Below, piece by piece: positions 1-64,000 of a stretch of 64,000 nucleotides of DNA. Location: the NCBI GenBank assembly GCA_002632265.1, contig NQOV01000009.1, positions 1 to 64,000 on the forward strand, given 5' to 3'. The notes under the pieces were generated by a model. The model made no database searches. It worked only from the letters and a program-made list of their open reading frames with translations, and was not told the DNA's origin. Origin of the DNA: Rhodospirillaceae bacterium MC!. GTDB taxonomy: Bacteria > Pseudomonadota > Alphaproteobacteria > MC1. Within the stretch, counting starts at the first letter, position 1, and the number at the start of each line of letters is the position of its first letter. The position numbers and the translations under genes were made by a program.

Positions 1-61
1 CATGACCAATTGTACCAATGTTGCAATGAGGTTTATTGCGTTCAAATTTTTCTTTAGACAT
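1..61 (-). CDS. tuf: Elongation factor Tu, N-terminal fragment cut by window edge
   Basis: Only the first 20 codons are inside the window. They read [20 protein letters not shown], the standard start of bacterial EF-Tu just before the GTP-binding P-loop. EF-Tu carries aminoacyl-tRNA to the ribosome. It is the last gene of the rpsL-rpsG-fusA-tuf string on the minus strand, separated from fusA by about 200 bases that hold a repeat structure. The rest of the gene lies beyond position 1. Confidence 0.95.
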
Positions 62-98
62 AATTCTAAAATTCCTTATCATATTTATATATTGTGTA

Positions 99-166
99 GT
101 TTGATGTTAAACTTAAATGTTAAGCTTAAATGTTAAACTTAAGTATTAAGATCTTTAACATCAAAC
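99..166. repeat. Three tandem 13-bp repeats inside a 13-bp inverted repeat, fusA-tuf gap
   Basis: Three head-to-tail copies of ATGTTAARCTTAA occupy 104-116, 117-129 and 130-142. They are framed by perfect 13-bp inverted arms, GTTTGATGTTAAA at 99-111 and TTTAACATCAAAC at 154-166. In the fusA-tuf transcript this could form an AU-only hairpin with a repetitive loop. No U-tract terminator follows it. Role unknown; it might be an RNA-processing site or simply low-complexity drift. Confidence 0.6.
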
Positions 167-260
167 ATTTTGTAAATTACTTTATGGTTAAAATTAGCTT
201 GTTAAAGTAACTTATTACATTAACTAATTAAATTAACTTGCTAAAATCAACCTTGTTGTA

Positions 261-2342
261 TTAACCTTGTGCCTTTGAAACGATTTCATCAGAAACGTTA
301 TTAGGAACATCTTCATAGTGATCAAACACCATAGAGAATTGTGCTCTACCTTGAGAAAGTGAACGTAGAGTATTCACATAACCGAACATGTTAGCAAGTG
401 GCACAGTAGCCTCTACCACACGAGCGATTCCACGAGTATCCATGTTGTTCACACGTCCACGGCGTGAGTTTAAATCACCGATTATATCACCCATGTAATC
501 ATCAGGAGTAACAACTTCTACTTTCATCATAGGTTCCATGATTTTTGGTTTAGATTCTCTCATACCTTGACGGAATGCAGCACGTGCTGCAATTTCGAAA
601 GCAAGAACAGATGAATCCACATCATGGTAGCCACCGTCATATAGTGTAGCTTTTACACCAACAACAGGGAATCCCGCTAATACACCTGTAGTCATTTGAG
701 ATTTTAAACCTTTTTCCACACCTGGAATGTATTCACGTGGTACGTTACCACCTACAACAGTGTTTTCAAAGATAAATTCTTCATCGCCTTCATAAGGCTC
801 GAACTTGATTTTCACACGTGCGAACTGACCAGCACCACCTGATTGTTTCTTATGACTATAATCAACATCAGAGGGAACAGAAATTGTCTCACGATATGCC
901 ACTTGTGGAGCACCGACATTGGCATCTACTTTGAATTCACGTTTCATACGATCAACAATGATTTCAAGATGTAATTCACCCATACCTTTAATTACTGTTT
1001 GTCCGCTTTCTTCATCTGTTGTAACACGGAATGACGGATCTTCAGCCGCAAGACGAGCTAGGGCAAGACCCATTTTCTCTTGATCGGCTTTAGTTTTAGG
1101 TTCTACAGCGATCTCGATAACAGGATCAGGGAATTCCATACGTTCTAATATTACTTGTTTAGTAACATCGCACAGAGTATCCCCTGTTGTGGTATCTTTT
1201 AAACCCGCAATCGCAACGATATCACCCGCACGAGCCTCTTTGATTTCTTCACGATCGTTAGAGTGCATCATCATCATACGTCCAACACGTTCACGTTTAT
1301 CTTTTACTGTGTTCTGCACGTAAGAACCTGCATCTAAAACACCAGAGTAAATACGTATGAATGTTAATGAACCCACAAATGGATCATTCATGATTTTAAA
1401 TGCTAAAGCAGAGAAAGGCTCATCATCAGTACTATGACGTAATTCTTCTTCTTCTGTTTTGGCATTAATACCATTAATAGCTTGCACATCATCAGGAGCA
1501 GGCATATAATCAACAACCGCATCAAGTAAAGGTTGAACACCTTTGTTTTTAAACGCAGTACCGTTTAATACAGGTACGAATAAACCATCGATTGTACCTT
1601 TACGGATACAAGCTTTTAGCACTTCTTCAGACGGCTCTTCGCCAGAATCCAAATAGGCTTCCATAGCGACATCATCTGATTCAAGAGCTAATTCGATCAA
1701 TGCTTCACGATATTCTGCCACTTTATCAGCTAAATCAGCAGGGATATCTTCTTCATTATACTTAGCACCTAGGTTTTCTTCTTCCCAAATTAAAGCTTTC
1801 ATCTTAACAAGATCGACCATACCTGCGTATTCAGCTTCAGAACCGATCGGCAATTGTAGTACTAAAGGTTTAGCACCTAAGCGATCGACGATCATATCCA
1901 CAGTGCGGTAGAAATCTGCACCCATGCGATCCATTTTATTAACGAAACACATACGAGGTACGCCGTACTTATCTGCCTGACGCCATACTGTTTCTGATTG
2001 TGGTTCTACACCTGCAACCGAATCAAATACGGCAACCGCACCATCAAGTACACGTAATGAGCGTTCTACTTCAATGGTGAAATCCACGTGTCCGGGAGTA
2101 TCGATGATGTTAATACGGTGATCATTCCAAAAACAAGTAGTAGCAGCAGATGTAATTGTGATGCCTCGTTCTTGTTCTTGTTCCATCCAATCCATGGTAG
2201 CGTTACCATCATGAACTTCACCGATTTTATATGAACGACCTGTATAATACAGAATGCGTTCGGTTGTTGTTGTTTTACCAGCATCAATGTGAGCCATGAT
2301 ACCAATGTTACGATAACTAGAGATAGGCGTTTTGCGAGCCAT
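261..2342 (-). CDS. fusA: Elongation factor G
   Basis: The product is a 693-residue translational GTPase that drives tRNA-mRNA translocation and, with RRF, ribosome recycling. The G1 loop AHIDAGKT is at about residues 17-24, the RGITI switch at 59-63, DTPGH at 81-85 and NKMD near 135-138. The length and the domain content through the C-terminal EF-G domains are full. The ATG is preceded by an AAGGA-type ribosome-binding site. It lies 23 bases after rpsG and belongs to the str operon. Nothing odd is seen. Confidence 0.98.
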
Positions 2343-2365
2343 AGTTAGAGATCCTTTTTATTAAA

Positions 2366-2854
<489 letters not shown>

Positions 2855-2863
2855 TTAACAATA

Positions 2864-3235
2864 TTATTTAGGGCGTTTAGCACCGTATTTAGAACGGCGT
2901 TGACGACGTTTTTCAAGACCTTGAGTATCAAGTGTACCACGGATAATATGGTAACGAACACCTGGTAAATCTTTTACACGACCACCACGAATAAGAACAA
3001 CACTATGTTCTTGTAGGTTATGGCCTTCACCTGGAATATAACTTGTAACTTCATAGCCACTTGTTAAGCGTACACGTGCAACTTTACGTAAAGCTGAGTT
3101 GGGTTTTTTCGGTGTAACTGTGTACACACGAGTGCAAACTCCACGACGTTGTGGGCAAGCTTCTAGAGCTGGAACTTTGTTATGTTCTGGCTTCGCTTTG
3201 CGAGGTTTGCGAATCAATTGATTGATTGTAGGCAT
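2864..3235 (-). CDS. rpsL: 30S ribosomal protein S12
   Basis: The product is a 123-residue decoding-centre protein, first gene of the str operon. It contains [11 protein letters not shown] at the N-terminus, [11 protein letters not shown] around residue 40 and [12 protein letters not shown] around residue 85. The lysines altered in classical streptomycin resistance (in the PKKPNS and VKDLPG segments) are wild type. A GGAGAA ribosome-binding site sits 11 bases before the ATG. A promoter candidate lies about 240 bases upstream, giving a long leader. Confidence 0.98.
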
Positions 3236-3476
3236 AGCTGCGTATTCTCCGACACACTAGCACCTTTTAAATGCACATTGAACGTTAAGTACTCCATTAC
3301 TAAATTACTAAATAATTCATTATTCTATTAGTAAGTTAATTATTTCTAAAAACGACATAGGACATACGTACGCTATAAAAATAAAATGTTCCTTGAAAGT
3401 CCGTTCGTGGATATTTAAAAGATTATATTAAAACAACCTTATTTCTTAATACTAAAGAAATAAGATACTATCCTAC

Positions 3477-3504
3477 ATTCTATAAGTATTTTAAAAAAAG
3501 TCAA
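3477..3504 (-). promoter_or_regulatory. Sigma70-type promoter candidate for the str operon
   Basis: Read on the minus strand there is TTGACT, a 16-base T/A-rich spacer, then TAGAAT. The -35 box is preceded by AAAAAGTGC, giving the string AAAGTGCTTGA that recurs upstream of rplJ and near 34280. It would start transcription near 3470 and leave a leader of roughly 235 nt before rpsL. Confidence 0.6.
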
Positions 3505-3608
3505 GCACTTTTTATATTTTTTTTCTAATGAATAAATATACTTAAGAGAATTTTAATATGTGTAATATCTTTACCTAGGAATTATAAAGGCTAAAACATC
3601 CCTAAAAT

Positions 3609-3650
3609 GCCCTATAAAGACCCATTTGTGGGCGTTCTTTTATAGGGGCG
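3609..3650. other. Nested inverted repeat, possible structured RNA or regulatory DNA
   Basis: The outer arms are GCCCTATAAAGA (3609-3620) and TCTTTTATAGGGGC, which match apart from two extra bases. Inside is a small hairpin, CCCA-TTTG-TGGG. There is no T-run after it on either strand, so it does not look like a terminator. It lies between the divergent str and tRNA-Arg promoters. The rest of 3236-3813 is AT-rich with no credible ORF. Confidence 0.4.
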
Positions 3651-3718
3651 AATCTCTGCTTAATTAAGGATAATTTAAGGAAAGAAAATGCAAAAAGTAA
3701 AAAAAAAGTAAAATTATC

Positions 3719-3747
3719 TTGACAAAATTAAATTAGTTGTGTATCAT
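3719..3747 (+). promoter_or_regulatory. Sigma70-type promoter for tRNA-Arg
   Basis: A perfect TTGACA -35 box is followed by a 17-base spacer and TATCAT, ending 66 bases before the tRNA-Arg gene. The same TATCAT -10 box is seen before the tRNA-Asn/Asp pair, which supports the assignment. Confidence 0.75.
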
Positions 3748-3813
3748 TTGAAAGTTAATAGTATATATTTGATTTTCATATTTTAAATGTATATGATGAC
3801 TAACACACAATAA

Positions 3814-3890
3814 GCACCCGTAGCTCAACTGGATAGAGCGTTTGACTACGAATCAAGAGGTTGGGGGTTCGAGTCCTCCCGGGTGCACCA
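3814..3890 (+). tRNA. tRNA-Arg (anticodon ACG)
   Basis: This is a 77-base cloverleaf with the CCA encoded. The acceptor GCACCCG pairs with CGGGTGC, the discriminator is A, the D-arm is GCTC...GAGC and the T-arm is GGGGG-TTCGAGT-CCTCC. The anticodon loop CTACGAA gives ACG, read as ICG after deamination, for CGU/CGC/CGA codons. Confidence 0.96.
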
Positions 3891-3905
3891 ATTATATATT
3901 CCGAT

Positions 3906-3941
3906 AAAAAGCCATAGATAACTTAATCTATGGCTTTTTAT
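3906..3941 (+). terminator. Rho-independent terminator after tRNA-Arg
   Basis: AAAAAGCCATAGAT and ATCTATGGCTTTTT form a perfect 14-bp stem with a six-base loop (AACTTA). The A/T ends of the stem make it usable in both directions. It directly follows the tRNA-Arg 3' end. Confidence 0.85.
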
Positions 3942-3957
3942 TGTCTCATGACCTATT

Positions 3958-4012
3958 CCAATCCCTAGCGTGGGATCGAATAAACTTTGTTCGGATTGTC
4001 GGATTGTCGGAC
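3958..4012. repeat. Fragment of dispersed intergenic repeat
   Basis: GGATCGAATAAACTTTGTTC, read in reverse, matches the AAAGTTTGTTCGATCC block of the element near 44390 with small changes. It is followed by two copies of GGATTGTCGGA-like sequence and by ATCTGTTAAGA, which resembles the TCTGTCAAGA block at 5720 and 38488. No coding potential. Confidence 0.5.
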
Positions 4013-4030
4013 TATCTGTTAAGATTCTTG

Positions 4031-5053
4031 TTAGTATTTTGGTTCTTCTAGGATGTGGCGGTCGAAGTATATGCGTAGGAGATGGGCAGCACCTTTACCA
4101 GAGTAAATATTTTTAATGGCATTGTTTATCATATCTTTATAATATACGAAGTTGGGAGAAATTACCCATGAATAGGTAGTGCGATGTTCTGTTAATTTGG
4201 CTTTGGCAGAGAATCCTAAATGGTGGCCTTGGCGTTTTAGCCACCATAGGGCTTGAGCTCTATCTAGTATGACGATATATCGTTGGCGTTTTTCTGGGGG
4301 TAATTTGGCGTTAAGTGCCACTTGTTTATATAGGGCTTTTACTGTGCGGAATTCGTACATTTTGGCTTCTAAGGTTAATTCTAGGAGTTTTTCCGAAATG
4401 TGTTTGCGGGTTTCATCGCCTGTTTCCACGTAGAGAACTTTTGTGTTGGAAACTAACTCACTTGTGATATTAGCTAAAGAATCGTTAGTTAATAGGATAT
4501 AGTTAAATGCAAGTAAGGTTTTAGTTTTAAGCATTCCTTTTATGGGTTTGTAACCGTCTTCTAGTCTGCCGATAAGGATATCAACTTGGCTTGTTTCAAA
4601 GGCAACTTTTACGTTAAAATCATGTAAGGGGATGAAGTAGCAACTCCAAGAATAAAGCTTACATACTCGCTTAATTAGAGCTGGTTCGTATCCTGTGATG
4701 TGGTTGGATGATAAGCCTAAAAATGGATATCCCATTCGTTCTAATACGTATCCTACACGCACAACTTGACCGTGGTGGACGTGTAATTTATTATTTAAGA
4801 TTGCGGTGGGATTATCGACGAATTTTTTATCTTTGTCATCGGTGGCACGTTCGATTCCTACTTCTTTGGTTTCTTTACCTTTGTGCGATTGGGGTTCGTA
4901 ATCCTTTGAGTATCCGTATGCGGATTGGAGCTTTTTATTTTTCACTTTGGCGTAAGATACATTAGTAGCTAAGCTTATGAAAGATAAGCTCATGCAAAAT
5001 ATGAAAAATATCCCCATAGGATATCTATAAATTTTATTGTTGAATAAAGTCAT
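4031..5053 (-). CDS. Periplasmic amino-acid-type solute-binding protein, orphan
   Basis: The product is about 340 residues with a signal peptide: a basic start, a hydrophobic stretch (GIFFIFCMSLSFISLATNV) and a YA-KV cleavage-like site near residue 36. From about residue 115 it follows the family 3 binding-protein fold: VVRVGYV, a TGYEPALIKRVCKLYSW segment, then VDILIGRLEDG. A start 14 codons inside the longest ORF is chosen because AGGAGA sits seven bases before that ATG. No ABC permease or ATPase is adjacent, so it may serve a distant transporter or have a sensory role. Ligand unknown. A similar orphan protein is at 31464. Confidence 0.7.
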   Translation of the reverse strand: MTLFNNKIYRYPMGIFFIFCMSLSFISLATNVSYAKVKNKKLQSAYGYSKDYEPQSHKGKETKEVGIERATDDKDKKFVDNPTAILNNKLHVHHGQVVRVGYVLERMGYPFLGLSSNHITGYEPALIKRVCKLYSWSCYFIPLHDFNVKVAFETSQVDILIGRLEDGYKPIKGMLKTKTLLAFNYILLTNDSLANITSELVSNTKVLYVETGDETRKHISEKLLELTLEAKMYEFRTVKALYKQVALNAKLPPEKRQRYIVILDRAQALWWLKRQGHHLGFSAKAKLTEHRTTYSWVISPNFVYYKDMINNAIKNIYSGKGAAHLLRIYFDRHILEEPKY

Positions 5054-5249
5054 TATAGGATCTCCTATGTTGGGGATATTTGACAGTGAAAGCAATCAAC
5101 TTCAAGATATGTAATAAAAATATACAATAAAATCATAGGCATAATACTACACGCATAATAACATAAAGATAAGAATAAACATAAACATATCTCAATGGGA
5201 ATGCGGTTTGAAGTTAATTAGTAAATAAATTAGTTAAGTGTAACTCGAT

Positions 5250-5417
5250 TTATTTAATTTTAGCTTCTTTGAATACCACATGTTTACGTACAACTGGATC
5301 GTATTTACGTAATTCTAATTTTTCTGGTTTAGTGCGAGGATTCTTTTTAGTTACGTAAAAAAAGCCTGTACCTGCTGTACTTACTAAGCGAATTTGAACG
5401 ATTGTAGGTTTAGCCAT
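5250..5417 (-). CDS. rpmG: 50S ribosomal protein L33
   Basis: The product is 55 residues, beginning [20 protein letters not shown] and containing [20 protein letters not shown]. It is a small 50S protein near the E site. The longer ORF adds 24 residues unlike L33, so the start at MAKP is preferred. It has no cysteine pairs, so it is the zinc-independent form. It appears to be transcribed alone. Confidence 0.95.
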
Positions 5418-5699
5418 TGTTCTGTTATTCCTATGTGTTTTATTAACAAATTGAAATTCGTTAAGAATAAATTTCTCTCTTAAAACCAAGCTAAAGCTTA
5501 AATAACCTTAATTTCTCATCAAGAAAGTAATTACAACGAATTTATATATAATGATGTGTAAATTTATCCCATATCCGTCTAAGAGTCAAGGATTTTTTTC
5601 ATATTATATATTTTATAATGGGTAGTTAAATATAAGTATATGTAATATATAAGAATTTCCTTGTAGATTACATATGTAATAAAAGCAAAAAAATATAAA

Positions 5700-5745
5700 A
5701 CATAGCGATGTTCAGAGCCTCTGTCAAGACATATGCTCGGAAATA
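5700..5745. repeat. Fragment of dispersed intergenic repeat
   Basis: ACATAGCGATGTT at 5700-5712 is identical to 44371-44383. TCTGTCAAGAC at 5720-5730 is identical to the start of the block at 38488. Both sit in the otherwise empty gap between rpmG and the transglycosylase gene. The gap 5418-5764 contains no credible gene. Confidence 0.6.
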
Positions 5746-5764
5746 GGGGGCAAAGTGGTTATGG

Positions 5765-6739
5765 TTATTTTGAGTTGTGTTTGTTGAAGAATGTTGATCC
5801 ACCGCTAACGGTTGGGGCTTCGTTGGAGTGGTGGCGGTATAGTTTGCGGGCGGTTGGGTGTTGTTGTTTGAATTTTGCTTGGTTGATTTTGTTTAGTTCT
5901 TCGGTGCGTTTGCTGTCTATGGGTTGGGGGGTGTAGCCTTGGGATTTGTCTGTGGTGGTTGTGTTGGTATTTGTGGTGCTTTTGGGTTTGGCGAGAACTG
6001 GGTGAGAGGTTTCTTTTTCGTAGTGTCCGCCAAGGTTGGGCTTGCCTACGGTTAAGGTTTTTCGCTTGATTCTGCGTTTATCAAGGTCATTTCTCTGTTT
6101 GTCTAGAGCCTTAAGTCTGCGTTGGTGGGATCTTTTGCGTTCCTGTTGGTTGTGTTCGAAAGCGTTAAGATTGTGGATGAATTGTTGGACTTTTGCGTAA
6201 TAATTTTTATCGATCTTGCTGTAATTTGCTTGTTGAAAGAATTCCACAGATATTTTCCAATCTTGGGTACGGTCGTAAATACTTTTGAGTAATTTAGCTC
6301 CATATTTCATATTAACCGCTGGCGATAAGGCTGTGTAAGGCTTACCTAAGGCCGCCGAATATAATTTATAGTTAAGTTGTAAACAACCCACATTGATATC
6401 ATATATTTTAGATTTCTGTAAATGTAAAATATGCTTAATGGCTAAGGCTTTAGATGCGTATTTCATTTTGTTTGTGCCGTTATCTGATACGGTCCAAGCC
6501 CATGCTTCTCTTTTGTGATTTAATCGGTCGTATTTGCCTGTTTCCACTATGGCGATGGCGTGGAGTAAATTATGGGGCAAGTAATATTTTTCTTCGAGAT
6601 CTCGGCTGTAGAATCCGCACAGATCAGGAGTCGCAAAAGCACTATGAATGAAGTTTGTCATTATCATGAAGAATGTTATGATTAGAGCTAATATTTTAAC
6701 ATTTCTTTTTATAATGTTTGTTATGTTGAGATGTGTCAT
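5765..6739 (-). CDS. SLT-type lytic transglycosylase-like protein, secreted
   Basis: The product is about 324 residues, starting at the second ATG of the longest ORF because AAAGGA lies nine bases before it. A hydrophobic signal segment (ILALIITFFMIMTNFIHSAFA) precedes the mature part. The lysozyme-like domain covers about residues 40-190, with the likely catalytic glutamate in HAIAIVETGKYD, then DINVGCLQLNY and a later YGAKLLKSIYD segment. The last 130 residues are basic, rich in Lys, Thr and Asn, and probably disordered. It should cleave peptidoglycan glycan strands. It is the last of three genes with the Smr and mltA genes. Confidence 0.75.
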   Translation of the reverse strand: MTHLNITNIIKRNVKILALIITFFMIMTNFIHSAFATPDLCGFYSRDLEEKYYLPHNLLHAIAIVETGKYDRLNHKREAWAWTVSDNGTNKMKYASKALAIKHILHLQKSKIYDINVGCLQLNYKLYSAALGKPYTALSPAVNMKYGAKLLKSIYDRTQDWKISVEFFQQANYSKIDKNYYAKVQQFIHNLNAFEHNQQERKRSHQRRLKALDKQRNDLDKRRIKRKTLTVGKPNLGGHYEKETSHPVLAKPKSTTNTNTTTTDKSQGYTPQPIDSKRTEELNKINQAKFKQQHPTARKLYRHHSNEAPTVSGGSTFFNKHNSK

Positions 6740-6762
6740 ATTAAGATATCCTTTCATTTTAA

Positions 6763-7446
6763 TTAGCGACGCAATAAAACATTTAAAGCTCCGATACCGC
6801 CGTCGGATTTATGGGCATAATCGAAACCTAAAACCAAAGGGCGTATGGGGTGCATATTGATCCATTCTTCTATATTTTTACGAATGACGCCAACGCCACC
6901 TTTGCCTTTGCCTGTAATTACTCGCACTACCTTATACTTATTTTTTGCTGATGATGTGATGAAATTATTTAAGGCTCGATGAGCTTCATCTTGGGTCATA
7001 TTATGTAGATCGATTACGGCTTGTACATGCACTTGACGACGGCGAATTTTTTTTGTGATGTGTCCGTCGGCCTCGGTGAAATCTCCATGGGATAAATACT
7101 TGGCTGTGGTATTTCGCTCTCGTTCTTGATAAAGAGATAGAACATTAAAAGGTTGAGCTTGAGAGAGTCGGATAAAATCGTCGTTAATAGAGGTATCGCT
7201 ATTATTCGGCGAATCCTTAATCATAGAATCGCTCTTCATGGAATTATGATTCGCTGAAATATTGTTGTTAGGTTCGTATTTATTTAAAGTGTGCTTGTTA
7301 ACTATGGGTATGCGAGATTTTTTATGGCTATTTTCTTTTACAGATCTCTGATCGTAAACTTCATCAAGAGTGTTAACGATATCACTACATACGGAGTGAT
7401 CGTCAGTGGATAGCTGAAAAGTGGACAGATTAAATTTATTTTTCAT
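6763..7446 (-). CDS. Smr-domain protein
   Basis: The product is 227 residues. The C-terminal 80 residues are an Smr domain: VIDLHNMTQDEAHRALNNF (the usual DLHG reads DLHN), VRVITGKGKGG and GGIGALNVLLRR. Smr domains bind or nick nucleic acids; several bacterial forms act in ribosome rescue or repair. The N-terminal 140 residues are polar and low in order. It lies between mltA and the transglycosylase; mltA-smr adjacency is common in alphaproteobacteria. The specific role is not assigned. Confidence 0.82.
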   Translation of the reverse strand: MKNKFNLSTFQLSTDDHSVCSDIVNTLDEVYDQRSVKENSHKKSRIPIVNKHTLNKYEPNNNISANHNSMKSDSMIKDSPNNSDTSINDDFIRLSQAQPFNVLSLYQERERNTTAKYLSHGDFTEADGHITKKIRRRQVHVQAVIDLHNMTQDEAHRALNNFITSSAKNKYKVVRVITGKGKGGVGVIRKNIEEWINMHPIRPLVLGFDYAHKSDGGIGALNVLLRR

Positions 7447-7548
7447 GAAACTTTTGCCATAGTTAGAATCGTTAAAAATGAGAAAATCAATAGCTGAAAA
7501 ATTCGCAATACTTTAAACTAACTTAAACTATTACGAACTTTTCATATG

Positions 7549-9045
7549 CTATTTGGAACAAATTCTACATTTTTCTTCTGATCTTTTGGGTAAGAAGACG
7601 AACAACGAGCCTGAATTTTTCATGTGTCCCGCATAACGTAAGGCTTTTTTGGTTTCACCCCAATAGATATCGGCTCTTGCTGGTCCTTGGATAGCACTTC
7701 CTGTATCTTGAGCTACAACCATTTGATTAAACGGCTTTTTATCAATGGGACGAGTGGTCGAAATGAACATGGGCAAGCCTAAAGGATAGTATTTTCTATC
7801 CACAGCAATGGAACGCTCTGGAGTTAAAGGCACACCTTGGGCCCCGCTCACACCTGCAGCGGTTCGGCTTTTTCTGAAAAATACATAGCGTTTATTATAG
7901 GCGGTAATGCCCTCAACTTGCTGGGGATACTTCTTGAAGTAATTGCGAATCTGTTGCAAACTACCAGGAGGAGAAATTAAACCACGGCTCATCATATACT
8001 TACCAATGGACTTTGATGGATAACCATTATTACCACCATATGCCAAGCGAATGGATGTGCCATCAGGTAGAATCGCCAATCCGCTCCCTTGGATTTGTAA
8101 CATCAAGAGATCTATATAATCTTTAACATAGACAATTGCGAGATTCTTATTTTCCAAAGCTCCCTTATAGATTTCCCCACGAGAGTAATAGGGAATTAAG
8201 TACGGATACTTGATTCGTCCTGAAAAATATTTACCACGATAACGTTGATCGAATGTTCCAACATTAACAAAAATTAAATCATGGGGACGAGAATATACAG
8301 GATATTTATAAACCTTATTTTTAACTAATGACGCTTGTAAGGAATATCCCACATAGGCAGTATATAAGCCTTCTTCATCGACCTTATAAGGAGTGAAAGC
8401 TTTTTCCATGAATTGGCGTAATCTGGTATTACTGGCAGTTTTAATATTTTCTAAAGCGTTACAAACATTTGTCCAATCTCTAGGGCTACCACCTACACCA
8501 GTATTATAATTTAATAAGGCGTCCTTATTGGGATTGCCGACAATTTTCCTACATGAAAGCAATAATCCAGGTATGGCTTTACGCATGTTATCAGTTGTCC
8601 ACCCTGGGATAAGGGAATATTTCACCTTATAAAGAGTATGATCATTGCCAATTAAAGGCTCGCCCTGATTATACTTCTGTTGAGCTTTGCTCGGAGTTGG
8701 AGTTGGAGTTGGCTTAGGAGTAACGGTCGGAGTTTTTGCAGGAGCAGGAGTGCTATGAGCTGGAGTTTGGCTTTGATTGTTCTTTGCGGTCTTCTGATCT
8801 TGATCATTCCAAATATCTTCATGAATGCCCTTACTTTCGTATTTAGGCAAGACCTTTTTAGTTTTAAGCGTTGAGCTATGACCAGTAATACGAGGACCAT
8901 ATTGATCACTCGGTAGAGAATTAACACTAACAGGAGCATTAACCGCATAAGGATTATTTGATACAGGTCGCCCCCCGCCACAGGCTGATAATATTAATAA
9001 GCTTGCTGTTGATATTGATATTGATAATAATAGATTATGTTTCAT
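7549..9045 (-). CDS. mltA: Membrane-bound lytic murein transglycosylase A, lipoprotein
   Basis: The product is about 498 residues. The chosen ATG has AGGAGG eight bases upstream and opens a lipoprotein signal MKHNLLLSISISTASLLILS followed by the lipobox cysteine (LSAC-GGG). A Pro/Thr-rich spacer near residues 105-125 leads to the MltA domain: GSPRDWTNVCNAL, LQIQGSGLAILPDG, and the 3D segment VAQDTGSAIQGPARADIYWG with its catalytic aspartate. It cleaves peptidoglycan to anhydromuropeptides at the outer membrane. It heads the group with the Smr and SLT genes. Confidence 0.92.
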   Translation of the reverse strand: MKHNLLLSISISTASLLILSACGGGRPVSNNPYAVNAPVSVNSLPSDQYGPRITGHSSTLKTKKVLPKYESKGIHEDIWNDQDQKTAKNNQSQTPAHSTPAPAKTPTVTPKPTPTPTPSKAQQKYNQGEPLIGNDHTLYKVKYSLIPGWTTDNMRKAIPGLLLSCRKIVGNPNKDALLNYNTGVGGSPRDWTNVCNALENIKTASNTRLRQFMEKAFTPYKVDEEGLYTAYVGYSLQASLVKNKVYKYPVYSRPHDLIFVNVGTFDQRYRGKYFSGRIKYPYLIPYYSRGEIYKGALENKNLAIVYVKDYIDLLMLQIQGSGLAILPDGTSIRLAYGGNNGYPSKSIGKYMMSRGLISPPGSLQQIRNYFKKYPQQVEGITAYNKRYVFFRKSRTAAGVSGAQGVPLTPERSIAVDRKYYPLGLPMFISTTRPIDKKPFNQMVVAQDTGSAIQGPARADIYWGETKKALRYAGHMKNSGSLFVFLPKRSEEKCRICSK

Positions 9046-9140
9046 TCTATAAACCTCCTGTATTGTTCTTTGTAAATCAATTCTAACTTGTATATTATGA
9101 ATGTAATTCTCCACTCACAATAAAAATATGAATATGAATT

Positions 9141-9932
9141 TTAGAGCTTACTTTTAATTCCATATTCGGCTAAAATATCTTGCACATATTGAACATCGTC
9201 CTTTTTTAAGGATTCCACATCTTTTAAGGGATCGACTTCGCCTTCGCCTTCCCATTTGACAGATCCTAACTTGTGAAAGGGCAGAATTTCCACAAGCTCA
9301 AGATTCTTTCTATCCTTAAGATAAGCTCCTAGTTTATGTACGATCTCTTCCTTATGAGTATATCCAGGAACAACAACAAAACGTACACGCATAAGTTTAT
9401 TAATTTCTGTCAGATATTCTGCCATTTCCAAAGAAGTAGCCAAAGGTTGGTCGGTTAATTCCATATGTCCTTCGATGTCCATGTGTTTGATATCCAGTAG
9501 AACCAAATCAGATTCATCAATGGCAGATTTAATCGAGGCATTCATTTCGCCCTCACGTCCTTTATGATAGCCATTTGTATCTAAACAAGTATGTATACCC
9601 TCGGCATGAGCTGCCTTAAAAAGATGAGAAACAAAGCGAGATTGCAATAAAGGCTCTCCGCCTGATACGGTTAATCCGCCACTTTTAATGTAGGTTTTAA
9701 CAGAGAGAATCTTTTTCATGATGTCATCCACACTATAGAGAGTGCCACCTTTAAGATCCCAAGTATCACGATTATGACAATATAAGCATTTAAATTGACA
9801 TCCTTGTAAGAATACCACAAAGCGGATACCAGGACCATCTACCGTGCCAAAGCTTTCGAAAGAGTGAACCCTACCTGTTTCCTTAGCTGAAACATCATGG
9901 ATAGGATTTTTATGTTCTGTATTTTCATTCAT
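9141..9932 (-). CDS. pflA: Pyruvate formate-lyase activating enzyme (radical SAM)
   Basis: The product is about 263 residues. It has the radical-SAM cysteine motif CxxxCxxC (CQFKCLYC, residues 45-52 from the chosen start) after the PFL-AE signature FESFGTVDGPGIRFVVFLQG. SGGEPLLQ and DTNGYH follow. It installs the glycyl radical on pyruvate formate-lyase, which makes formate and acetyl-CoA anaerobically. The start at MNENTEH is taken because GGAG lies 10 bases before it; the longer ORF begins with TTG. The lyase itself is not in the window. The gene is uncommon in aerobic alphaproteobacteria and suggests fermentation. Confidence 0.88.
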   Translation of the reverse strand: MNENTEHKNPIHDVSAKETGRVHSFESFGTVDGPGIRFVVFLQGCQFKCLYCHNRDTWDLKGGTLYSVDDIMKKILSVKTYIKSGGLTVSGGEPLLQSRFVSHLFKAAHAEGIHTCLDTNGYHKGREGEMNASIKSAIDESDLVLLDIKHMDIEGHMELTDQPLATSLEMAEYLTEINKLMRVRFVVVPGYTHKEEIVHKLGAYLKDRKNLELVEILPFHKLGSVKWEGEGEVDPLKDVESLKKDDVQYVQDILAEYGIKSKL

Positions 9933-10133
9933 TATGTTATGTCTCCGTAACAATTTAGATATAAATGTCTTTTCATGTTTATAGAATCAATTTATTTCAT
10001 ATACAATTTTTATAATCTTTATAATATATCATAAAGACAGAGAAAAAAAAAGTAAATAATATATAAATATCATAATACTCGAATTATGAAAATTACTTAT
10101 ATGTGTTTTAAAGGATATATTAAAGATCTTAAC

Positions 10134-10148
10134 TTAAGCATAATTTAA
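10134..10148. promoter_or_regulatory. CtrA-box-like site upstream of ccrM
   Basis: TTAA-GCATAAT-TTAA is an exact TTAA-N7-TTAA, the binding site of the alphaproteobacterial cell-cycle regulator CtrA. It lies about 250 bases before ccrM, which CtrA controls in Caulobacter. The region is AT-rich, so a chance match is possible. The remainder of 9933-10394 holds no gene. Confidence 0.4.
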
Positions 10149-10394
10149 GTATAATCAGAGCTTAATTAAGGGCTTAAGATTGAAATATAAATTTTAATAT
10201 AATGTTTTTTATATGGGGTTTTTATAATTATATTTCAATGTTTTAGTTTAGGAATTATCTAAGTGATTAACACTAATTTAATCTTTTATTAAATATTTAT
10301 AAACTTTATTATTTTATCATTGGATCATTCATTGAAAAGAATTCATTAAGGGAATTTTTAAATAAGGAATTTTAATCAGGGAGAGATTAAACCA

Positions 10395-11513
10395 ATGACA
10401 AATAGCACAAAAAACACCCCATTGCCTTTAGATACAATCATAAAGGGAGATTGTATTAAAGGTATGGATAATTTGCCAGAAAAATCCGTAGATTTGATCT
10501 TTGCTGATCCGCCCTATAATTTACAGCTAGGTGGCGAGCTTATGCGTCCTGATCAATCGAAAGTTGCAGGCGTTCACGACGAATGGGATAAGTTCGGAAG
10601 TTTTGCCGAATACGATAAATTCACAAGAAAATGGCTAGAATCAGTAAAAAGGATTCTTAAAGATGACGGCTCATTATGGGTAATTGGAAGCTATCATAAT
10701 ATCTTCCGTATCGGTGCTATTTTGCAAGATATGGGATTCTGGATTCTTAATGACGTGGTTTGGCGTAAAGCGAATCCCATGCCCAACTTCCTAGGCAAAC
10801 GCTTTACCAACGCCCATGAAACCATGATATGGGTTTCCAAAGGCCCTAAAGCTAAATATACTTTTAACTACGATAGTATGAAAGCCTTTAACGACGATAT
10901 CCAAATGCGTAGTGATTGGGTTCTTCCCATTTGTAACGGTGGCGAACGCTTGAAAAATGAGCTGGGTAAAAAAGTACATCCTACACAAAAGCCTTTGAGT
11001 TTATTGTATCGTATTTTGCTAGCCTCTTCCAATCCGTCCGATGTGGTGCTAGATCCATTCTTTGGTACAGGAACAACAGGAGCAGCAGCCAAAACCCTAG
11101 GACGTCATTATATTGGATTAGAACAATGTGATGAATATATACAGGCCGCAGAAGAACGCCTTAATAATATCACTCCTGTATCTGAAAACCAACTAACAAC
11201 CCTATTCACTCCAACAAAAAAGAAAGCCCAACCGAGAGTCCCTTTCGGTATGCTTTTAGAACAAGGCATGTTCAAAGTCGGCGACATCCTAACCGATAAA
11301 AAAGGTAACCTCCAAGCCACAATCAAAGCCGACGGAAGCCTATACACTAAAGAGGGTTTCGCAGGTAGTATCCATAAAGTCGGTGCTAACGCCCAGAACT
11401 CCAAATCCTGTAACGGCTGGATGTTCTGGCACTTAAAACAATCAGGCAAACTCCAACCAATCGACATCTTACGCCAAGCATTTATTAAAAATAATCAATC
11501 CCTGTTCAATTAG
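10395..11513 (+). CDS. ccrM: Cell-cycle adenine DNA methyltransferase CcrM (GANTC)
   Basis: The product is a 372-residue N6-adenine methyltransferase of the beta class. The catalytic DPPY motif is at 38-41, in the context [19 protein letters not shown], and the SAM-binding [10 protein letters not shown] lies near 220. The C-terminal 100 residues ([20 protein letters not shown] and [18 protein letters not shown]) are the extension typical of CcrM and not of generic type II enzymes. CcrM methylates GANTC after replication and times cell-cycle transcription. GGGAGAG provides the ribosome-binding site. No restriction enzyme is adjacent, consistent with a housekeeping methylase. Confidence 0.95.
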
Positions 11514-11536
11514 AACTGACATGTGAAACTAGCATA

Positions 11537-11579
11537 AAAAGCAACATCCATTTAATTATTGTAAATGGATGTTGCTTTT
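11537..11579. terminator. Bidirectional terminator between ccrM and the nuclease gene
   Basis: An 18-bp perfect stem (AAAAGCAACATCCATTTA and its complement) with a seven-base loop has A-run and T-run ends. It can therefore terminate both ccrM and the convergent nuclease gene. Confidence 0.9.
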
Positions 11580-11609
11580 ATGTATTATGGCGTGAGTTAC
11601 AATTTTACC

Positions 11610-12563
11610 TTACCCTCTTGGCAGTCGTCCACCTGCGTTTAGGCATGCTTGGATTGAGTTGTAGGGGGTAAAGTGTGTTGTTCTGTTGTAGTATTTGTCA
11701 TTGGGATTGTGGCAAATGTGGGATCTGCTCATCTTGATTATCTTGGCGGTGGATGTGGGAGTGTTATTCATCTGTGTTGCGTTGACTTTGATGAAATTTC
11801 GTTTCTTATAATGACCAGATGAATGTTTAGTCCATGACCATAATTTAGGATTAGCAGGAGTATTTATTTGCTGATCTGATAGATTACTAAAAAAGTTAAC
11901 ATGAGTAAGTTGATTGATCGTTTTTATGGGAACAATAAAATGTGTTAAGGGTTGGCTACTGGCTTTGTTTGGTAGTAAAAAGGCGATGGCCTTATTTTGT
12001 TGTGGGGCATAGATTATCTTATAAAATAGATTCGGTACTAACACATGATCGGGGCCGATGTATTTATCGCCTTGTAAGATCCCTGCGGTTATGATGTGGA
12101 TTTTATGACTATTTCTCGCCCATACACGCACTTGAGATTCGAGATTCTTCCATATGCCACGGTTGAATCTTGGTAATTGTGGCGTCATGTTCGATAAATA
12201 AAAACTTTCATGAATCGCCCTTTTAGAGAATTCCATATCACCCGCAGGGGCCAGATGTCCACGATCGTAACCGCTATGACTATAATCAGCAAGGGTCGCA
12301 GATTGGATCATATTATCAGGCTTAAAATCATTTGTACGCTTGAAGTTTTTCGCCAATTCCCCATCGGTTAACTCATAACTAACCCACAAAGCATCCTTAT
12401 ACTTCCTGTTGAAACATAATATATAATTCTGATGTTCCACTATCTGACACCCTTTCCTAGGTGGCAAAAAATCCCTATCGCTAGCACTAGATACAGAAAT
12501 ACTAAAAATCCCCAAAAACACCATAAAAATTAGCGTAAGAATCGTTGTTCTATTGTTGTTCAT
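11610..12563 (-). CDS. Secreted DNA/RNA non-specific endonuclease (NUC1 family)
   Basis: The product is 317 residues with a signal peptide (TTILTLIFMVFLGIFSISVSSA). The beta-beta-alpha-metal nuclease core has the active-site DRGHLAPAGDM near residue 100, where His is the general base, followed by FYLSNMTPQLPRFNRGIWKNLE with the metal-binding Asn. It should degrade DNA or RNA outside the cytoplasm, for nutrient uptake or defence. No partner immunity gene is visible, as expected for a protein active only after export. It is convergent with ccrM. Confidence 0.88.
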   Translation of the reverse strand: MNNNRTTILTLIFMVFLGIFSISVSSASDRDFLPPRKGCQIVEHQNYILCFNRKYKDALWVSYELTDGELAKNFKRTNDFKPDNMIQSATLADYSHSGYDRGHLAPAGDMEFSKRAIHESFYLSNMTPQLPRFNRGIWKNLESQVRVWARNSHKIHIITAGILQGDKYIGPDHVLVPNLFYKIIYAPQQNKAIAFLLPNKASSQPLTHFIVPIKTINQLTHVNFFSNLSDQQINTPANPKLWSWTKHSSGHYKKRNFIKVNATQMNNTPTSTAKIIKMSRSHICHNPNDKYYNRTTHFTPYNSIQACLNAGGRLPRG

Positions 12564-12952
12564 AAATAACTTCCTTTAATCGTTGTTTGTTCATTGTATG
12601 TCCAAATGAATTATAAAAATAAAATATTAATATTACATTAATCCCCAAAGAACAACCAAGCAATTAATGTATTTATAAAATTCCAATGTTAAAATATTAT
12701 CCTTATATTATAGATACTTAACATGTAAAATTATTTACTATCCTGTTTATTATTTGTTCTTTGATGTATTATTACAATATAATAATACATAAATATATAC
12801 TATAACAGTGTATTAGTTATTAATAGTAAATTATCATAGTTTTTTATATAAGTAAAGTACTAATTATATAAAACACAAAAACACCCACCCTAAACAAATA
12901 AACTTCGGCTTGGGATAATAGAATAGTGTTGCATATGTATGTGGTATATATT

Positions 12953-13012
12953 TTGCTGGCCTAAATAATAGGCCAGCAAGGATAATAAGCAAGAGCGAAA
13001 ACAAGATCTTAA
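12953..13012. repeat. GGCC-centred palindromic repeat with conserved tail
   Basis: TTGCTGGCCTA (12953-12963) and TAGGCCAGCAA (12969-12979) form a perfect 11-bp stem with an AATAA loop. The tail AAAACAAGATCTTAA at 12998-13012 is also found near 44559 and, reversed, near 29320. The surrounding 12564-13199 has no credible gene and is very AT-rich. Confidence 0.7.
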
Positions 13013-13199
13013 TATTAAAGACTAAATAGTACAAAAAATATATAGTTGTATTACGAAAAGGTCATGAAAAATCTAAAATCTGGTCAAAATCTATAGTAAC
13101 AATGGAAAACATAGAGCATAAAGTATTGTTTTCATCTCAATTACATATCTATGAGTAAAAATTATAAGATCATAATTATAGAAAATTTCAAATAGGTAT

Positions 13200-14033
13200 T
13201 TATTTTGAGATAGATTTTTCTAAGCTAACAGCCCAATGAGGGATAGTTATATTGTATCGTTGTTTTACTTTATTTTTATCCAATACACTAAATTTTGGTC
13301 TAACAGCCTTGCGTGGCAAGCTGGTGCTTAAAATTGGAATAACCTTACACTTGATTTTACTATATTTTAAAATAAAATATGCAAAATCATACCAACTAGT
13401 AACTCCTTCATTAGAATAATGGTAAATTTCAACCTGATTTTTTTCTATTTGTGGAATAATTTTTAATACAGTTTCCACCAAATCATAAACGTATGTTGGC
13501 GTGCCTATCTGATCAGCTACAATTAATAACTCATCTTTTTCTCGTCCTAATCGTTGTATATTGGTAACAAAATTGGGAGACACAGAGTCGTAAAGCCATG
13601 AGGTTCTAAATATTAAAGCAGTTTCAGCCTTGTTTAAAATATATAGATCTCCTTCTAGTTTTGATTTACCATATACACTCAAAGGTTTAGTATCATCATC
13701 TTCCACATATGATCTACTCGTCTCACCTGAAAAAACATAATCAGTAGAAAAATGAACTAATGGGATATTTAATTTGTTAGATACTTCTGTAAGATTTTGT
13801 ATAGCATTATAATTAATGCTATATGCCAACTTGCTTTCTTCTTCTGCTTTATCAACATCTGTATATCCAGAACAGTTTAAAATTAAAGTTATAGATTTAT
13901 TCTCTAAAAATTCTTTAATCTCTTTTATATTACATATGTCTACATCTGTTTTAGGTGTAAGAATATAGTTTTCTTGTTCTATCTTGTTAGAGAAAGCTGT
14001 TCCAAGCATTCCCTTTCCTATAATCCATATCAT
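13200..14033 (-). CDS. rmlD: dTDP-4-dehydrorhamnose reductase
   Basis: The product is a 277-residue extended SDR. It has the N-terminal IIGKGMLGTAF nucleotide loop, NCSGYTDVDKAEEE near residue 55, STDYVFSG near 97 and the catalytic YxxxK as YGKSK near 122. It performs the last step of dTDP-L-rhamnose synthesis, reducing the 4-keto sugar with NAD(P)H. AAAGGA precedes the ATG. It is the final gene of the minus-strand rmlB-rmlC-wzm-wzt-rmlD group. Confidence 0.92.
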   Translation of the reverse strand: MIWIIGKGMLGTAFSNKIEQENYILTPKTDVDICNIKEIKEFLENKSITLILNCSGYTDVDKAEEESKLAYSINYNAIQNLTEVSNKLNIPLVHFSTDYVFSGETSRSYVEDDDTKPLSVYGKSKLEGDLYILNKAETALIFRTSWLYDSVSPNFVTNIQRLGREKDELLIVADQIGTPTYVYDLVETVLKIIPQIEKNQVEIYHYSNEGVTSWYDFAYFILKYSKIKCKVIPILSTSLPRKAVRPKFSVLDKNKVKQRYNITIPHWAVSLEKSISK

Positions 14034-14112
14034 TTTATCTTTTTCCTTTATTTATTGAATTAATATCAACCTTGAAGGATGTATTTTATATTACTCATAT
14101 TATAACCATTTG

Positions 14113-14907
14113 TTATTCTTGAACAATTTCCATATGATCATTATAGGTTACAAACACATCATCAGGCGAACCATACTCAACGACTTCCCCATGTTCTAAC
14201 ATAATAGCTTGATTACAAAGTTCTTTTACAGAATCTTCAGAGTGGCTGACAAAAAGGATGGTTTTTTTCTTGTCTTGGATTAGGTCTAGCATTTTTTTTG
14301 ATGATTTTTGTTTGAAATGGGCGTCTCCGACGGATAGGACTTCGTCTATTATCATGATATCAGAATTTAAATGAGCGGCAACGGAAAAGCCGAGTTTTGC
14401 CATCATGCCTGATGAATATTTTTTTACTGGTACGTGTAAAAAATCTTTTAATTCGGAAAAATCGATGATTTCTTCTAGTTTGTCATCTAATTCCTTTTGG
14501 CTCATGCCTAGGATATTACCGCTAATGTATATGTTCTCCAAGCCTGTTAGTTCGGGGTGAAAGCCTGTGCCGACTTCTAGTAATGAGCTAATACGTCCTT
14601 TTATGTAGGCTTCTCCTGATGTGGGTAGGATGACTTGAGAGAGAATCTTAAGTAATGTGCTTTTTCCTGCTCCGTTATGACCTATTACGCCTAAAACATC
14701 GCCTTGTTTTAGAGAGAATGAGATATCTTTCAATGCCCAAAAGTCATTTTTTGTTCTATTTAGCAATCTTGCTTCACGGCGGGCTCTTGCGATATTCCAT
14801 GGTAAGTGATTGGTTAATAGATCTTTTAAGGAATCTACGCTATTTGTTGTGTGAGGATAACATTTGCTAATGTTTTTTACATCCATTACGATATTATTTT
14901 TTAACAT
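14113..14907 (-). CDS. wzt: Polysaccharide ABC exporter ATP-binding subunit
   Basis: The product is about 264 residues: Walker A GHNGAGKST near residue 75, signature YSSGMMAKLGFSVA near 160, Walker B DIMIIDEVLSVGD and switch His in LFVSHS. It powers export of O-antigen or a similar polymer with Wzm. The start is the ATG two bases after the wzm stop, with AGGAAA seven bases upstream. It ends soon after the nucleotide-binding domain and lacks the C-terminal carbohydrate-binding domain of many Wzt proteins. Confidence 0.9.
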   Translation of the reverse strand: MLKNNIVMDVKNISKCYPHTTNSVDSLKDLLTNHLPWNIARARREARLLNRTKNDFWALKDISFSLKQGDVLGVIGHNGAGKSTLLKILSQVILPTSGEAYIKGRISSLLEVGTGFHPELTGLENIYISGNILGMSQKELDDKLEEIIDFSELKDFLHVPVKKYSSGMMAKLGFSVAAHLNSDIMIIDEVLSVGDAHFKQKSSKKMLDLIQDKKKTILFVSHSEDSVKELCNQAIMLEHGEVVEYGSPDDVFVTYNDHMEIVQE

Positions 14908-14908
14908 G

Positions 14909-15754
14909 TTATATTTCCTCAACAACACTACGTTCTAGTAAATTAAATACAAACAAACCCACAAAGAATACTACAACAGTAATAATTATTTGTATATACA
15001 TATCATGGGGAGCTATTAAAGGCGTGTTTAATATACCATGGCGAAAAAAGCTTAATATACTGTATGCTGGATTGTATGTTGCTATGAATCTGTATTTTTC
15101 TGGTAACATATCGATGCGTTTTGTCCAAATTGGTGAAGAAAACATCCATATCATTGATAATAGCCCTAATACTTGCCCTACATCTTTGAATTTTATGGTT
15201 ATTACGCTAAAAAACGCACTTAATCCTATTCCTAAAACGGTAAGCCATATTGTAGCCCAAATGAAATATAAAAAATTTAGACCAAACATATGTATGGTTG
15301 GCAAATGCCATATTAATTCCACAAGAGCAAGAATTATGAGTATGGGAATGAAAAGCAATGCCATATCGAACAGTATAGCTGTCATTTTTGCTATAATTAC
15401 TACTAAACGTTTAAAATATACTTTTGTGATTAGCCCGATATTGGCATGTAAAACCATAGCTCCATCGCCTAAAAAACGGCTTAAGCTTTGCCAAGCTCCC
15501 CAACCAATTAGTATTGATAAGAAATTTGCTCCATAATTTTCGGTTACACCCTTACCCATAATTATAGAAAATAATATAGCCATTGCTACAGGTTGTATTA
15601 TGATCCACAAAATCCCCACAAACATATTCTTATGGCGTGATGAAAACTCACGTAAAGCCATAGAATATATTAAAGATCTGTTTCTATATAAAATTTTAAT
15701 AGGTAAAAATTTGTATATATTAACTTTAGACGAAATTTTTATAATATCTGCCAA
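14909..15754 (-). CDS. wzm: Polysaccharide ABC exporter permease
   Basis: The product is a 281-residue ABC-2 type integral membrane protein with about six hydrophobic spans. An interfacial amphipathic start, ALREFSSRHKNMFVGILW, precedes the first span, and KFKDVGQVLGLLSMIWMFSSP and the NPAYSILSFFRHGIL loop are typical of Wzm/TagG permeases. It moves undecaprenyl-linked polysaccharide across the inner membrane. The start codon is TTG, supported by GGGAGT about seven bases upstream. One base separates its stop from wzt. Confidence 0.9.
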   Translation of the reverse strand: MADIIKISSKVNIYKFLPIKILYRNRSLIYSMALREFSSRHKNMFVGILWIIIQPVAMAILFSIIMGKGVTENYGANFLSILIGWGAWQSLSRFLGDGAMVLHANIGLITKVYFKRLVVIIAKMTAILFDMALLFIPILIILALVELIWHLPTIHMFGLNFLYFIWATIWLTVLGIGLSAFFSVITIKFKDVGQVLGLLSMIWMFSSPIWTKRIDMLPEKYRFIATYNPAYSILSFFRHGILNTPLIAPHDMYIQIIITVVVFFVGLFVFNLLERSVVEEI

Positions 15755-15850
15755 AATAGTACTCCCAAAATTGTTTTTAACATTATATATGAATATTAAA
15801 TAAATATCAAGGAGTTTAATAGATTATTTTATTATCTTGGTATATACGTT

Positions 15851-16378
15851 TTAAAAACCTTTTAAAAGCATATCTTTATCGGAAACAACCTCTTTTCCAG
15901 GCTTTACTTTCCAGTCGATATTTAATGTTTTATCGTTATAAATCACGCCTGTTTCAGAGGCTTTATTGTAGTAGTTATCACATTTATAAAAGAACATTGC
16001 CTCTTCTGATATTACAGAAAAGCCATGTAATAAACCACGTGGAATGAATAATTGTCTTTTGTTTTCGCTTGATAGTTCTACGGCTACATGTTTACCGTAT
16101 GTTGGGCTGTCTTTTCTTGAATCGACTGCTACATCGATGACCGCACCAGAAAGAACTCGTACTAGTTTGGCTTGTGCGTGTTCGCCTGTTTGAGCATGTA
16201 AGCCTCTGATAGTTCCGTAGGTGGAAAAGGATTGATTATCTTGGACGAAGTTGGCAGTTATGCCTAGATCTTTGAATGTGTTTTCGTTATAGCTTTCGAA
16301 AAAGAATCCTCGATCATCGGAAAATACTCTTGGTTCTAAAATGAAAACGCCTTCGATTTCTGTTTTGATAATGTTCAT
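15851..16378 (-). CDS. rmlC: dTDP-4-dehydrorhamnose 3,5-epimerase
   Basis: The product is a 175-residue cupin-fold epimerase. It has FVQDNQSFSTYGTIRGLHAQ with the catalytic His in RGLH, then KLVRVLSGAVIDVAVD and the Tyr-containing FFYKCDNYY. It converts dTDP-4-keto-6-deoxyglucose to the L-lyxo form. AGGAG lies nine bases before the ATG. It follows rmlB by 46 bases and precedes wzm. Confidence 0.95.
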   Translation of the reverse strand: MNIIKTEIEGVFILEPRVFSDDRGFFFESYNENTFKDLGITANFVQDNQSFSTYGTIRGLHAQTGEHAQAKLVRVLSGAVIDVAVDSRKDSPTYGKHVAVELSSENKRQLFIPRGLLHGFSVISEEAMFFYKCDNYYNKASETGVIYNDKTLNIDWKVKPGKEVVSDKDMLLKGF

Positions 16379-16424
16379 ATTTATTTACTCCTATGTAATA
16401 ATATTATTATATTTGGGTGATTCT

Positions 16425-17603
16425 CTAATCTTGTTCGATTTTATTAACCCATGTTTGATTATCTAAATACCATTTAATTGTTTTTTCTATTCCGTCAGTA
16501 AAAGGGGTTTCGGGATAGAAATTTAATTCTTTTACTGTTTTGGTAGGATCTATGGCATAGCGAGCATCGTGCCCTAGTCTATCTTGAACATAGGAAATGA
16601 GATTCTCGGAAATATCTTCCAAGTTGCAAGATACTATACTTTTATATTCATTCTTAATGCTACTACCGTCATTGGAAATTAATTTCTTGACTTTAGCGAT
16701 GATTAACTTAACGATATTAATATTTTGTTCTTCATTAAAACCGCCAATATTGTAGATTTCGCCATTTTTACCATTGGATACAATAATATCAATACCCTTA
16801 CAGTGATCATCCACATACAACCAATCACGCACTTGTTTACCGTCGCCATATACTGGAAGTTGTTTGCCTGCAAGAACATTTTGGATGATTAAAGGAATTA
16901 ACTTTTCAGGATAATGAAATGGCCCGTAATTATTCGAACATCTACTGATAGTTACAGGGAATTTGTAAGTTTCATTATATGCCATCACTAACATATCGGC
17001 ACTGGCTTTCGAACTAGAATAAGGACTTTTAGGATCTAGATTCGTACTTTCTGTAAAAAAAGCCTTACCGAAAGTTTTCGGATTCTGCGTTCGCCCCTGT
17101 AGAACTTGCTTGATATCTTCCGCAAGCTCCAACTCCACACCGTCAGGATACTCTCGAGACAACGCCCCGTAAACTTCATCTGTACCGATTTGGTGGAATC
17201 TTTTATCGCTCTCATATATGGGATAACCGTGTTCATCTTTGCCGATAGTCCATGAATTTTTAGCACAATCCATTAGGTTTTGAGTCCCTAAGATATTAGT
17301 TTCTAAAAATAATTTCGGATTCTCTATGGATCTATCCACATGAGATTCGGCGGCAAAGTTTATTACGTAATCTATATCATTATTGCCAAAGATATGATCA
17401 ACAAGTTCTTTATTACAGATATCCCCCTTAACAAAAGACACCCTCGAATCTTTCAACTCGTCTTCAATAGTAAAGAGATTACCCGCATAAGTTAAGGCGT
17501 CCAAAACTATAATTTTGATGTTAGCATGTTGCTTTAACATATACTTAACAAAATTAGCCCCTATAAAACCCGCCCCACCTGTAACTAGATATGTTTTACT
17601 CAT
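16425..17603 (-). CDS. rmlB: dTDP-glucose 4,6-dehydratase
   Basis: The product is a 392-residue extended SDR: the NAD loop GGAGFIGANF at residues 8-17, the active-site EVYG segment near 145, YSSSKASADMLVMAYNETY with the catalytic Tyr-Lys near 194-198, and NNYGPFHYPEKLIPL. It makes dTDP-4-keto-6-deoxyglucose from dTDP-glucose. It is about 40 residues longer than the usual 350; the extra residues fall near 310-345 (SNDGSSIKNEYKSIVSCNLE). It is the first gene of the minus-strand rhamnose-export group. Confidence 0.94.
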   Translation of the reverse strand: MSKTYLVTGGAGFIGANFVKYMLKQHANIKIIVLDALTYAGNLFTIEDELKDSRVSFVKGDICNKELVDHIFGNNDIDYVINFAAESHVDRSIENPKLFLETNILGTQNLMDCAKNSWTIGKDEHGYPIYESDKRFHQIGTDEVYGALSREYPDGVELELAEDIKQVLQGRTQNPKTFGKAFFTESTNLDPKSPYSSSKASADMLVMAYNETYKFPVTISRCSNNYGPFHYPEKLIPLIIQNVLAGKQLPVYGDGKQVRDWLYVDDHCKGIDIIVSNGKNGEIYNIGGFNEEQNINIVKLIIAKVKKLISNDGSSIKNEYKSIVSCNLEDISENLISYVQDRLGHDARYAIDPTKTVKELNFYPETPFTDGIEKTIKWYLDNQTWVNKIEQD

Positions 17604-17699
17604 TATATTTATTCCTTAATCTATGATAGAATTCTATATATGGATCTAATGATAACACAAAGCAGGAGTAAAATCTATTGTTTTTTTAATAAAAATTTA

Positions 17700-17728
17700 T
17701 AGACATTCTATCTCATACATGTTATATT
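17700..17728 (+). promoter_or_regulatory. Promoter candidate for rmlA
   Basis: TAGACA and TATATT are separated by 17 bases and lie 57 bases before the rmlA start. The match is one base off the ideal -35 and the region is AT-rich, so this is tentative. Confidence 0.45.
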
Positions 17729-17785
17729 TATATAAGTATGATTTATAATCTTATATAAATACAAATAAATATAAGGAGTCCCCCA

Positions 17786-18661
17786 ATGAAGGGCATTATT
17801 TTAGCTGGCGGAAATGGTACAAGGTTGTATCCAGCCACATGTTCGGTATCAAAGCAATTATTACCAATTTATGATAAACCTATGGTTTATTATCCACTTT
17901 CTACATTAATGTTAGCGGGTATTAAAGAAATCCTTATTATATCAACTCCGCTACATCTACCATTTTTCAAAGATCTATTAGGCGACGGCTCTAACTTTGG
18001 GATTTCATTAACATATGCAGAACAACAAGAAGCCAATGGATTGGCTCAAGCCTTTATTATTGGGGAAGAATTTATTGGCGATGATAATGTATCTTTAATT
18101 CTTGGGGATAATATCTTTTATGGTGCACACTTGTCGCCCTTATTGGAAAAAGCGGCGTCTTTAACCGATGGAGCAAAGGTTTTTGCCACTCATGTGGAAG
18201 ATCCTGAACGCTATGGTATTGTTGATTTTAACGAGAAAAAAGAAGTTATATCCATTGTCGAAAAGCCTGAAAAACCTGAATCTAACTATGCGGTAGTTGG
18301 ATTGTATTTCTACGATAATTCGGTGGTTGATATTGCTAAATCAATTAAAAAATCTGCTAGGGGCGAGTACGAAATTACCGATGTTAACAACGCCTATCTA
18401 CAAAAAAATAAATTATCGGTAGAAATAATGAGTAGGGGTATTGCTTGGCTGGATACTGGAACACATGAGTCCTTAAAAGATGCAACTGATTTTGTTTATG
18501 TTATTCAAAATAGACAAGGTATCATTATCTCTTCTCCTGAAGAGATTGCCTACAATAAAGGTTGGATATCACAAGAAAAATTATTAGAGCGTGCTAAGGT
18601 TTTTTCTAAAACTGCTTACGGTAGGAACTTGATGAATATATATCATAATAAGATATTATAG
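17786..18661 (+). CDS. rmlA: Glucose-1-phosphate thymidylyltransferase
   Basis: The product is 291 residues. The nucleotidyltransferase signature [14 protein letters not shown] is at residues 4-17, then [27 protein letters not shown] lies near 110 and [12 protein letters not shown] near 196. It forms dTDP-glucose from dTTP and glucose-1-phosphate, the first step toward dTDP-rhamnose. AAGGAG sits eight bases before the ATG. It is transcribed away from rmlBCD and converges with the HAD-RgpF gene, 13 bases between stops. Confidence 0.96.
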
Positions 18662-18674
18662 GGTATATTATATA

Positions 18675-21503
18675 TTATATTTTAAATTTTCTATATATTG
18701 GTCTCAAATATCTTGTAATGGTAGGGCAGTTTTTTAATAAATACTGTTTAATGTAAACTGGGATTTCTTTTGATAGACTACTCATCTTAAAACGATTAGG
18801 ACTATTAATCATAACGCTTTCTAATTTAATTAGCATTTTATTTTTCTCATGTTGATTGGGTATATTATATATAAATTCATAATTTTGAGAGTTGGCAACT
18901 ATACCTATAGTCTTTTCTATAGCATGTGGGAGATACCCATCAACATATTTTAACGGTTCATCTTCAAAATCCTCATATGTTAACTTAACTGTAAAATAAG
19001 GCTTTAAAGCACATGCCTTATAAATAAACATTGTGCCAGTTGAAAATTTCATATTATGTTGAGTTGGGAGCGTATTTATATTTAATTTTTGTAATAAGTC
19101 TATAATAGTCTTTTCACAGTTATTTACTCCTTTAACAGAAAACCAATTATTTACTAATTTATAATGTAGCGGTGGCGATATGACTCCTATATTATTATTT
19201 TCGGTTAAAATTTTGATATTGGCAGATAATGCTACAGGTGTAATTAAATTCTCAAGTAAATAATTAAGCCATTCTCTATGCCATGTAAAATGGCTACTTT
19301 TTTTCGAATGTAGATGAACAACATAATCATAGTCATTAATAATATCGTTAAATAATATAATCCATGGAGCTACATCTCGTCCTTTATTTTCTGAAATTCG
19401 TACCGTAAGATTCTTCATATTTTCTATCATAGGAAATAATAATTGGGATTTATGTTGAGTTGATAGGTTTGAAACTGATACTAATAAATCAAATTCATAA
19501 GGAATTTTCTCAAAATATTTGTAAAAATAATCAAACATTTCCGTATTGTATAAATGTAAATGGATAGCTAAGGATTTATCATGTGTATATATATCTGTAC
19601 AATCCTCTTTATAGAAATTATCTAAATGGAAAAAGCTAGAATTAGTTAATAAGTCTTTTTTGCGAAAAGATAATTTATCATATAATGAGTATGATAAATT
19701 TAACGTTTTGTCTGGATAAACTATATTTTCTAGTAGTTTATAATCTTTAATTTTACTATCAGAATTAAAATATTGCAGAAATCTTGCCATATCCATGACA
19801 TCATGATTAATTAAAGACAGTAAGTTTTTAAAAATAGAGGAAAATTTTTCAATACAATCTATTGCACCTATATGAATTAAATTTAAATCATTTTCCATAC
19901 TAGACGAGATAGGAATATTTTCTAAAGAAGTATTTAAAACCCCATCAATAAAATTGATACTTTCACAACTTCCTTCTATTTTAGAAAATATTTCCTCTAA
20001 AAAAACGTTAATTTCATCTACTATATGATCTATTAAGCTCAAGGTTTTTGTTTTATTCTTTGTGTCTAATTTATTATTTTTAGGATTATTCACCATTAAA
20101 TAGTATTTATCCACACTTTTATTCAATATTCTTGTTAAGGCATTGGACACACTGCCCGAATAACCAATGTCAAATATGCAAAGACGATCAGAAGTATCAT
20201 CTTGAAAATATTCCATATAAGAAGATTTTTCTATATGTTTTTCTTGTTCGATAAATTCATGTATTTTAGCTGTATTGATTTTTAAGAATCTCATAATGGT
20301 TTTAGCATCATATTTATCATCTAAATCCATTATTTTCAACTCTTGTTGAAAATCAGCAATAAATTTCTTATTAAAATACGCAATTAACATTTGTTCATTT
20401 GTTACTTTAAGATAATCATGAGATGGCCATTGGCTTATATATGTTTTAAGATTACCTGTAAAAGTATTAAACTTGTAAGATTGTCTTGAAACATACAAAT
20501 ATTCTGACGGAATGGCATTTGGATAATATTTTGCTAAAATATCATAAGCCTTTTGCGGTAAATAGCCATCACGTGCAGCAAAATATAACTTTTCATACTT
20601 GTTAAAAAATGGATCATTATGGGCAGTATTGGCAATTTTCATTAAAATGGGAGCTATGGAAAACCAACCCATATTATAATGGGAATCACAAAACAAGCTA
20701 TTATCATCAAATGGTTGATCACTATCTAGTAGAAGTGAATGAATCTGTTGACCAAATAAGAAACGATTATCTAAAGGAATGTGTTCTTTTTGTATCTTTA
20801 CCCATTCGGAATTTGCAAAAAAGATATCTACAGCTTGCGGTACATGATGAGTCAAAATACCACATTTTTCTGCCTGTTTGATATCAGATTGTAAATTATC
20901 CCCTATATGTAGGATTTCATCAGGTTTAATATCAGCTTTTAATTCTGACAATATATGCTTAAATAGCTCTCCAGATCTCTTATTTTTCCCAACTTCAGAA
21001 GATAAATACAACTTATCATAACCATTATAGCCAGTATTTTCCAAAATCTTTTCTATAACATTTTGAGGCAAATACATATCAGATGTAATAATAATTTTTT
21101 TACTATGCTCTTTAGCTAATAAATATAATTTTTTGACTAATTGAGATGGCTGTATTAACTGTACTTCAATATCTATTTCTATTTGTTTTAGCTTATTTGC
21201 TATTTCTTTTGAATATCCATGCTTTTTTTCTAAGGCTTGGTAAATCTCATCAAGTGTTATTTCATCCGTTTCCTTGTTTTTCTTATATAATTTTCTAGCT
21301 TGATCTTCCAAAGCTAATCTAGTTTGATAAAAGTCTTTTTTGATAATATTTAAAGCTTTCGCCTGTTTTGATACTAGATAAAAAATATCTGTAGGATATA
21401 TGGTGGGTCTATACACCAATGTATCAAAAATGTCAAAGCTTATAACTTTCACATCTTCTGATTTGATCAATCTCTCTATAAAGTTTAATTTGTAATCCAA
21501 CAT
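18675..21503 (-). CDS. HAD-like domain fused to rhamnan synthesis protein F (RgpF) domain
   Basis: The product is 942 residues. Residues 1-230 are HAD-like: VISFDIFDTLVYRP carries the DxDT motif, IIITSDMYLP motif II and ILHIGDNLQSDIKQA motif IV. A middle region of unknown type covers about 240-630, including LYFAARDGYLPQKAY and YLYVSRQ. The C-terminal 300 residues resemble RgpF: LTVRISENKGRDVAPW, DYDYVVHLHSKKSSH and WHREWLNYLL. RgpF-type proteins modify or extend rhamnose polymers. It is four bases downstream of a GT2 gene and close to the rml genes, so rhamnan assembly is likely. The substrate is not defined. Confidence 0.78.
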   Translation of the reverse strand: MLDYKLNFIERLIKSEDVKVISFDIFDTLVYRPTIYPTDIFYLVSKQAKALNIIKKDFYQTRLALEDQARKLYKKNKETDEITLDEIYQALEKKHGYSKEIANKLKQIEIDIEVQLIQPSQLVKKLYLLAKEHSKKIIITSDMYLPQNVIEKILENTGYNGYDKLYLSSEVGKNKRSGELFKHILSELKADIKPDEILHIGDNLQSDIKQAEKCGILTHHVPQAVDIFFANSEWVKIQKEHIPLDNRFLFGQQIHSLLLDSDQPFDDNSLFCDSHYNMGWFSIAPILMKIANTAHNDPFFNKYEKLYFAARDGYLPQKAYDILAKYYPNAIPSEYLYVSRQSYKFNTFTGNLKTYISQWPSHDYLKVTNEQMLIAYFNKKFIADFQQELKIMDLDDKYDAKTIMRFLKINTAKIHEFIEQEKHIEKSSYMEYFQDDTSDRLCIFDIGYSGSVSNALTRILNKSVDKYYLMVNNPKNNKLDTKNKTKTLSLIDHIVDEINVFLEEIFSKIEGSCESINFIDGVLNTSLENIPISSSMENDLNLIHIGAIDCIEKFSSIFKNLLSLINHDVMDMARFLQYFNSDSKIKDYKLLENIVYPDKTLNLSYSLYDKLSFRKKDLLTNSSFFHLDNFYKEDCTDIYTHDKSLAIHLHLYNTEMFDYFYKYFEKIPYEFDLLVSVSNLSTQHKSQLLFPMIENMKNLTVRISENKGRDVAPWIILFNDIINDYDYVVHLHSKKSSHFTWHREWLNYLLENLITPVALSANIKILTENNNIGVISPPLHYKLVNNWFSVKGVNNCEKTIIDLLQKLNINTLPTQHNMKFSTGTMFIYKACALKPYFTVKLTYEDFEDEPLKYVDGYLPHAIEKTIGIVANSQNYEFIYNIPNQHEKNKMLIKLESVMINSPNRFKMSSLSKEIPVYIKQYLLKNCPTITRYLRPIYRKFKI

Positions 21504-21507
21504 TCTC

Positions 21508-22593
21508 TTATAGCTTTCTCATATAACTTTTTATAATATAAAAATAATTCCATAACCTATTATACTTATTTAATATTCTAGAAACAAGATATTTTTTAGA
21601 GTAAATAAAATAATTATAATTTCCCTTTCGAATTTCTTCTATTAGTTGTGGTATTTTACTCTCATCTACACTAAATAGCTCTTCATGTTTTTTTAAAATT
21701 TCATGGATTCTTTTTAGCTCCAACCTAATATTGCAGGTTTTTAATCTATATATCGTATACATAAACAAATTAAACATAGCTTGTAATATTTCATATCGTA
21801 GTTGTAGGTCTATAGAATTATTGTTTAATAAAACTTGAATCTGCTTTTCATAAGTAAAAATAAAGGGATCGAAACTTTCCAAAGAACTAGTTTGATTTCC
21901 TTTTCTGATTTGCTTATAGTTATATAATTTTTTATTCATGACAAAAATATTACGTACATAAAAATATTCAGTTAAAGCAAATCCCCAATCAGAACAAGTG
22001 ATGTGTTCTAAGAAACTTATATTATTATCTAAAATAAAAGATTTTCTATGAAGTTTGGTCCATGGTGGCATAGGTAGATAACCATCAATTTTATAGTTTA
22101 TATCCTCTAAGGAAATACTGCGATTGTCAAAAGCTTCTAGATTTTTAGGCATACCATTCCATATGATAAAATTTCGCCCAAATTCTTCTATATAATTATT
22201 AGAATTGCAACAAATAAGATCTATATTGCTCGAATCATCTCTTAATGTCGCATTATATAACATCTCACAACAGTTAGATTCTAATGCGTCATCATTATCA
22301 ACAAAATATAACCAATCTGCTGTTGCATTCTCAATCCCTGTATTTCTCGCTCCACCCTCATGTTTGTTAACATCATGATTAATAAGAATAATTCTATTAT
22401 CCTCTTCCATATTTGCCTTAATGATATCCATAGAATTATCTGGCGAACAATCATTCACACAAATAATTTCAATATCCTGTAAAGTCTGATTTCGAACGCT
22501 CAACAGACATTCATTTAAATATTTTTCAGCTCCATATACTGGAATGATGATAGAAATTAGTGGTTTCATTAGTATTTCAATCTTTTTACTCAT
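21508..22593 (-). CDS. Family 2 glycosyltransferase
   Basis: The product is up to 361 residues. The GT-A fold starts at PLISIIIPVYGAEKYLNECL; IICVNDCSPDNS and the nucleotide-sugar motif LYFVDNDDAL (DND in place of DxD) follow, and KLHRKSFI lies near residue 180. It should transfer a sugar in the cytoplasm to a growing glycan. The start is uncertain: an ATG eight codons inside (22569) begins exactly at the fold, but neither start has a strong ribosome-binding site. It forms a two-gene unit with the HAD-RgpF gene. Confidence 0.85.
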   Translation of the reverse strand: MSKKIEILMKPLISIIIPVYGAEKYLNECLLSVRNQTLQDIEIICVNDCSPDNSMDIIKANMEEDNRIILINHDVNKHEGGARNTGIENATADWLYFVDNDDALESNCCEMLYNATLRDDSSNIDLICCNSNNYIEEFGRNFIIWNGMPKNLEAFDNRSISLEDINYKIDGYLPMPPWTKLHRKSFILDNNISFLEHITCSDWGFALTEYFYVRNIFVMNKKLYNYKQIRKGNQTSSLESFDPFIFTYEKQIQVLLNNNSIDLQLRYEILQAMFNLFMYTIYRLKTCNIRLELKRIHEILKKHEELFSVDESKIPQLIEEIRKGNYNYFIYSKKYLVSRILNKYNRLWNYFYIIKSYMRKL

Positions 22594-22749
22594 ATATTAT
22601 ATATGCAATGTTTTTTAATATCATATGAATTATATAATTATTTTACATGGAATGCAATAGATTTTATTTAGAATTATTTTTCCTAATCAGTATTGTAAAA
22701 TAATACATTTCATAATATAACATTTGGATTAGACATTAACGCACTTACT

Positions 22750-22968
22750 ATGAGCGAATCTAATAATATGTTAAGTGTTTCATTCATATTATTGGCCTAT
22801 TTTCTTTTTTGGATTGTAAATTTTGCCTTTAATTCTAAAATTACCTTTCGAAATGACAATACATGTGTAAATATTTTAGTATTAGCCCCTCTAACGTCAT
22901 TTGTAACTACAGGGGATTCGCCCATATTGTCATATCCATTAATTAAATATTGGGAGTTTAGAAAATAA
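22750..22968 (+). pseudogene. Possible GtrA-family remnant
   Basis: A 72-codon ORF with no clear ribosome-binding site. Residues 9-34 (SFILLAYFLFWIVNFAFNSK then ITFRND) resemble the membrane span and N-F-x-x-N-x-x-x-T-F end of a GtrA flippase half. The rest is unlike GtrA and upstream frames are closed by stops. GtrA proteins usually sit with polyprenyl-phosphate glycosyltransferases and GT-C enzymes, which is the context here. It could equally be a chance ORF in the 460-base gap between divergent operons. Confidence 0.3.
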
Positions 22969-22972
22969 TACT

Positions 22973-23001
22973 TTGATTCTTATTTTCATTTGTGTTATAA
23001 T
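22973..23001 (+). promoter_or_regulatory. Sigma70-type promoter for the 23-29 kb operon
   Basis: TTGATT and a perfect TATAAT are separated by exactly 17 bases, about 53 bases before the TTG start of the flavoprotein gene. This is the only strong promoter seen before this five-gene plus-strand run. Confidence 0.7.
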
Positions 23002-23054
23002 CCAAAAATTAATAGATATAGATATAGATTTAGATTTAAGGTACAGGTTGCATA

Positions 23055-24185
23055 TTGATTAAACAATTTGATTACATTATTTTAGGAGCTGGTATATATG
23101 GGTTATATATATCTAATATACTTGCGTCCAAGTTTCCCAAAAGAAGTATATTGTTATTAGAGAAAGATAATGCGCCGTTTTCACGTGCATCTTATATAAA
23201 TCAAGCACGTGTTCATAATGGTTATCATTATCCAAGATCATTACATACAGCTTTTAAAAGTGCTAAGTATTATGATAAGTTTTCAAAGGATTTTGATTTT
23301 GCTATTAATAATGAATTTAAAAAAATTTATGCAATATCAGAAAAATTTTCCTATGCTGGAGCTAATGATTTTCAACGATTTTGTGAAATATCTAATATCC
23401 CATGCGAAGAAATATCATCTAAGCCTTATTTTAAAGATGGAATGGTTGAGGCCAGTTTTCTAACGGAAGAAACATCCATGGATGGTAAAATTATAGCTAA
23501 ATATTTAACAGAAAAATTATCAGAACATAAAAACGTTACCACAAAGTATAATTTTGATTTTGCAGGAGTGGAAAACCTTAATAGTTCTTATAAAATTACC
23601 GCAAAAAATGCAGATGTTTACTCTTCTGATTTTGTAATTAATACTTCTTATGCCTCTGTAAATCAGATTATAGATAGATTTGGTTGTGAAAAATTTCCTA
23701 TTAAATATGAAATAGCTGAATTGTGTTTATGTGATGTATCTTTAAACCTTAAAAGAGTTGGTCTTACTATTATGGATGGTCCATTTTTCTCGCTAATGCC
23801 GTTTGGCTTAAGTGGATATCATTCGTTGTCAGCAGTTCATTTTACTCCGCATAAAACATCTTATGAAGAGCTACCAAACTTTCCTTGTATGACTCAAGAT
23901 GTAAACTGTAGCCCATCTCAATTAAATAATTGCAACTCGTGTAAAAATAAGCCCTCTACTGCTTGGAATAAAATGACTCAATTGGCAAATAAATACTTAA
24001 TAAATAACATTTCTTACACCTTTCATGAAAGCCTAATGGCAATTAAGCCAATTTTAAAAATATCAGAAGTAAGCGACTCAAGACCAACAGTGATTCACAA
24101 ACATTCAGATAGTCCTATTTTTGTCTCAATTCTTTCGGGTAAATTTAATACTATATACGATTTAGAGGAGCTGGCAACATGGTAA
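23055..24185 (+). CDS. FAD-dependent oxidoreductase (DAO/hydroxyacid-oxidase type)
   Basis: The product is 376 residues. The N-terminal Rossmann loop YIILGAGIYGLYISNIL is followed by LLLEKD for the FAD ribose. The segment ASYINQARVHNGYHYPRS resembles the FAD-contact region of L-2-hydroxyglutarate oxidase-like enzymes. A Cys-rich stretch (CSPSQLNNCNSC) lies near residue 300. It probably oxidises a hydroxyl or amine; the substrate is unknown. The start is TTG with AGG about seven bases before. Its end overlaps the next gene, and it leads an operon with a degenerate GT2, a Gfo/Idh dehydrogenase and two lipid-sugar genes, suggesting a sugar substrate. Confidence 0.75.
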   Translation: MIKQFDYIILGAGIYGLYISNILASKFPKRSILLLEKDNAPFSRASYINQARVHNGYHYPRSLHTAFKSAKYYDKFSKDFDFAINNEFKKIYAISEKFSYAGANDFQRFCEISNIPCEEISSKPYFKDGMVEASFLTEETSMDGKIIAKYLTEKLSEHKNVTTKYNFDFAGVENLNSSYKITAKNADVYSSDFVINTSYASVNQIIDRFGCEKFPIKYEIAELCLCDVSLNLKRVGLTIMDGPFFSLMPFGLSGYHSLSAVHFTPHKTSYEELPNFPCMTQDVNCSPSQLNNCNSCKNKPSTAWNKMTQLANKYLINNISYTFHESLMAIKPILKISEVSDSRPTVIHKHSDSPIFVSILSGKFNTIYDLEELATW

Positions 24186-25084
24186 ACCAAAGAGGTAAAG
24201 AGCAAGTTTTCATGTCTTTAGTTGTGTATTGTGATAAATTTGATGATAATATCAAAGCTAAATTAGTAAATTATTACAATATACTTAACGAAAATTTTAC
24301 AGAAATCGAATTCATTATTGTAAATGATAGCGAGATAAATATAACCGACCAATTGGAAAGTGATATGAAATCAACAGTAATTAATATGTCAGCCAAAACA
24401 GGTTTGGAACTGTCTCTTAAAGCAGGAATTGATTTTTGTATTGGTGATGTTGTTTTAATTATTAATTCTCTAGATTACAACTTAGATTTAGGCATTATTA
24501 CAAGATGTTATAATGAACTGGCGAATGGTTTTGATATAATTAGCCTATCGCCATCAGATATCAAAATATCATCGAAAGCATTCTATAAATTAATGCACAT
24601 ATCAGGATTAAAACATGAGTTATATACCGAAATTGCTACAATTATCACTCGTAGAGCCATAAATGTTTTAAATAAGTTTAAGCATAGCACATTCTATAGA
24701 AAGGCCATGTATGGATCATTGGGATATAAACATAAATGGTTGTTTTGTGAAATAACATCCTTTAACACGGAAGAAATACCAACAAAAATCAATAATGCCT
24801 TTAATTACATATTAACATACTCAACTTTTGGTACAAAGATCAGTATCTTTATTTCTCTGCTCTGTTTAACCATATCCATATTATTAGGCGGATACTCTCT
24901 CGGTATGAAATTATTTTATGATCAGATCTTTTCTGGCTGGGCGAGTATTATGGTCTTTATGTCATTTGGATTTAGTGGGATATTTGCAATATTAACTATT
25001 ATGTGTAAATATTTCGAGATTCTAGTAAATAATACCTTGTTAAGATCCCAATACAAAATATCATCAATTGATAATCATTCATAA
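24179..25084 (+). CDS. GtrB-like membrane glycosyltransferase homologue, probably degenerate
   Basis: The product is 301 residues. The first 220 follow a GT-A layout (FMSLVVYCDKFDDN, EFIIVNDS, then VVLIINSLDYNLDL). Two hydrophobic spans near 222-285 (ISIFISLLCLTISILLGGYS and SIMVFMSFGFSGIFAILTIM) match the tail of polyprenyl-phosphate glycosyltransferases. Where active relatives have DADLQHP, this protein reads NSLDYNLD, so the metal-binding DxD is missing. It may be a regulatory or structural partner of the intact enzyme at 26076. Its ATG overlaps the previous gene by seven bases. Confidence 0.65.
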   Translation: MVNQRGKEQVFMSLVVYCDKFDDNIKAKLVNYYNILNENFTEIEFIIVNDSEINITDQLESDMKSTVINMSAKTGLELSLKAGIDFCIGDVVLIINSLDYNLDLGIITRCYNELANGFDIISLSPSDIKISSKAFYKLMHISGLKHELYTEIATIITRRAINVLNKFKHSTFYRKAMYGSLGYKHKWLFCEITSFNTEEIPTKINNAFNYILTYSTFGTKISIFISLLCLTISILLGGYSLGMKLFYDQIFSGWASIMVFMSFGFSGIFAILTIMCKYFEILVNNTLLRSQYKISSIDNHS

Positions 25085-25100
25085 GGAAAGAAAAAAGAAC

Positions 25101-26051
25101 ATGCTTAACACTATACTTGTGGGATATGGATATTGGGGAACAATCTTACTTAATAAGATTCAAAATAATCATAATTTTAATTTAATTGGAATAGTAGAAA
25201 CTCACACAAAAATACCAGATGGAATAAATTTGTTTTCTACAATAACGGAAGCTTGCCAAAGTAATTCCGTAGATTGTGTAATAATTGCAACACCTGCATC
25301 AACACATAAAAGTATGTTATTGGAAGCAATGAATAATAAATTGCACATATGGGTTGAAAAACCACTAGTTAACAATGTAAAAGACTTTAAAGAAATCAAG
25401 GAAAAGATCATAAATTATGATAAACTTGTTTGGGTGGATCATACTTTTTTACAAACATCAGGATTTAAAAAGCTTAAAAAAGAACTATTGTCTGACTTAT
25501 TAGGTAAAGTATATAAAATAGATTCAATCAGAACTGATTTCGGCTTATTTCAAAAAGATGCTTCTATTTTTACCCATTTGATGTATCATGATTTTTATAT
25601 CGTTAATGATATTATAAAAGTAATATTTAATAAAACAATTAAAACATATAAAGGGCTAAAAATAATCTCTAATTCTCAAGTCTATGAGAATATTCCTGAT
25701 AGTGCTGTAGTATCATTTAATATTGATGATGTCAATATTAATATTAAATGTGATATGGGATTTGCAAAGAAAAATAGATATTTCCAAATATGGGGAGAAA
25801 AAGGCTTGTTAGTGTGGGATGAAACTCAAAACGATAAATTGTGTTTTTATCCAATCAGTTATGAAATCGACAATCAAGCAATAATATATAATATCAACAA
25901 TAGGCAAAAGATAATGGTTGATAATACTGATGCTCTTAATAGCATGTTAAATAAATTTAAAGATAAGGTCATATCTTTTGAAAATAATAATTTAGATAAT
26001 ATTGAAGATATTATGAGCCTATGTTTTCAATGTGATGAATTTAATGAATAA
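25101..26051 (+). CDS. Gfo/Idh/MocA-family NAD(P)-dependent oxidoreductase
   Basis: The product is about 316 residues. The Rossmann motif VGYGYWGTILLNKI is at residues 6-19, followed by CVIIATPASTHKSMLLEAMN and the EKP motif (HIWVEKPLV) near 90. THLMYHDFYIVND lies in the C-terminal beta domain. Members oxidise or reduce sugar hydroxyl or keto groups. The longest ORF begins with TTG inside the previous gene, so the ATG at 25101 is preferred, with GGAAAG upstream. Together with the flavoprotein it offers an oxidation-reduction pair within the operon. Confidence 0.85.
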   Translation: MLNTILVGYGYWGTILLNKIQNNHNFNLIGIVETHTKIPDGINLFSTITEACQSNSVDCVIIATPASTHKSMLLEAMNNKLHIWVEKPLVNNVKDFKEIKEKIINYDKLVWVDHTFLQTSGFKKLKKELLSDLLGKVYKIDSIRTDFGLFQKDASIFTHLMYHDFYIVNDIIKVIFNKTIKTYKGLKIISNSQVYENIPDSAVVSFNIDDVNINIKCDMGFAKKNRYFQIWGEKGLLVWDETQNDKLCFYPISYEIDNQAIIYNINNRQKIMVDNTDALNSMLNKFKDKVISFENNNLDNIEDIMSLCFQCDEFNE

Positions 26052-26075
26052 AGTACAATTTTAGGAGAAAAAATA

Positions 26076-27233
26076 ATGAATATAGATGTAACAATTTTAA
26101 TGCCATGTTTAAATGAAGAGATAACATTAGAACATTGTATCAATAATGCCAAAGAAGCAGGAAACAAGTTAAAAGAAAAAGGTTTCACATATGAAGTTTT
26201 AATATCAGATAATGGCAGTGAAGATAATAGCGTGAATATAGCGGAATCTTTAGGAGCTAGAGTTGTGCATTGCCCTAATAGAGGTTATGGGAACGCTTAC
26301 AAATTTGGAATTAAGGAGGCATATGGAAAATATATCATTACAGGCGATAGTGATGGTAGCTATAATTTTATAGAAGGTGTTCCAATGATTGATAAGCTTG
26401 AAGAAGGCTATGATTTATGTATTGGAACACGTTTAAAAGGTGAAATAAAACCTGGAGCAATGCCATGGAAAAATAGATATATTGGCAACCCTATCTTAAG
26501 TGGAATAATGAATATTTTATTTAGAACTGGTATTTCTGATGGGCATAGTGGTTTAAAAGCATTAAGAAGAGATCCTTTTATTAAAATGAATTTGGTTTCA
26601 TCAGGCATGGAGTTTACAACAGAAGTAGTTGTAAAAGCAACCCAATATAATCTAAAAAGAACAGAATTACCTATAACCTTAAGTCCTGATTTAAGAGATC
26701 GAGCACCACATTTAAAACCTTGGAGTGATGGATGGCGTCACTTGAAATATATGCTAATCTTTTCCCCAGAATGGATATTTGTCTTACCATCTTTCATTTT
26801 CATGATATTTGGAATTTTCATAAATATTCTCTTATTTTCACCATCAGACGTACCACGATTTGGAATGGGAATCCACTCATTGGTAATCGGTGATTTTGGA
26901 TTCGTATCGGGAATTACTCTGATGATATTTGGCGTTATTAATCACGCCATTGGCGAATCCATTGGCATACGCACAAAAAAAGGCCTGTTAGATAAATTAT
27001 ATAACCAATCAGCAGTTGAAAGAATCGGATTCTATGGATTTCTTGTAATGTGTGCAGGTATAATCATTTTATTAGCCATTACATTCATTTGGGTAGGAAA
27101 AGATTTTGGTAGTATCGACTTTATTAAGCTGATCCTACTTTCTGGTACTCTCATAGCTAGTGGTGGTATTACCTTTGTGGGAACATTCTTAATCGCATTA
27201 TTAAAAGATAATTGGATCAAGGTATCGCAATAG
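26076..27233 (+). CDS. Polyprenyl-phosphate glycosyltransferase-like GT2
   Basis: The product is 385 residues. The dolichol-phosphate-mannose-synthase-type domain has TILMPCLNEEITLEHCI, VLISDNGSEDNS, the metal site ITGDSDGSYNF near residue 92, and ISDGHSGLKALRR near 160. Four hydrophobic spans occupy about 230-375. Such enzymes move a sugar from a nucleotide to polyprenyl phosphate at the inner membrane. A GGAG ribosome-binding site lies about eight bases before the ATG, 24 bases after the dehydrogenase gene. It probably supplies the lipid-linked donor for the GT-C protein that follows. Confidence 0.85.
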   Translation: MNIDVTILMPCLNEEITLEHCINNAKEAGNKLKEKGFTYEVLISDNGSEDNSVNIAESLGARVVHCPNRGYGNAYKFGIKEAYGKYIITGDSDGSYNFIEGVPMIDKLEEGYDLCIGTRLKGEIKPGAMPWKNRYIGNPILSGIMNILFRTGISDGHSGLKALRRDPFIKMNLVSSGMEFTTEVVVKATQYNLKRTELPITLSPDLRDRAPHLKPWSDGWRHLKYMLIFSPEWIFVLPSFIFMIFGIFINILLFSPSDVPRFGMGIHSLVIGDFGFVSGITLMIFGVINHAIGESIGIRTKKGLLDKLYNQSAVERIGFYGFLVMCAGIIILLAITFIWVGKDFGSIDFIKLILLSGTLIASGGITFVGTFLIALLKDNWIKVSQ

Positions 27234-27273
27234 TAACTTATTTTTCATACTTTTAGAAGGAATGCTTATCATA

Positions 27274-29115
27274 ATGAATATATTGTATTATTTCTATAAT
27301 AAATTTTTCAACTTTCTATTTATAAATAGGAAAAAATTATCAATATTTATACCTTTTATTGCAGGAATAGTATTTGCATTATGTTATGTTTGGCATATTC
27401 ATAACTATTATTTTGTCTTTCCTCATAGTGCATTATTGTTTGTATTGTCGTCTCTGTCATTTTTAACATCTATATTGATAGTGTTAACATATGAAGATTC
27501 TAGAACTTTCCGAAGAATTGTAAAGGGTATATTACTAATTTGTTTAATGATTTTTATTGGATATATACTATCAGAGCTTAAGATTCTAGAACATAAGGTT
27601 TTAAGGTTTAGATTGATAAAGATCTTAACATTGCTGTTGTTGCTTATTAATACTATAGCGATTTTGTTTGAAAATAAAGTTATATCCGAATCCTATAAGT
27701 ATGTTGTTGAGAATAAACTAGAAGTATTGATGTATTTTATCTGTTTAATACCGTTTTTTTTGTATGTGGGAATTTTGTACCCAGGAGCGGCAAATGGCGA
27801 TACATTGTTTATGTTTCAACAAGCTTCAAGTATTTTGGCTATTAATAATTGGAATCCTGTTATTATAGTCTTTATTTTGAAATTATCGTCAGCTTTGCAT
27901 TTAAAAGCACTTACATTATTATATGTAATAAATACATTATCTATACTGTATTCTGCCATTATATTATCCAGACTAGTTAAAAAGTATAAAATGAAATATA
28001 TATTGCTAGTATTAGTATATATATTTCCTATAATTATGCATCATTTTTATTTACCACCTAAAGGTTCACTGACTACATTCTTAATTATGTGTGCAGTTTC
28101 GACACTTGTTTATTCATTATTTAATACAATATCATATCATTTTTATTTAGGAATAGCCTTCTTGATTGTTGTGTCTCTTATTAGACATAATCAAATTACT
28201 CAAACCTTTATTCTTCTTATACCATTTATTATATTGTATACTTATTATAAAAATACTTCTATAAAATCTAGTATGAAGATTATTATATTATTTTTAATAA
28301 TTATTTTGGGTTTAAATAAAACAATATTAAACAACAAAAATATTATTAACCAAATTGACCCTGCATCTTGGGTATATAGCTCTGATATATTATATATACT
28401 TCTTGATAATAAAAAAACTTGTAAAGAATATCAATTACTGGATAACACTACCAACTGTAAAAAGTATGATCAATTAGTAACTAATTTTGATAAACAAACC
28501 ACCTCGAATTCAATGGCGAAATATATATATATTCATTTTGCCAAGCCTTTCCAAGTAAGAGATATGAGATTATGGCTTAAATATATTTTAAACTATCCAG
28601 GTAGTTGGCTAGAATTTCATTATACAGCAACATTACAAAATTTTTTATATAGTAACCATTACACAAATAATTTAAAATATTCTTCCGATGAGGGTTTAAG
28701 AACTAAATGGCGAATCCAAACAGGAGTAAAAAATAAATATAATTATTCTCTAGGAGATGTTAAATTAAAAAAAGATAGTAAGATTGATGTTTTTATAAAT
28801 AAGCTTGCTATTAATATTTTGTTTAAATATAAACTTTACTTAATGGTTCTAATACTAATTACAACCTTTACAATCAATAAATTTAAATTTACCCCTATAG
28901 CTATGGATGGCATTGTTAAATATAGCTGTATATCATATTATTTATCATTGAGCTGTATAACACTATTCATCCCTTTAGTTTTATTAGTACCTACAGGTTG
29001 GGAAAGTAGATATCTTGCAGGCGTAGACTTTACTTTAATAGTGAGTATAGTAATGTTATTTATTTATCTGTATAAGAAATATACAATGATGAATAACCAT
29101 ATGGAAGTAAGTTAA
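27274..29115 (+). CDS. Large multi-span membrane protein, GT-C-like glycosyltransferase candidate
   Basis: The product is about 613 residues with a dozen or so hydrophobic spans. After about 170 residues comes GILYPGAANGDTLFMFQQAS, whose acidic loop after a span resembles the catalytic loop of GT-C or DUF6020-type proteins, then PIIMHHFYLPPKGSLTTFLI. The C-terminal 220 residues include a polar segment near 375-500 before the last spans. As last gene after a lipid-sugar synthase it may transfer that sugar to a surface glycan in the periplasm. An ATG four codons earlier (27262) is almost touching AGAAGG, so 27274 is preferred. Confidence 0.55.
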   Translation: MNILYYFYNKFFNFLFINRKKLSIFIPFIAGIVFALCYVWHIHNYYFVFPHSALLFVLSSLSFLTSILIVLTYEDSRTFRRIVKGILLICLMIFIGYILSELKILEHKVLRFRLIKILTLLLLLINTIAILFENKVISESYKYVVENKLEVLMYFICLIPFFLYVGILYPGAANGDTLFMFQQASSILAINNWNPVIIVFILKLSSALHLKALTLLYVINTLSILYSAIILSRLVKKYKMKYILLVLVYIFPIIMHHFYLPPKGSLTTFLIMCAVSTLVYSLFNTISYHFYLGIAFLIVVSLIRHNQITQTFILLIPFIILYTYYKNTSIKSSMKIIILFLIIILGLNKTILNNKNIINQIDPASWVYSSDILYILLDNKKTCKEYQLLDNTTNCKKYDQLVTNFDKQTTSNSMAKYIYIHFAKPFQVRDMRLWLKYILNYPGSWLEFHYTATLQNFLYSNHYTNNLKYSSDEGLRTKWRIQTGVKNKYNYSLGDVKLKKDSKIDVFINKLAINILFKYKLYLMVLILITTFTINKFKFTPIAMDGIVKYSCISYYLSLSCITLFIPLVLLVPTGWESRYLAGVDFTLIVSIVMLFIYLYKKYTMMNNHMEVS

Positions 29116-29139
29116 GACTAAATAAAAATGCTCATTGTA

Positions 29140-29382
29140 TGAGCTATACTCGGGCAGATATTTTTTTAGGCGAGCCGAATCTAACAGTGTTATACACAAC
29201 TTGTTCGATCACATATGTATTAAGTGGTTAATCTGTTCTTGTAACAATTTAACTTTCTTGTGAAAAGATAAAAATGATTTTATATCTGGTAATTTTTATT
29301 TAGAATCCACTATATTTACCTAAGATCTTGTTTTTGTGGTTTAGGGTTGTGGGTTGAATATTTAGGCCTGTAATTGTTAAAT
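29140..29382. repeat. Dispersed intergenic repeat, reverse-oriented copy
   Basis: GTTATACACAACTTGTTCGATC near 29190 resembles the GTTACACAAAGTTTGTTCGATC of 44381-44402. Reversed, AAAAACAAGATCTTAG (29320-29335) and the half palindrome TTACAGGCCTAAATATT (near 29356-29372) match blocks in the 44510-44573 element. The gap 29116-29476 holds nothing else recognisable. Confidence 0.55.
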
Positions 29383-29476
29383 TAGGGGTTGAAAGTGGGG
29401 GTGTTAGGGGTTATTTATTAGGTGTAAACTAGCTGAAATGATAATCAATCAATAACTTTAGAAATGGAGTAGAATC

Positions 29477-30001
29477 ATGTTAGTAAATGGAATTCAAGAT
29501 CAAAGTTATGGTAAATATATACCGCCTGCTAATTCGACAAAACATATTAAATCTCAAATAGATACAAATAATCAGAGTATGAATCTTGAGCAGGATAAGG
29601 CTGTAGAGGTGAATCAGTCTTTAGATCAAGCTATGCTTAATAATAGTCATGAAAGTAGTTGGAATTATACTCATATGGAAATTATTAATTTATACAATAC
29701 TTTAGATAGTAATAGTTATGCGAAAATAGATTCGCTAGCACAGAAGTATGCTCAATTATTAATTGAAGATACGCAAGATATCAATCATCAAGCGAAAAAG
29801 GATGTTGCGAATTTTGTTATAAATTCGCATACAAATAATAACCATGAAAACATGCTCTTTTTAAAGAGTTTAATTGAAAGTCATTACCCAACTTCCATGA
29901 GTCATAGCACTGTTACAGATCATCAGCTTGGATATTGTGATCCCAATGATTACACGATTATATATGCGGTGTTATCGGGTATTCGCAGGAAAAATCTGTA
30001 G
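29477..30001 (+). CDS. Hypothetical polar protein
   Basis: The product is 174 residues, not recognised. It is rich in Asn, Ser, His and Gln, has no signal peptide or membrane span and only two aromatic-rich patches (ESSWNYTHMEIINLYNTL; CDPNDYTIIYAVLSG). The ATG has GGAG seven bases before it and the ORF ends before a strong hairpin, so expression is likely. It stands alone between the polysaccharide locus and rplJL. Function unknown; no domain is claimed. Confidence 0.6.
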   Translation: MLVNGIQDQSYGKYIPPANSTKHIKSQIDTNNQSMNLEQDKAVEVNQSLDQAMLNNSHESSWNYTHMEIINLYNTLDSNSYAKIDSLAQKYAQLLIEDTQDINHQAKKDVANFVINSHTNNNHENMLFLKSLIESHYPTSMSHSTVTDHQLGYCDPNDYTIIYAVLSGIRRKNL

Positions 30002-30019
30002 AAAAATTATGTAAAGAAA

Positions 30020-30049
30020 ATCCCATATATCACGGATGATATATGGGAT
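30020..30049. terminator. Hairpin between the hypothetical gene and rplL
   Basis: ATCCCATATATCA and TGATATATGGGAT form a perfect 13-bp stem with a CGGA tetraloop. Only a short T-rich tail follows on the plus strand; on the minus strand TTTTCTTTAC follows, so it may serve mainly rplL. Confidence 0.7.
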
Positions 30050-30090
30050 CTTGTGTTGAATTAATTAACTAATTATAGTTATATTTATAA

Positions 30091-30465
30091 TTATTTAATT
30101 TCAACAGTAGCACCAGCAGCTTCTAATTTCTTTTGAAGTTCTTCAGCTTCTGCTTTTTCAACGCCTTCTTTTACAGCTTTAGGAGCACCTTCTACTAGTT
30201 CTTTAGCTTCTTTTAAGCCAAGGCCAGTAATAGCACGTACTTCTTTAATTACCGAAATTTTGTTGCCACCAGCACTTGCTAGGATAACATCGAAGTCAGT
30301 TTTGTCTTCGCCACCAGCACCGCCAGCACCGCCAGCCGCAGCTGCAACAGCTACAGGAGCAGCCGCAGACACGCCCCATTTTTCTTCTAATAATTTAGAA
30401 AGCTCTGCAGCTTCTAATACTGTTAAAGTTGAAAGTTCATCTACTAGTTTATTTAAATCAGCCAT
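30091..30465 (-). CDS. rplL: 50S ribosomal protein L7/L12
   Basis: The product is 124 residues: an N-terminal dimer domain ([20 protein letters not shown]), an Ala/Gly hinge near residues 36-53 and a C-terminal factor-binding domain ([20 protein letters not shown]). It forms the ribosomal stalk that recruits translation factors. It follows rplJ by 111 bases, probably in one operon. Confidence 0.98.
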
Positions 30466-30576
30466 GATTTTATTCCTTTGTAAAGTTTTTCATAATCTTG
30501 TAAAAAGATCTTAGATTATGATATATATTAATTGTATAAAAAACACTTAAGTAATTGTTCTTAATATGAATTAAGA

Positions 30577-31089
30577 TTAAGCCGCACTGTTTCCATAAGC
30601 ACTAAACACACGTGCAAGTTGCGATGCAGGAGCACCGCTTACAACTGCAATTTTTTGTGCTGGAGCTTGAAGCACACCAACGATTTTACCACGAAGTTCA
30701 TCAAGAGATGGTAAGCTAGCTAATGCTTTAACTTGTTTAACATCTAGAAATTCGCCATTTAGACAACCGCCTAAAACTTGTAATTTATCGTTTGATTTTG
30801 CAAATTCCACAGCAGATTTCGCCGCTGCCACAGGATCAGCAGAAATTGCCAATCCTGTAGGACCTGTTAAAAGATCCGTAATATTTTCAAACTCTGTGCC
30901 TTTTAGAGCAAGACGGGTCAATCTATTTTTCGTTACTTTAAAATCTGCCCCAGCTTCACGCACTTGATTACGCAGGCCAGTAACTTCCGCCACTGTTAAA
31001 CCCGAATAATGAGTAACAACCACCAAGGAAGACGCTTTAAAGCGAGCTTGCATATCTGCAATAAACTCTTCTTTTTGTAAACGATCCAT
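30577..31089 (-). CDS. rplJ: 50S ribosomal protein L10
   Basis: The product is 170 residues, beginning MDRLQKEEFIADMQARFKAS, with VVVTHYSGLTVAEVTGLRNQ and FKVTKNRLTRLAL segments. It anchors L7/L12 dimers to 23S rRNA. In many bacteria L10-L12 binds the leader and represses its own synthesis. Here the gene is not preceded by rplK-rplA; a plus-strand binding-protein gene lies upstream, so rplJL has its own promoter and a leader of about 210 nt. Confidence 0.97.
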   Translation of the reverse strand: MDRLQKEEFIADMQARFKASSLVVVTHYSGLTVAEVTGLRNQVREAGADFKVTKNRLTRLALKGTEFENITDLLTGPTGLAISADPVAAAKSAVEFAKSNDKLQVLGGCLNGEFLDVKQVKALASLPSLDELRGKIVGVLQAPAQKIAVVSGAPASQLARVFSAYGNSAA

Positions 31090-31261
31090 AAGATTCGTCC
31101 CTTCAGTCTAATTCTTATTTAAACACGATGATATTTTATTTGATAAATCAAGATAATTTACCCACTAAAACATCGCCAATTGCCTGCCGTCTTTTATGTT
31201 GTTTATAAAATAAATACATAATAAACTGCTATCTGTATAGGAAATTAAATCAGCTTAAGAG

Positions 31262-31305
31262 AAAAAATCCCCAAGCTAACACCTATAGTCTTTGACAGGC
31301 TTAGG
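31262..31305 (-). promoter_or_regulatory. Attenuator-like hairpin at the 5' end of the rplJ leader
   Basis: On the minus strand CCTAAGC (31305-31299) can pair with GCTTGGG (31276-31270), seven pairs with one G-U, followed at once by TTTTTT. It begins almost at the predicted transcription start, so it could stop early transcripts unless remodelled. A short stem with a long loop makes this tentative. Confidence 0.35.
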
Positions 31306-31308
31306 ATA

Positions 31309-31337
31309 CTTATACCAAAATATCATATAAAATGCAA
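31309..31337 (-). promoter_or_regulatory. Promoter candidate for rplJ-rplL
   Basis: TTGCAT, 17 bases, then TATAAG on the minus strand. The -35 is preceded by AAAGTGC as in the str promoter. Predicted start is near 31302, about 210 bases before rplJ. Confidence 0.55.
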
Positions 31338-31375
31338 GCACTTTCTTACATTTTTTAATTTTTATTTTTGAGTGG

Positions 31376-31404
31376 TTGACTTTTTAGTCATATAATTATA
31401 TTAT
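31376..31404 (+). promoter_or_regulatory. Promoter candidate for the binding-protein gene at 31464
   Basis: TTGACT and TATTAT with a 17-base spacer, ending about 60 bases before the ATG. It is divergent from and close to the rplJ promoter. Confidence 0.6.
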
Positions 31405-31463
31405 AGAGTATCAAGACCTTTAATATTATCCTTATCCTAAGTTGAAAAATAGATCCTAAAAGC

Positions 31464-32324
31464 ATGAAAAAAATATTATCATTTATATTGCTGTTTGTAG
31501 CAATTCTACTATTTAGCACTGTAGCGAATGCACGTAGCTATAGTTTTTGCCTATATGACAATCCACCATTTAACTTTAAAAAAGCAAGTAAAATCCAAGG
31601 TTTGGACATGGATATCATCAATGCTATTATCGATCCGAAAAAGGATAAAAAGTTAATTATCAATAGCCAGCGTTCCGTATGTTTAAAGCTCTTAAAGGAA
31701 AATATTGTTGATGTGGTGGCAGGTAACTTCATATTTACCAGCGATAAATACCATGATTATAGATTTTCTACCGTTCTCTATAGCGATCCGCCTGTCTTGT
31801 TTTACCGTGCCTACGAGAAAGATATTTTCGCCGTTAATGATGTGTATCAATTAAGAAACACGCCCATATCTGTGGATCGTACATCTGATTTCAATAAGGT
31901 TCTCGAACGTATGAAAGGTGAATATAACATCTTCATTTCCAAAGAAAAAAACATCGACGTAGCCTTACATAAATTACTCAATAAACATATAGATTATCTA
32001 TTCACATCCTTAGATATCATCGGCTTAGCAAATGATACCCCAGAACTTTCAGCCTTAACAAACGTCGTCCTGGATTCTACAAACAACTATCTAGACATCC
32101 CAGTACACCAACTCAAATTCTATTACCCCCGTGGCTGGCTCTTCTCTAACGATCTCAACAAACGCCTAAAAGTAAGATCCCTAGATCTCAAACTACGCAA
32201 GATCTACATCAATGGCACTCTAAATAAATTACTCAAAAAATACCACCTAGAATTCCTATATCCGCAAAAATACCAAGACGGTAAATCATATGTAGAGCCT
32301 AGTATTAAAATTATTAATAACTAG
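31464..32324 (+). CDS. Periplasmic solute-binding-like protein, orphan
   Basis: The product is 286 residues with a signal peptide (KKILSFILLFVAILLFSTVANA, cleaved near residue 24). The mature part follows the family 3 binding fold: YSFCLYDNPPFNF, IQGLDMDIINAI, ENIVDVVAGNFIFTSD. The fold ends in GTLNKLLKKYHLEFLYPQ. No transporter genes are nearby. Ligand unknown. It resembles the protein at 4031 in plan but not closely in sequence. The ribosome-binding site is weak. Confidence 0.7.
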   Translation: MKKILSFILLFVAILLFSTVANARSYSFCLYDNPPFNFKKASKIQGLDMDIINAIIDPKKDKKLIINSQRSVCLKLLKENIVDVVAGNFIFTSDKYHDYRFSTVLYSDPPVLFYRAYEKDIFAVNDVYQLRNTPISVDRTSDFNKVLERMKGEYNIFISKEKNIDVALHKLLNKHIDYLFTSLDIIGLANDTPELSALTNVVLDSTNNYLDIPVHQLKFYYPRGWLFSNDLNKRLKVRSLDLKLRKIYINGTLNKLLKKYHLEFLYPQKYQDGKSYVEPSIKIINN

Positions 32325-32374
32325 CGTGCTGTAAGCCAAACAAGATAAAATATATGGAAATTCTAGACCATTAG

Positions 32375-34222
32375 CTATTCCAACTTCAAGCGATTATATT
32401 CTTCTATCACATTTAGAAATCTTTCGCCGTATTTTTTGAGTTTGATTTCGCCGATGCCTGTGATGTCGAGCATGGAATCTAGGGTTGTGGGTTTAACTAT
32501 GCTTAGTTCTACTAGGGTTTGGATAGTAAAGATATAAAATACTGGGACGTTGACTTCTCTGGAAATTTCGGCACAGCGTTCTCGTAGCATGTCGTATAGT
32601 TCTTTATCTTCAGGGGATAGGCTTTGGACTGTGCCTATGTCGTGTGTATCTGTGGTTTTTTTGTTGAGTTTGTTGACGTATTTGGGTTTATCTTTGCGTA
32701 AAGTGAATCTTACTTCGGCGTTGCCTTTTAGGATATCGATGGATTTTTCGGTTAGCTTTAAAGCTCTGTATTCTTCATGGTTAACAGTTAAAAGGTTTTG
32801 CGATATCAATTGGCGTAAAAAGGAATTCCATTGTTGTTTTGTGTATTCCTTGCCTATGCCGTAAGTGGATAATTTATTGTGTCTTAAAGTTAGGATTCTC
32901 TCCACCTTAGATCCTAAGAGTATATTTATAATGTGCGATCCGCTTGATCTCTGCCCTACTCGATGAACACAAGAAAGGAGTTTTTGTGCAGGGATCAAGC
33001 CGTCTATGGTGTTAAGTGGTTCTAGGCAGGAATCACAATTGCCACAAGGTTCACAGTTATCGCCAAAGTACTCAAGAAGAACTTGACGGCGACAACGTGA
33101 AGTTTCACACAATCCTAAAAGAGAATTAAGCTTTTTCCCTTGGATCTTTTTTTGCTCTAAAGATGCGTTACTTTCGTCAATGAAACGACGTTGCATGGCC
33201 ACATCTTGCATACCAAAATTTAGCCATACGACTGACGGTTCGCCGTCTCGTCCTGCACGTCCTGTTTCTTGGTAGTAATCTTCAATGGATTTCGGTAAAT
33301 CCAAATGGGCAACGAATCTCACATTCGGCTTATCAACTCCCATACCGAAAGCATTGGTGGCCACCATGATAATGCTCTCTTCATTAATGAATTTACGCTG
33401 ATTATCCGTACGAATCTTAGAAGATAATCCCGCATGATAAGGGATAGCATTATATCCCCTTTCCACTAACCATTCGGCAGTACTTTCCACTCTTTTACGT
33501 GAGATACAATATATAATACCCGTACCTTCTTGGGTGGCGTATTCGGTTTTTAAGAATCTCGATAGCTGTTCCTTGGATTTATTTTTATACTCAATACAAT
33601 AACGAATGTTAGGACGATCAAAACCAGAAAGAAACTTATTAAAATCCTTAAAGTGTAATTTATCAATGATATCGCCACGTGTGAGTTTATCAGCGGTAGC
33701 CGTTAGGGCGATCATGGGAATTTGAGGAAAACGCTCACGTAATGCCATGAGTTGCATATATTCAGGACGGAAATCATGACCCCATTGGGAAACACAATGA
33801 GCTTCATCTACCGCAAATAGACAGATGTTAACATTAGATATAAGATCCATAAACTTACTACTAATGGCTTTTTCAGGTGAGACATATAATATATCTATCT
33901 CATGGTTACGTACACGCTCTTGGGTTTCCTTAAACTCATCGTAAGACATGGAAGAATTAAGAGTAGCCACCTGTACCCCACGCTCTTGTAAGGCCATAAC
34001 CTGATCATTCATCAAAGCTATCAACGGCGATATGACAATCCCCATACCGTCCTTATATAAAGACGGTAACTGATAACATAAGGATTTACCTGCTCCTGTG
34101 GGCATAATAGCTAGGGTATCCTTATTATTGATAATCGAATCAATAATCTCACCTTGATAGGTTTTTAAGGAATCATATCCCCATACTTTTTTTAATATAG
34201 TTAAAACTTTAGGATCAGTCAT
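32375..34222 (-). CDS. recQ: ATP-dependent DNA helicase RecQ
   Basis: The product is 615 residues. Helicase motif I MPTGAGKSLCYQLP is near residue 42, DEAH in FAVDEAHCVSQWGHDFRPEY near 140, and the motif VI region ETGRAGRDGEPS near 325. The zinc site includes CRRQVLLEYFGDNCEPCGNCDSC near 375-397, followed by a winged helix and a C-terminal HRDC domain (about 535-612). It unwinds 3'-overhang substrates in recombination and fork repair. It is transcribed alone, convergent with the binding-protein gene. Confidence 0.95.
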   Translation of the reverse strand: MTDPKVLTILKKVWGYDSLKTYQGEIIDSIINNKDTLAIMPTGAGKSLCYQLPSLYKDGMGIVISPLIALMNDQVMALQERGVQVATLNSSMSYDEFKETQERVRNHEIDILYVSPEKAISSKFMDLISNVNICLFAVDEAHCVSQWGHDFRPEYMQLMALRERFPQIPMIALTATADKLTRGDIIDKLHFKDFNKFLSGFDRPNIRYCIEYKNKSKEQLSRFLKTEYATQEGTGIIYCISRKRVESTAEWLVERGYNAIPYHAGLSSKIRTDNQRKFINEESIIMVATNAFGMGVDKPNVRFVAHLDLPKSIEDYYQETGRAGRDGEPSVVWLNFGMQDVAMQRRFIDESNASLEQKKIQGKKLNSLLGLCETSRCRRQVLLEYFGDNCEPCGNCDSCLEPLNTIDGLIPAQKLLSCVHRVGQRSSGSHIINILLGSKVERILTLRHNKLSTYGIGKEYTKQQWNSFLRQLISQNLLTVNHEEYRALKLTEKSIDILKGNAEVRFTLRKDKPKYVNKLNKKTTDTHDIGTVQSLSPEDKELYDMLRERCAEISREVNVPVFYIFTIQTLVELSIVKPTTLDSMLDITGIGEIKLKKYGERFLNVIEEYNRLKLE

Positions 34223-34276
34223 CTTCTACTTTTGTTTGTGCTTAAGTTGGGAATCCTATTTTTTTAGGAGTGTAAA

Positions 34277-34289
34277 AAAGTGCTTGAGT
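34277..34289 (+). promoter_or_regulatory. AAAGTGCTTGA motif in the recQ-fliL gap
   Basis: AAAGTGCTTGAGT repeats the extended -35 string of the str and rplJ promoters, here on the plus strand about 350 bases before fliL. No well-spaced -10 box follows (TAAAAG is at 15 bases). The rest of 34223-34637 is AT-rich without a gene. Confidence 0.25.
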
Positions 34290-34637
34290 GCTTTTTCATA
34301 GTCCTAAAAGAATATAACAAATATATCAGAACAATACAACATATTTATTATATTTACAATAATGTACGATATTTTCAAAAAAATATTCTAGATATTTTCA
34401 TGAATAAATATCAACTCAAGATCATGATTAATCCTTGAATTTACTATATATTCATTCTATGGAAAAAGATAGCTAGAAAGAAAATATGGAAAATAAATTA
34501 ATATATCTTAAGATTCGCTTGATTTATGCTCTATAAATTGTTAGTATTTAAGTATTATTATAGAATCCTAAAGTGTAGCATTCTATAATTTACTAAAGTT
34601 AATTGATTTACTAAATATAAAGCGAGTATTTAATAGC

Positions 34638-35186
34638 ATGGCTGAAGATGAAGTATTAGACGAAGAGTTCGACGAAGATGACGAAGAGTCGAGCGGTGGT
34701 GGCGGTGGCGGTAAGAAGAAACTTATCATCATCATAATAGTGATCATTCTATTGTTGGGTGGTTTAGGTGTTGGTGCTATGCTATTATTTGGTGGCAAAA
34801 GCAAGAAATCCGAGACCATATTGTCTTCCGCACAAAAAACAGGGAAGTTAGTTAACGCCGAAGATCAAGTAGGTGTGAACATTTTCTTCTTTAAAATGCC
34901 GAAACTTATGATTAATATCAGATCCAACGGTGGCGAATCGTCATTGCTGGGGATAGCTATTACTCTTGAGATCAAAGGCGGAGCACAAGATTTCGCTACA
35001 GTTCAATCTTTAGCTCCTCGTTTGAATAATAGATTCGAAGTCTTCTTACGTCAATTGCGAAAAAGTGATCTCGAAGGATCATCTGGATTGCTAAGACTAC
35101 GAGAAGAAATGTTGGATCGTGCAAATGTTGCAGCCTCTCCAATTATCATTAAAGATGTATTAATAAGAGAGTTCATTATAAAATAA
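34638..35186 (+). CDS. fliL: Flagellar basal body-associated protein FliL
   Basis: The product is 182 residues: an acidic start (MAEDEVLDEEFDEDDEES), a poly-Gly linker, one hydrophobic span (KLIIIIIVIILLLGGLGVGA, about 29-48) and a periplasmic stomatin-like FliL domain ending IIKDVLIREFIIK. It supports stator function around the motor. It heads the fliL-fliM-DUF6468-motE run. The acidic, Gly-rich cytoplasmic end is longer than in many FliL proteins. Confidence 0.9.
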   Translation: MAEDEVLDEEFDEDDEESSGGGGGGKKKLIIIIIVIILLLGGLGVGAMLLFGGKSKKSETILSSAQKTGKLVNAEDQVGVNIFFFKMPKLMINIRSNGGESSLLGIAITLEIKGGAQDFATVQSLAPRLNNRFEVFLRQLRKSDLEGSSGLLRLREEMLDRANVAASPIIIKDVLIREFIIK

Positions 35187-35320
35187 AATGTGTAGTAGTA
35201 TAGATAAAATTAACTTTTTATCTGTATACTATCAAGATTAGTTAAATTCACGTGAATAATATTAAAAAAATATTACATATGTATTATATATAAATTTAAG
35301 TAATTATGTAGGTTGATAGA

Positions 35321-36484
35321 ATGGCAGAAGATGAAGACTGGGACGAAGTTCTAGAAGGTGAAGAAGGCGGCGAAGGCGGCGAAGGCGACGCTGGACTAAC
35401 CTCCGAGTGGGAAAACATGATGGGCGATGGTACTGATGATTCAGATACCGATTCCATTGCCACTCGTGTGGACGACGGCGGAACAGCTAGAGTTCTAAAC
35501 CAAAACGAAATCGATGGCCTTTTAGGTTTCGATAGTAGCCCTGATGCTGATGATACAGAAGGCGGTATTCAAGCTATCTTGAATTCGGCGTTGGTTTCCT
35601 ATGAACGTCTGCCTATGCTCGAAGTTGTATTCGATCGTTTGATCCGTTTATTAACAACATCTTTACGTAACTTCACATCAGATAGTGTGGAATTATCACT
35701 TGATACCGTACAATCATTACGATTTGGTGATTATCTAAACTCGATCCCCTTACCTGCGATGATTGCGGTATTTAAAGCCGAAGAATGGGACAACCATGGC
35801 TTAATGACTGTCGACAGTTCGCTAATCTACTCTATTATCGATGTACTTTTAGGTGGTCGTCGTGGTACTGCGGCCATGCGTATTGAGGGGCGACCTTATA
35901 CGACTATTGAGCGTAGTTTGGTAGAACGTTTATTACAAATGGTATTAAATGATTTATCTGCTGCTTTCGATCCTTTATCGCCTGTAACATTACGCTTTGA
36001 GCGTTTGGAAACCAATCCAAGATTCGCCACCATTTCCCGTCCATCCAATGCGGCAATTATTGCTCGTTTGCGTGTGGATATGGATGACCGTGGTGGTACA
36101 ATCGAACTAATTTTCCCTTATGCTACTCTAGAACCGATTCGTGAATTATTACTACAAATGTTCATGGGTGAAAAATTCGGTCGAGATTCCATCTGGGAAA
36201 CTCACTTATCACGTGAATTATGGCAAACAGAAATTGAACTTGAAGCTATCATGGGCGAACAAATCTCATCACTACGAGAAGTATTAACGTGGGAAGTAGG
36301 CTCGCAGATCGTATTCAACGTAACCCCAAATACTAAAGTTCGCTTTAGGAGTGGCGGTAAGGATATGTTCCTAGGAAGAATGGGGCGAAAAGGTGCTAAA
36401 CTAGCCATAAAATTAGAAGATCAAATGATCGGACAAGACCAAATGGTAGAAGATCCGGAAGACGAATTGGGGGATAATGTTTAA
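35321..36484 (+). CDS. fliM: Flagellar motor switch protein FliM
   Basis: The product is 387 residues. The CheY-binding LNQNEIDGLLGF motif is near residue 58, the middle domain includes RLIRLLTTSLRNFTSD and FKAEEWDNHGLMTVD, and the C-terminal SpoA/FliN-like part has VGSQIVFNVTPNTKVRFRSG. It couples chemotaxis signalling to rotor direction. A 55-residue acidic extension (EGEEGGEGGEGDAG) precedes the CheY motif, and like FliL the protein starts MAEDE. AGG lies eight bases before the ATG. It overlaps the next gene as TAATG. Confidence 0.95.
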   Translation: MAEDEDWDEVLEGEEGGEGGEGDAGLTSEWENMMGDGTDDSDTDSIATRVDDGGTARVLNQNEIDGLLGFDSSPDADDTEGGIQAILNSALVSYERLPMLEVVFDRLIRLLTTSLRNFTSDSVELSLDTVQSLRFGDYLNSIPLPAMIAVFKAEEWDNHGLMTVDSSLIYSIIDVLLGGRRGTAAMRIEGRPYTTIERSLVERLLQMVLNDLSAAFDPLSPVTLRFERLETNPRFATISRPSNAAIIARLRVDMDDRGGTIELIFPYATLEPIRELLLQMFMGEKFGRDSIWETHLSRELWQTEIELEAIMGEQISSLREVLTWEVGSQIVFNVTPNTKVRFRSGGKDMFLGRMGRKGAKLAIKLEDQMIGQDQMVEDPEDELGDNV

Positions 36485-37095
36485 TGGATGAAAGTCAAAT
36501 TACTATTATTTTTGATGGTGTGGTTTCCATATTGTTGATTATTACAATTATATATGCTATAATTCTAAATAAGAAACTAAAATCAGTAAAAGGAGATCGT
36601 GGGGAACTTGAAGCCTTATCCAACCACTTCAACGCCTCGACCAAACGTGCAGAGAAAAGCATTGCCCTTTTAAGGAAGTCATCCAATGATAGTGCTAATA
36701 TCCTAGATGAACAAATCCAGCAAGCGAACATCTTACGTACGGAACTTGAAGAGTTAATCAACCAAGCTCATGACGCCATAGACAGGGTAAAGAAAGGCTT
36801 AGTTAATGCTCCGAAACCATCATCCGTACCGCCAGCACAAAAGTTCGATTATGCCGATAAGTTAGAAGATAATTTACAAATTAACAAGAATTCTTCATTT
36901 AATAAAGTCGATGAAGATGAATTATTACTCCATGATAATGAAGATAATGATGACACAAGCCCCGAACGTGGCTTTAAAGGCTTACAAGCTCTTCTAAGAA
37001 AAGAAGAGAGAGAAAGCAAGAGAACGCTTTCACAAAAAGAACCAACTTCAGATGCCGAAGAAGAACTTCTAAAAGCATTGAGATCAGTTAAATAA
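36484..37095 (+). CDS. DUF6468-type flagellar-locus protein
   Basis: The product is 203 residues: an N-terminal membrane anchor (about 8-29, IIFDGVVSILLIITIIYAII), then a helical, probably coiled-coil region (SNHFNASTKRAEKSIALL to HDAIDRVKKGL, about 46-105) and a charged tail. It matches the small membrane protein found beside fliM in Rhodospirillales-like genomes. Its start overlaps the fliM stop, so it is translationally coupled. The molecular role is unknown; motor assembly is inferred from position. Confidence 0.7.
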   Translation: MDESQITIIFDGVVSILLIITIIYAIILNKKLKSVKGDRGELEALSNHFNASTKRAEKSIALLRKSSNDSANILDEQIQQANILRTELEELINQAHDAIDRVKKGLVNAPKPSSVPPAQKFDYADKLEDNLQINKNSSFNKVDEDELLLHDNEDNDDTSPERGFKGLQALLRKEERESKRTLSQKEPTSDAEEELLKALRSVK

Positions 37096-37255
37096 ATTAC
37101 TCTTAAAGAAAAGAATAGTTTATATACTATGAAAGTATTACATACTGTTAATAAATCTTAACAACGTTAAGAAAATTTTAACTTTTATTTAATATAATGT
37201 TAACAGAAATTACTTACTAAGATTTTATTTAGAGTTTTAAAACAAAGGTTTTGAT

Positions 37256-38038
37256 ATGCGTTACATTCGTGTTTTACCCATAATGATTATAACAGCTTTC
37301 GGCTTGTTATCCTTTAGAGTCCACAACATTTGGCAAAGTGCTAATGTTGAACCACCTGTTATTACTCAAACAAAACAAGTTGCATCTAAAACAATCCCTA
37401 TTCCTGCAAGAACACAATCAGCAAAATCTAACTCTCTGAATAAAAATCCCCTAACCGCTCCCCTTACTAATAAACACGGTAAAAGCCTAATCGGTTTTAA
37501 CAGTGCCGTAGCTGCCGATAATGCCGACGCTAACAACCCAGCCAAAGCCTCAGCAACAAACACAGCAACAGCCGATAAATCAAATGCCGATACTTCAAAA
37601 GAACTAGAAGGCGACGATCCGCAATTCATGTCGCAAGAAGAAATCACAGTTCTAAGCAAACTTTCTGCACGTCGAAGAGAATTAGATAAACGTGCGGTAG
37701 AACTTGATAGAAAAGAAAAATTTATGTCTGCAGCCGAAGTGCGTATTAATAACAAAATTAAACAGATGAAACAACTAGAAACCTCAATCAACGCCAAAAT
37801 CAAAGAAGCCGACGCCAAACATAAACAAGACCTCCAATCCCTAGTAAAAGTATACGAAGGCATGAAACCCGCAGACGCCGCCACCATCCTAGCCGAACTA
37901 GAACCCGATGTCCTACTTGCCCTAGTCGGCAAAATGAAACAAAAAAGCCTAGCCCTAATCTTCGCCTCAATGCCCCCCGCCAAAGCCCGAGACATCACCG
38001 TAGAACTAGCCCGCAAAAAAGAACTAATCGGCGAATAA
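37256..38038 (+). CDS. motE: MotE-like flagellar protein with MgtE N-type domain
   Basis: The product is 260 residues: an N-terminal hydrophobic anchor (VLPIMIITAFGLLSF), an Ala/Asn/Thr-rich disordered region to about residue 125, a long coiled coil (LSARRRELDKRAVELDRKEK to about 200) and a C-terminal MgtE-N-like domain (YEGMKPADAATILAELEPDV, ASMPPAKARDITVEL). MotE in Sinorhizobium chaperones the periplasmic motor protein MotC; here the role is inferred from domain and locus. AAAGG lies seven bases before the ATG. Confidence 0.75.
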   Translation: MRYIRVLPIMIITAFGLLSFRVHNIWQSANVEPPVITQTKQVASKTIPIPARTQSAKSNSLNKNPLTAPLTNKHGKSLIGFNSAVAADNADANNPAKASATNTATADKSNADTSKELEGDDPQFMSQEEITVLSKLSARRRELDKRAVELDRKEKFMSAAEVRINNKIKQMKQLETSINAKIKEADAKHKQDLQSLVKVYEGMKPADAATILAELEPDVLLALVGKMKQKSLALIFASMPPAKARDITVELARKKELIGE

Positions 38039-38071
38039 CCCTCCCCCATACACCCCAAACACAACAACACC

Positions 38072-38107
38072 CCACATATCTCATTCAATCCTACATTAGA
38101 TATGTGG
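38072..38107 (+). terminator. Inverted repeat after motE, possible weak terminator
   Basis: CCACATATCT and AGATATGTGG form a 10-bp stem around a 16-base loop, 34 bases after the motE stop. No T-run follows, so termination would be weak or factor dependent. Confidence 0.4.
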
Positions 38108-38179
38108 ATAGGCTATTGTCATTCCACATTATATCTTCTCCAACAAATATCAATGCTTACTATATGTAATTCCTATTGC

Positions 38180-38530
38180 TTATACTTACAGGCCTATACC
38201 AGATGTAATATAAGTATATATAATAATAAATTAACAACATATCTACAAATGGTTACTTATTAAACAGTACTTAAAGTAGCTTGATATATATTATGTACTT
38301 ATTAAGCTATTTACTTTCGGCCAGTAATTATAATAACACACATAACATACAAAATACATCAGCGTTACACATAACACTTAAACATAGCGATCTTATACAA
38401 GATCACTTTCCCCACATTCCAGCACATGCGATCAAACATGCTATGTTTAGGCCGTCTGGCAAGATCTCCACCCGAGTCGTGCGACCATCTGTCAAGACGT
38501 CTATCCAAAGAGTGCGACCAGTCTAGCAAG
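38180..38530. repeat. Dispersed intergenic repeat copy
   Basis: It contains the half palindrome CTTACAGGCCTATA near 38190, ACATAGCGATCTTA at 38382-38395 (compare 44371) and a 27-bp block at 38488-38514 that is identical at 26 of 27 bases to the complement of 44336-44362. GTGCGACCA occurs twice, before and after that block, and CTGGCAAGATC/CTGTCAAGACG suggest internal duplication. An 81-codon ORF runs through it but is made of the repeat. Confidence 0.7.
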
Positions 38531-38544
38531 AGAGAAGCACTATA

Positions 38545-40407
38545 TTACAGATATTGTTGATTTTCTAGGGATTTTTGTTGGCCTTGTTTGCGGAGTTTGT
38601 TGCAACGTTTAAAGACGGTGCGGTCGCAGTTTTTGCAGATGTTGAGGTCGATTTTATCGAGTAGGTAGGTTATGGCTACGGTTTTATTTTTGAAGCGTAG
38701 GCGTTTGTGGTTAATGTTGTAGCGTTTGAGTGTGCCTTTGATGTTGGGGGCTAGTCCTGTGATGCACATGCGTTCGCCCCATTTTTGGGCTTTTTCTTCG
38801 AGGATGTGTGCACCGTCCCAATCTAGGGTTGTTATGCCTTCGCCTGAAATTAATAGGAATATTTTTTGCTTGTTACGTTTAACGATTTCTGATAGGGCTT
38901 TTGCCATGTAACGAGAAGAGCCAAAATAAATCGCACCTTGAATTTTAATCATGACAATTTGTGGACACTCGCCGTCCTTATTATTGGCGTCTTTTACGTT
39001 GGTGTTAGTAAATGTTTTTGTAGTATGTTTATATTTTATGGAAAAGATTCGTGGAGCTGATACACGTAAAATAAATATAATTACCGAAGAAAGCACGCCC
39101 ATATAAATGGCCATTTGCAGGCTGACTAAAATTCCTGTCAAGAAAGTTATCATTAAGATATATCTTTCCGTGCGACTGAATTTGATAATCTTGATGAAAG
39201 ATTTGAAATGAATTAATCTCAAGCCAATTAAAAAGACGATTCCTGCAATGACTGCCGACGGAATATATTGAACAATAGAACCAAAAAACATCACTATCAA
39301 AATGGTAAAGATACTTGAGATCAAGCCAGCTATGGGGCTTTTACCTGCACAATCATAATTTAATGCCGAGCGTGAAAATGAGCCAGTACTAATATATGTG
39401 GAAAAGAATCCGCCGATTAGGTTGGTCATACCTTGGGAAATAATTTCCTGTCGCATGGAAATGGATGTTTTAGTCTGTTCTGCCAAAGATGTGGCGATAG
39501 ATGTGGCTAAAACTAAAGCTATAATGGCTAAAACAAAGGCGTCTTTGTAGATCAATAAGGCTTGTTCAAGCTTAAATGTTGGTAAATGAAAGTGAGGAAT
39601 TACGGTTTCTACAGGATGTTCGAATCTGATATACGCACCCATATAATGGCTGATAACATATCCAAGACTCGAAGATATTAGAATGCTTAAAAAGATAGCT
39701 ATGCCACCATTTATTTTTAAATTCAAAATGTACCATATGCCAATGGTTGACGCTCCTAAAAGCAAGGACCAGTAATTTATATTACTCACAACATGGGTGA
39801 AAAGATAAAGAACTATATCAATGGTAGCTCCACTATCGCCTCCATGAATGCCTAAGATTGGGGCTAATTCGTGTAATATAATTAAGGTTGCCGCACTGGC
39901 GGTAAAGGCTTTAATTACCGAAGTGGATATGAATTTCAAGAGAAAGTTAAATTTTAAAAAGAACAAAGCCAATTGAAATATACCAACAAAAAAGCTTAAT
40001 AAAAGCATTAATTCAATATACGAATCCGTAAAGGGCTTGGCGAAGTTGGAAACAATGGAAAAGGCTACCATGGATAGAGCAATGCTCGGACCGTTGATCA
40101 TAAACATCGAAGAGGAAAAAAAGAGCGTAACAATGGGGATAACAATGGCAGTATAAAAGGCGTATTTAGGCGGGATTCCTGCAATGTGAGAAAAGGCTAA
40201 ACACTGGGGGATTACCACAACCGACATAATAAATCCCGAAAGCAGATCATTTTTAAACATGCTAAAATTATAGGATCTGATCCATGTAATTATCGAAACA
40301 TATTTCAAAATTCGCTTTAAGATCGATCTTTTATGCGATCTTCCAGGTTTTATAATTTTGAGTTCTTTGCTCACATTGGAGCTATTTTCGTTGTATATGC
40401 TGGGCAT
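38545..40407 (-). CDS. SulP-family anion transporter with STAS domain
   Basis: The product is 620 residues. SulP motifs include DLLSGFIMSVVVIPQCLAFS near residue 53, AGIPPKYAFYTAIVIPIV and GGFFSTYISTGSFSRSALNY near 335. About 12-14 spans end near 455, and a STAS domain covers about 485-585 (IKIQGAIYFGSSRYMA; SGEGITTLDWDGAHIL). It may carry sulfate, bicarbonate or organic anions; the substrate cannot be told. The tail after STAS has three closely spaced cysteines (NICKNCDRTVFKRCNK), unusual for the family. It is first transcribed away from repeat DNA and may stand alone. Confidence 0.88.
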   Translation of the reverse strand: MPSIYNENSSNVSKELKIIKPGRSHKRSILKRILKYVSIITWIRSYNFSMFKNDLLSGFIMSVVVIPQCLAFSHIAGIPPKYAFYTAIVIPIVTLFFSSSMFMINGPSIALSMVAFSIVSNFAKPFTDSYIELMLLLSFFVGIFQLALFFLKFNFLLKFISTSVIKAFTASAATLIILHELAPILGIHGGDSGATIDIVLYLFTHVVSNINYWSLLLGASTIGIWYILNLKINGGIAIFLSILISSSLGYVISHYMGAYIRFEHPVETVIPHFHLPTFKLEQALLIYKDAFVLAIIALVLATSIATSLAEQTKTSISMRQEIISQGMTNLIGGFFSTYISTGSFSRSALNYDCAGKSPIAGLISSIFTILIVMFFGSIVQYIPSAVIAGIVFLIGLRLIHFKSFIKIIKFSRTERYILMITFLTGILVSLQMAIYMGVLSSVIIFILRVSAPRIFSIKYKHTTKTFTNTNVKDANNKDGECPQIVMIKIQGAIYFGSSRYMAKALSEIVKRNKQKIFLLISGEGITTLDWDGAHILEEKAQKWGERMCITGLAPNIKGTLKRYNINHKRLRFKNKTVAITYLLDKIDLNICKNCDRTVFKRCNKLRKQGQQKSLENQQYL

Positions 40408-40443
40408 GTTTAGTTTTTTCTATTCCTTTTAATGTGCGAGTTG

Positions 40444-40860
40444 CTACTCTATGATTTTATCACCTTTTGGAATTTTATCTATACAATTAATGATTGTAAC
40501 ATCATATACAGGATGTTTTAAAGCTACGATCGACGGAGTAGAGGCAAACATCCACCCTTCAAAGGCTTTATATTCGTCATGTTCCCTAGGATGATCTAGA
40601 ATAACGAAGTAGGCTTCGGCTTCTGTAACCTGTGTAGGATTATTAATATAACAAGCTTTCACACTTATTTTCATGGTTTGAAAGCGTACATATTCATTAA
40701 TTCTTGCATATATGGTAAATCTGTGGGATGTGATTTTGTCCACCACTTGGATTTCGGCTACAGGTTTGGCAATCATCGCACTGGCATAACTTTCATGTGC
40801 TATGCAAACGCTTGTTAAAATTAATATACTTACTAATAAGATTTTTTTCATTAATGCCAT
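40444..40860 (-). CDS. DUF2155 periplasmic protein
   Basis: The product is 138 residues with a signal peptide (KKILLVSILILTSVCIAHES). The mature part reads AKPVAEIQVVDKITSHRFTI, VKACYINNPTQVTEAEAYFV and FEGWMFASTPSIVALKHPVYD, the conserved DUF2155 pattern with two cysteines. Function unknown. It follows the two MlaD-like genes and the NDUFA12-like gene, an order common in alphaproteobacteria. Confidence 0.85.
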   Translation of the reverse strand: MALMKKILLVSILILTSVCIAHESYASAMIAKPVAEIQVVDKITSHRFTIYARINEYVRFQTMKISVKACYINNPTQVTEAEAYFVILDHPREHDEYKAFEGWMFASTPSIVALKHPVYDVTIINCIDKIPKGDKIIE

Positions 40861-40918
40861 GCTACCCTACTTTTTTCTTTTCTACTTTGTCTTATGATTC
40901 TTATTTTTTAACTAAATA

Positions 40919-41371
40919 CTACTTACTCAAAGTACCTGATACTAAATGACTAATTACATCTTCTACGGTTTGATTATCTTTGGTATTGGTTAGAGTATCG
41001 TTATTTTTTAAGAGTTTTTCCTTTTGCGATCCTGGGGTAATTGCTAGGAATGTTCCACCCATTAAGCCAGATTGTAAAACTTCTGCTAGGGAATCCTTTG
41101 TCAACTTCAAATTGGCTTTCACATGAAAGGCTACTTTAACCATAAAAGTTTCGGGATCAACATAAACTTTATCAATACCACCTACGTTAACTCCTGCTAT
41201 GGAAACCATATCTCCACGCTTTAAATTCCCTGATTTGGCGAATTCCACATGTAATTCATAATTCTCGCCATCGGTGTTAGAATAGACCATATTCCAAGCA
41301 AAAACCGCAAAAACTAACGCTATAACAATTACAGATGTACCTATAGCTATTTCAAAAACTCGCTCTTTCAT
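40919..41371 (-). CDS. mlaD: MlaD/MCE-domain lipid transport protein (canonical copy)
   Basis: The product is 150 residues: one N-terminal span (EIAIGTSVIVIALVFAVFAW) and an MCE domain (YELHVEFAKSGNLKRGDMVS, IAGVNVGGIDKVYV, LMGGTFLAITPGS). MlaD forms hexameric rings that pass phospholipids between membranes with the MlaFEB transporter. No mlaE or mlaF is nearby. It starts three bases after a second, divergent MlaD-like gene. Confidence 0.88.
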   Translation of the reverse strand: MKERVFEIAIGTSVIVIALVFAVFAWNMVYSNTDGENYELHVEFAKSGNLKRGDMVSIAGVNVGGIDKVYVDPETFMVKVAFHVKANLKLTKDSLAEVLQSGLMGGTFLAITPGSQKEKLLKNNDTLTNTKDNQTVEDVISHLVSGTLSK

Positions 41372-41374
41372 AAG

Positions 41375-41830
41375 TTATTTCTTTCCTTTTTTCTTGACCA
41401 TGCTTAAGCCCAACATTAACATACGATGTAGGGAAATTGTTCCTTGAGTGTTATCAAACCACTCATTGTCTTTTAAGTACTCTTCTTCTGCTCCAGGTTC
41501 TAGATCAACATACATATTACCAGTAATGCCGATGTTATGGATCACAACATAGGAATCAATGGGGATGTTTATGGGAGTGGTTATGAGCATTTCAACATTG
41601 GCTTGTAGATCTTTACTTAGCCATATTCTGGTAATTTTACCGATACTAGATCCCGAGATACGCACATCATTTCCCACTCCTAAGCCACTCGCCGAAGAGA
41701 ATGACGCCTTGTAATGCCTAGCGGAACTACTTGAAATAAAAGAGTTTTTCGATGTGGATATGAATATTGCAAATACTATCAATATCACTAAAATAAAACC
41801 ATAAAGAATATGCTGTTTAGATGTATACAT
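41375..41830 (-). CDS. Second MlaD/MCE-domain protein, tandem paralogue
   Basis: The product is 151 residues: an N-terminal span (ILYGFILVILIVFAIFIS) and an MCE-like core (YKASFSSASGLGVGNDVRIS, GSSIGKITRIWL, IGITGNMYVDLEPGAE) with a basic tail (MVKKKGKK). The layout equals that of the next gene but identity is low. Tandem single-MCE proteins might form mixed rings, which is inference only. It follows the NDUFA12-like gene. Confidence 0.78.
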   Translation of the reverse strand: MYTSKQHILYGFILVILIVFAIFISTSKNSFISSSSARHYKASFSSASGLGVGNDVRISGSSIGKITRIWLSKDLQANVEMLITTPINIPIDSYVVIHNIGITGNMYVDLEPGAEEEYLKDNEWFDNTQGTISLHRMLMLGLSMVKKKGKK

Positions 41831-41896
41831 AAAATTTCAGACCTTGCACATATTTAATCTTAGACAGATGTAAAATGTAAATTTGTTTGGAAAAAA

Positions 41897-42232
41897 TTAT
41901 TCAGGTTTCCAAGCTTGATAATTGGTATCATCTTGCGGTTTATACTCGTAAGCATGGACCGTACCTGTGGTATTAGGCAGATGTGGCTTATACCAATCTT
42001 TCGTTTCATCTTCCAATGGTTCATCGGTCATGTAATGAGACCATGCGAACCAAATGGGTGGGATTTTTGTTGGTTCTACTAGACCACTATACACAACCCA
42101 ACGACGCTTTCTCCCTTGGATATTAAGTTTTTTACTTTCGTAATACTTATTACCGAATTCATCCTTGCCAATGAGTTTACCCTTGAAGTTTGTAGCTATC
42201 TTTGTGGTGAACTTTGAAAAATCTAATAACAT
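41897..42232 (-). CDS. NDUFA12-like NADH:ubiquinone oxidoreductase accessory subunit
   Basis: The product is 111 residues with GKLIGKDEFGNKYYESKK, RRWVVYSGLVEPTKIPPIWF, AWSHYMTDEPLED and HLPNTTGTVHAYEYKP, the signature of the 17.2-kDa complex I subunit family kept in alphaproteobacteria and mitochondria. It implies a respiratory complex I elsewhere in the genome. It leads the run to MlaD and DUF2155. Confidence 0.92.
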   Translation of the reverse strand: MLLDFSKFTTKIATNFKGKLIGKDEFGNKYYESKKLNIQGRKRRWVVYSGLVEPTKIPPIWFAWSHYMTDEPLEDETKDWYKPHLPNTTGTVHAYEYKPQDDTNYQAWKPE

Positions 42233-42442
42233 TGAAATATCCTAATCGTATTCTATGTGAAAACATACTTTAACAGACCTTATATATTATATTGTAACTA
42301 AAAATAAAGTTAAAAGCAATATTTTTTTTATGATCCACGTTTTTTTACTAACGATAGTTTTTTAAAAGTAGAGAGAAATGACTTTCCCAAGAGCTTAAGA
42401 TATGGTTTTATCTCCATACAAATGATAAAAATCTCTATAAAT

Positions 42443-43627
42443 CTATACGTTTAGACCTTGTTTGTTATAATCAAAGCCAACCATTTCCCAAATGTGAGAT
42501 CTTAAACGCCCACGATTATTTAACTCTTGTTCGATGAGTTTTTTATCCTTATGAAAGTTGGTAACTTTGATCTGCCCATTATTATCCACAAACAAATTCA
42601 CATTTGTCGAAATATTTTGCACTCGCTGGAAGAACTCTAAGGGTTTGAATATACGCATACGTTGTAGAAAGTCGTTGAGTTCGTTGGTGTTTTCATCGGA
42701 TATGGCACTAAGCCATTGAATGAATGCCAATCCTTCAAGATCTTCAAGCGAATCCTTATCCTTATTCTTATGGAGATCGCCATTATTATGCTCATTGTGA
42801 TTGGGTTCTTGTTCATCATTTATGGATTCTTTTCCTTTGTTTGCCTTGTGATTCTTATGCTGGTTTTTTCCTTGGTTTTTACCGTGATTATTTTCCTGAT
42901 TCTTATCCTTGATTTTGCCTTTCATTTTACCTTGATTCTTGCCTTGATTCTTACCTTGGATTTCTGCTAACAATTCTTCCGCAGAAAGATTCTTATTTTT
43001 AGCATCAAGATTAGCATTTAAAATGGATAGGATTCGGAAATAAATTTCATTATCTACCACGCTATAATTCCATGGCTGTAATAAAACTTGCGTATGCAAA
43101 GTTAAAAGCGTAGCTTGTGGATTATCGATCTTGATATTATCTTTATAAAGTTTATTGGTTAGAAGTTTATGATCTGTACTATTGGTTTTTAGTAAGGTAT
43201 CGCTTAGGAATTTCTCCAACTGTTTTTCTAGTAATTTCTTTTCCTTACTCACCATTTGCTTAAGATTTTTAGAGGTCTTAGCTGATGAATTCTGCGTATG
43301 TTGATTATTTCCGCTCTTGTTTTTCTCGCTCTTATTTTTCTCACTCGTGTTTTTCTCGCTTTTATGCGAAGATAACGAATCGCTTTTCTCGGATTGATTA
43401 TCATTTATAGCCTGATCTTGCCTAGCTTGTGGATCGCCGTTTTGTTTATTGTTTGCTGTTTTAGTATTGCTATCTTGAGTATTATTAAGATCTTCGTTGT
43501 TTTTCATCTCTTGAGATATTTTTTTATAGGCGGTAAGTTGTTGTAATTCGTCTTTACGTTTTAAAATCTTATCCACTTCTTTGGTTGCTTTGCTTTTAAC
43601 ATGTAAAGAAATCGGGATTTTGGCCAT
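42443..43627 (-). CDS. Asn/Lys-rich low-complexity protein, unknown
   Basis: The product is about 394 residues; the start is the ATG with AAGGA six bases upstream. Residues 1-60 are ordered (MAKIPISLHVKSKATKEVDK). A long polar stretch rich in Asn, Lys, Ser and Gln follows, with SEKNTSEKNKSEKNKSGNN repeats near 95. A helical part lies near 125-225, then a Gly-Lys-Asn repeat region (NQGKNQGKMKGKIKDKNQ) near 230-275. The C-terminal 90 residues are again ordered (FIQWLSAISDENTNELNDFL). No signal or membrane span. Function unknown; it lies downstream of fxsA. Confidence 0.6.
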   Translation of the reverse strand: MAKIPISLHVKSKATKEVDKILKRKDELQQLTAYKKISQEMKNNEDLNNTQDSNTKTANNKQNGDPQARQDQAINDNQSEKSDSLSSHKSEKNTSEKNKSEKNKSGNNQHTQNSSAKTSKNLKQMVSKEKKLLEKQLEKFLSDTLLKTNSTDHKLLTNKLYKDNIKIDNPQATLLTLHTQVLLQPWNYSVVDNEIYFRILSILNANLDAKNKNLSAEELLAEIQGKNQGKNQGKMKGKIKDKNQENNHGKNQGKNQHKNHKANKGKESINDEQEPNHNEHNNGDLHKNKDKDSLEDLEGLAFIQWLSAISDENTNELNDFLQRMRIFKPLEFFQRVQNISTNVNLFVDNNGQIKVTNFHKDKKLIEQELNNRGRLRSHIWEMVGFDYNKQGLNV

Positions 43628-43669
43628 GTAAGATCCTTTCATGAGTAACGCTAATTTATCAGAATTTTT

Positions 43670-44173
43670 TTACTCAATATCTTTATATTCAGCGTCGATA
43701 ATTTTCTTATCGCTGTTTTTCCATTCTTCTTTTTCTTGAGCTTTATCGATAATAACTTCTTCTTCAGGAGAATAGGTTTCAGGATCTTTGGCGGTATTTT
43801 GTTGATTACGCAATCTCGCAAGAATAATATCAACAAAAAACCCACTGGAAAAAATCAAGGAAATTTCAGAAATAACTTTTATTGTGGTCGCTCTGGTAAA
43901 GGGCAGAACCAATAAGATCCCCAAAGTATCCGTAAAAAATCCTGGCAAGATTAAAAATATCGCCCCGATAACATATCCGATATGCTTGGAAAGATCTTTC
44001 TGTAACACTTTGTTAACCATAGCTTTTTTTATGGATGCGATAGAATGAATAAAGAAATATATACCTGCAATAAACGTCCCAAGAATCAACAAACAGGTAT
44101 TCCCTGCCCCAATAAAACTGCCTACAACAAATAAAAGTATTACTTCTATTACTAACATTATAAATAAATACAT
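43670..44173 (-). CDS. fxsA: FxsA-family membrane protein
   Basis: The product is 167 residues with three to four spans: a start MYLFIMLVIEVILLFVVGSF, GNTCLLILGTFIAGIYF, and the hallmark GAIFLILPGFFTDTLGILLV near residues 70-90. The last 60 residues are charged and cytoplasmic. FxsA affects phage F exclusion in E. coli when overproduced; its normal role is unknown. It is next to the Asn/Lys-rich gene. Confidence 0.85.
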   Translation of the reverse strand: MYLFIMLVIEVILLFVVGSFIGAGNTCLLILGTFIAGIYFFIHSIASIKKAMVNKVLQKDLSKHIGYVIGAIFLILPGFFTDTLGILLVLPFTRATTIKVISEISLIFSSGFFVDIILARLRNQQNTAKDPETYSPEEEVIIDKAQEKEEWKNSDKKIIDAEYKDIE

Positions 44174-44335
44174 TTGATTACACCTTAGATTTAATTTAGA
44201 TAATTATTACATGTAAGATATTATATCACATATTAACTTATATGTCTATTATTATGTGTATCTTGTAAATTTTAATATCAAGAAAAAGTAAAATAAAAGA
44301 TTCGCATACGAATATCATAACAAATTCCGAACTCC

Positions 44336-44573
44336 CACTCTTTGGATAGACATCTTGACAGACCCTCCGAACATAGCGATGTTACACAAAGTTTGTTCGA
44401 TCCTGCTTTATGGATGGGGATGGGGATAGGTAAATGTGTATAATATCGCTATGTTTAATGTTGATGTTGTATATTGTTTTCTACTTGTTGCTATAGTCAT
44501 CATTAATTTATTCTTACAGGCCTAATATTTAGGCCTGTAAGAATAAGCTACAGAAAGAAAAACAAGATTTTAA
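44336..44573. repeat. Most complete copy of the dispersed intergenic repeat
   Basis: The modules in order are: a 27-bp block (44336-44362), ACATAGCGATGTT (44371-44383), AAAGTTTGTTCGATCC, GGGGATAGGTAAATGTGTAT (44422-44441), TTTAATGTTGATGT, a perfect 16-bp palindrome ATTCTTACAGGCCTAA/TTAGGCCTGTAAGAAT (44510-44544, TAT loop) and AAAACAAGATTTTAA (44559-44573). Each module recurs elsewhere in the window. No ORF is credible. The gap 44174-44974 holds this and the next element only. Confidence 0.75.
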
Positions 44574-44676
44574 GTACATAACTGCTTTTATTTGGGGATA
44601 CTTGTGATTTCATATTATATTATAACAGAACATCACAAATAAAAAGAGTTGTTTTGTATTCTGCTTATTATTGTTG

Positions 44677-44830
44677 TTGCTGGCCTATAATAGGTATATA
44701 ATTAGTATAGATAATACTATTTTAAATACTGTTTAATAAAATGGCTCTTTTTAGATATATCGCTAATTTATTATAATACATCCAAAGTAAGATTTTATAT
44801 ATTTATATTAGAATTATTTTAGGCCAGCAA
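44677..44830. repeat. Split GGCC palindrome around a 132-bp interval
   Basis: TTGCTGGCCTA (44677-44687) and its exact complement TAGGCCAGCAA (44820-44830) are separated by 132 AT-rich bases. In the copies at 12953 and 50051 the same arms are five bases apart, so the interval looks like an insertion or a pairing of two half-elements. The tail GAATAAG matches that of 44541. Confidence 0.6.
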
Positions 44831-44876
44831 GAATAAGTAATCGAAAGGATGTATAAGTAAGCGTTTTTTATTTATT

Positions 44877-44897
44877 TATGAGATGAGATGAGATGAG
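44877..44897. repeat. ATGAG pentanucleotide microsatellite
   Basis: About four copies of ATGAG in tandem, followed by a purine-rich run (AGATGAAAGAAAAGCGAAGC). It lies just after the split palindrome; a similar purine-rich repeat follows the palindrome at 50051. Confidence 0.6.
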
Positions 44898-44974
44898 ATA
44901 AGATGAAAGAAAAGCGAAGCGAAAAGCTTAGATAATGCAAACAGTAAAAAACAAGCTAACATATGTTTTAAAGT

Positions 44975-45010
44975 AAAAATCCGCCAAGTGTATAGCTTGA
45001 GCGGATTTTT
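44975..45010 (-). terminator. Rho-independent terminator after tRNA-Asp
   Basis: AAAAATCCGC and GCGGATTTTT form a 10-bp stem extended inside by CAAG/CTTG. It lies six bases beyond the CCA end of tRNA-Asp on the minus strand, with a T-run in the right place. Confidence 0.88.
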
Positions 45011-45015
45011 ATATA

Positions 45016-45092
45016 TGGCGAAAGTGACGAGACTCGAACTCGCGACCTTCTGCGTGACAGGCAGACGCTCTAACCAGCTGAGCTACACCTCC
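45016..45092 (-). tRNA. tRNA-Asp (anticodon GTC)
   Basis: This is a 77-base cloverleaf with encoded CCA. The acceptor GGAGGTG pairs with CACTTTC using two G-U pairs, the discriminator is G, and the anticodon arm TCTGC-CTGTCAC-GCAGA gives GTC. It follows tRNA-Asn by eight bases in one transcript. Confidence 0.95.
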
Positions 45093-45100
45093 AAATAATA

Positions 45101-45176
45101 TGGCTTCGGTGGTAGGACTCGAACCTACGACATATGGATTAACAGTCCACCGTTCTACCAACTGAACTACACCGAA
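45101..45176 (-). tRNA. tRNA-Asn (anticodon GTT)
   Basis: This is a 76-base cloverleaf with encoded CCA. The acceptor TTCGGTG pairs with CACCGAA, the discriminator is G, and the anticodon arm GTGGA-CTGTTAA-TCCAT gives GTT. It is the first of the Asn-Asp pair. Confidence 0.95.
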
Positions 45177-45226
45177 ATACTATTTTTTATAAAATCATTA
45201 TACATCTCTGCATATGATTTAAAAGT

Positions 45227-45255
45227 ATGATACATTATCTTTATATAAAAATCAA
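45227..45255 (-). promoter_or_regulatory. Promoter for tRNA-Asn/tRNA-Asp
   Basis: On the minus strand TTGATT, 17 bases, then TATCAT, ending about 50 bases before tRNA-Asn. Both boxes resemble the tRNA-Arg promoter. Confidence 0.65.
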
Positions 45256-45298
45256 GATATTTTTTTTATAAATGATAAGTGATTGATTTTAATCTAAA

Positions 45299-46810
45299 TT
45301 ATTTTAGAATATCCACAGGCTTTTGAACTTTTTTAAATGTGTGATTCGTAACACGATAAACGGCTAGAGATCTTTTAACTTTACCGTCAACACCGAATTT
45401 AAAGACGCCATTTACACCATTATAACCGTTTTTATTGGCAATATACTTATTAATATCATCGATATTTTTATTATCTGATATGGTAGCTAACATGCCATAA
45501 GCGTCATAACCGATGGCCGCTAAAGATACTGGGACATGATGATACAAGAACTTAAAAGCGGAATTAAAATTCTGCAATCTATCATAATCAGGAGCGGCAA
45601 AGATTGAGCCTGTGAGAGTATTTTCCTTTTGCACCCATGTGGCGTACCAACGTTGCGTTCCAATAAGTTGAACTTGTTTAAGATCCAGATCATAATAGGG
45701 CAGAGCCACAATTAAGGATTGAGCATATTTTTTTGATCCCACAACTAGCAAGATATCGTATTCACTTTTAGGACGTTGAATGACTTCTTCTTCTTCGGTA
45801 TTTGGTAGAATCGCACCTGTTACAGGATCTTTTTTAACGGTTTTGGTTTGCTTTAGGGTAACTTTCGGAGCGTTGGGATTCTTAGCCATATTATACGCCA
45901 CTTGGTTCATATTCGAATTATTATTATAGCGTATGGTTTTAATAATTTTAGTATGTAATTCTTTGGCGGTTTGCTCTAAAGCTTGGAGTAGAATATCGCC
46001 ATAAGCCCCAGTGGGAGCTACCACCGCAAATTTTGGTAACAGATCTTTAGTGCGTTTTTTCGCAAAGGCATAACGAGCAGCAATCGAGACAGAATCTTCA
46101 GGCAACTGACCCATTACATATACACCTTTTTTAGCTACTATGGTATTATTTGTAAATGAAATTAAAGGAATGCCGTCGGCTCTTGCTTGATCTGATATTT
46201 CATAGGTTGAGCGTGCTAAAAGAGGGCCTAAGATAACTTCTGCACCAAAGGTCTTTGCTTGATTATAAGCGGTTTTTGTTGAAGCTACTGTGCTTTTAGT
46301 GTCATATATTTGTAAGGCAAGATTAGGCTTGTTATATTTAAAGACAGCCTTTTCGATTCCTAAAAGGATATCATTACCGTATCTTGAATTTTTCCCTGTT
46401 AAAGGCAGAAGTACCGCAACTTTTAAGGTAGTATTAGAAGAATATTTTAGATTCGCACCATTTTTAAAAACGATCTGCCCCTTATTAAGTAAGACATTAA
46501 GATCGATATTATTAGGATCAATGCTAGTAGCGTCCTTTGCTAGGATATTATTACCATTAGCGTCCCAAATATCTTCCGTATCAATATGGCTTTCAAGAGC
46601 CGAATCCATATTGTTTTGACGATCTTCGGATACATCTGGCGAATCGCTTAGATCGGCAATATATCTTGGGCTTAAGTTTTTATTAGAATTTGAATGACTC
46701 TTTGTATCTATTGTGCTATTATTATTCTGTGCCTGTGCATTGTAAGCAACGGTATAAAATAAAATAAGCAACACAGAAGAAAATACTTTTAATATTAAGG
46801 AAATTTTCAT
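45299..46810 (-). CDS. Penicillin-binding protein activator, LpoA-like periplasmic protein
   Basis: The product is 503 residues with a signal peptide (LKVFSSVLLILFYTVAYNAQA). A polar 100-residue region precedes a type I periplasmic-binding fold: LKVAVLLPLTGKNSRYGNDI near residue 127, AEVILGPLLARSTYEISDQA, KFAVVAPTGAYGDILLQAL. Proteins of this plan beside rsmI and yraN are annotated as LpoA-like activators of peptidoglycan synthases. It has no lipobox cysteine. Its ATG lies two bases from the divergent rsmI ATG, with a GAGG ribosome-binding site inside rsmI. Confidence 0.75.
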   Translation of the reverse strand: MKISLILKVFSSVLLILFYTVAYNAQAQNNNSTIDTKSHSNSNKNLSPRYIADLSDSPDVSEDRQNNMDSALESHIDTEDIWDANGNNILAKDATSIDPNNIDLNVLLNKGQIVFKNGANLKYSSNTTLKVAVLLPLTGKNSRYGNDILLGIEKAVFKYNKPNLALQIYDTKSTVASTKTAYNQAKTFGAEVILGPLLARSTYEISDQARADGIPLISFTNNTIVAKKGVYVMGQLPEDSVSIAARYAFAKKRTKDLLPKFAVVAPTGAYGDILLQALEQTAKELHTKIIKTIRYNNNSNMNQVAYNMAKNPNAPKVTLKQTKTVKKDPVTGAILPNTEEEEVIQRPKSEYDILLVVGSKKYAQSLIVALPYYDLDLKQVQLIGTQRWYATWVQKENTLTGSIFAAPDYDRLQNFNSAFKFLYHHVPVSLAAIGYDAYGMLATISDNKNIDDINKYIANKNGYNGVNGVFKFGVDGKVKRSLAVYRVTNHTFKKVQKPVDILK

Positions 46811-46812
46811 AT

Positions 46813-47733
46813 ATGCCTCAAAATGAAATAGATTATGATTCTTTAGATTATAATAGAAATAAACAAAATAAACAAGAACAAAAACAAATTAATAGTGGTT
46901 TATTTATAATTGCTACCCCCATTGGGAATTTGGAAGATATCAGCATACGAGCATTAAATACCTTAGAACAATGTGATATCCTACTATGTGAAGATACAAG
47001 AGTAAGTAAAAAGTTACTATCTGCTTATGGTATTAACTCTAATAAAATGGTAGCTTTTCATGAACATAATGGCGAAGTTATGGCCCCGAAAATATTTGAA
47101 TGGCTAAAAGATAAGAAAAAAATCGCTCTGATTTCTGACGCTGGCACGCCCCTTATTTCTGATCCAGGTTATAAATTACTGGCGTATTGTTATGAACACG
47201 ATCAAGAAAAAGAAATCAACATCACCCATTTACCTGGCCCATGTTCGCCCATTGCTGGCATGGTGCTTTCAGGATTACCAACGGATAGATTCTTTTTTAA
47301 TGGCTTTTTATCTTCCAAATCCACAGGCAGAAAGAATACACTTTTAGAAATAAAGGACATTCAATCAACATTGGTATTTCTCGAATCTCCCCACCGCATA
47401 GAAAACACCGTTGGCGACATGTGTGAGATCCTAGGAGACGATCGCCAAGTGGCAATTGTAAGGGAAATAACCAAGATATATGAAGAACGCATAGCAGGAT
47501 CTTTAGCCGAAGTTTTAGAGATTCTTAAAAGTAGAAAGCTCAAAGGCGAAATCATCATCATAGTAGAACCGCCCCAAAAGGACAAAAAAGAATTCTCCCA
47601 AGAGGAAATAAAAGACATGCTAAAAAAATCCCTACAAGACATGAAAACCAAAGAAGCATCCAACTACATCGCCGAAATAACAGGCTTAGCAAAAAAGGAA
47701 ATTTACCAGCTAGCCCTATCACTTAAAGACTAA
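46813..47733 (+). CDS. rsmI: 16S rRNA 2'-O-methyltransferase RsmI (C1402)
   Basis: The product is 306 residues: GLFIIATPIGNLEDISIRAL near residue 29, LCEDTRVSKKLL, ISDAGTPLISDPGY near 108 and GPCSPIAGMVLSGLP near 143, all diagnostic. It methylates the ribose of C1402 in the 16S decoding centre. A 28-residue polar extension (NRNKQNKQEQKQ) precedes the core; no other start codon was found closer. It is upstream of yraN. Confidence 0.95.
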   Translation: MPQNEIDYDSLDYNRNKQNKQEQKQINSGLFIIATPIGNLEDISIRALNTLEQCDILLCEDTRVSKKLLSAYGINSNKMVAFHEHNGEVMAPKIFEWLKDKKKIALISDAGTPLISDPGYKLLAYCYEHDQEKEINITHLPGPCSPIAGMVLSGLPTDRFFFNGFLSSKSTGRKNTLLEIKDIQSTLVFLESPHRIENTVGDMCEILGDDRQVAIVREITKIYEERIAGSLAEVLEILKSRKLKGEIIIIVEPPQKDKKEFSQEEIKDMLKKSLQDMKTKEASNYIAEITGLAKKEIYQLALSLKD

Positions 47734-47791
47734 TATATCAAAATTAATATATCAAGACTAATAACAAGATTAATAACAAGATTAAAATACC

Positions 47792-48160
47792 ATGAGTAAG
47801 TTAAAGATGAAATTATCCAGCAAGACCAAAGGCAAAATAGGAGAGTTTATCGCTGTATCCTATTTGCGTATGAAATCCTACAAGCTAGTTAGGAAAAATC
47901 TCCAGCTAAAAAGTGGTGAGATCGATATCCTAATGAAAAAGAATAAAACTCTCATCGCCATAGAAGTAAAGTTACGCCAGAAAAAGGATGATATCACATA
48001 CGCCATTACAAAAAAGCAGTATCAACGAATCGCCAACTCTCTCATACAAATATCGGAAGAATATCCCGAATTTACGGACATCCGAATCGACGGGATATTC
48101 ATTAGTTTAAAGCCATTTAGTATCGAACATCTCACATTAGAAGAAGAGCTATTATTTTAA
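47792..48160 (+). CDS. UPF0102/YraN endonuclease-like protein
   Basis: The product is 122 residues with the YraN pattern: KGKIGEFIAVSYLRMKSYKL, then LQLKSGEIDILMKKNKTLIA, IEVKLRQKKDDITYAI. The G-E-I-D and E-V-K residues are those of a PD-(D/E)XK nuclease fold. Function is not established. It sits 58 bases after rsmI, a widespread pairing. Confidence 0.9.
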   Translation: MSKLKMKLSSKTKGKIGEFIAVSYLRMKSYKLVRKNLQLKSGEIDILMKKNKTLIAIEVKLRQKKDDITYAITKKQYQRIANSLIQISEEYPEFTDIRIDGIFISLKPFSIEHLTLEEELLF

Positions 48161-48185
48161 AGGATCTTTTTCCAATAAGTCATTC

Positions 48186-49106
48186 CTATTTAGCAAAAAC
48201 CTTTTCAAGATTCGGTACGATTTGTTTTTTGCGACTCATTAAACCAGATACCCAAGGATCAGCTTGAAGATTCTGTGCAAAAGCAGTATTGATTTCATCT
48301 GGAGTATTAGAGGCTAGGATTAATTCTGATCCCTCTTTCATAAGATCGGTTACCACAAGTAATAGAGTATCACATTTGCGTTCTTTTTGTGCTTGATTAA
48401 CGGTTTCTTGCAGTTCGGCACGTACGTTATCGATCATGGCTAATTCCATAACTTCTATTTGACCACAACCGATTTTTTTACCGTTCATTTCAAATTCTTT
48501 ATAATCTCTCATTAGGAGATCGTTGGCACTAATCCCCTCGATAGAAGATTTAATGCGGAAAATTTCCATGCCGAATTCGTACACATCATCAATACCAGAT
48601 AAGCGGGCTAAATCTTCGGCCACCTGTTCATCCACTGCGGTGGTTGTTGGCGATTTAAATAATAAAGTATCAGAAAGAATCGCCCCCAAGCTAAGACCAG
48701 CACTGATTTTAGTCATTTTAATGTTATAAAAATCATATACATGTTTTACAATCGTAGCAGTACATCCCCACGGTTGAGCCCAATATTCAATGGGATTAGA
48801 CGTGGTTAAAGCCCCTACCTTATGATGATCAATCACGCCACAAATTGTCGCTTTAGAAGTGTCTGGTAATTGGGTAAGATCGGAAGTATCTACTAAAAAT
48901 ACTTCTTGATCATCAAAACTTTCGATTACTTCAGGAGCTGATACACCGAATTTATCTAAGATGAATTGGGTTTCTGGCGTTGGCGTGCCTAATGCTACAG
49001 GTTTGGCTTTTATTCCCCTTTGGTATAATAATTCTGCCACAGTAAAAGCGGCGGTAATTGAATCTGTATCAGGGTTTAGATGGCCGCATACTAGAGTAGT
49101 TGTCAT
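48186..49106 (-). CDS. ppaC: Manganese-dependent inorganic pyrophosphatase (family II)
   Basis: The product is 306 residues with DHH-family motifs: VCGHLNPDTDSITAA at residues 6-20, FLVDTSDLTQLPD near 70, GVIDHHKVG near 90, and SDTLLFKSPTT near 147. The C-terminal DHHA2 domain ends GLMSRKKQIVPNLEKVF. It hydrolyses pyrophosphate using Mn2+ or Co2+. Family II enzymes are typical of Firmicutes and some gut lineages and are rarer in alphaproteobacteria, which mostly use family I. Confidence 0.95.
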   Translation of the reverse strand: MTTTLVCGHLNPDTDSITAAFTVAELLYQRGIKAKPVALGTPTPETQFILDKFGVSAPEVIESFDDQEVFLVDTSDLTQLPDTSKATICGVIDHHKVGALTTSNPIEYWAQPWGCTATIVKHVYDFYNIKMTKISAGLSLGAILSDTLLFKSPTTTAVDEQVAEDLARLSGIDDVYEFGMEIFRIKSSIEGISANDLLMRDYKEFEMNGKKIGCGQIEVMELAMIDNVRAELQETVNQAQKERKCDTLLLVVTDLMKEGSELILASNTPDEINTAFAQNLQADPWVSGLMSRKKQIVPNLEKVFAK

Positions 49107-49235
49107 GATAACTTCCTTTATGTTTTCTTTGTTATAGGATTGTGATAATTAGATAATTTCCACAATCCTAATCTCATTTCATTTTCATATTATATTATAA
49201 AATAAGAAGAAAGTAAAGCTATTTTTAAGCTCTCT

Positions 49236-49655
49236 TTAAGCGGCCATGGGTTCATGAACTTTCGGCATATGGAACTTTAAAAGATAAGCACTCACAAGAA
49301 TACTAACTTGGCTAGCAATCTCCACATGCAATCCTAAAATATTACTAATGACCGTGGCAATATTCCCCACTAAACTTTTTAAGCTCGGCACACTAACATC
49401 CGAGACATAACTCTCAATAAGCCCATAAGATAACTTCCAAATCTTTTTCCATACACTTACCACGCTGATAAGTAAGGGCTTATTTTCTTGATAGGACGGT
49501 ACAATATTAGTAAAACGTGAAAGAGTAGCGATACTATGATCCTTAAAACTCTTCTTATTTTCTTGGGTTAAAATATCATAAAAGTAATCTTGTGATTCTT
49601 TAGGAACTAATGTTTGAATGATTGGTTTAAAATCTTGTCTATTGAAAGTAAGCAT
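49236..49655 (-). CDS. Hypothetical small protein
   Basis: The product is 139 residues, not recognised. The first 70 residues are polar (QDFKPIIQTLVPKESQDYFY). The C-terminal half is amphipathic and hydrophobic (LKSLVGNIATVISNILGLHV, ASQVSILVSAYLLKFHM), perhaps membrane-associated. No signal peptide. AAGGAGAG lies four bases before the ATG, so it is probably translated. It lies alone between ppaC and a large repeat region. Confidence 0.55.
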   Translation of the reverse strand: MLTFNRQDFKPIIQTLVPKESQDYFYDILTQENKKSFKDHSIATLSRFTNIVPSYQENKPLLISVVSVWKKIWKLSYGLIESYVSDVSVPSLKSLVGNIATVISNILGLHVEIASQVSILVSAYLLKFHMPKVHEPMAA

Positions 49656-49775
49656 TTTACTCTCCTTTATGTGAGTTGATAAAAATATCTCATGCTATAT
49701 AAGTAATTGTTATTTTGAGAAAATCAAGTATAATCACTAAGAAATACCACAATAAACACCCTAGATTCTAAGAAC

Positions 49776-50089
49776 TCTTGACAGGTGGCCGCTATATCCG
49801 AGTATGAAATCTTCGCAGATGGATCGAGCAAAGCTTTTTCGCTAACACTTTAGGGATGGGGATAGGTAAGTATCTATAATATTGGTATATTTAATATCAA
49901 TATATGTAATATCAATATATGTAATATCAATATGTAATATACCCATATGTAATATACCCATATGTAATATACCAATGTGTAATGTACCAATACTTAATGT
50001 GTCAATATTTAATGTTGATGTGTTATGTGTATTGTATATTCTTTTGTTTTAGTTTGTTGCTGGCCTAATATATAGGCCAGCAACAAACT
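49776..50089. repeat. Dispersed intergenic repeat copy with expanded tandem array
   Basis: CTTGACAGGTGG near 49777, ATGGATCGAGCAAAG, GGGATGGGGATAGGTAAGTA (49853-49872) and TAATGTTGATGTG reproduce the order of modules in 44336-44573. The copy ends in a perfect 17-bp palindrome, AGTTTGTTGCTGGCCTA (50051-50067) and its complement (50073-50089), loop ATATA. The whole gap 49656-50307 has no gene. Confidence 0.75.
49892..50022. repeat. 15-bp tandem repeat array, about nine units
   Basis: Units start at 49892, 49907, 49922 (13 bp), 49935, 49950, 49965, 49980, 49995 and 50010. The consensus is TAATATACCMATATG with graded change to TAATGTGTCAATATT at the end. The homologous point near 44454 has a single unit, so this is an expansion within one copy of the repeat. 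Confidence 0.8.
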
Positions 50090-50114
50090 AATTATAACAA
50101 CATCGGCAGAATTC

Positions 50115-50165
50115 TCAAGAGTAAGAGTAAGAGCAAGAGTAAGAATGAGAATGAGAATGAGAGCA
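50115..50165. repeat. Purine-rich hexamer repeats
   Basis: AAGAGT-type and AATGAG-type hexamers alternate on the plus strand (GAGTAAGAGTAAGAGCAAGA then GAATGAGAATGAGAATGAGA). They lie just beyond the GGCC palindrome and before the tRNA-Val terminator. Confidence 0.6.
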
Positions 50166-50267
50166 GAACAAGAACTAACATAATTATGAGAATCAAAATG
50201 AGAAATAGAACCAGCATAAGAATGGGATCAAGAATAGTCATAATCATGAGCATGAAAACAAGCACAA

Positions 50268-50300
50268 AAAAAGATCTAGATATTTTCTAGATCTTTCTTT
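50268..50300 (-). terminator. Rho-independent terminator after the tRNA-Val pair
   Basis: AAAGATCTAGA and TCTAGATCTTT form an 11-bp stem with a five-base loop. On the minus strand it is followed by a run of T, eight bases past the last tRNA. Confidence 0.88.
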
Positions 50301-50307
50301 AAATGTA

Positions 50308-50383
50308 TGGTGGGTGATAAGAGACTCGAACTCCTGACCCTCTCGGTGTAAACGAGATGCTCTACCAACTGAGCTAATCACCC
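50308..50383 (-). tRNA. tRNA-Val (anticodon TAC), copy 2
   Basis: This is a 76-base cloverleaf with encoded CCA: acceptor GGGTGAT/ATCACCC, discriminator A, anticodon arm TCTCG-TTTACAC-CGAGA. It is identical to the copy at 50407-50482. Confidence 0.96.
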
Positions 50384-50406
50384 CTGGGCGTATACGGATA
50401 ATAAAA

Positions 50407-50482
50407 TGGTGGGTGATAAGAGACTCGAACTCCTGACCCTCTCGGTGTAAACGAGATGCTCTACCAACTGAGCTAATCACCC
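50407..50482 (-). tRNA. tRNA-Val (anticodon TAC), copy 1
   Basis: Sequence identical to the following copy, 23 bases apart; the two are transcribed together from the promoter at 50507-50535. Tandem duplication is evident. Confidence 0.96.
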
Positions 50483-50506
50483 TACTTATTATTTAAGTAT
50501 AGCTTT

Positions 50507-50535
50507 ATCTTAATATAAAATATCTGATTAATCAA
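50507..50535 (-). promoter_or_regulatory. Promoter candidate for the tRNA-Val pair
   Basis: On the minus strand TTGATT, 17 bases, then TAAGAT, ending about 24 bases before the first tRNA-Val. Confidence 0.55.
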
Positions 50536-50684
50536 GAACTAATTTATTTTTTTATCTTTAGCATTAATAAATAATTGTTCTATAAAGTAAAAGAGTACTC
50601 GCATGGAGTACTCTTTTGTTTTTTCTGCACTCTTGTTAAGGGGTGCTAAAAATAGAATCAGTAATTAATTTCAACCCAAGATGT

Positions 50685-50789
50685 GGGGTGGGAAAAAGTA
50701 CTTAGATAGCAGTTGTAAGCCGTGCGTACATGTATATGTACTACCTAAGCATGGCTTAAAAACGCTATGATGAGTATTTTTTACGCCCC
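50685..50789 (-). terminator. Long nested hairpin after lon (hairpin family member 1)
   Basis: The outer arms are GGGGTGGGAAAAAGTACTTA (50685-50704) and TGAGTATTTTTTACGCCCC (50771-50789). Inside, TAAGCCGTGC (50717-50726) pairs with GCATGGCTTA (50749-50758), and GTACATGTATATGTAC forms the tip. It starts seven bases past the lon stop. The outer arms share a pattern with elements after tig and lepB. Confidence 0.65.
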
Positions 50790-50796
50790 TTTCCCC

Positions 50797-53226
50797 TTAG
50801 TTGGCTAGATTCTTATTAACTTCGCCTTCTTCTTTAACTGGTAAGAATGAGGCTTCGATTTCTTCTTCTGACCAATTTAGCGGAACTAACTCTTCAACTA
50901 AAGCGTGCTTAAGAACTTCGGTTACATGTTTAGCAGGAATAATTTCTAGCTTGGATGTGATAGTCTCTGGAATATCCTTTAAGTCTTTAAGGTTATCATG
51001 GGGAATGATTACGGTTTTAATGCCTGCACGCACTGCCGCCATGGTTTTTTCCTTTAATCCACCGATTGGCAAGACATTACCCCTTAAGGTAACTTCGCCT
51101 GTCATCGCCACATCTTTTTTAACTTTTACCCCAGTAAAGGCGGAAACAATGGTGGTTACCATGCCAACCCCTGCCGATGGTCCATCTTTTGGCACTGCCC
51201 CTTCAGGTACGTGGATGTGAATATCTCTATTTTTAAACATCATCGGTTTAATACCAAAATCTAGCGAATTGGAACGCACGAATGAAAAGGCGGTTTTAAT
51301 GGATTCTTGCATAACATCGCCAAGCTTACCAGTGATTTTAGCATTACCTTTACCACCATACATTAATAGAGCCTCGATCGATAGCACATCGCCACCTGCT
51401 TGGGTATATGCCAAGCCAGTTACAACGCCATGTTGATCGCTTTCTTCTGCCAAGCCGAATTTATACTTACGCACGCCAAGATATTTTTCCAGATTATCGC
51501 TTGATACCGCTATGGAATCCACATCATCTTCAATTAAAATTTCTTTAACGGCTTTACGAGTAAGTTTATTGATCTCACGTTCTAAATTTCTCACGCCTGC
51601 TTCACGAGTGTAATAGCGGATCAAATCCAGTAAAGATTCGTCATCCACTTGCCATTCGTTATCTTTTAAGCCTGCAAGTTCTTGTTGTTTCTTGATAATA
51701 TGACGTTTAGCGATCTCTTGCTTTTCTTCTTCCGTATAACCAGAAAGGTTAATTACTTCCATACGATCAAGTAAAGCATCAGGAATTTCCAAGCTATTGG
51801 CGGTACAAATGAACATTACATCCGAGAGATCATATTCCAGTTCCATATAATGATCGACAAATTTATCATTTTGTTCGGGATCTAAAACTTCAAGCAAGGC
51901 CGCTGCAGGATCGCCACGCCAGTTAGAAGAGATTTTATCAATTTCATCGAATAGAATTAAAGGATTGGAAACCTTAGATTTTTTCATGGCATTGATAACT
52001 TTACCAGGCATTGCCCCCACATAGGTACGACGATGACCTCGAATCTCTGATTCATCACTTACACCACCTAGGGCAACACGCACGAATTCACGGCTAGTCG
52101 CTTTGGCAATGGAAGACCCTAGGGATGTTTTACCCACACCTGGAGGACCTACGAAACATAGAATTGGGCCCTTAACCTTTTTCATACGTTGTTGGACTGC
52201 AAGATATTCAACAATACGTTCTTTAACCTTTTCCAAACCGTAATGATCTTCATCTAAAATGCCTTGAGCTTTTGTAAGATCCTTATTTAGTTTAGAGGGT
52301 TTTTTCCATGGTAGGGCTAGAATAGTATCGATATAAGTACGAATCACTCCTGCTTCGGACGACATGGGCGAAGTGGATTTTAATTTCTTTAACTCAACGG
52401 TAATTTTCTCTTTTGCCTCTTTTGACAGTTTGGTTTTTTTGATCTTCTTTTCAATTTCTTTGATTTCAGATTCTTCGGATGCGTCATCGTCGCCGAGTTC
52501 TTTCTTAATGGCTTTCATTTTCTCATTAAGATAATAATCCTTTTGAGTTTTTTCCATTTGACGCTTAACTCTTGTGCCGATCTTTTTTTCCATTTTGGCA
52601 AGACCTGCCTCATTTTCCATTGCTGATAAAATGAGTGCTAATCTTTTTGTAAGATTTAACTCTTCTAGAATTTCTTGTTTTACCGAGACTTTTACATCCA
52701 AATGAGATGAAAGAATATCGGTTAATTTCTTAACATCTTTAATTTTTGCTAGGGATTTAGAAATCTCTGGCGGAATTTTGCGACTAAGTTTGCTATAACT
52801 ATCAAACTTTTTAATTACCATGCGTATCATGGCATCACGTTCGAGTAATTGCTTTTCGTCATCAGGAGCGATATCATCCATATCTTCTTGCTCTTCTACG
52901 GAAGCAAGGAACATATCATTGGTGATTTCAAGATTCTTCACATCCACTCTTCGCAAGCCCTCAATTAGAGCTTTGACTGTGCCGTCTGGTAATTTCATCA
53001 ACTGGATGATTTTAGCTACAACGCCGAAATGATATAAATCATCAACGTTAGGATCATCAAGATCCGCTTCCTTTTGTGCCAACAATATGATTTCTTTAGT
53101 GTTAGACATTACCGCATCTAAGGCTAGAATAGATCTTTCACGCCCTATGAATAAAGGCACTACCATATTGGGGAATACAACCATATCCCTTAAAGCTAAT
53201 ACAGGTTGTTTGTTTTGTTCTGTCAT
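50797..53226 (-). CDS. lon: ATP-dependent protease Lon
   Basis: The product is 809 residues. The N-terminal substrate domain begins VLALRDMVVFPNMVVPLFIG. Walker A is GPPGVGKTSLG near 357-367, Walker B LILFDEIDKI near 420. The C-terminal serine protease domain has the catalytic Ser in PKDGPSAGVGM and Lys in LKEKTMAAVRAG. It degrades damaged and regulatory proteins; in Caulobacter it degrades CcrM, a gene also in this window. It is last in tig-clpP-clpX-lon. Confidence 0.98.
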   Translation of the reverse strand: MTEQNKQPVLALRDMVVFPNMVVPLFIGRERSILALDAVMSNTKEIILLAQKEADLDDPNVDDLYHFGVVAKIIQLMKLPDGTVKALIEGLRRVDVKNLEITNDMFLASVEEQEDMDDIAPDDEKQLLERDAMIRMVIKKFDSYSKLSRKIPPEISKSLAKIKDVKKLTDILSSHLDVKVSVKQEILEELNLTKRLALILSAMENEAGLAKMEKKIGTRVKRQMEKTQKDYYLNEKMKAIKKELGDDDASEESEIKEIEKKIKKTKLSKEAKEKITVELKKLKSTSPMSSEAGVIRTYIDTILALPWKKPSKLNKDLTKAQGILDEDHYGLEKVKERIVEYLAVQQRMKKVKGPILCFVGPPGVGKTSLGSSIAKATSREFVRVALGGVSDESEIRGHRRTYVGAMPGKVINAMKKSKVSNPLILFDEIDKISSNWRGDPAAALLEVLDPEQNDKFVDHYMELEYDLSDVMFICTANSLEIPDALLDRMEVINLSGYTEEEKQEIAKRHIIKKQQELAGLKDNEWQVDDESLLDLIRYYTREAGVRNLEREINKLTRKAVKEILIEDDVDSIAVSSDNLEKYLGVRKYKFGLAEESDQHGVVTGLAYTQAGGDVLSIEALLMYGGKGNAKITGKLGDVMQESIKTAFSFVRSNSLDFGIKPMMFKNRDIHIHVPEGAVPKDGPSAGVGMVTTIVSAFTGVKVKKDVAMTGEVTLRGNVLPIGGLKEKTMAAVRAGIKTVIIPHDNLKDLKDIPETITSKLEIIPAKHVTEVLKHALVEELVPLNWSEEEIEASFLPVKEEGEVNKNLAN

Positions 53227-53440
53227 TTTTTTATTTTCCTATCTCAATGCCCTTGTAAATTATACTAAAAATGGGCCATTAAAAAACTATAATACTAAAA
53301 TACTAGTACTTATAGAAAAGCATACTAAACTAATATAAAACAATTTTGCAAAAACAAGATTTGTTATAAATTAGTTACATATCAGGCATAATATAAATAT
53401 GAACCCCTAAATGGGCGTTGATATTTTTTATGACCATAAC

Positions 53441-54667
53441 TTAATTATAGGTTGGTTTTTCTTTTTTTGCAACAGTTTCTTTATTAACAGTTACTTTTTT
53501 TATGGATTTATCACTTGGGATCTCATACATAGGATCAAGTAAAATGTTCTCTACAACCGAACGTAAGCCCCTTGCACCTGTTTTTCTTTTAATGGCAATA
53601 CTTGCGATTTCTGTAAGAGATTCTTCTGTGAATTCAAGGTCTACATCTTCCATATCAAATAATGCTTTATACTGTTTGATAATCGCATTTTTCGGTTCGG
53701 TTAGAATGGAAATTAAGGCCTCTTCATCAAGATCTTCAAGTACGGTCCATACTGGTATACGTCCAATTAATTCAGGGATCAAGCCGAATTTTACCAGATC
53801 TTTAGGAGATAGTTTCTTGAATTCATCGCCGATCTTAGGATCTTCAGCAGATTTAACTTTCGCACCAAAGCCGATACTAGAACCTTTTTCCCTTTTGCCG
53901 ATAACTTTTTCCAAGCCGTCGAAAGCACCGCCACAAATGAATAGAATGTTAGTTGTGTCGATCTTGGTGGTTTCGCCCTGCGGATGTTTTCTTCCGCCTT
54001 GCGGTGGTACAGAGGCCACAGTGCCTTCGATGATTTTTAACAGAGCTTGTTGTACGCCCTCCCCTGATACATCACGAGTAATGGACGGATTCTCGGTTTT
54101 TCTTGAGATTTTATCGATCTCATCAATGTAGATAATCCCTCGTTCTGTTTTTGCCACGTCATTATCTGCTGACTGTAATAATTTTAGAATGATATTTTCC
54201 ACATCTTCACCCACATAACCCGCTTCGGTTAGGGTAGTAGCGTCGACCATGGCGAAAGGCACTTCTAAAACTCGTGCTAAAGTAGAAGCTAGCAATGTTT
54301 TACCGCTCCCAGTAGGGCCCACAAGAAGAACGTTAGATTTTTGCATTTCCACATCCGTATCCTGTTGTAAGTGCATTAATCTTTTATAGTGATTATACAC
54401 GGCCACCGATAGAACTTTCTTAGCGTCGTTTTGTCCAATGATGTAATCATCCAGAGCTTCTTTAAGTTTGGCAGGAGTTTTAAGATCCTTTAAGCCTTCG
54501 GCTACTATTTCTTGATTTTCCGCTTGTTTGATACTTTCTTGAGATGTATCTAAACACTCGCCACAAATATAAGAGGTTTGTCCGTTTGTGAAATTGGTAA
54601 TGCCTGCAACAAACACTTCCACTTCTTCATCTGATTTTCCGCAAAAACTACAATGCTTTGTACTCAT
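53441..54667 (-). CDS. clpX: ATP-dependent Clp protease ATP-binding subunit ClpX
   Basis: The product is about 408 residues. The zinc-binding domain has [17 protein letters not shown] and CGECLD. Walker [12 protein letters not shown] is near 100, [13 protein letters not shown] near 235 and the ClpP-docking loop [10 protein letters not shown] near 255. It unfolds substrates for ClpP. The start at MSTKHCSF is chosen because GGTGGA precedes it and the longer ORF adds 20 unrelated residues. In alphaproteobacteria ClpXP degrades CtrA during the cell cycle. Confidence 0.98.
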
Positions 54668-54901
54668 TTTTATCCACCGTTTAATGATCTTGGTTATTAA
54701 AGAATTATAAAAAACACAATTCTTCATTCTTTTTTAGCTAGGTGAGAAAAAGAAATACATAGATACTTTTTTCATGATCGGTTTGGTTGTGATCTGATAA
54801 TAAGATTAAGACATTAGACATTAGATCTTAATTAAAAGTATTTAGTTATTCTTTTCTCAAGGCTAAATTATATTATATTATATTTACTATACTAAGTTTG
54901 A

Positions 54902-55561
54902 TTATTCGTCATCATCCGACGGTTCGTCAACTTCTGGACGTTTTTCAATTACTGCATCTACTAAACCGAATTCCACAGCTTGCTCGGCCGTTAGGAAGTT
55001 ATCACGCTCTAGGGCGTTGAAGATCTCATCATAGCTACGCCCTGTATGTTTTACGTAGATATTATTTAGACGTTCTTTAACTTCTATCATTTCCTCCACG
55101 TGGATTTTTACATCGGTTGTCTGCCCTTGAGCTCCGCCTGAAAGCTGATGTACCATTACACGTGAATTAGGCAAGCAAAAACGCTTTCCTGCCTCGCCTG
55201 CGGTTAGCAGTAAAGATCCCATTGATGCGGCCTGACCCATACATACTGTATGAACTTTTGGTCTGATATATTGCATGGTATCATAAATTGATAAACCAGA
55301 ACTAACTACACCACCAGGAGAGTTAATATACATATAGATTTCTTTTTCTGGATTCTCTGATTCTAAATGTAATAATTGCGCACAAATTAAGCTTGCCATA
55401 TTATCTTCCACCTGACCAGTAAGGAAGACGATACGCTCTCTTAACAGGCGGGAATAAATATCAAAAGAACGCTCTCCCCTACCTGTTGATTCAACAACCA
55501 TAGGAACTAGATTGTTCATAGTCATGGGATTATTATTAGCACCAAAATATAAATTAGACAT
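54902..55561 (-). CDS. clpP: ATP-dependent Clp protease proteolytic subunit ClpP
   Basis: The product is 219 residues. The catalytic Ser is in [15 protein letters not shown] near 115, His in [14 protein letters not shown] near 140, and the Asp follows in the [11 protein letters not shown] region. The N-terminal segment [20 protein letters not shown] is the processed propeptide junction. Acidic tail DEPSDDDE. It forms the 14-mer chamber with ClpX. It lies between tig and clpX. Confidence 0.98.
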
Positions 55562-55882
55562 TTACCAAACCTCTTACTTGTTAGTATTTTATTTATAAAT
55601 ATTATATAACTATCTTTGATCAATTAAAAAAGGCAATATCTTGTATTCTTATAAAATCTTAAAGATAAATCAATAATTTTCTTGTTATTTATGTATCATA
55701 CAATATTAATTATAGATTTACAAGTTAATTTAAAATATTTTTTGTAATCTTAAAAAATAACAAATGGTTATATATTTAATACAACCATTTGTTATTGATA
55801 CAGATCAAACCTTTAATCTACGATTATCAAATTTAAAGAGTCGTGAAAAATAGAACACATAACCCAATTTTAAGACAGTCTC

Positions 55883-55959
55883 TAAAGGGTGGGAAAAGTG
55901 CTTAGCTCCTTAAGGCATACGAGGTGTATACCCCAACGAGTGCTTTTTCACGCCCTTTA
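55883..55959 (-). terminator. Long hairpin after tig (hairpin family member 2)
   Basis: The outer arms are TAAAGGGTGGGAAAAGTGCT plus TA (55883-55904) and GAGTGCTTTTTCACGCCCTT plus TA (55938-55959). They pair along their length with a few G-U pairs. An inner GGCATAC/GTATACC pair forms the tip. It sits two bases past the tig stop, in the 400-base tig-clpP gap whose remainder (55562-55882) has no gene. Confidence 0.6.
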
Positions 55960-55961
55960 AA

Positions 55962-57305
55962 TTATGATAATTCAGCGATTAAGGATCTTAACTCTTCTTC
56001 TGATACATTTTTATCAGTTACTTTAGCTTTTTCGATGATTACATCAACAACTTTATCTTCAAATAATGGCATGCGGATTGCTTCCATTGCTTGTGGATTC
56101 TTTTGATAATGATCTATCACTTGCTTTTCTTGACCTGGATAACGATAAGCTTCAGCCATAACTGCTTGCTTAATTTCTTCAGGAGTAACTTCAACTTCAA
56201 ATTGACTACCCAATTCAGATACAACTAAAGCTAAACGTACACGACGTTGGGCGATTTCTTTGTATTCTTTTTTAAGTTCGTCATCGGATTTATTTTTGTC
56301 GTCATCGTCGATAGCGTCTGGATTTTCTTTTCTCATTTGTTCAAAGTTTGTCCAAATAGATTCGAATTCGCCATCTACAATACCGTCAGGGATTGTAACA
56401 TCCAAATGTTTTTCGTTTAATGCGTCTAAAACTTGACGTTTTGCCACAAGACGGCTCATGTTTTTGAATTCTGATTCTCTTTGATCTTTAATAAGTTTTT
56501 TCAATTCTTCTAAAGTACCAAAGCCCATTTTTGTAGCTAGATCGTCGTTAATTTCTGCAGGAACGGTATTAAATACGTCTACGATTTCCGTTTCGAATAC
56601 AGCGGCCTTGCCTGCTAATTCCTTAGCTTGATATTCTTCAGGGAATGTTACTTCTACCGTAACAGTATCGCCTTTATAAGCACCTTCGAGTTGTTTTTCG
56701 AAACCTGGTATGAACGAATCAGAACCTAATTCTAATTTGTAATTATTGCCTGTGCCACCTTCGAAAGCTACACCGTCAACAGTACCGACGAAATTAATTT
56801 CTAAAGTATCGCCTTTACGTGTTTTGCGTTTTCTTGCTAAAGGAGTTGTCGATTTACTACCAGAGGCTAGATTCTCTAATACTTTAGTAACTTCGTCTTC
56901 TGATAATTCAGCGATTGGGCGTTCGATTTCTAAACCGTCAACATTTGCGGTTGTGAAATCAGGGAATACTTCGAATTCCACAGATAATTCAAGATCTGCG
57001 TTATCTTCTTCAATGCCTTTGATATCTGTTAAAGATGGTTGACCGATTGGACGTAACTCATTATCTTTAACTAATTTTTCAATGGCTTCATTAATTAGCC
57101 CCTCAATGGTTTCGCCACGTACTGCTTTACCATGCTTTTGCTCTATCACTTTAATAGGAACTTTACCCGGGCGGAAACCTGGTAGGCTCATTGTTTTAGC
57201 ATATGTTGATAGTTTTTCTTTAACTTTTTCCGCAACGGTTGCAGATGGTACAACAATAGAGTATGCACGTTTTAAACCTTCGTTTGTAACTTCAGTAATC
57301 TTCAT
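55962..57305 (-). CDS. tig: Trigger factor
   Basis: The product is 447 residues. The ribosome-binding loop GFRPGKVPIKVIEQKHG is near residue 42. The FKBP-type domain (GDTLEINFVGTVDGVAFEGG, about 160-240) includes PGFEKQLEGAYKGDTVTVEV, and the C-terminal chaperone arms end SEEELRSLIAEL. It binds nascent chains at the ribosome exit. It heads the tig-clpP-clpX-lon group. Confidence 0.97.
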   Translation of the reverse strand: MKITEVTNEGLKRAYSIVVPSATVAEKVKEKLSTYAKTMSLPGFRPGKVPIKVIEQKHGKAVRGETIEGLINEAIEKLVKDNELRPIGQPSLTDIKGIEEDNADLELSVEFEVFPDFTTANVDGLEIERPIAELSEDEVTKVLENLASGSKSTTPLARKRKTRKGDTLEINFVGTVDGVAFEGGTGNNYKLELGSDSFIPGFEKQLEGAYKGDTVTVEVTFPEEYQAKELAGKAAVFETEIVDVFNTVPAEINDDLATKMGFGTLEELKKLIKDQRESEFKNMSRLVAKRQVLDALNEKHLDVTIPDGIVDGEFESIWTNFEQMRKENPDAIDDDDKNKSDDELKKEYKEIAQRRVRLALVVSELGSQFEVEVTPEEIKQAVMAEAYRYPGQEKQVIDHYQKNPQAMEAIRMPLFEDKVVDVIIEKAKVTDKNVSEEELRSLIAELS

Positions 57306-57466
57306 TATATAACCTTATTTTTTATATATTAATAAATTCAATGGGATCTTAGGTTTAAGAGACACATTAAATAATTCTGCTATAGAATACACTATTTTTA
57401 TTTATTTTTCAAGGGTTTTTTAGTTTTTCTTTAATTATCGATTGTATTTAAATGGAAAAACCTAAC

Positions 57467-58411
57467 TTATGCCTTAAAATTCAAGCCTAAATAGTTATAT
57501 CTTTCGGGATCATTTTGCCAGTTTTCACGAACTTTTACAAATAAAAATAAATGAACAGGCACTTCTAACAATTCAGATAATTCCGTACGGGCCAGTTGTC
57601 CGATAGTTTTGAGTTTACTTCCTTGATGTCCGATAATGATTTTTTTATGGGAATTGCGTGTTACGTAAATTGTTTGATTGATCTTGATGCCGTTTTTCTG
57701 TTCTTCCCATGATTCTGTTTCCACAGTAATGGAATATGGTAGCTCCTTATGAACATGATTGAAGATTTTTTCTCTTGTGATTTCTGCTGCGAGATTCTTT
57801 TCAGGTAAATCAGATATGTATTCCGCAGGAAATAACCAAGGGCTGTAGGCTTGATCTTGACAAAGTTGATCCACCAAGCGATCGACATTAACGCCATTGA
57901 GAGCGGAAATCATGAATGTATGATCGAATTGACATAACTCATTTAGTTGTTCGGTTAGGGCGAAAAGTTTTTCCTTATTAATGAGATCCACCTTATTTAA
58001 GGCAAGATACTTTGTTACTTTTTTCCCTGATATATTGTGAATGATTCGCCCAAGATTCTCGGTTAATCCTTTGTTACTATCGACCATTAATAAAATGGAA
58101 TCGGCGTCTTTTACTCCTGACCAAGCGGAATCCACCATGGCACGCTCTAACCTGTGGGACGGATTGAAAATACCAGGGGTATCAATTAACACCAGTTGAG
58201 TTTTATCCTGCATGGCTACGCCTAAAACTCGTGATCTGGTGGTCTGCACTTTGTGGGATACTATGGAAACTTTAGTTCCTACCATGCGATTAATTAAGGT
58301 GGATTTGCCCGCATTCGGTGCACCGATAACCGCAACGAATCCGCATTTAGTTCCGTCTTTTTCTGCTGTAGCTTGCTCTTTAAGGCGTTGTTGTTGGATG
58401 TCTTCTTGCAT
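57467..58411 (-). CDS. era: GTPase Era
   Basis: The product is about 314 residues. G1 GAPNAGKST is near 31, DTPGI near 78, NKVD near 140, followed by SALNG, and a C-terminal KH domain (KIIIGHQGSKLKTIGQLART). It binds the 16S rRNA 3' end in 30S assembly. The longest ORF runs back into rnc by about 80 bases with no Era-like sequence, so the ATG at MQEDIQQQ is preferred, 68 bases after rnc. Confidence 0.94.
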   Translation of the reverse strand: MQEDIQQQRLKEQATAEKDGTKCGFVAVIGAPNAGKSTLINRMVGTKVSIVSHKVQTTRSRVLGVAMQDKTQLVLIDTPGIFNPSHRLERAMVDSAWSGVKDADSILLMVDSNKGLTENLGRIIHNISGKKVTKYLALNKVDLINKEKLFALTEQLNELCQFDHTFMISALNGVNVDRLVDQLCQDQAYSPWLFPAEYISDLPEKNLAAEITREKIFNHVHKELPYSITVETESWEEQKNGIKINQTIYVTRNSHKKIIIGHQGSKLKTIGQLARTELSELLEVPVHLFLFVKVRENWQNDPERYNYLGLNFKA

Positions 58412-58479
58412 ATTATGTATATACTTTCTGTTAATTTTGTGATTTATGCTAAATTTAAGATTCTCTATTTTAAGAATGG

Positions 58480-59151
58480 TCAATCTAAGTCGATTTTGTA
58501 TGTTTTTATGAAGATTCTTGCGGCCTCGGATTGGGAACGCTTTTTCGATGTGCCACAACCAATAACAGGTTCAAAATCTTTCACAAGTACCGATGTTTCA
58601 AACATGGGGTTATGATCTGTGCCTTTTATGGAAATTACAGTGTATTCGGGAATGGGACGTCCATTTTTTTGACTCCATTCCTGTAGATATGTTTTTGAAT
58701 CCTTTAGTAATTTACTATCGAGTCTCTTATTCCAATATTTTTTAATGAATTGGCTTGCGGTGTTTAAGCCTGAATCCAAATAGATGGCCGCAATTAGAGC
58801 CTCACAGGCGTCGGCTTGGGTTGAACTGCCGATCTCTTCCTTATCGCCCACATGGATGTACTCAATCAGATTAATTTCATGAGCTACTTCCACTAGTATT
58901 TTCTTGCATACTAAATTGGTAAAGCGAATGGAAAGGTGGCCCTCTGGCTCATGGGGGTAAAATGCAAATAAGAGATCTGCCATTACTAAACCCAAAACAC
59001 GATCGCCAACAAACTCCAAGCGTTCGTTGGAATAAGCTTTGTTGGACTTTGTTCTTTTACCCAAACTAGAATGGGTTAAAGCTTCATATAAATAATCTTT
59101 ATTGTTAAAAATATATCCGATTGTATTTTCTAATTCGTTAATGTCTTTCAT
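58480..59151 (-). CDS. rnc: Ribonuclease III
   Basis: The product is about 223 residues. The RNase III signature NERLEFVGDRVLGL is near 39-52, the second acidic cluster ADACEALIAAIYLDSG near 110-125, and a double-stranded RNA-binding domain covers the last 70 residues (YLQEWSQKNGRPIPEYTVIS; KKRSQSEAARIFI). It processes rRNA and structured mRNA. The start MKDINELEN is preferred over an upstream TTG. It lies between lepB and era. Confidence 0.96.
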   Translation of the reverse strand: MKDINELENTIGYIFNNKDYLYEALTHSSLGKRTKSNKAYSNERLEFVGDRVLGLVMADLLFAFYPHEPEGHLSIRFTNLVCKKILVEVAHEINLIEYIHVGDKEEIGSSTQADACEALIAAIYLDSGLNTASQFIKKYWNKRLDSKLLKDSKTYLQEWSQKNGRPIPEYTVISIKGTDHNPMFETSVLVKDFEPVIGCGTSKKRSQSEAARIFIKTYKIDLD

Positions 59152-59266
59152 GGATATAGTACTTCTTATCAAATTTTAAAAATTAGTGAACGTGTTACAA
59201 TTGCTTGATTTCATATGCTTATACATCTTATACGAAAAAACGTGAAAGGAGTGTGAGAACGTGCAA

Positions 59267-59403
59267 GGAGTGGGGAAAATGAGTTAAGGTGTGCCTTAGA
59301 TTAGAGCGACATGTACTCATGTGTGCCTTAAATTAGGGCGACATGTACTCATGTCTACCTTAGCCCTAATTTAAGGTGCAGATTAACTCATTTTACACGC
59401 TCC
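59267..59403 (-). terminator. Long hairpin after lepB with internal 32-bp direct repeats (hairpin family member 3)
   Basis: The outer arms (59267-59287 and 59383-59403) are GGAG-TGGGG-AAAATGAGTTAA and the complement of GGAG-CGTGT-AAAATGAGTTAA. Inside are two adjacent 32-bp direct repeats (59291-59322 and 59323-59354; GTGCCTTARATTAGRGCGAC then ATGTACTCATGT). A third, inverted partial copy lies near 59363-59379. It directly abuts the lepB stop. Confidence 0.65.
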
Positions 59404-60153
59404 TTAGCTCCTTGATAGGTTGTTGGGGTTGTGGAATAAACGATTATATCTTATGGAACTAAACCATGAAATGGGATTGTACCAGTGAAATGATTGATCA
59501 AATGATACTACGACTGTGGAAACTCTTCCTACTAGATTCTCGAAGGGAACGAAGTGGAACACTCTGCTATCGGATGAGTTGTCTCGATTGTCGCCACAAA
59601 AGAAATAAGATCCTTGGGGGATTGTGTATTCTTCTGTGTTGTCTAATGGTTGATTGTCCGATATTTCGTAGATGAAATGTTTTATACCATTTGGTAAGGT
59701 TTCAGTATACTTGTTGGCTTGATAGGATGGTACATCATTAGTCATTACTGGTCCTAGCAATTGGCGATCAACTAGACGTTTGTTAATGTATAAACGACCG
59801 TTTTGATATTGTATGGTATCCCCTGGAACGCCTATCAATCTTTTTACATAATCTACTTTTATTGCAGTGGGCGGACGAAATACGATAATATCGCCACGTT
59901 TAGGTTCGGAAGAAAAGAAACGACCGCTAAAGCCTATTATACCAAAGGGGAACGAGTATTTACTATAACCATAGGAAAATTTATTGACTAGAATATAATC
60001 TCCCAATTGGAGCGTAGGCAACATTGATCCACTGGGGATTCTAAAAGGTTCAAAAGAAAATGATCGTAATATTATGGCTATACCTATGGCCACAACTATG
60101 GACAATACTGTCTCCATAGTACTTTTTTGTTTTTTCTTTTTTCTTGCTGACAT
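59404..60153 (-). CDS. lepB: Signal peptidase I
   Basis: The product is 249 residues. An N-terminal span (ETVLSIVVAIGIAIILRSFS) precedes the catalytic Ser in FRIPSGSMLPTLQLGD (about residue 40), the catalytic Lys in VDYVKRLIGVPGD (about 105) and the GDNRDNSSDSR box near 190. It removes signal peptides from exported proteins such as the transglycosylase and nuclease here. It is upstream of rnc. Confidence 0.97.
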   Translation of the reverse strand: MSARKKKKQKSTMETVLSIVVAIGIAIILRSFSFEPFRIPSGSMLPTLQLGDYILVNKFSYGYSKYSFPFGIIGFSGRFFSSEPKRGDIIVFRPPTAIKVDYVKRLIGVPGDTIQYQNGRLYINKRLVDRQLLGPVMTNDVPSYQANKYTETLPNGIKHFIYEISDNQPLDNTEEYTIPQGSYFFCGDNRDNSSDSRVFHFVPFENLVGRVSTVVVSFDQSFHWYNPISWFSSIRYNRLFHNPNNLSRS

Positions 60154-60303
60154 TCAAAACACCTTAGAAATATTAAATAAAAATAATTGTTGCTATTTGC
60201 TGATAGCTCTAACTAATAGTAAATAATATCTTTTTACATACCGTATTGTCAAGTACTATTTTGTTAGGGTGCTTTTATATGGCGTCTCTTGTATGTTATT
60301 TCT

Positions 60304-60882
60304 TTAACCTTGCTCTTGATCGAGCTTCTTTTTTCTTCTAGGAAATTTGGTTATACGGATTTTATTGACTAGATATTTAACGGGAAAATATACTATAAGC
60401 CCTGCGACAATTCCTGTAGGAATAGTACCTATTAAGATCTTATAAAAGATTGGCCATATGTCGTACCATAACTTCTTAAATTCCAAATGCTTGACTGCAT
60501 GACCGAAATCCTTACTAAGATTATGAATCTCATGGGAACTCATGGCATGACCACCTACACCAAAAAATACACTAACCTTATAGGATACAAGCCATATCAT
60601 CGGCCACGTCCACGGATTACCCACTAATGATCCTGTCATCCCTGCAACGATATTTCCCCTTAAAATATAGCAACAACAAATTGTTGTTAAAAAATGCAGT
60701 CCCACAAGCGGAGAAAAAGAAACCGCTACTCCTACGGCAAAACCCAAGGCGATACTATTTGAAGATGCTCCAATACGAGCAATTCTAAAAACATAATAAG
60801 TGCCTATACGTTTTATAACCATAGGCGAAGTAAAGAGTTTTTTATACTTTTGTAGAGTTTGCTTTTGCATTCGTTTAAACAT
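60304..60882 (-). CDS. DUF2062 membrane protein
   Basis: The product is 192 residues with two or three spans: ALGFAVGVAVSFSPLVGLHF, CCCYILRGNIVAGMTGSLVG then NPWTWPMIW (the conserved NPWT motif), and FYKILIGTIPTGIVAGLIVY. The ends are basic. DUF2062 proteins are uncharacterised. It lies between rel and lepB, where acpS or pdxJ is often found in relatives. Confidence 0.85.
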   Translation of the reverse strand: MFKRMQKQTLQKYKKLFTSPMVIKRIGTYYVFRIARIGASSNSIALGFAVGVAVSFSPLVGLHFLTTICCCYILRGNIVAGMTGSLVGNPWTWPMIWLVSYKVSVFFGVGGHAMSSHEIHNLSKDFGHAVKHLEFKKLWYDIWPIFYKILIGTIPTGIVAGLIVYFPVKYLVNKIRITKFPRRKKKLDQEQG

Positions 60883-61062
60883 GATAAACTCCCATAGATA
60901 TCAAGATATTTGCAAAAATGTTTTCATTATAAATATAAATATAAATATTAATTGTCTTATGTATCTTTAAATATACCAGCAAATAAAGAAAAAATCAAGA
61001 TATATTTGATCACATATAAAAAATATTTATTCATAAATATAATGTCTTACTTATTCAGATAT

Positions 61063-63366
61063 TTAGTCTCTATCTAAGTATATAATATATGGCAAAGTTC
61101 GTAAGGCTCGCATTACGTTTTCCAAATGGGCTAAGGATTGAACATTCACATCTAGAAGTAATTCGATAACATTGGAGGATTTGTTGGCGGATTTTGCGTT
61201 GACTAAACCCACATGTTGTCTACCTAATATTTCTATAACGCTCACCAAGACATCTTTTTTATTTTTAGATAAAATACTAATGCGACTGGTTAAAACCTGA
61301 TTTTCATTGTCTTTAGCATTGGATTTCCAACTAAGATCAATCAAATGATCCCTATTTAAGGCCAGTATCTGAACGCAATTTGTTCTATGTACTGTGATTT
61401 GCGAACCTGACGCCACAACGCCGACGATAACATCTCCAGGTAAGGGATGACAGCAATTCGCCATTTTATGGGCTACTGATAAATCGATCTCATAAAATAG
61501 ATCATCGGTAATTTTATTATTGTCTTTTCTTTTGTTTGCTCCGAAATATTCTAAAGCGTCATCAATATCATTTACCGCTTCGAATCCGCCTGTAAGAGCT
61601 TCTTTGTTAAGCTTTTTATGGGCGATCCAATTGAGAACCTCTCGAAATTCGATTCTTCCAGAACCTATTTCCGTATATAGCATGTCAAGAGAGCCAGCTC
61701 GGTAGTGCTTGCAAATATCAGCGAGTAATTCATCCGTATTATGGATAGAATGTGCGGTTAAGCCTTTTGTTAGAATATTCTTACCTGCGTCCAAAAATAG
61801 TAATTTTTCTTGTCTGCGAATTGATTTGCGAATCTTAGATTTAGCTCTTGGAGTTACCACCCAATTAAGGGATTCTCTTGTGGGCAATTTGTTTTTTGAT
61901 GTTTCAATTTCCACCACATCGCCCGTTTTAAGTTTTGTCTTAATGGGGGCGATTCGCTTATTGATTCTAGCAGAAATACAATTGTTGCCAATTTCTTCAT
62001 GTAGCAGATAAGCAAAATCTAAAATACTTGAATTCTTTGGTAATTCTAAAATATCGCCATCGGGAGTAAAAACAAAAATACTCTTTAAATACATAGACAT
62101 CTTAGCTTCTTGTAATAACTCTTCGGAAGTTTCTGAAGTCTCTATGAGCTTAACAAGATCACGCAACCATTTATTGGCTCGTTTTTCTTCAAGCGTTCCC
62201 CCTTGTTTGTAGATCCAATGGGCGGCATAGCCGTTTTCTGCGGTTTCGTGCATATTTCTTGTGCGAATCTGAATTTCCACCTCATGGCCGTTGGGTTCTA
62301 ACACCACCGTATGCAAAGACTGATAGCCGTTAGCTTTGGGCATGGAAATATAATCCTTAAAGTTTCCAGGTAACACCGAGAATATTTTGTGAACCAAACC
62401 AAGCACCATATAACAATCATCTTTCGAATCCACAAGAATCCTAAAGGCCATGATGTCCGAAAGTTGCTCAAAGGCGATATTTCTATTTTTCATCTTTTGC
62501 CAAATGGAATAGGGCGACTTTTTACGACTGTCAAGATCTGCTTGAAGATTGGCATCTTCTAAGGCTTGCTTTAACTGTTCCATTAATTTGATTGAGATTT
62601 TTTCTGCGTCCGAGTAGAAATTATCAAGCTGATCTATAATGTGTTGAAATTCTGCTGGATGTAATTCCTTAAAGGATAAATCTTGCAATTCCACTCGAAT
62701 ATTGTGCATTCCCAAACGTTCGGCAAGTGGAGCGTATATCTCATAGGTTTCTAGGGCGATTCTGTGTTTGGATTTAAGATTATCATGAAAGGCGATAGTT
62801 CTCATATTGTGCATGCGATCGGATAACTTCACAAGTAAAACACGCAGATCCTTACTCACTGCAAGCATGAATTTACGAAGATTTTCCGCCTTTTCTTCAT
62901 CTAAGGACGCATTTTTTAAGGTTCTGATTTTTGTTACACCGTCCACCAGTAACGAGACAGTATCGCCGAAGATTTTGGTAATTTCTTCTAAGGTTGAGTC
63001 CGTATCTTCGATGACATCGTGTAATAATGCGGTAATAATACTTTCCGCATCGGGTTTAAGATCCGATAAAATAATCGCCACCGATATGGGATGAATAAAA
63101 TAAGGCTCGCCTGATTTTCTCTTCTGTGTATAATGTTTTTGATGGCCATATTCTAAGGCAAGCAAGATCTTTTTTAGTTTATCAGCTGGCATATACGCCA
63201 TTAGGATATCGAAAAGATCAATGGCTAAGGATTGCACTTCATTTTGTAAACGTGGTTGTATTTTATTGAGTCTTTCGATGATCTCATATTTGGTAATTTT
63301 TACCTCTTTGGCGAGATTGGTTTTTGTGTTTTTATTTGTGTTTGTATCCATGTCTTTTATATCCAT
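61063..63366 (-). CDS. rel: Bifunctional (p)ppGpp synthetase/hydrolase Rel
   Basis: The product is about 767 residues. The HD hydrolase domain has YFIHPISVAIIL and ALLHDVIEDTD (intact HD) near 90-125. The synthetase domain includes FRILVDSKDDCYMVLG and NGYQSLHTVVLEPNG near 345. TGS (IFVFTPDGDILELPKNSSIL, about 430-490), a conserved CC motif (HKMANCCHPLPGDV, about 640) and a C-terminal ACT domain follow. It makes and removes the stringent alarmone. The upstream TTG start lies within the rpoZ terminator, so the ATG at 63366 is preferred; its ribosome-binding site is weak. Confidence 0.95.
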   Translation of the reverse strand: MDIKDMDTNTNKNTKTNLAKEVKITKYEIIERLNKIQPRLQNEVQSLAIDLFDILMAYMPADKLKKILLALEYGHQKHYTQKRKSGEPYFIHPISVAIILSDLKPDAESIITALLHDVIEDTDSTLEEITKIFGDTVSLLVDGVTKIRTLKNASLDEEKAENLRKFMLAVSKDLRVLLVKLSDRMHNMRTIAFHDNLKSKHRIALETYEIYAPLAERLGMHNIRVELQDLSFKELHPAEFQHIIDQLDNFYSDAEKISIKLMEQLKQALEDANLQADLDSRKKSPYSIWQKMKNRNIAFEQLSDIMAFRILVDSKDDCYMVLGLVHKIFSVLPGNFKDYISMPKANGYQSLHTVVLEPNGHEVEIQIRTRNMHETAENGYAAHWIYKQGGTLEEKRANKWLRDLVKLIETSETSEELLQEAKMSMYLKSIFVFTPDGDILELPKNSSILDFAYLLHEEIGNNCISARINKRIAPIKTKLKTGDVVEIETSKNKLPTRESLNWVVTPRAKSKIRKSIRRQEKLLFLDAGKNILTKGLTAHSIHNTDELLADICKHYRAGSLDMLYTEIGSGRIEFREVLNWIAHKKLNKEALTGGFEAVNDIDDALEYFGANKRKDNNKITDDLFYEIDLSVAHKMANCCHPLPGDVIVGVVASGSQITVHRTNCVQILALNRDHLIDLSWKSNAKDNENQVLTSRISILSKNKKDVLVSVIEILGRQHVGLVNAKSANKSSNVIELLLDVNVQSLAHLENVMRALRTLPYIIYLDRD

Positions 63367-63390
63367 GTCATCTTTAGATTTTAAAAACAA

Positions 63391-63418
63391 AAAGAGAATC
63401 AAGGAGCTGATTCTCTTT
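63391..63418 (-). terminator. Rho-independent terminator between rpoZ and rel
   Basis: AAAGAGAATCA and TGATTCTCTTT form an 11-bp perfect stem with a six-base loop, followed on the minus strand by TTGTTTTTA. It is 59 bases past the rpoZ stop and 25 bases before the rel ATG, so rel expression depends on readthrough or a hidden promoter. Confidence 0.85.
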
Positions 63419-63476
63419 CACATATGAGATTATTTTATAATCTTCTATCTTCCCAGTTATTATATAAGATTTTTCT

Positions 63477-63845
63477 TTAGTCGTTTTTTACCACTTCATC
63501 AGGTATGATAGCCTCGGAAGACGGATCTTGAGATTCTTTTGATCCTGTTGTTGTTCCTGCTGTTTCCATTTCTGCCTCTGCTTCTTCTGCTTGTTTAAGC
63601 ATATTAGCAACTGTATTTGAAGTTCTTTTAGATTCTATCAAATATTCACGAACTTCATTAACATCGACGATACCAGAAGCTATCTCTCTAAGAGCGATAA
63701 CCGTAGGTTTTTCATTTTTATGTTTAAGTTCTATTTTAGGTGCAGAACCTGTAGATATTTCACGAGAACGATGAGACGCAATTGTAATCAATTCAAATGA
63801 GTTAGGAACTTTTACAAGACAATCTTCATTGGTAATTCTAGCCAT
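63477..63845 (-). CDS. rpoZ: RNA polymerase omega subunit
   Basis: The product is 122 residues: MARITNEDCLVKVPNSFELI, then TIASHRSREISTGSAPKIE and KPTVIALREIASGIVDVNEV, the conserved omega core. The last 50 residues are an acidic, Ser/Glu-rich tail longer than in enterobacteria, common in alphaproteobacteria. It aids assembly of the beta' subunit and ppGpp response. It is upstream of rel, the usual pairing. Confidence 0.95.
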   Translation of the reverse strand: MARITNEDCLVKVPNSFELITIASHRSREISTGSAPKIELKHKNEKPTVIALREIASGIVDVNEVREYLIESKRTSNTVANMLKQAEEAEAEMETAGTTTGSKESQDPSSEAIIPDEVVKND

Positions 63846-63884
63846 ATTGGTGCAAACCCTTTATTTTAGTGGTACATGAAAGTT

Positions 63885-63913
63885 ATATAATTAGAGAATT
63901 CTTTTTTTTCAAG
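63885..63913 (-). promoter_or_regulatory. Promoter candidate for rpoZ
   Basis: On the minus strand TTGAAA, 17 bases, then TATATA, ending 40 bases before the rpoZ ATG. The rest of 63914-64000 shows no gene. Confidence 0.5.
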
Positions 63914-64000
63914 ATATCTATTTAAGAATAACTACATAAGGATAAACCTTAAAGAAGATATACGTACAGATAGCTATAGAATTCTACAATACTAATTATC

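Follow-up and report, generated by a model that had tools for sequence, protein, structure and literature searches.

A five-gene operon with a DAO-type flavoprotein as a possible sugar-remodelling cassette linked to polyprenyl-phosphate glycosylation

Organization of the operon and its products

What chemistry is served by an operon that combines a flavin oxidoreductase and an NAD(P)-dependent dehydrogenase with membrane glycosyltransferases? The question is raised by five consecutive plus-strand open reading frames (ORFs) at positions 23055–29115 of the 64,000-nucleotide stretch of Rhodospirillaceae DNA analysed here (the window), separated by gaps of −7 to +28 nt. The gene upstream is divergent and the nearest downstream ORF begins 361 nt away. 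An earlier note, made from the sequence, had described a tightly spaced five-gene operon served by one promoter. The operon is real, with the ORFs, strand and coordinates as described, but the single promoter was not confirmed because promoter-like sites occur in the window at chance frequency (62 found versus 54 ± 7 expected in a consensus scan); the extended −10 site on the plus strand at 22973–23001 (TTGATT-17-TATAAT) is a candidate only.

The first gene, FLAVO (23055–24185, TTG start, 376 aa), encodes a predicted FAD-dependent oxidoreductase of the DAO superfamily. The product matched PF01266 at 28.1 bits (cut-off 27.9), its AF2 model reached a pLDDT of 93.8, and the top Foldseek matches were DAO-superfamily structures, supporting the previous assignment to the DAO type, with a fold unlike that of DprE1. 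A single-sequence search of the PDB with FLAVO gave no significant match. The second gene, GT2M (24179–25084), overlaps FLAVO by 7 nt and encodes a GtrB-fold protein. Its match to the Pfam GT2 profile was sub-threshold, and the predicted structure (AF2 pLDDT 87.5) shows a GT-A fold followed by two C-terminal transmembrane (TM) helices, with Foldseek similarity to GtrB (9nyf, TM-score 0.76) and a profile match to 5ekp at E = 5e-48. Both positions of the DxD motif are acidic in only 4 of 59 GT2M members, and in the window copy they are occupied by N96 and L98. The description as a GT2-like membrane protein was therefore kept as to kinship and helices, and narrowed to a degenerate GtrB: a relative in which the catalytic motif has been lost and whose role is probably confined to binding the carrier-linked sugar.

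For the third gene (Gfo), the best start is ATG 25101, 16 nt after GT2M, and the gene ends at 26051, although a longer TTG start at 25068 is possible. Its product, a predicted Gfo/Idh/MocA NAD(P)-dependent oxidoreductase, scored 62.9 bits against PF01408 and keeps the EKP motif when aligned with the Gfo proteins found beside FLAVO in loci L066, L082 and L118. The fourth gene (26076–27233) starts 24 nt further on and, as judged by sequence, encodes a GT2 polyprenyl-phosphate glycosyltransferase related to AglJ and DPMS, with a DSD motif and four predicted C-terminal TM helices. It scored 89.5 bits against PF00535, 113.5 bits against TIGR04182 (AglJ; under the curated cut-off of 325) and 62.5 bits against PpgS, and matched PfDPMS (5mlz) at E = 2.5e-9; a relative with 43% identity lies beside GtrA on a Citrobacter plasmid. 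The family calls made earlier for these two products and for FLAVO were thus borne out by the profiles.

The fifth gene (27262–29115) starts at 27262 or 27274, leaving a gap of 28 or 40 nt. It had been called GT-C-like, a description with which 13 predicted TM segments agree, as does the loop after TM5 (YPGAANGD...NP), which resembles the loop YYPAIMAYD...HHP of the DUF6020 protein in L118; profile support was absent, with no match to Pfam or NCBIfam models. No homologue other than itself was found in 299 genomes of the phylum. Comparison with the GT-C-like proteins from L118 and from the Citrobacter plasmid showed no useful similarity, and a DUF6020 search of its own genome gave no match, the controls being equally silent. 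Topology and loop motif make it a probable GT-C-type glycosyltransferase.

A cassette family with an exchangeable partner

FLAVO relatives are encoded in at least 580 genome stretches, of which 98 loci were scored for neighbours, and 22 hold-out loci were fetched after the partner classes had been defined. GT2M adjoins FLAVO in 91 of the 98 loci, an association spanning Firmicutes, Bacteroidota, Pseudomonadota and others that is therefore far from chance. A classed partner enzyme is carried by 90 of the 98: SDR plus TIM in 58, DegT in 18, Gfo in 4, AKR in 3, and a few mixed. The TIM partner resembles the keto-sugar epimerase IolO, and the DegT partner, an aminotransferase, resembles PseC/WecE/ArnB. 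Among the eight loci lacking a classed partner, Pfam models identify a neighbouring SDR or Gfo in three, and four lie on short or truncated contigs; the match in L039 falls slightly under its Pfam cut-off. A ketone-acting partner was present in all 22 hold-out loci. Mapping the partners on the FLAVO tree requires no fewer than four changes for Gfo and two for AKR, indicating repeated partner swaps, although not all loci are independent, since the FLAVO proteins of L086 and L128 are near-identical. The oxidase-plus-reductase logic put forward earlier is strengthened, because unrelated ketone-acting enzymes have refilled the same slot again and again, and a ketone intermediate is likely.

The co-occurrence on which the earlier reading depended was thus found in nearly every locus scored. 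The five components of the window recur together in L118 (Gfo, FLAVO, GT2M, an AglJ-like polyprenyl glycosyltransferase and a DUF6020 GT-C), but a single conserved five-gene order was discarded, as both the arrangement of the genes and the partner differ greatly between loci. The cassette usually comes with canonical polyprenyl-phosphate glycosyltransferases, and often with a GtrA or SMR flippase and with GT-C enzymes: GtrA lies beside FLAVO on Rhodobacterales and Sphingomonas plasmids and in L077, an SMR flippase on Psychrobacter pA22P4, and the GT-C-type genes of sister loci encode DUF6020, DUF6056 or PMT_2 proteins. Fusions include SDR-TIM (7 loci), GT2M-GT2a and GT2a-PMT_2, and the cassette is carried by a 10.8-kb Psychrobacter plasmid. 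A plasmid of the laboratory species Cereibacter sphaeroides also encodes FLAVO, and the operon was read in Cereibacter azotoformans. No description of this family combination was found in the open-access papers searched; the family is widespread and apparently undescribed.

We consider the operon to be a member of this sugar-remodelling cassette family, wired to three-component glycosylation through polyprenyl phosphate, with a probability of about 0.5. The gene 4 product would transfer a sugar from a nucleotide donor to polyprenyl phosphate, GT2M would recruit FLAVO to the membrane, and FLAVO would oxidise one ring hydroxyl to a ketone, passing electrons to quinone or oxygen. The Gfo protein would then reduce the ketone with NAD(P)H to give the epimer, a flippase encoded elsewhere would move the lipid-linked sugar outward, and the gene 5 product would transfer it to an extracytoplasmic acceptor. 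No flippase gene was found in the window operon, and the one GtrA that a search of the genome found sits outside it. The acceptor could plausibly be the rhamnose-containing glycan belonging to the nearby ABC-exporter locus, as the position of RmlABCD, ABC exporter and RgpF-domain genes at 13200–21503 suggests. What we infer from this arrangement is the order of the reactions, the acceptor, the identity of the sugar and that it is flipped in this organism; delivery through polyprenyl phosphate is likely, if a shade less so than the ketone.

A more specific proposal, which we hold tentatively and at somewhat under even odds, is that the exchangeable slot (reductase, epimerase or aminotransferase) sets the rare sugar, while a DAO flavoprotein is paired with a GtrB that has no catalytic activity and serves to present the lipid-linked sugar, forming a separately evolved redox route on polyprenyl phosphate. 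If this is true, the partner slot would provide a rule predicting a neutral epimer or an amino sugar, a glycosyltransferase fold would seemingly have taken on a second, non-catalytic role as a subunit, an enzyme family would be open to assay, and the at least 580 genome stretches, including small plasmids and viral contigs, would hold a large set of candidate rare surface sugars.

Substrate level and competing explanations

Whether FLAVO acts on the lipid-linked sugar is close to an even question. Alternatively, FLAVO may oxidise an NDP-sugar that the partner reduces, epimerises or transaminates, the finished rare NDP-sugar being loaded onto polyprenyl phosphate by the gene 4 product and passed to the gene 5 product, with GT2M only as a membrane anchor. 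This possibility, which we rate below oxidation on the carrier, draws on the viral copies. In L148, a 386-kb viral contig, FLAVO-SDR-TIM lies beside a T4-type beta-glucosyltransferase, of a UDP-glucose-using class, and GT2M was not detected; in L149, Gfo-FLAVO lies near NeuB and cytidylyltransferase genes. These contexts imply that FLAVO can work without lipid carriers, and a FLAVO-Gfo pair near a heptose-kinase-like gene in L134 (read by eye) points the same way. NDP-sugars are the usual substrates of DegT and Gfo enzymes, and the Gfo protein of the window has a weak match to UDP-GlcNAc 3-dehydrogenase (46 bits, cut-off 450). On the other hand, GT2M is found with FLAVO in almost every cellular locus that has polyprenyl glycosyltransferases and was undetected in viral contigs lacking a neighbouring one, as expected of a carrier-binding subunit, and many cassettes stand alone, with no adjacent NDP-sugar genes (L062, L113, L117). 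Genomic context thus suggests a polyprenyl-phosphate sugar as substrate, while the viral copies argue otherwise.

GT2M could instead anchor a soluble polyprenyl glycosyltransferase as its membrane activator, rather than partner FLAVO, a doubtful reading that is nonetheless compatible with the others. A GT-A enzyme requiring a separate membrane protein has been described (PMC8035078), and such an activator role has been proposed for a separate membrane protein involved in making the S. pyogenes rhamnose polysaccharide. No TM segments are predicted for GT2a or GT2b, and GT2M is fused to GT2a in pA22P4. Against this, GT2M is present in the window although the polyprenyl glycosyltransferase there is itself equipped with four TM helices, and the regular neighbour of GT2M is FLAVO rather than GT2a or GT2b.

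It is improbable that the FLAVO substrate is a small hydroxy acid or a glycerol phosphate-like metabolite, in which case the linkage to glycosyltransferases would reflect a substituent other than a sugar, for example a modified glycerol or an acid. The nearest folds are indeed L2HGDH, GlpD/GlpO and glycine oxidase (11–14% identity for the Foldseek hits L2HGDH, GlpD and glycine oxidase), and FLAVO shares with L2HGDH/LhgO and GlpO/GlpD the fold, the FAD domain and the catalytic His: H54 aligns with that of L2HGDH/GlpO, His92 in DmL2HGDH, whose catalytic role is described in PMC10726252. The substrate side differs. The carboxylate-binding Ser88 is replaced by an invariant Gln (Q50), the profile alignment stops near residue 213, leaving the substrate domain not alignable, and the genomic context is one of sugar enzymes, polyprenyl glycosyltransferases and GT-C enzymes. 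L-2-hydroxyglutarate oxidase and glycerol-3-phosphate oxidase were rejected on scores far under their cut-offs (30.5 of 299 bits for LhgO and 35.8 of 460), so the assignment to small-acid or amino-acid oxidation that would have undermined the earlier reading was not found. UDP-galactopyranose mutase was likewise discarded, its score falling far under the cut-off. By sequence, FLAVO forms a separate DAO-superfamily branch (signature NQxRxHxGYHYPRS in the 72-row alignment A2) with an alcohol-oxidising catalytic His and without the Ser of small-acid oxidases.

That the window copy arrived by horizontal transfer and is now a decaying, non-functional remnant, as its low GC content (27–30% versus 35–39% in most flanking parts) and the GT2M residues I94 and N96, departing from those most relatives keep, might indicate, is very improbable given five intact, tightly spaced frames, a FLAVO retaining every family-invariant residue of A2, and GT2M degeneracy in L136 and L138 too.

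Relation to known systems

A keto-sugar route at the nucleotide level is exemplified by GnnA/GnnB, a Gfo and DegT pathway that oxidises to a keto-sugar and then transaminates; its first step is NAD-dependent and it has no flavoprotein or lipid carrier. The GtrA-GtrB-Gtr(type) and CsbB-GtcA-YfhO three-component systems (PMC7389260, PMC8035078) share with the cassette a GT2 polyprenyl glycosyltransferase, a flippase and a GT-C enzyme, and several plasmid-borne FLAVO cassettes include GtrA. They contain no redox enzymes, and the window operon lacks a flippase of its own.

Another close analogue is the mycobacterial pathway of DprE1/DprE2, Rv3789 and GT-C arabinosyltransferases (PMC11127046), to which the earlier note had likened the operon in logic only. 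Common to both, as proposed for the cassette, would be an FAD oxidase and an NAD(P)-dependent reductase epimerising a polyprenyl-phosphate sugar, an SMR flippase and GT-C transfer. No sequence relation was found: DprE1 has a VAO/PCMH-type fold and FLAVO a DAO fold, DprE2 is an SDR-type reductase, as are partners of many FLAVO relatives, and the window partner is a Gfo/Idh/MocA protein. Loading is by a phosphoribosyltransferase in the DprE system and would be by a GT2 polyprenyl glycosyltransferase in the window, where the GtrB-like GT2M is an additional component. The likeness thus holds for oxidase-reductase logic built from unrelated enzymes; its lipid-level part is a proposal, and viral cassettes lacking both GT2M and an adjacent polyprenyl glycosyltransferase favour the alternative.

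The three-component pentofuranose systems of Citrobacter youngae O1/O2 (Kelly et al., 2024, PMC11127046) likewise use an auxiliary epimerase in extracytoplasmic side-chain addition to an ABC-exported rhamnose-containing O antigen. They differ in PRPP-based loading, a MATE flippase and a single SDR epimerase, with no flavoprotein or GT2M. In O-antigen side-chain glycosylation, Kelly et al. (2024) knew no epimerases beyond ORF13 and DprE1/E2 homologues, to which the cassette described here would add.

The operon and its setting in the window

Five ORFs follow one another on the + strand of the window (23055-29115), encoding in order a DAO-superfamily FAD oxidoreductase (FLAVO), a GtrB-fold protein (GT2M), a Gfo/Idh/MocA protein (Gfo), a polyprenyl-phosphate glycosyltransferase (polyprenyl GT) and a GT-C-like membrane protein (gene 5). 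Successive genes, called as simple ORFs, are spaced by -7, +16, +24 and +28 nt. Since the gene upstream points the other way and the following ORF lies 361 nt downstream, they likely form an operon, in agreement with the earlier note. Its claim of one promoter is weak: an extended -10 promoter-like site, a candidate only, lies at 22973-23001, yet in a stretch this rich in AT, such sites turn up as often as chance predicts. GC content is 27-30% over 18000-30000, compared with 35-39% in most of the remaining window, a drop that suggests a horizontally acquired glycan locus. With RmlA, RmlB, RmlC, RmlD, an ABC-2 type exporter pair and an RgpF-domain protein encoded nearby, the setting is that of an ABC-exported, rhamnose-containing glycan. 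A 942 aa protein with an N-terminal HAD-like and a C-terminal RgpF (rhamnan synthesis) domain is encoded at 18675-21503 (- strand), and a 174 aa ORF without Pfam match (29477-30001, +) separates the operon from ribosomal protein genes.

The flavoprotein and its GtrB-fold neighbour

FLAVO falls in the DAO superfamily (PF01266, 28.1 bits; cut-off 27.9), and the solved folds closest to its confident AF2 model (pLDDT 93.8) are L2HGDH, GlpD and glycine oxidase, at 11-14% identity. Assignments as L-2-hydroxyglutarate oxidase (30.5 bits, cut-off 299) or glycerol-3-phosphate oxidase (35.8 bits, cut-off 460) were rejected, and profile alignment with LhgO-type proteins covers the FAD-binding part only, to about residue 213. 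Within a family signature of NQxRxHxGYHYPRS, H54 aligns with the catalytic His92 of L2HGDH (PMC10726252), and the position of the carboxylate-binding Ser88 is taken by Q50, invariant in a 72-row alignment. FLAVO is read as a putative alcohol-oxidising flavoenzyme whose substrate would differ from that of small-acid oxidases. A small-acid oxidase with conserved substrate residues, which the earlier note had held incompatible with its proposal, is argued against by the scores far below cut-off and the replacement of Ser88. Residues about 278-296 (23886-23942) form a four-cysteine insert (C-x6-C-x7-C-x2-C), possibly a metal site or interaction element, present in most main-clade FLAVO proteins and missing from the distant proteobacterial branch.

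GT2M, the product of gene 2, is a GtrB that has lost the DxD motif. Its AF2 model (pLDDT 87.5) aligns with GtrB from end to end (TM 0.76), and the family profile hits GtrB 5ekp (E=5e-48); both DxD positions are acidic in only 4 of 59 members, being N and L in the window, and the GT-A part is even more degenerate in Ruegeria and Sphingomonas plasmids.

FLAVO is rare in Pseudomonadota: 399 genomes of the phylum gave 5 clear relatives in addition to the protein of the window itself, and 385 of the class gave 7. A GTDB contig scan yielded at least 580 stretches encoding relatives, the best 80 of which (47-54% identity) come mostly from Firmicutes, with Bacteroidota, Gammaproteobacteria, Fibrobacter, Adlercreutzia and others. 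GT2M adjoins FLAVO in 91 of 98 loci, in 90 of them with the same orientation. The 80 named loci, no random sample, comprise the query's closest relatives and include near-duplicates (L086 and L128). The recurrence sought by the earlier note was found in part: locus L118 carries all five components, in a different order, its polyprenyl GT being 29% identical to the window's.

Exchangeable partners and a probable link to lipid carriers

What varies among the 98 loci is the third partner, assigned by profile as SDR plus an IolO-like epimerase (TIM) in 58, the aminotransferase DegT in 18, Gfo in four (the window, L066, L082, L118) and TIM alone in four. Rarer sets are TIM plus the aldo-keto reductase AKR (2), SDR+TIM+DegT (2), AKR (1) and SDR (1). 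Among the eight profile-negative loci, Pfam placed a Gfo or classical SDR beside FLAVO in L039 (Gfo at 22.7 bits, slightly below the cut-off of 24), L130 and L134; L038, L052, L053 and L092 are short or truncated contigs, and L054 had no partner by either profile or Pfam. Because the profiles derive from the examined loci themselves, 22 loci retrieved once the classes had been set (L128-L134, L135-L139, L142-L145, L148-L153) served as hold-out, and all 22 carried a ketone-acting partner. A quick FLAVO tree, whose long branches make the counts rough, requires 12 changes for five partner groups, with at least four for Gfo and at least two for AKR on supported branches. SDR, AKR and Gfo enzymes are ketone reducers, and DegT enzymes are keto-sugar transaminases; TIM, fused to SDR in seven loci, is similar to the keto-sugar epimerase IolO. 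As the partners reduce, transaminate or epimerise ketones, production of a keto-sugar by FLAVO would most simply account for them all.

Of the 98 loci, 82 encode a polyprenyl GT of one of three canonical types, GT2M not counted, and L041 and L077 contain a GtrB-like one by eye. Annotated FLAVO neighbours include GT-C-type proteins (DUF6020, DUF6056, weak PMT_2). Rhodobacterales and Sphingomonas plasmids carry SDR-TIM-GT2M-FLAVO-GtrA-GT2a (GT2a being a canonical polyprenyl GT type), and in most cases a gene for a large membrane protein comes next. In Rhodobacter, this protein and GT2a form a single GT2-PMT_2 chain (PMT_2 under its cut-off). Near-identical copies (L142-L145, L136, L138) reside on plasmids of Sagittula, Roseobacter, Rhodobacter, Cereibacter, Ruegeria and Sphingomonas, with exosortase genes alongside in Ruegeria and Rhodobacter. 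Psychrobacter plasmid pA22P4 (L137, NZ_MN657058.1, 10.8 kb) carries as its main cargo SDR, TIM, an SMR transporter and FLAVO, together with a GT2M-GT2a fusion and a membrane protein whose WTDE loop is GT-C-like; the PLSDB gene table gives only part of the fused gene. On a Citrobacter plasmid, a relative of the window's polyprenyl GT (43% identity) has GtrA and a large membrane protein as neighbours.

From the observed gene set, folds, motifs, partner exchange and flippases in relatives, we propose that the polyprenyl GT would load a sugar on polyprenyl phosphate, FLAVO together with GT2M would oxidise it, and Gfo would reduce the product to an epimer. A protein encoded outside the operon would then flip it (one GtrA is encoded elsewhere in the genome, C7:201620-201994), and gene 5 would transfer the sugar. 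The likeness to DprE1/DprE2 suggested by the earlier note holds in logic but not in membership: the two systems differ in flavoprotein fold, in reductase family and in loading enzyme. The operon resembles a redox-extended version of three-component glycosylation (PMC11127046, PMC8035078, PMC7389260), and Kelly et al. stated that further epimerases from systems adding O-antigen side chains were not known to them (PMC11127046). No description of the FLAVO-GT2M cassette was found in the open-access literature searched.

Viral loci and the level of the proposed oxidation

Viral loci show that the oxidise-and-remodel core is usable without lipid carriers. Oxidation of a nucleotide sugar by FLAVO is therefore to be taken seriously as a rival to oxidation on the lipid carrier. 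On a 386 kb viral contig (L148, IMG/VR IMGVR_UViG_3300028591_000070), FLAVO (45% identical) with SDR and TIM adjoins a T4-type beta-glucosyltransferase, and GT2M was searched for in this record and not found. Gfo-FLAVO lies close to NeuB and cytidylyltransferase genes in L149, and in L151-L153 FLAVO is accompanied by DegT, Gfo, SDR or TIM, with GT2M absent. GT2M is absent exactly where no lipid carrier is expected, which fits a carrier-binding role, although this is not proof and the viral records may be fragments.

In the gene row at L148:6135-11773, FLAVO-SDR-TIM and the beta-glucosyltransferase are joined by kinase-like genes and by one of the thymidylate-synthase family, so that this row might encode a new sugar hypermodification of phage DNA. 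At L134:4331-9925, a distant FLAVO adjoins Gfo, with transaldolase-, heptose kinase-, nucleotidyltransferase- and phosphoheptose isomerase-like genes nearby (by eye), hinting at heptose remodelling.
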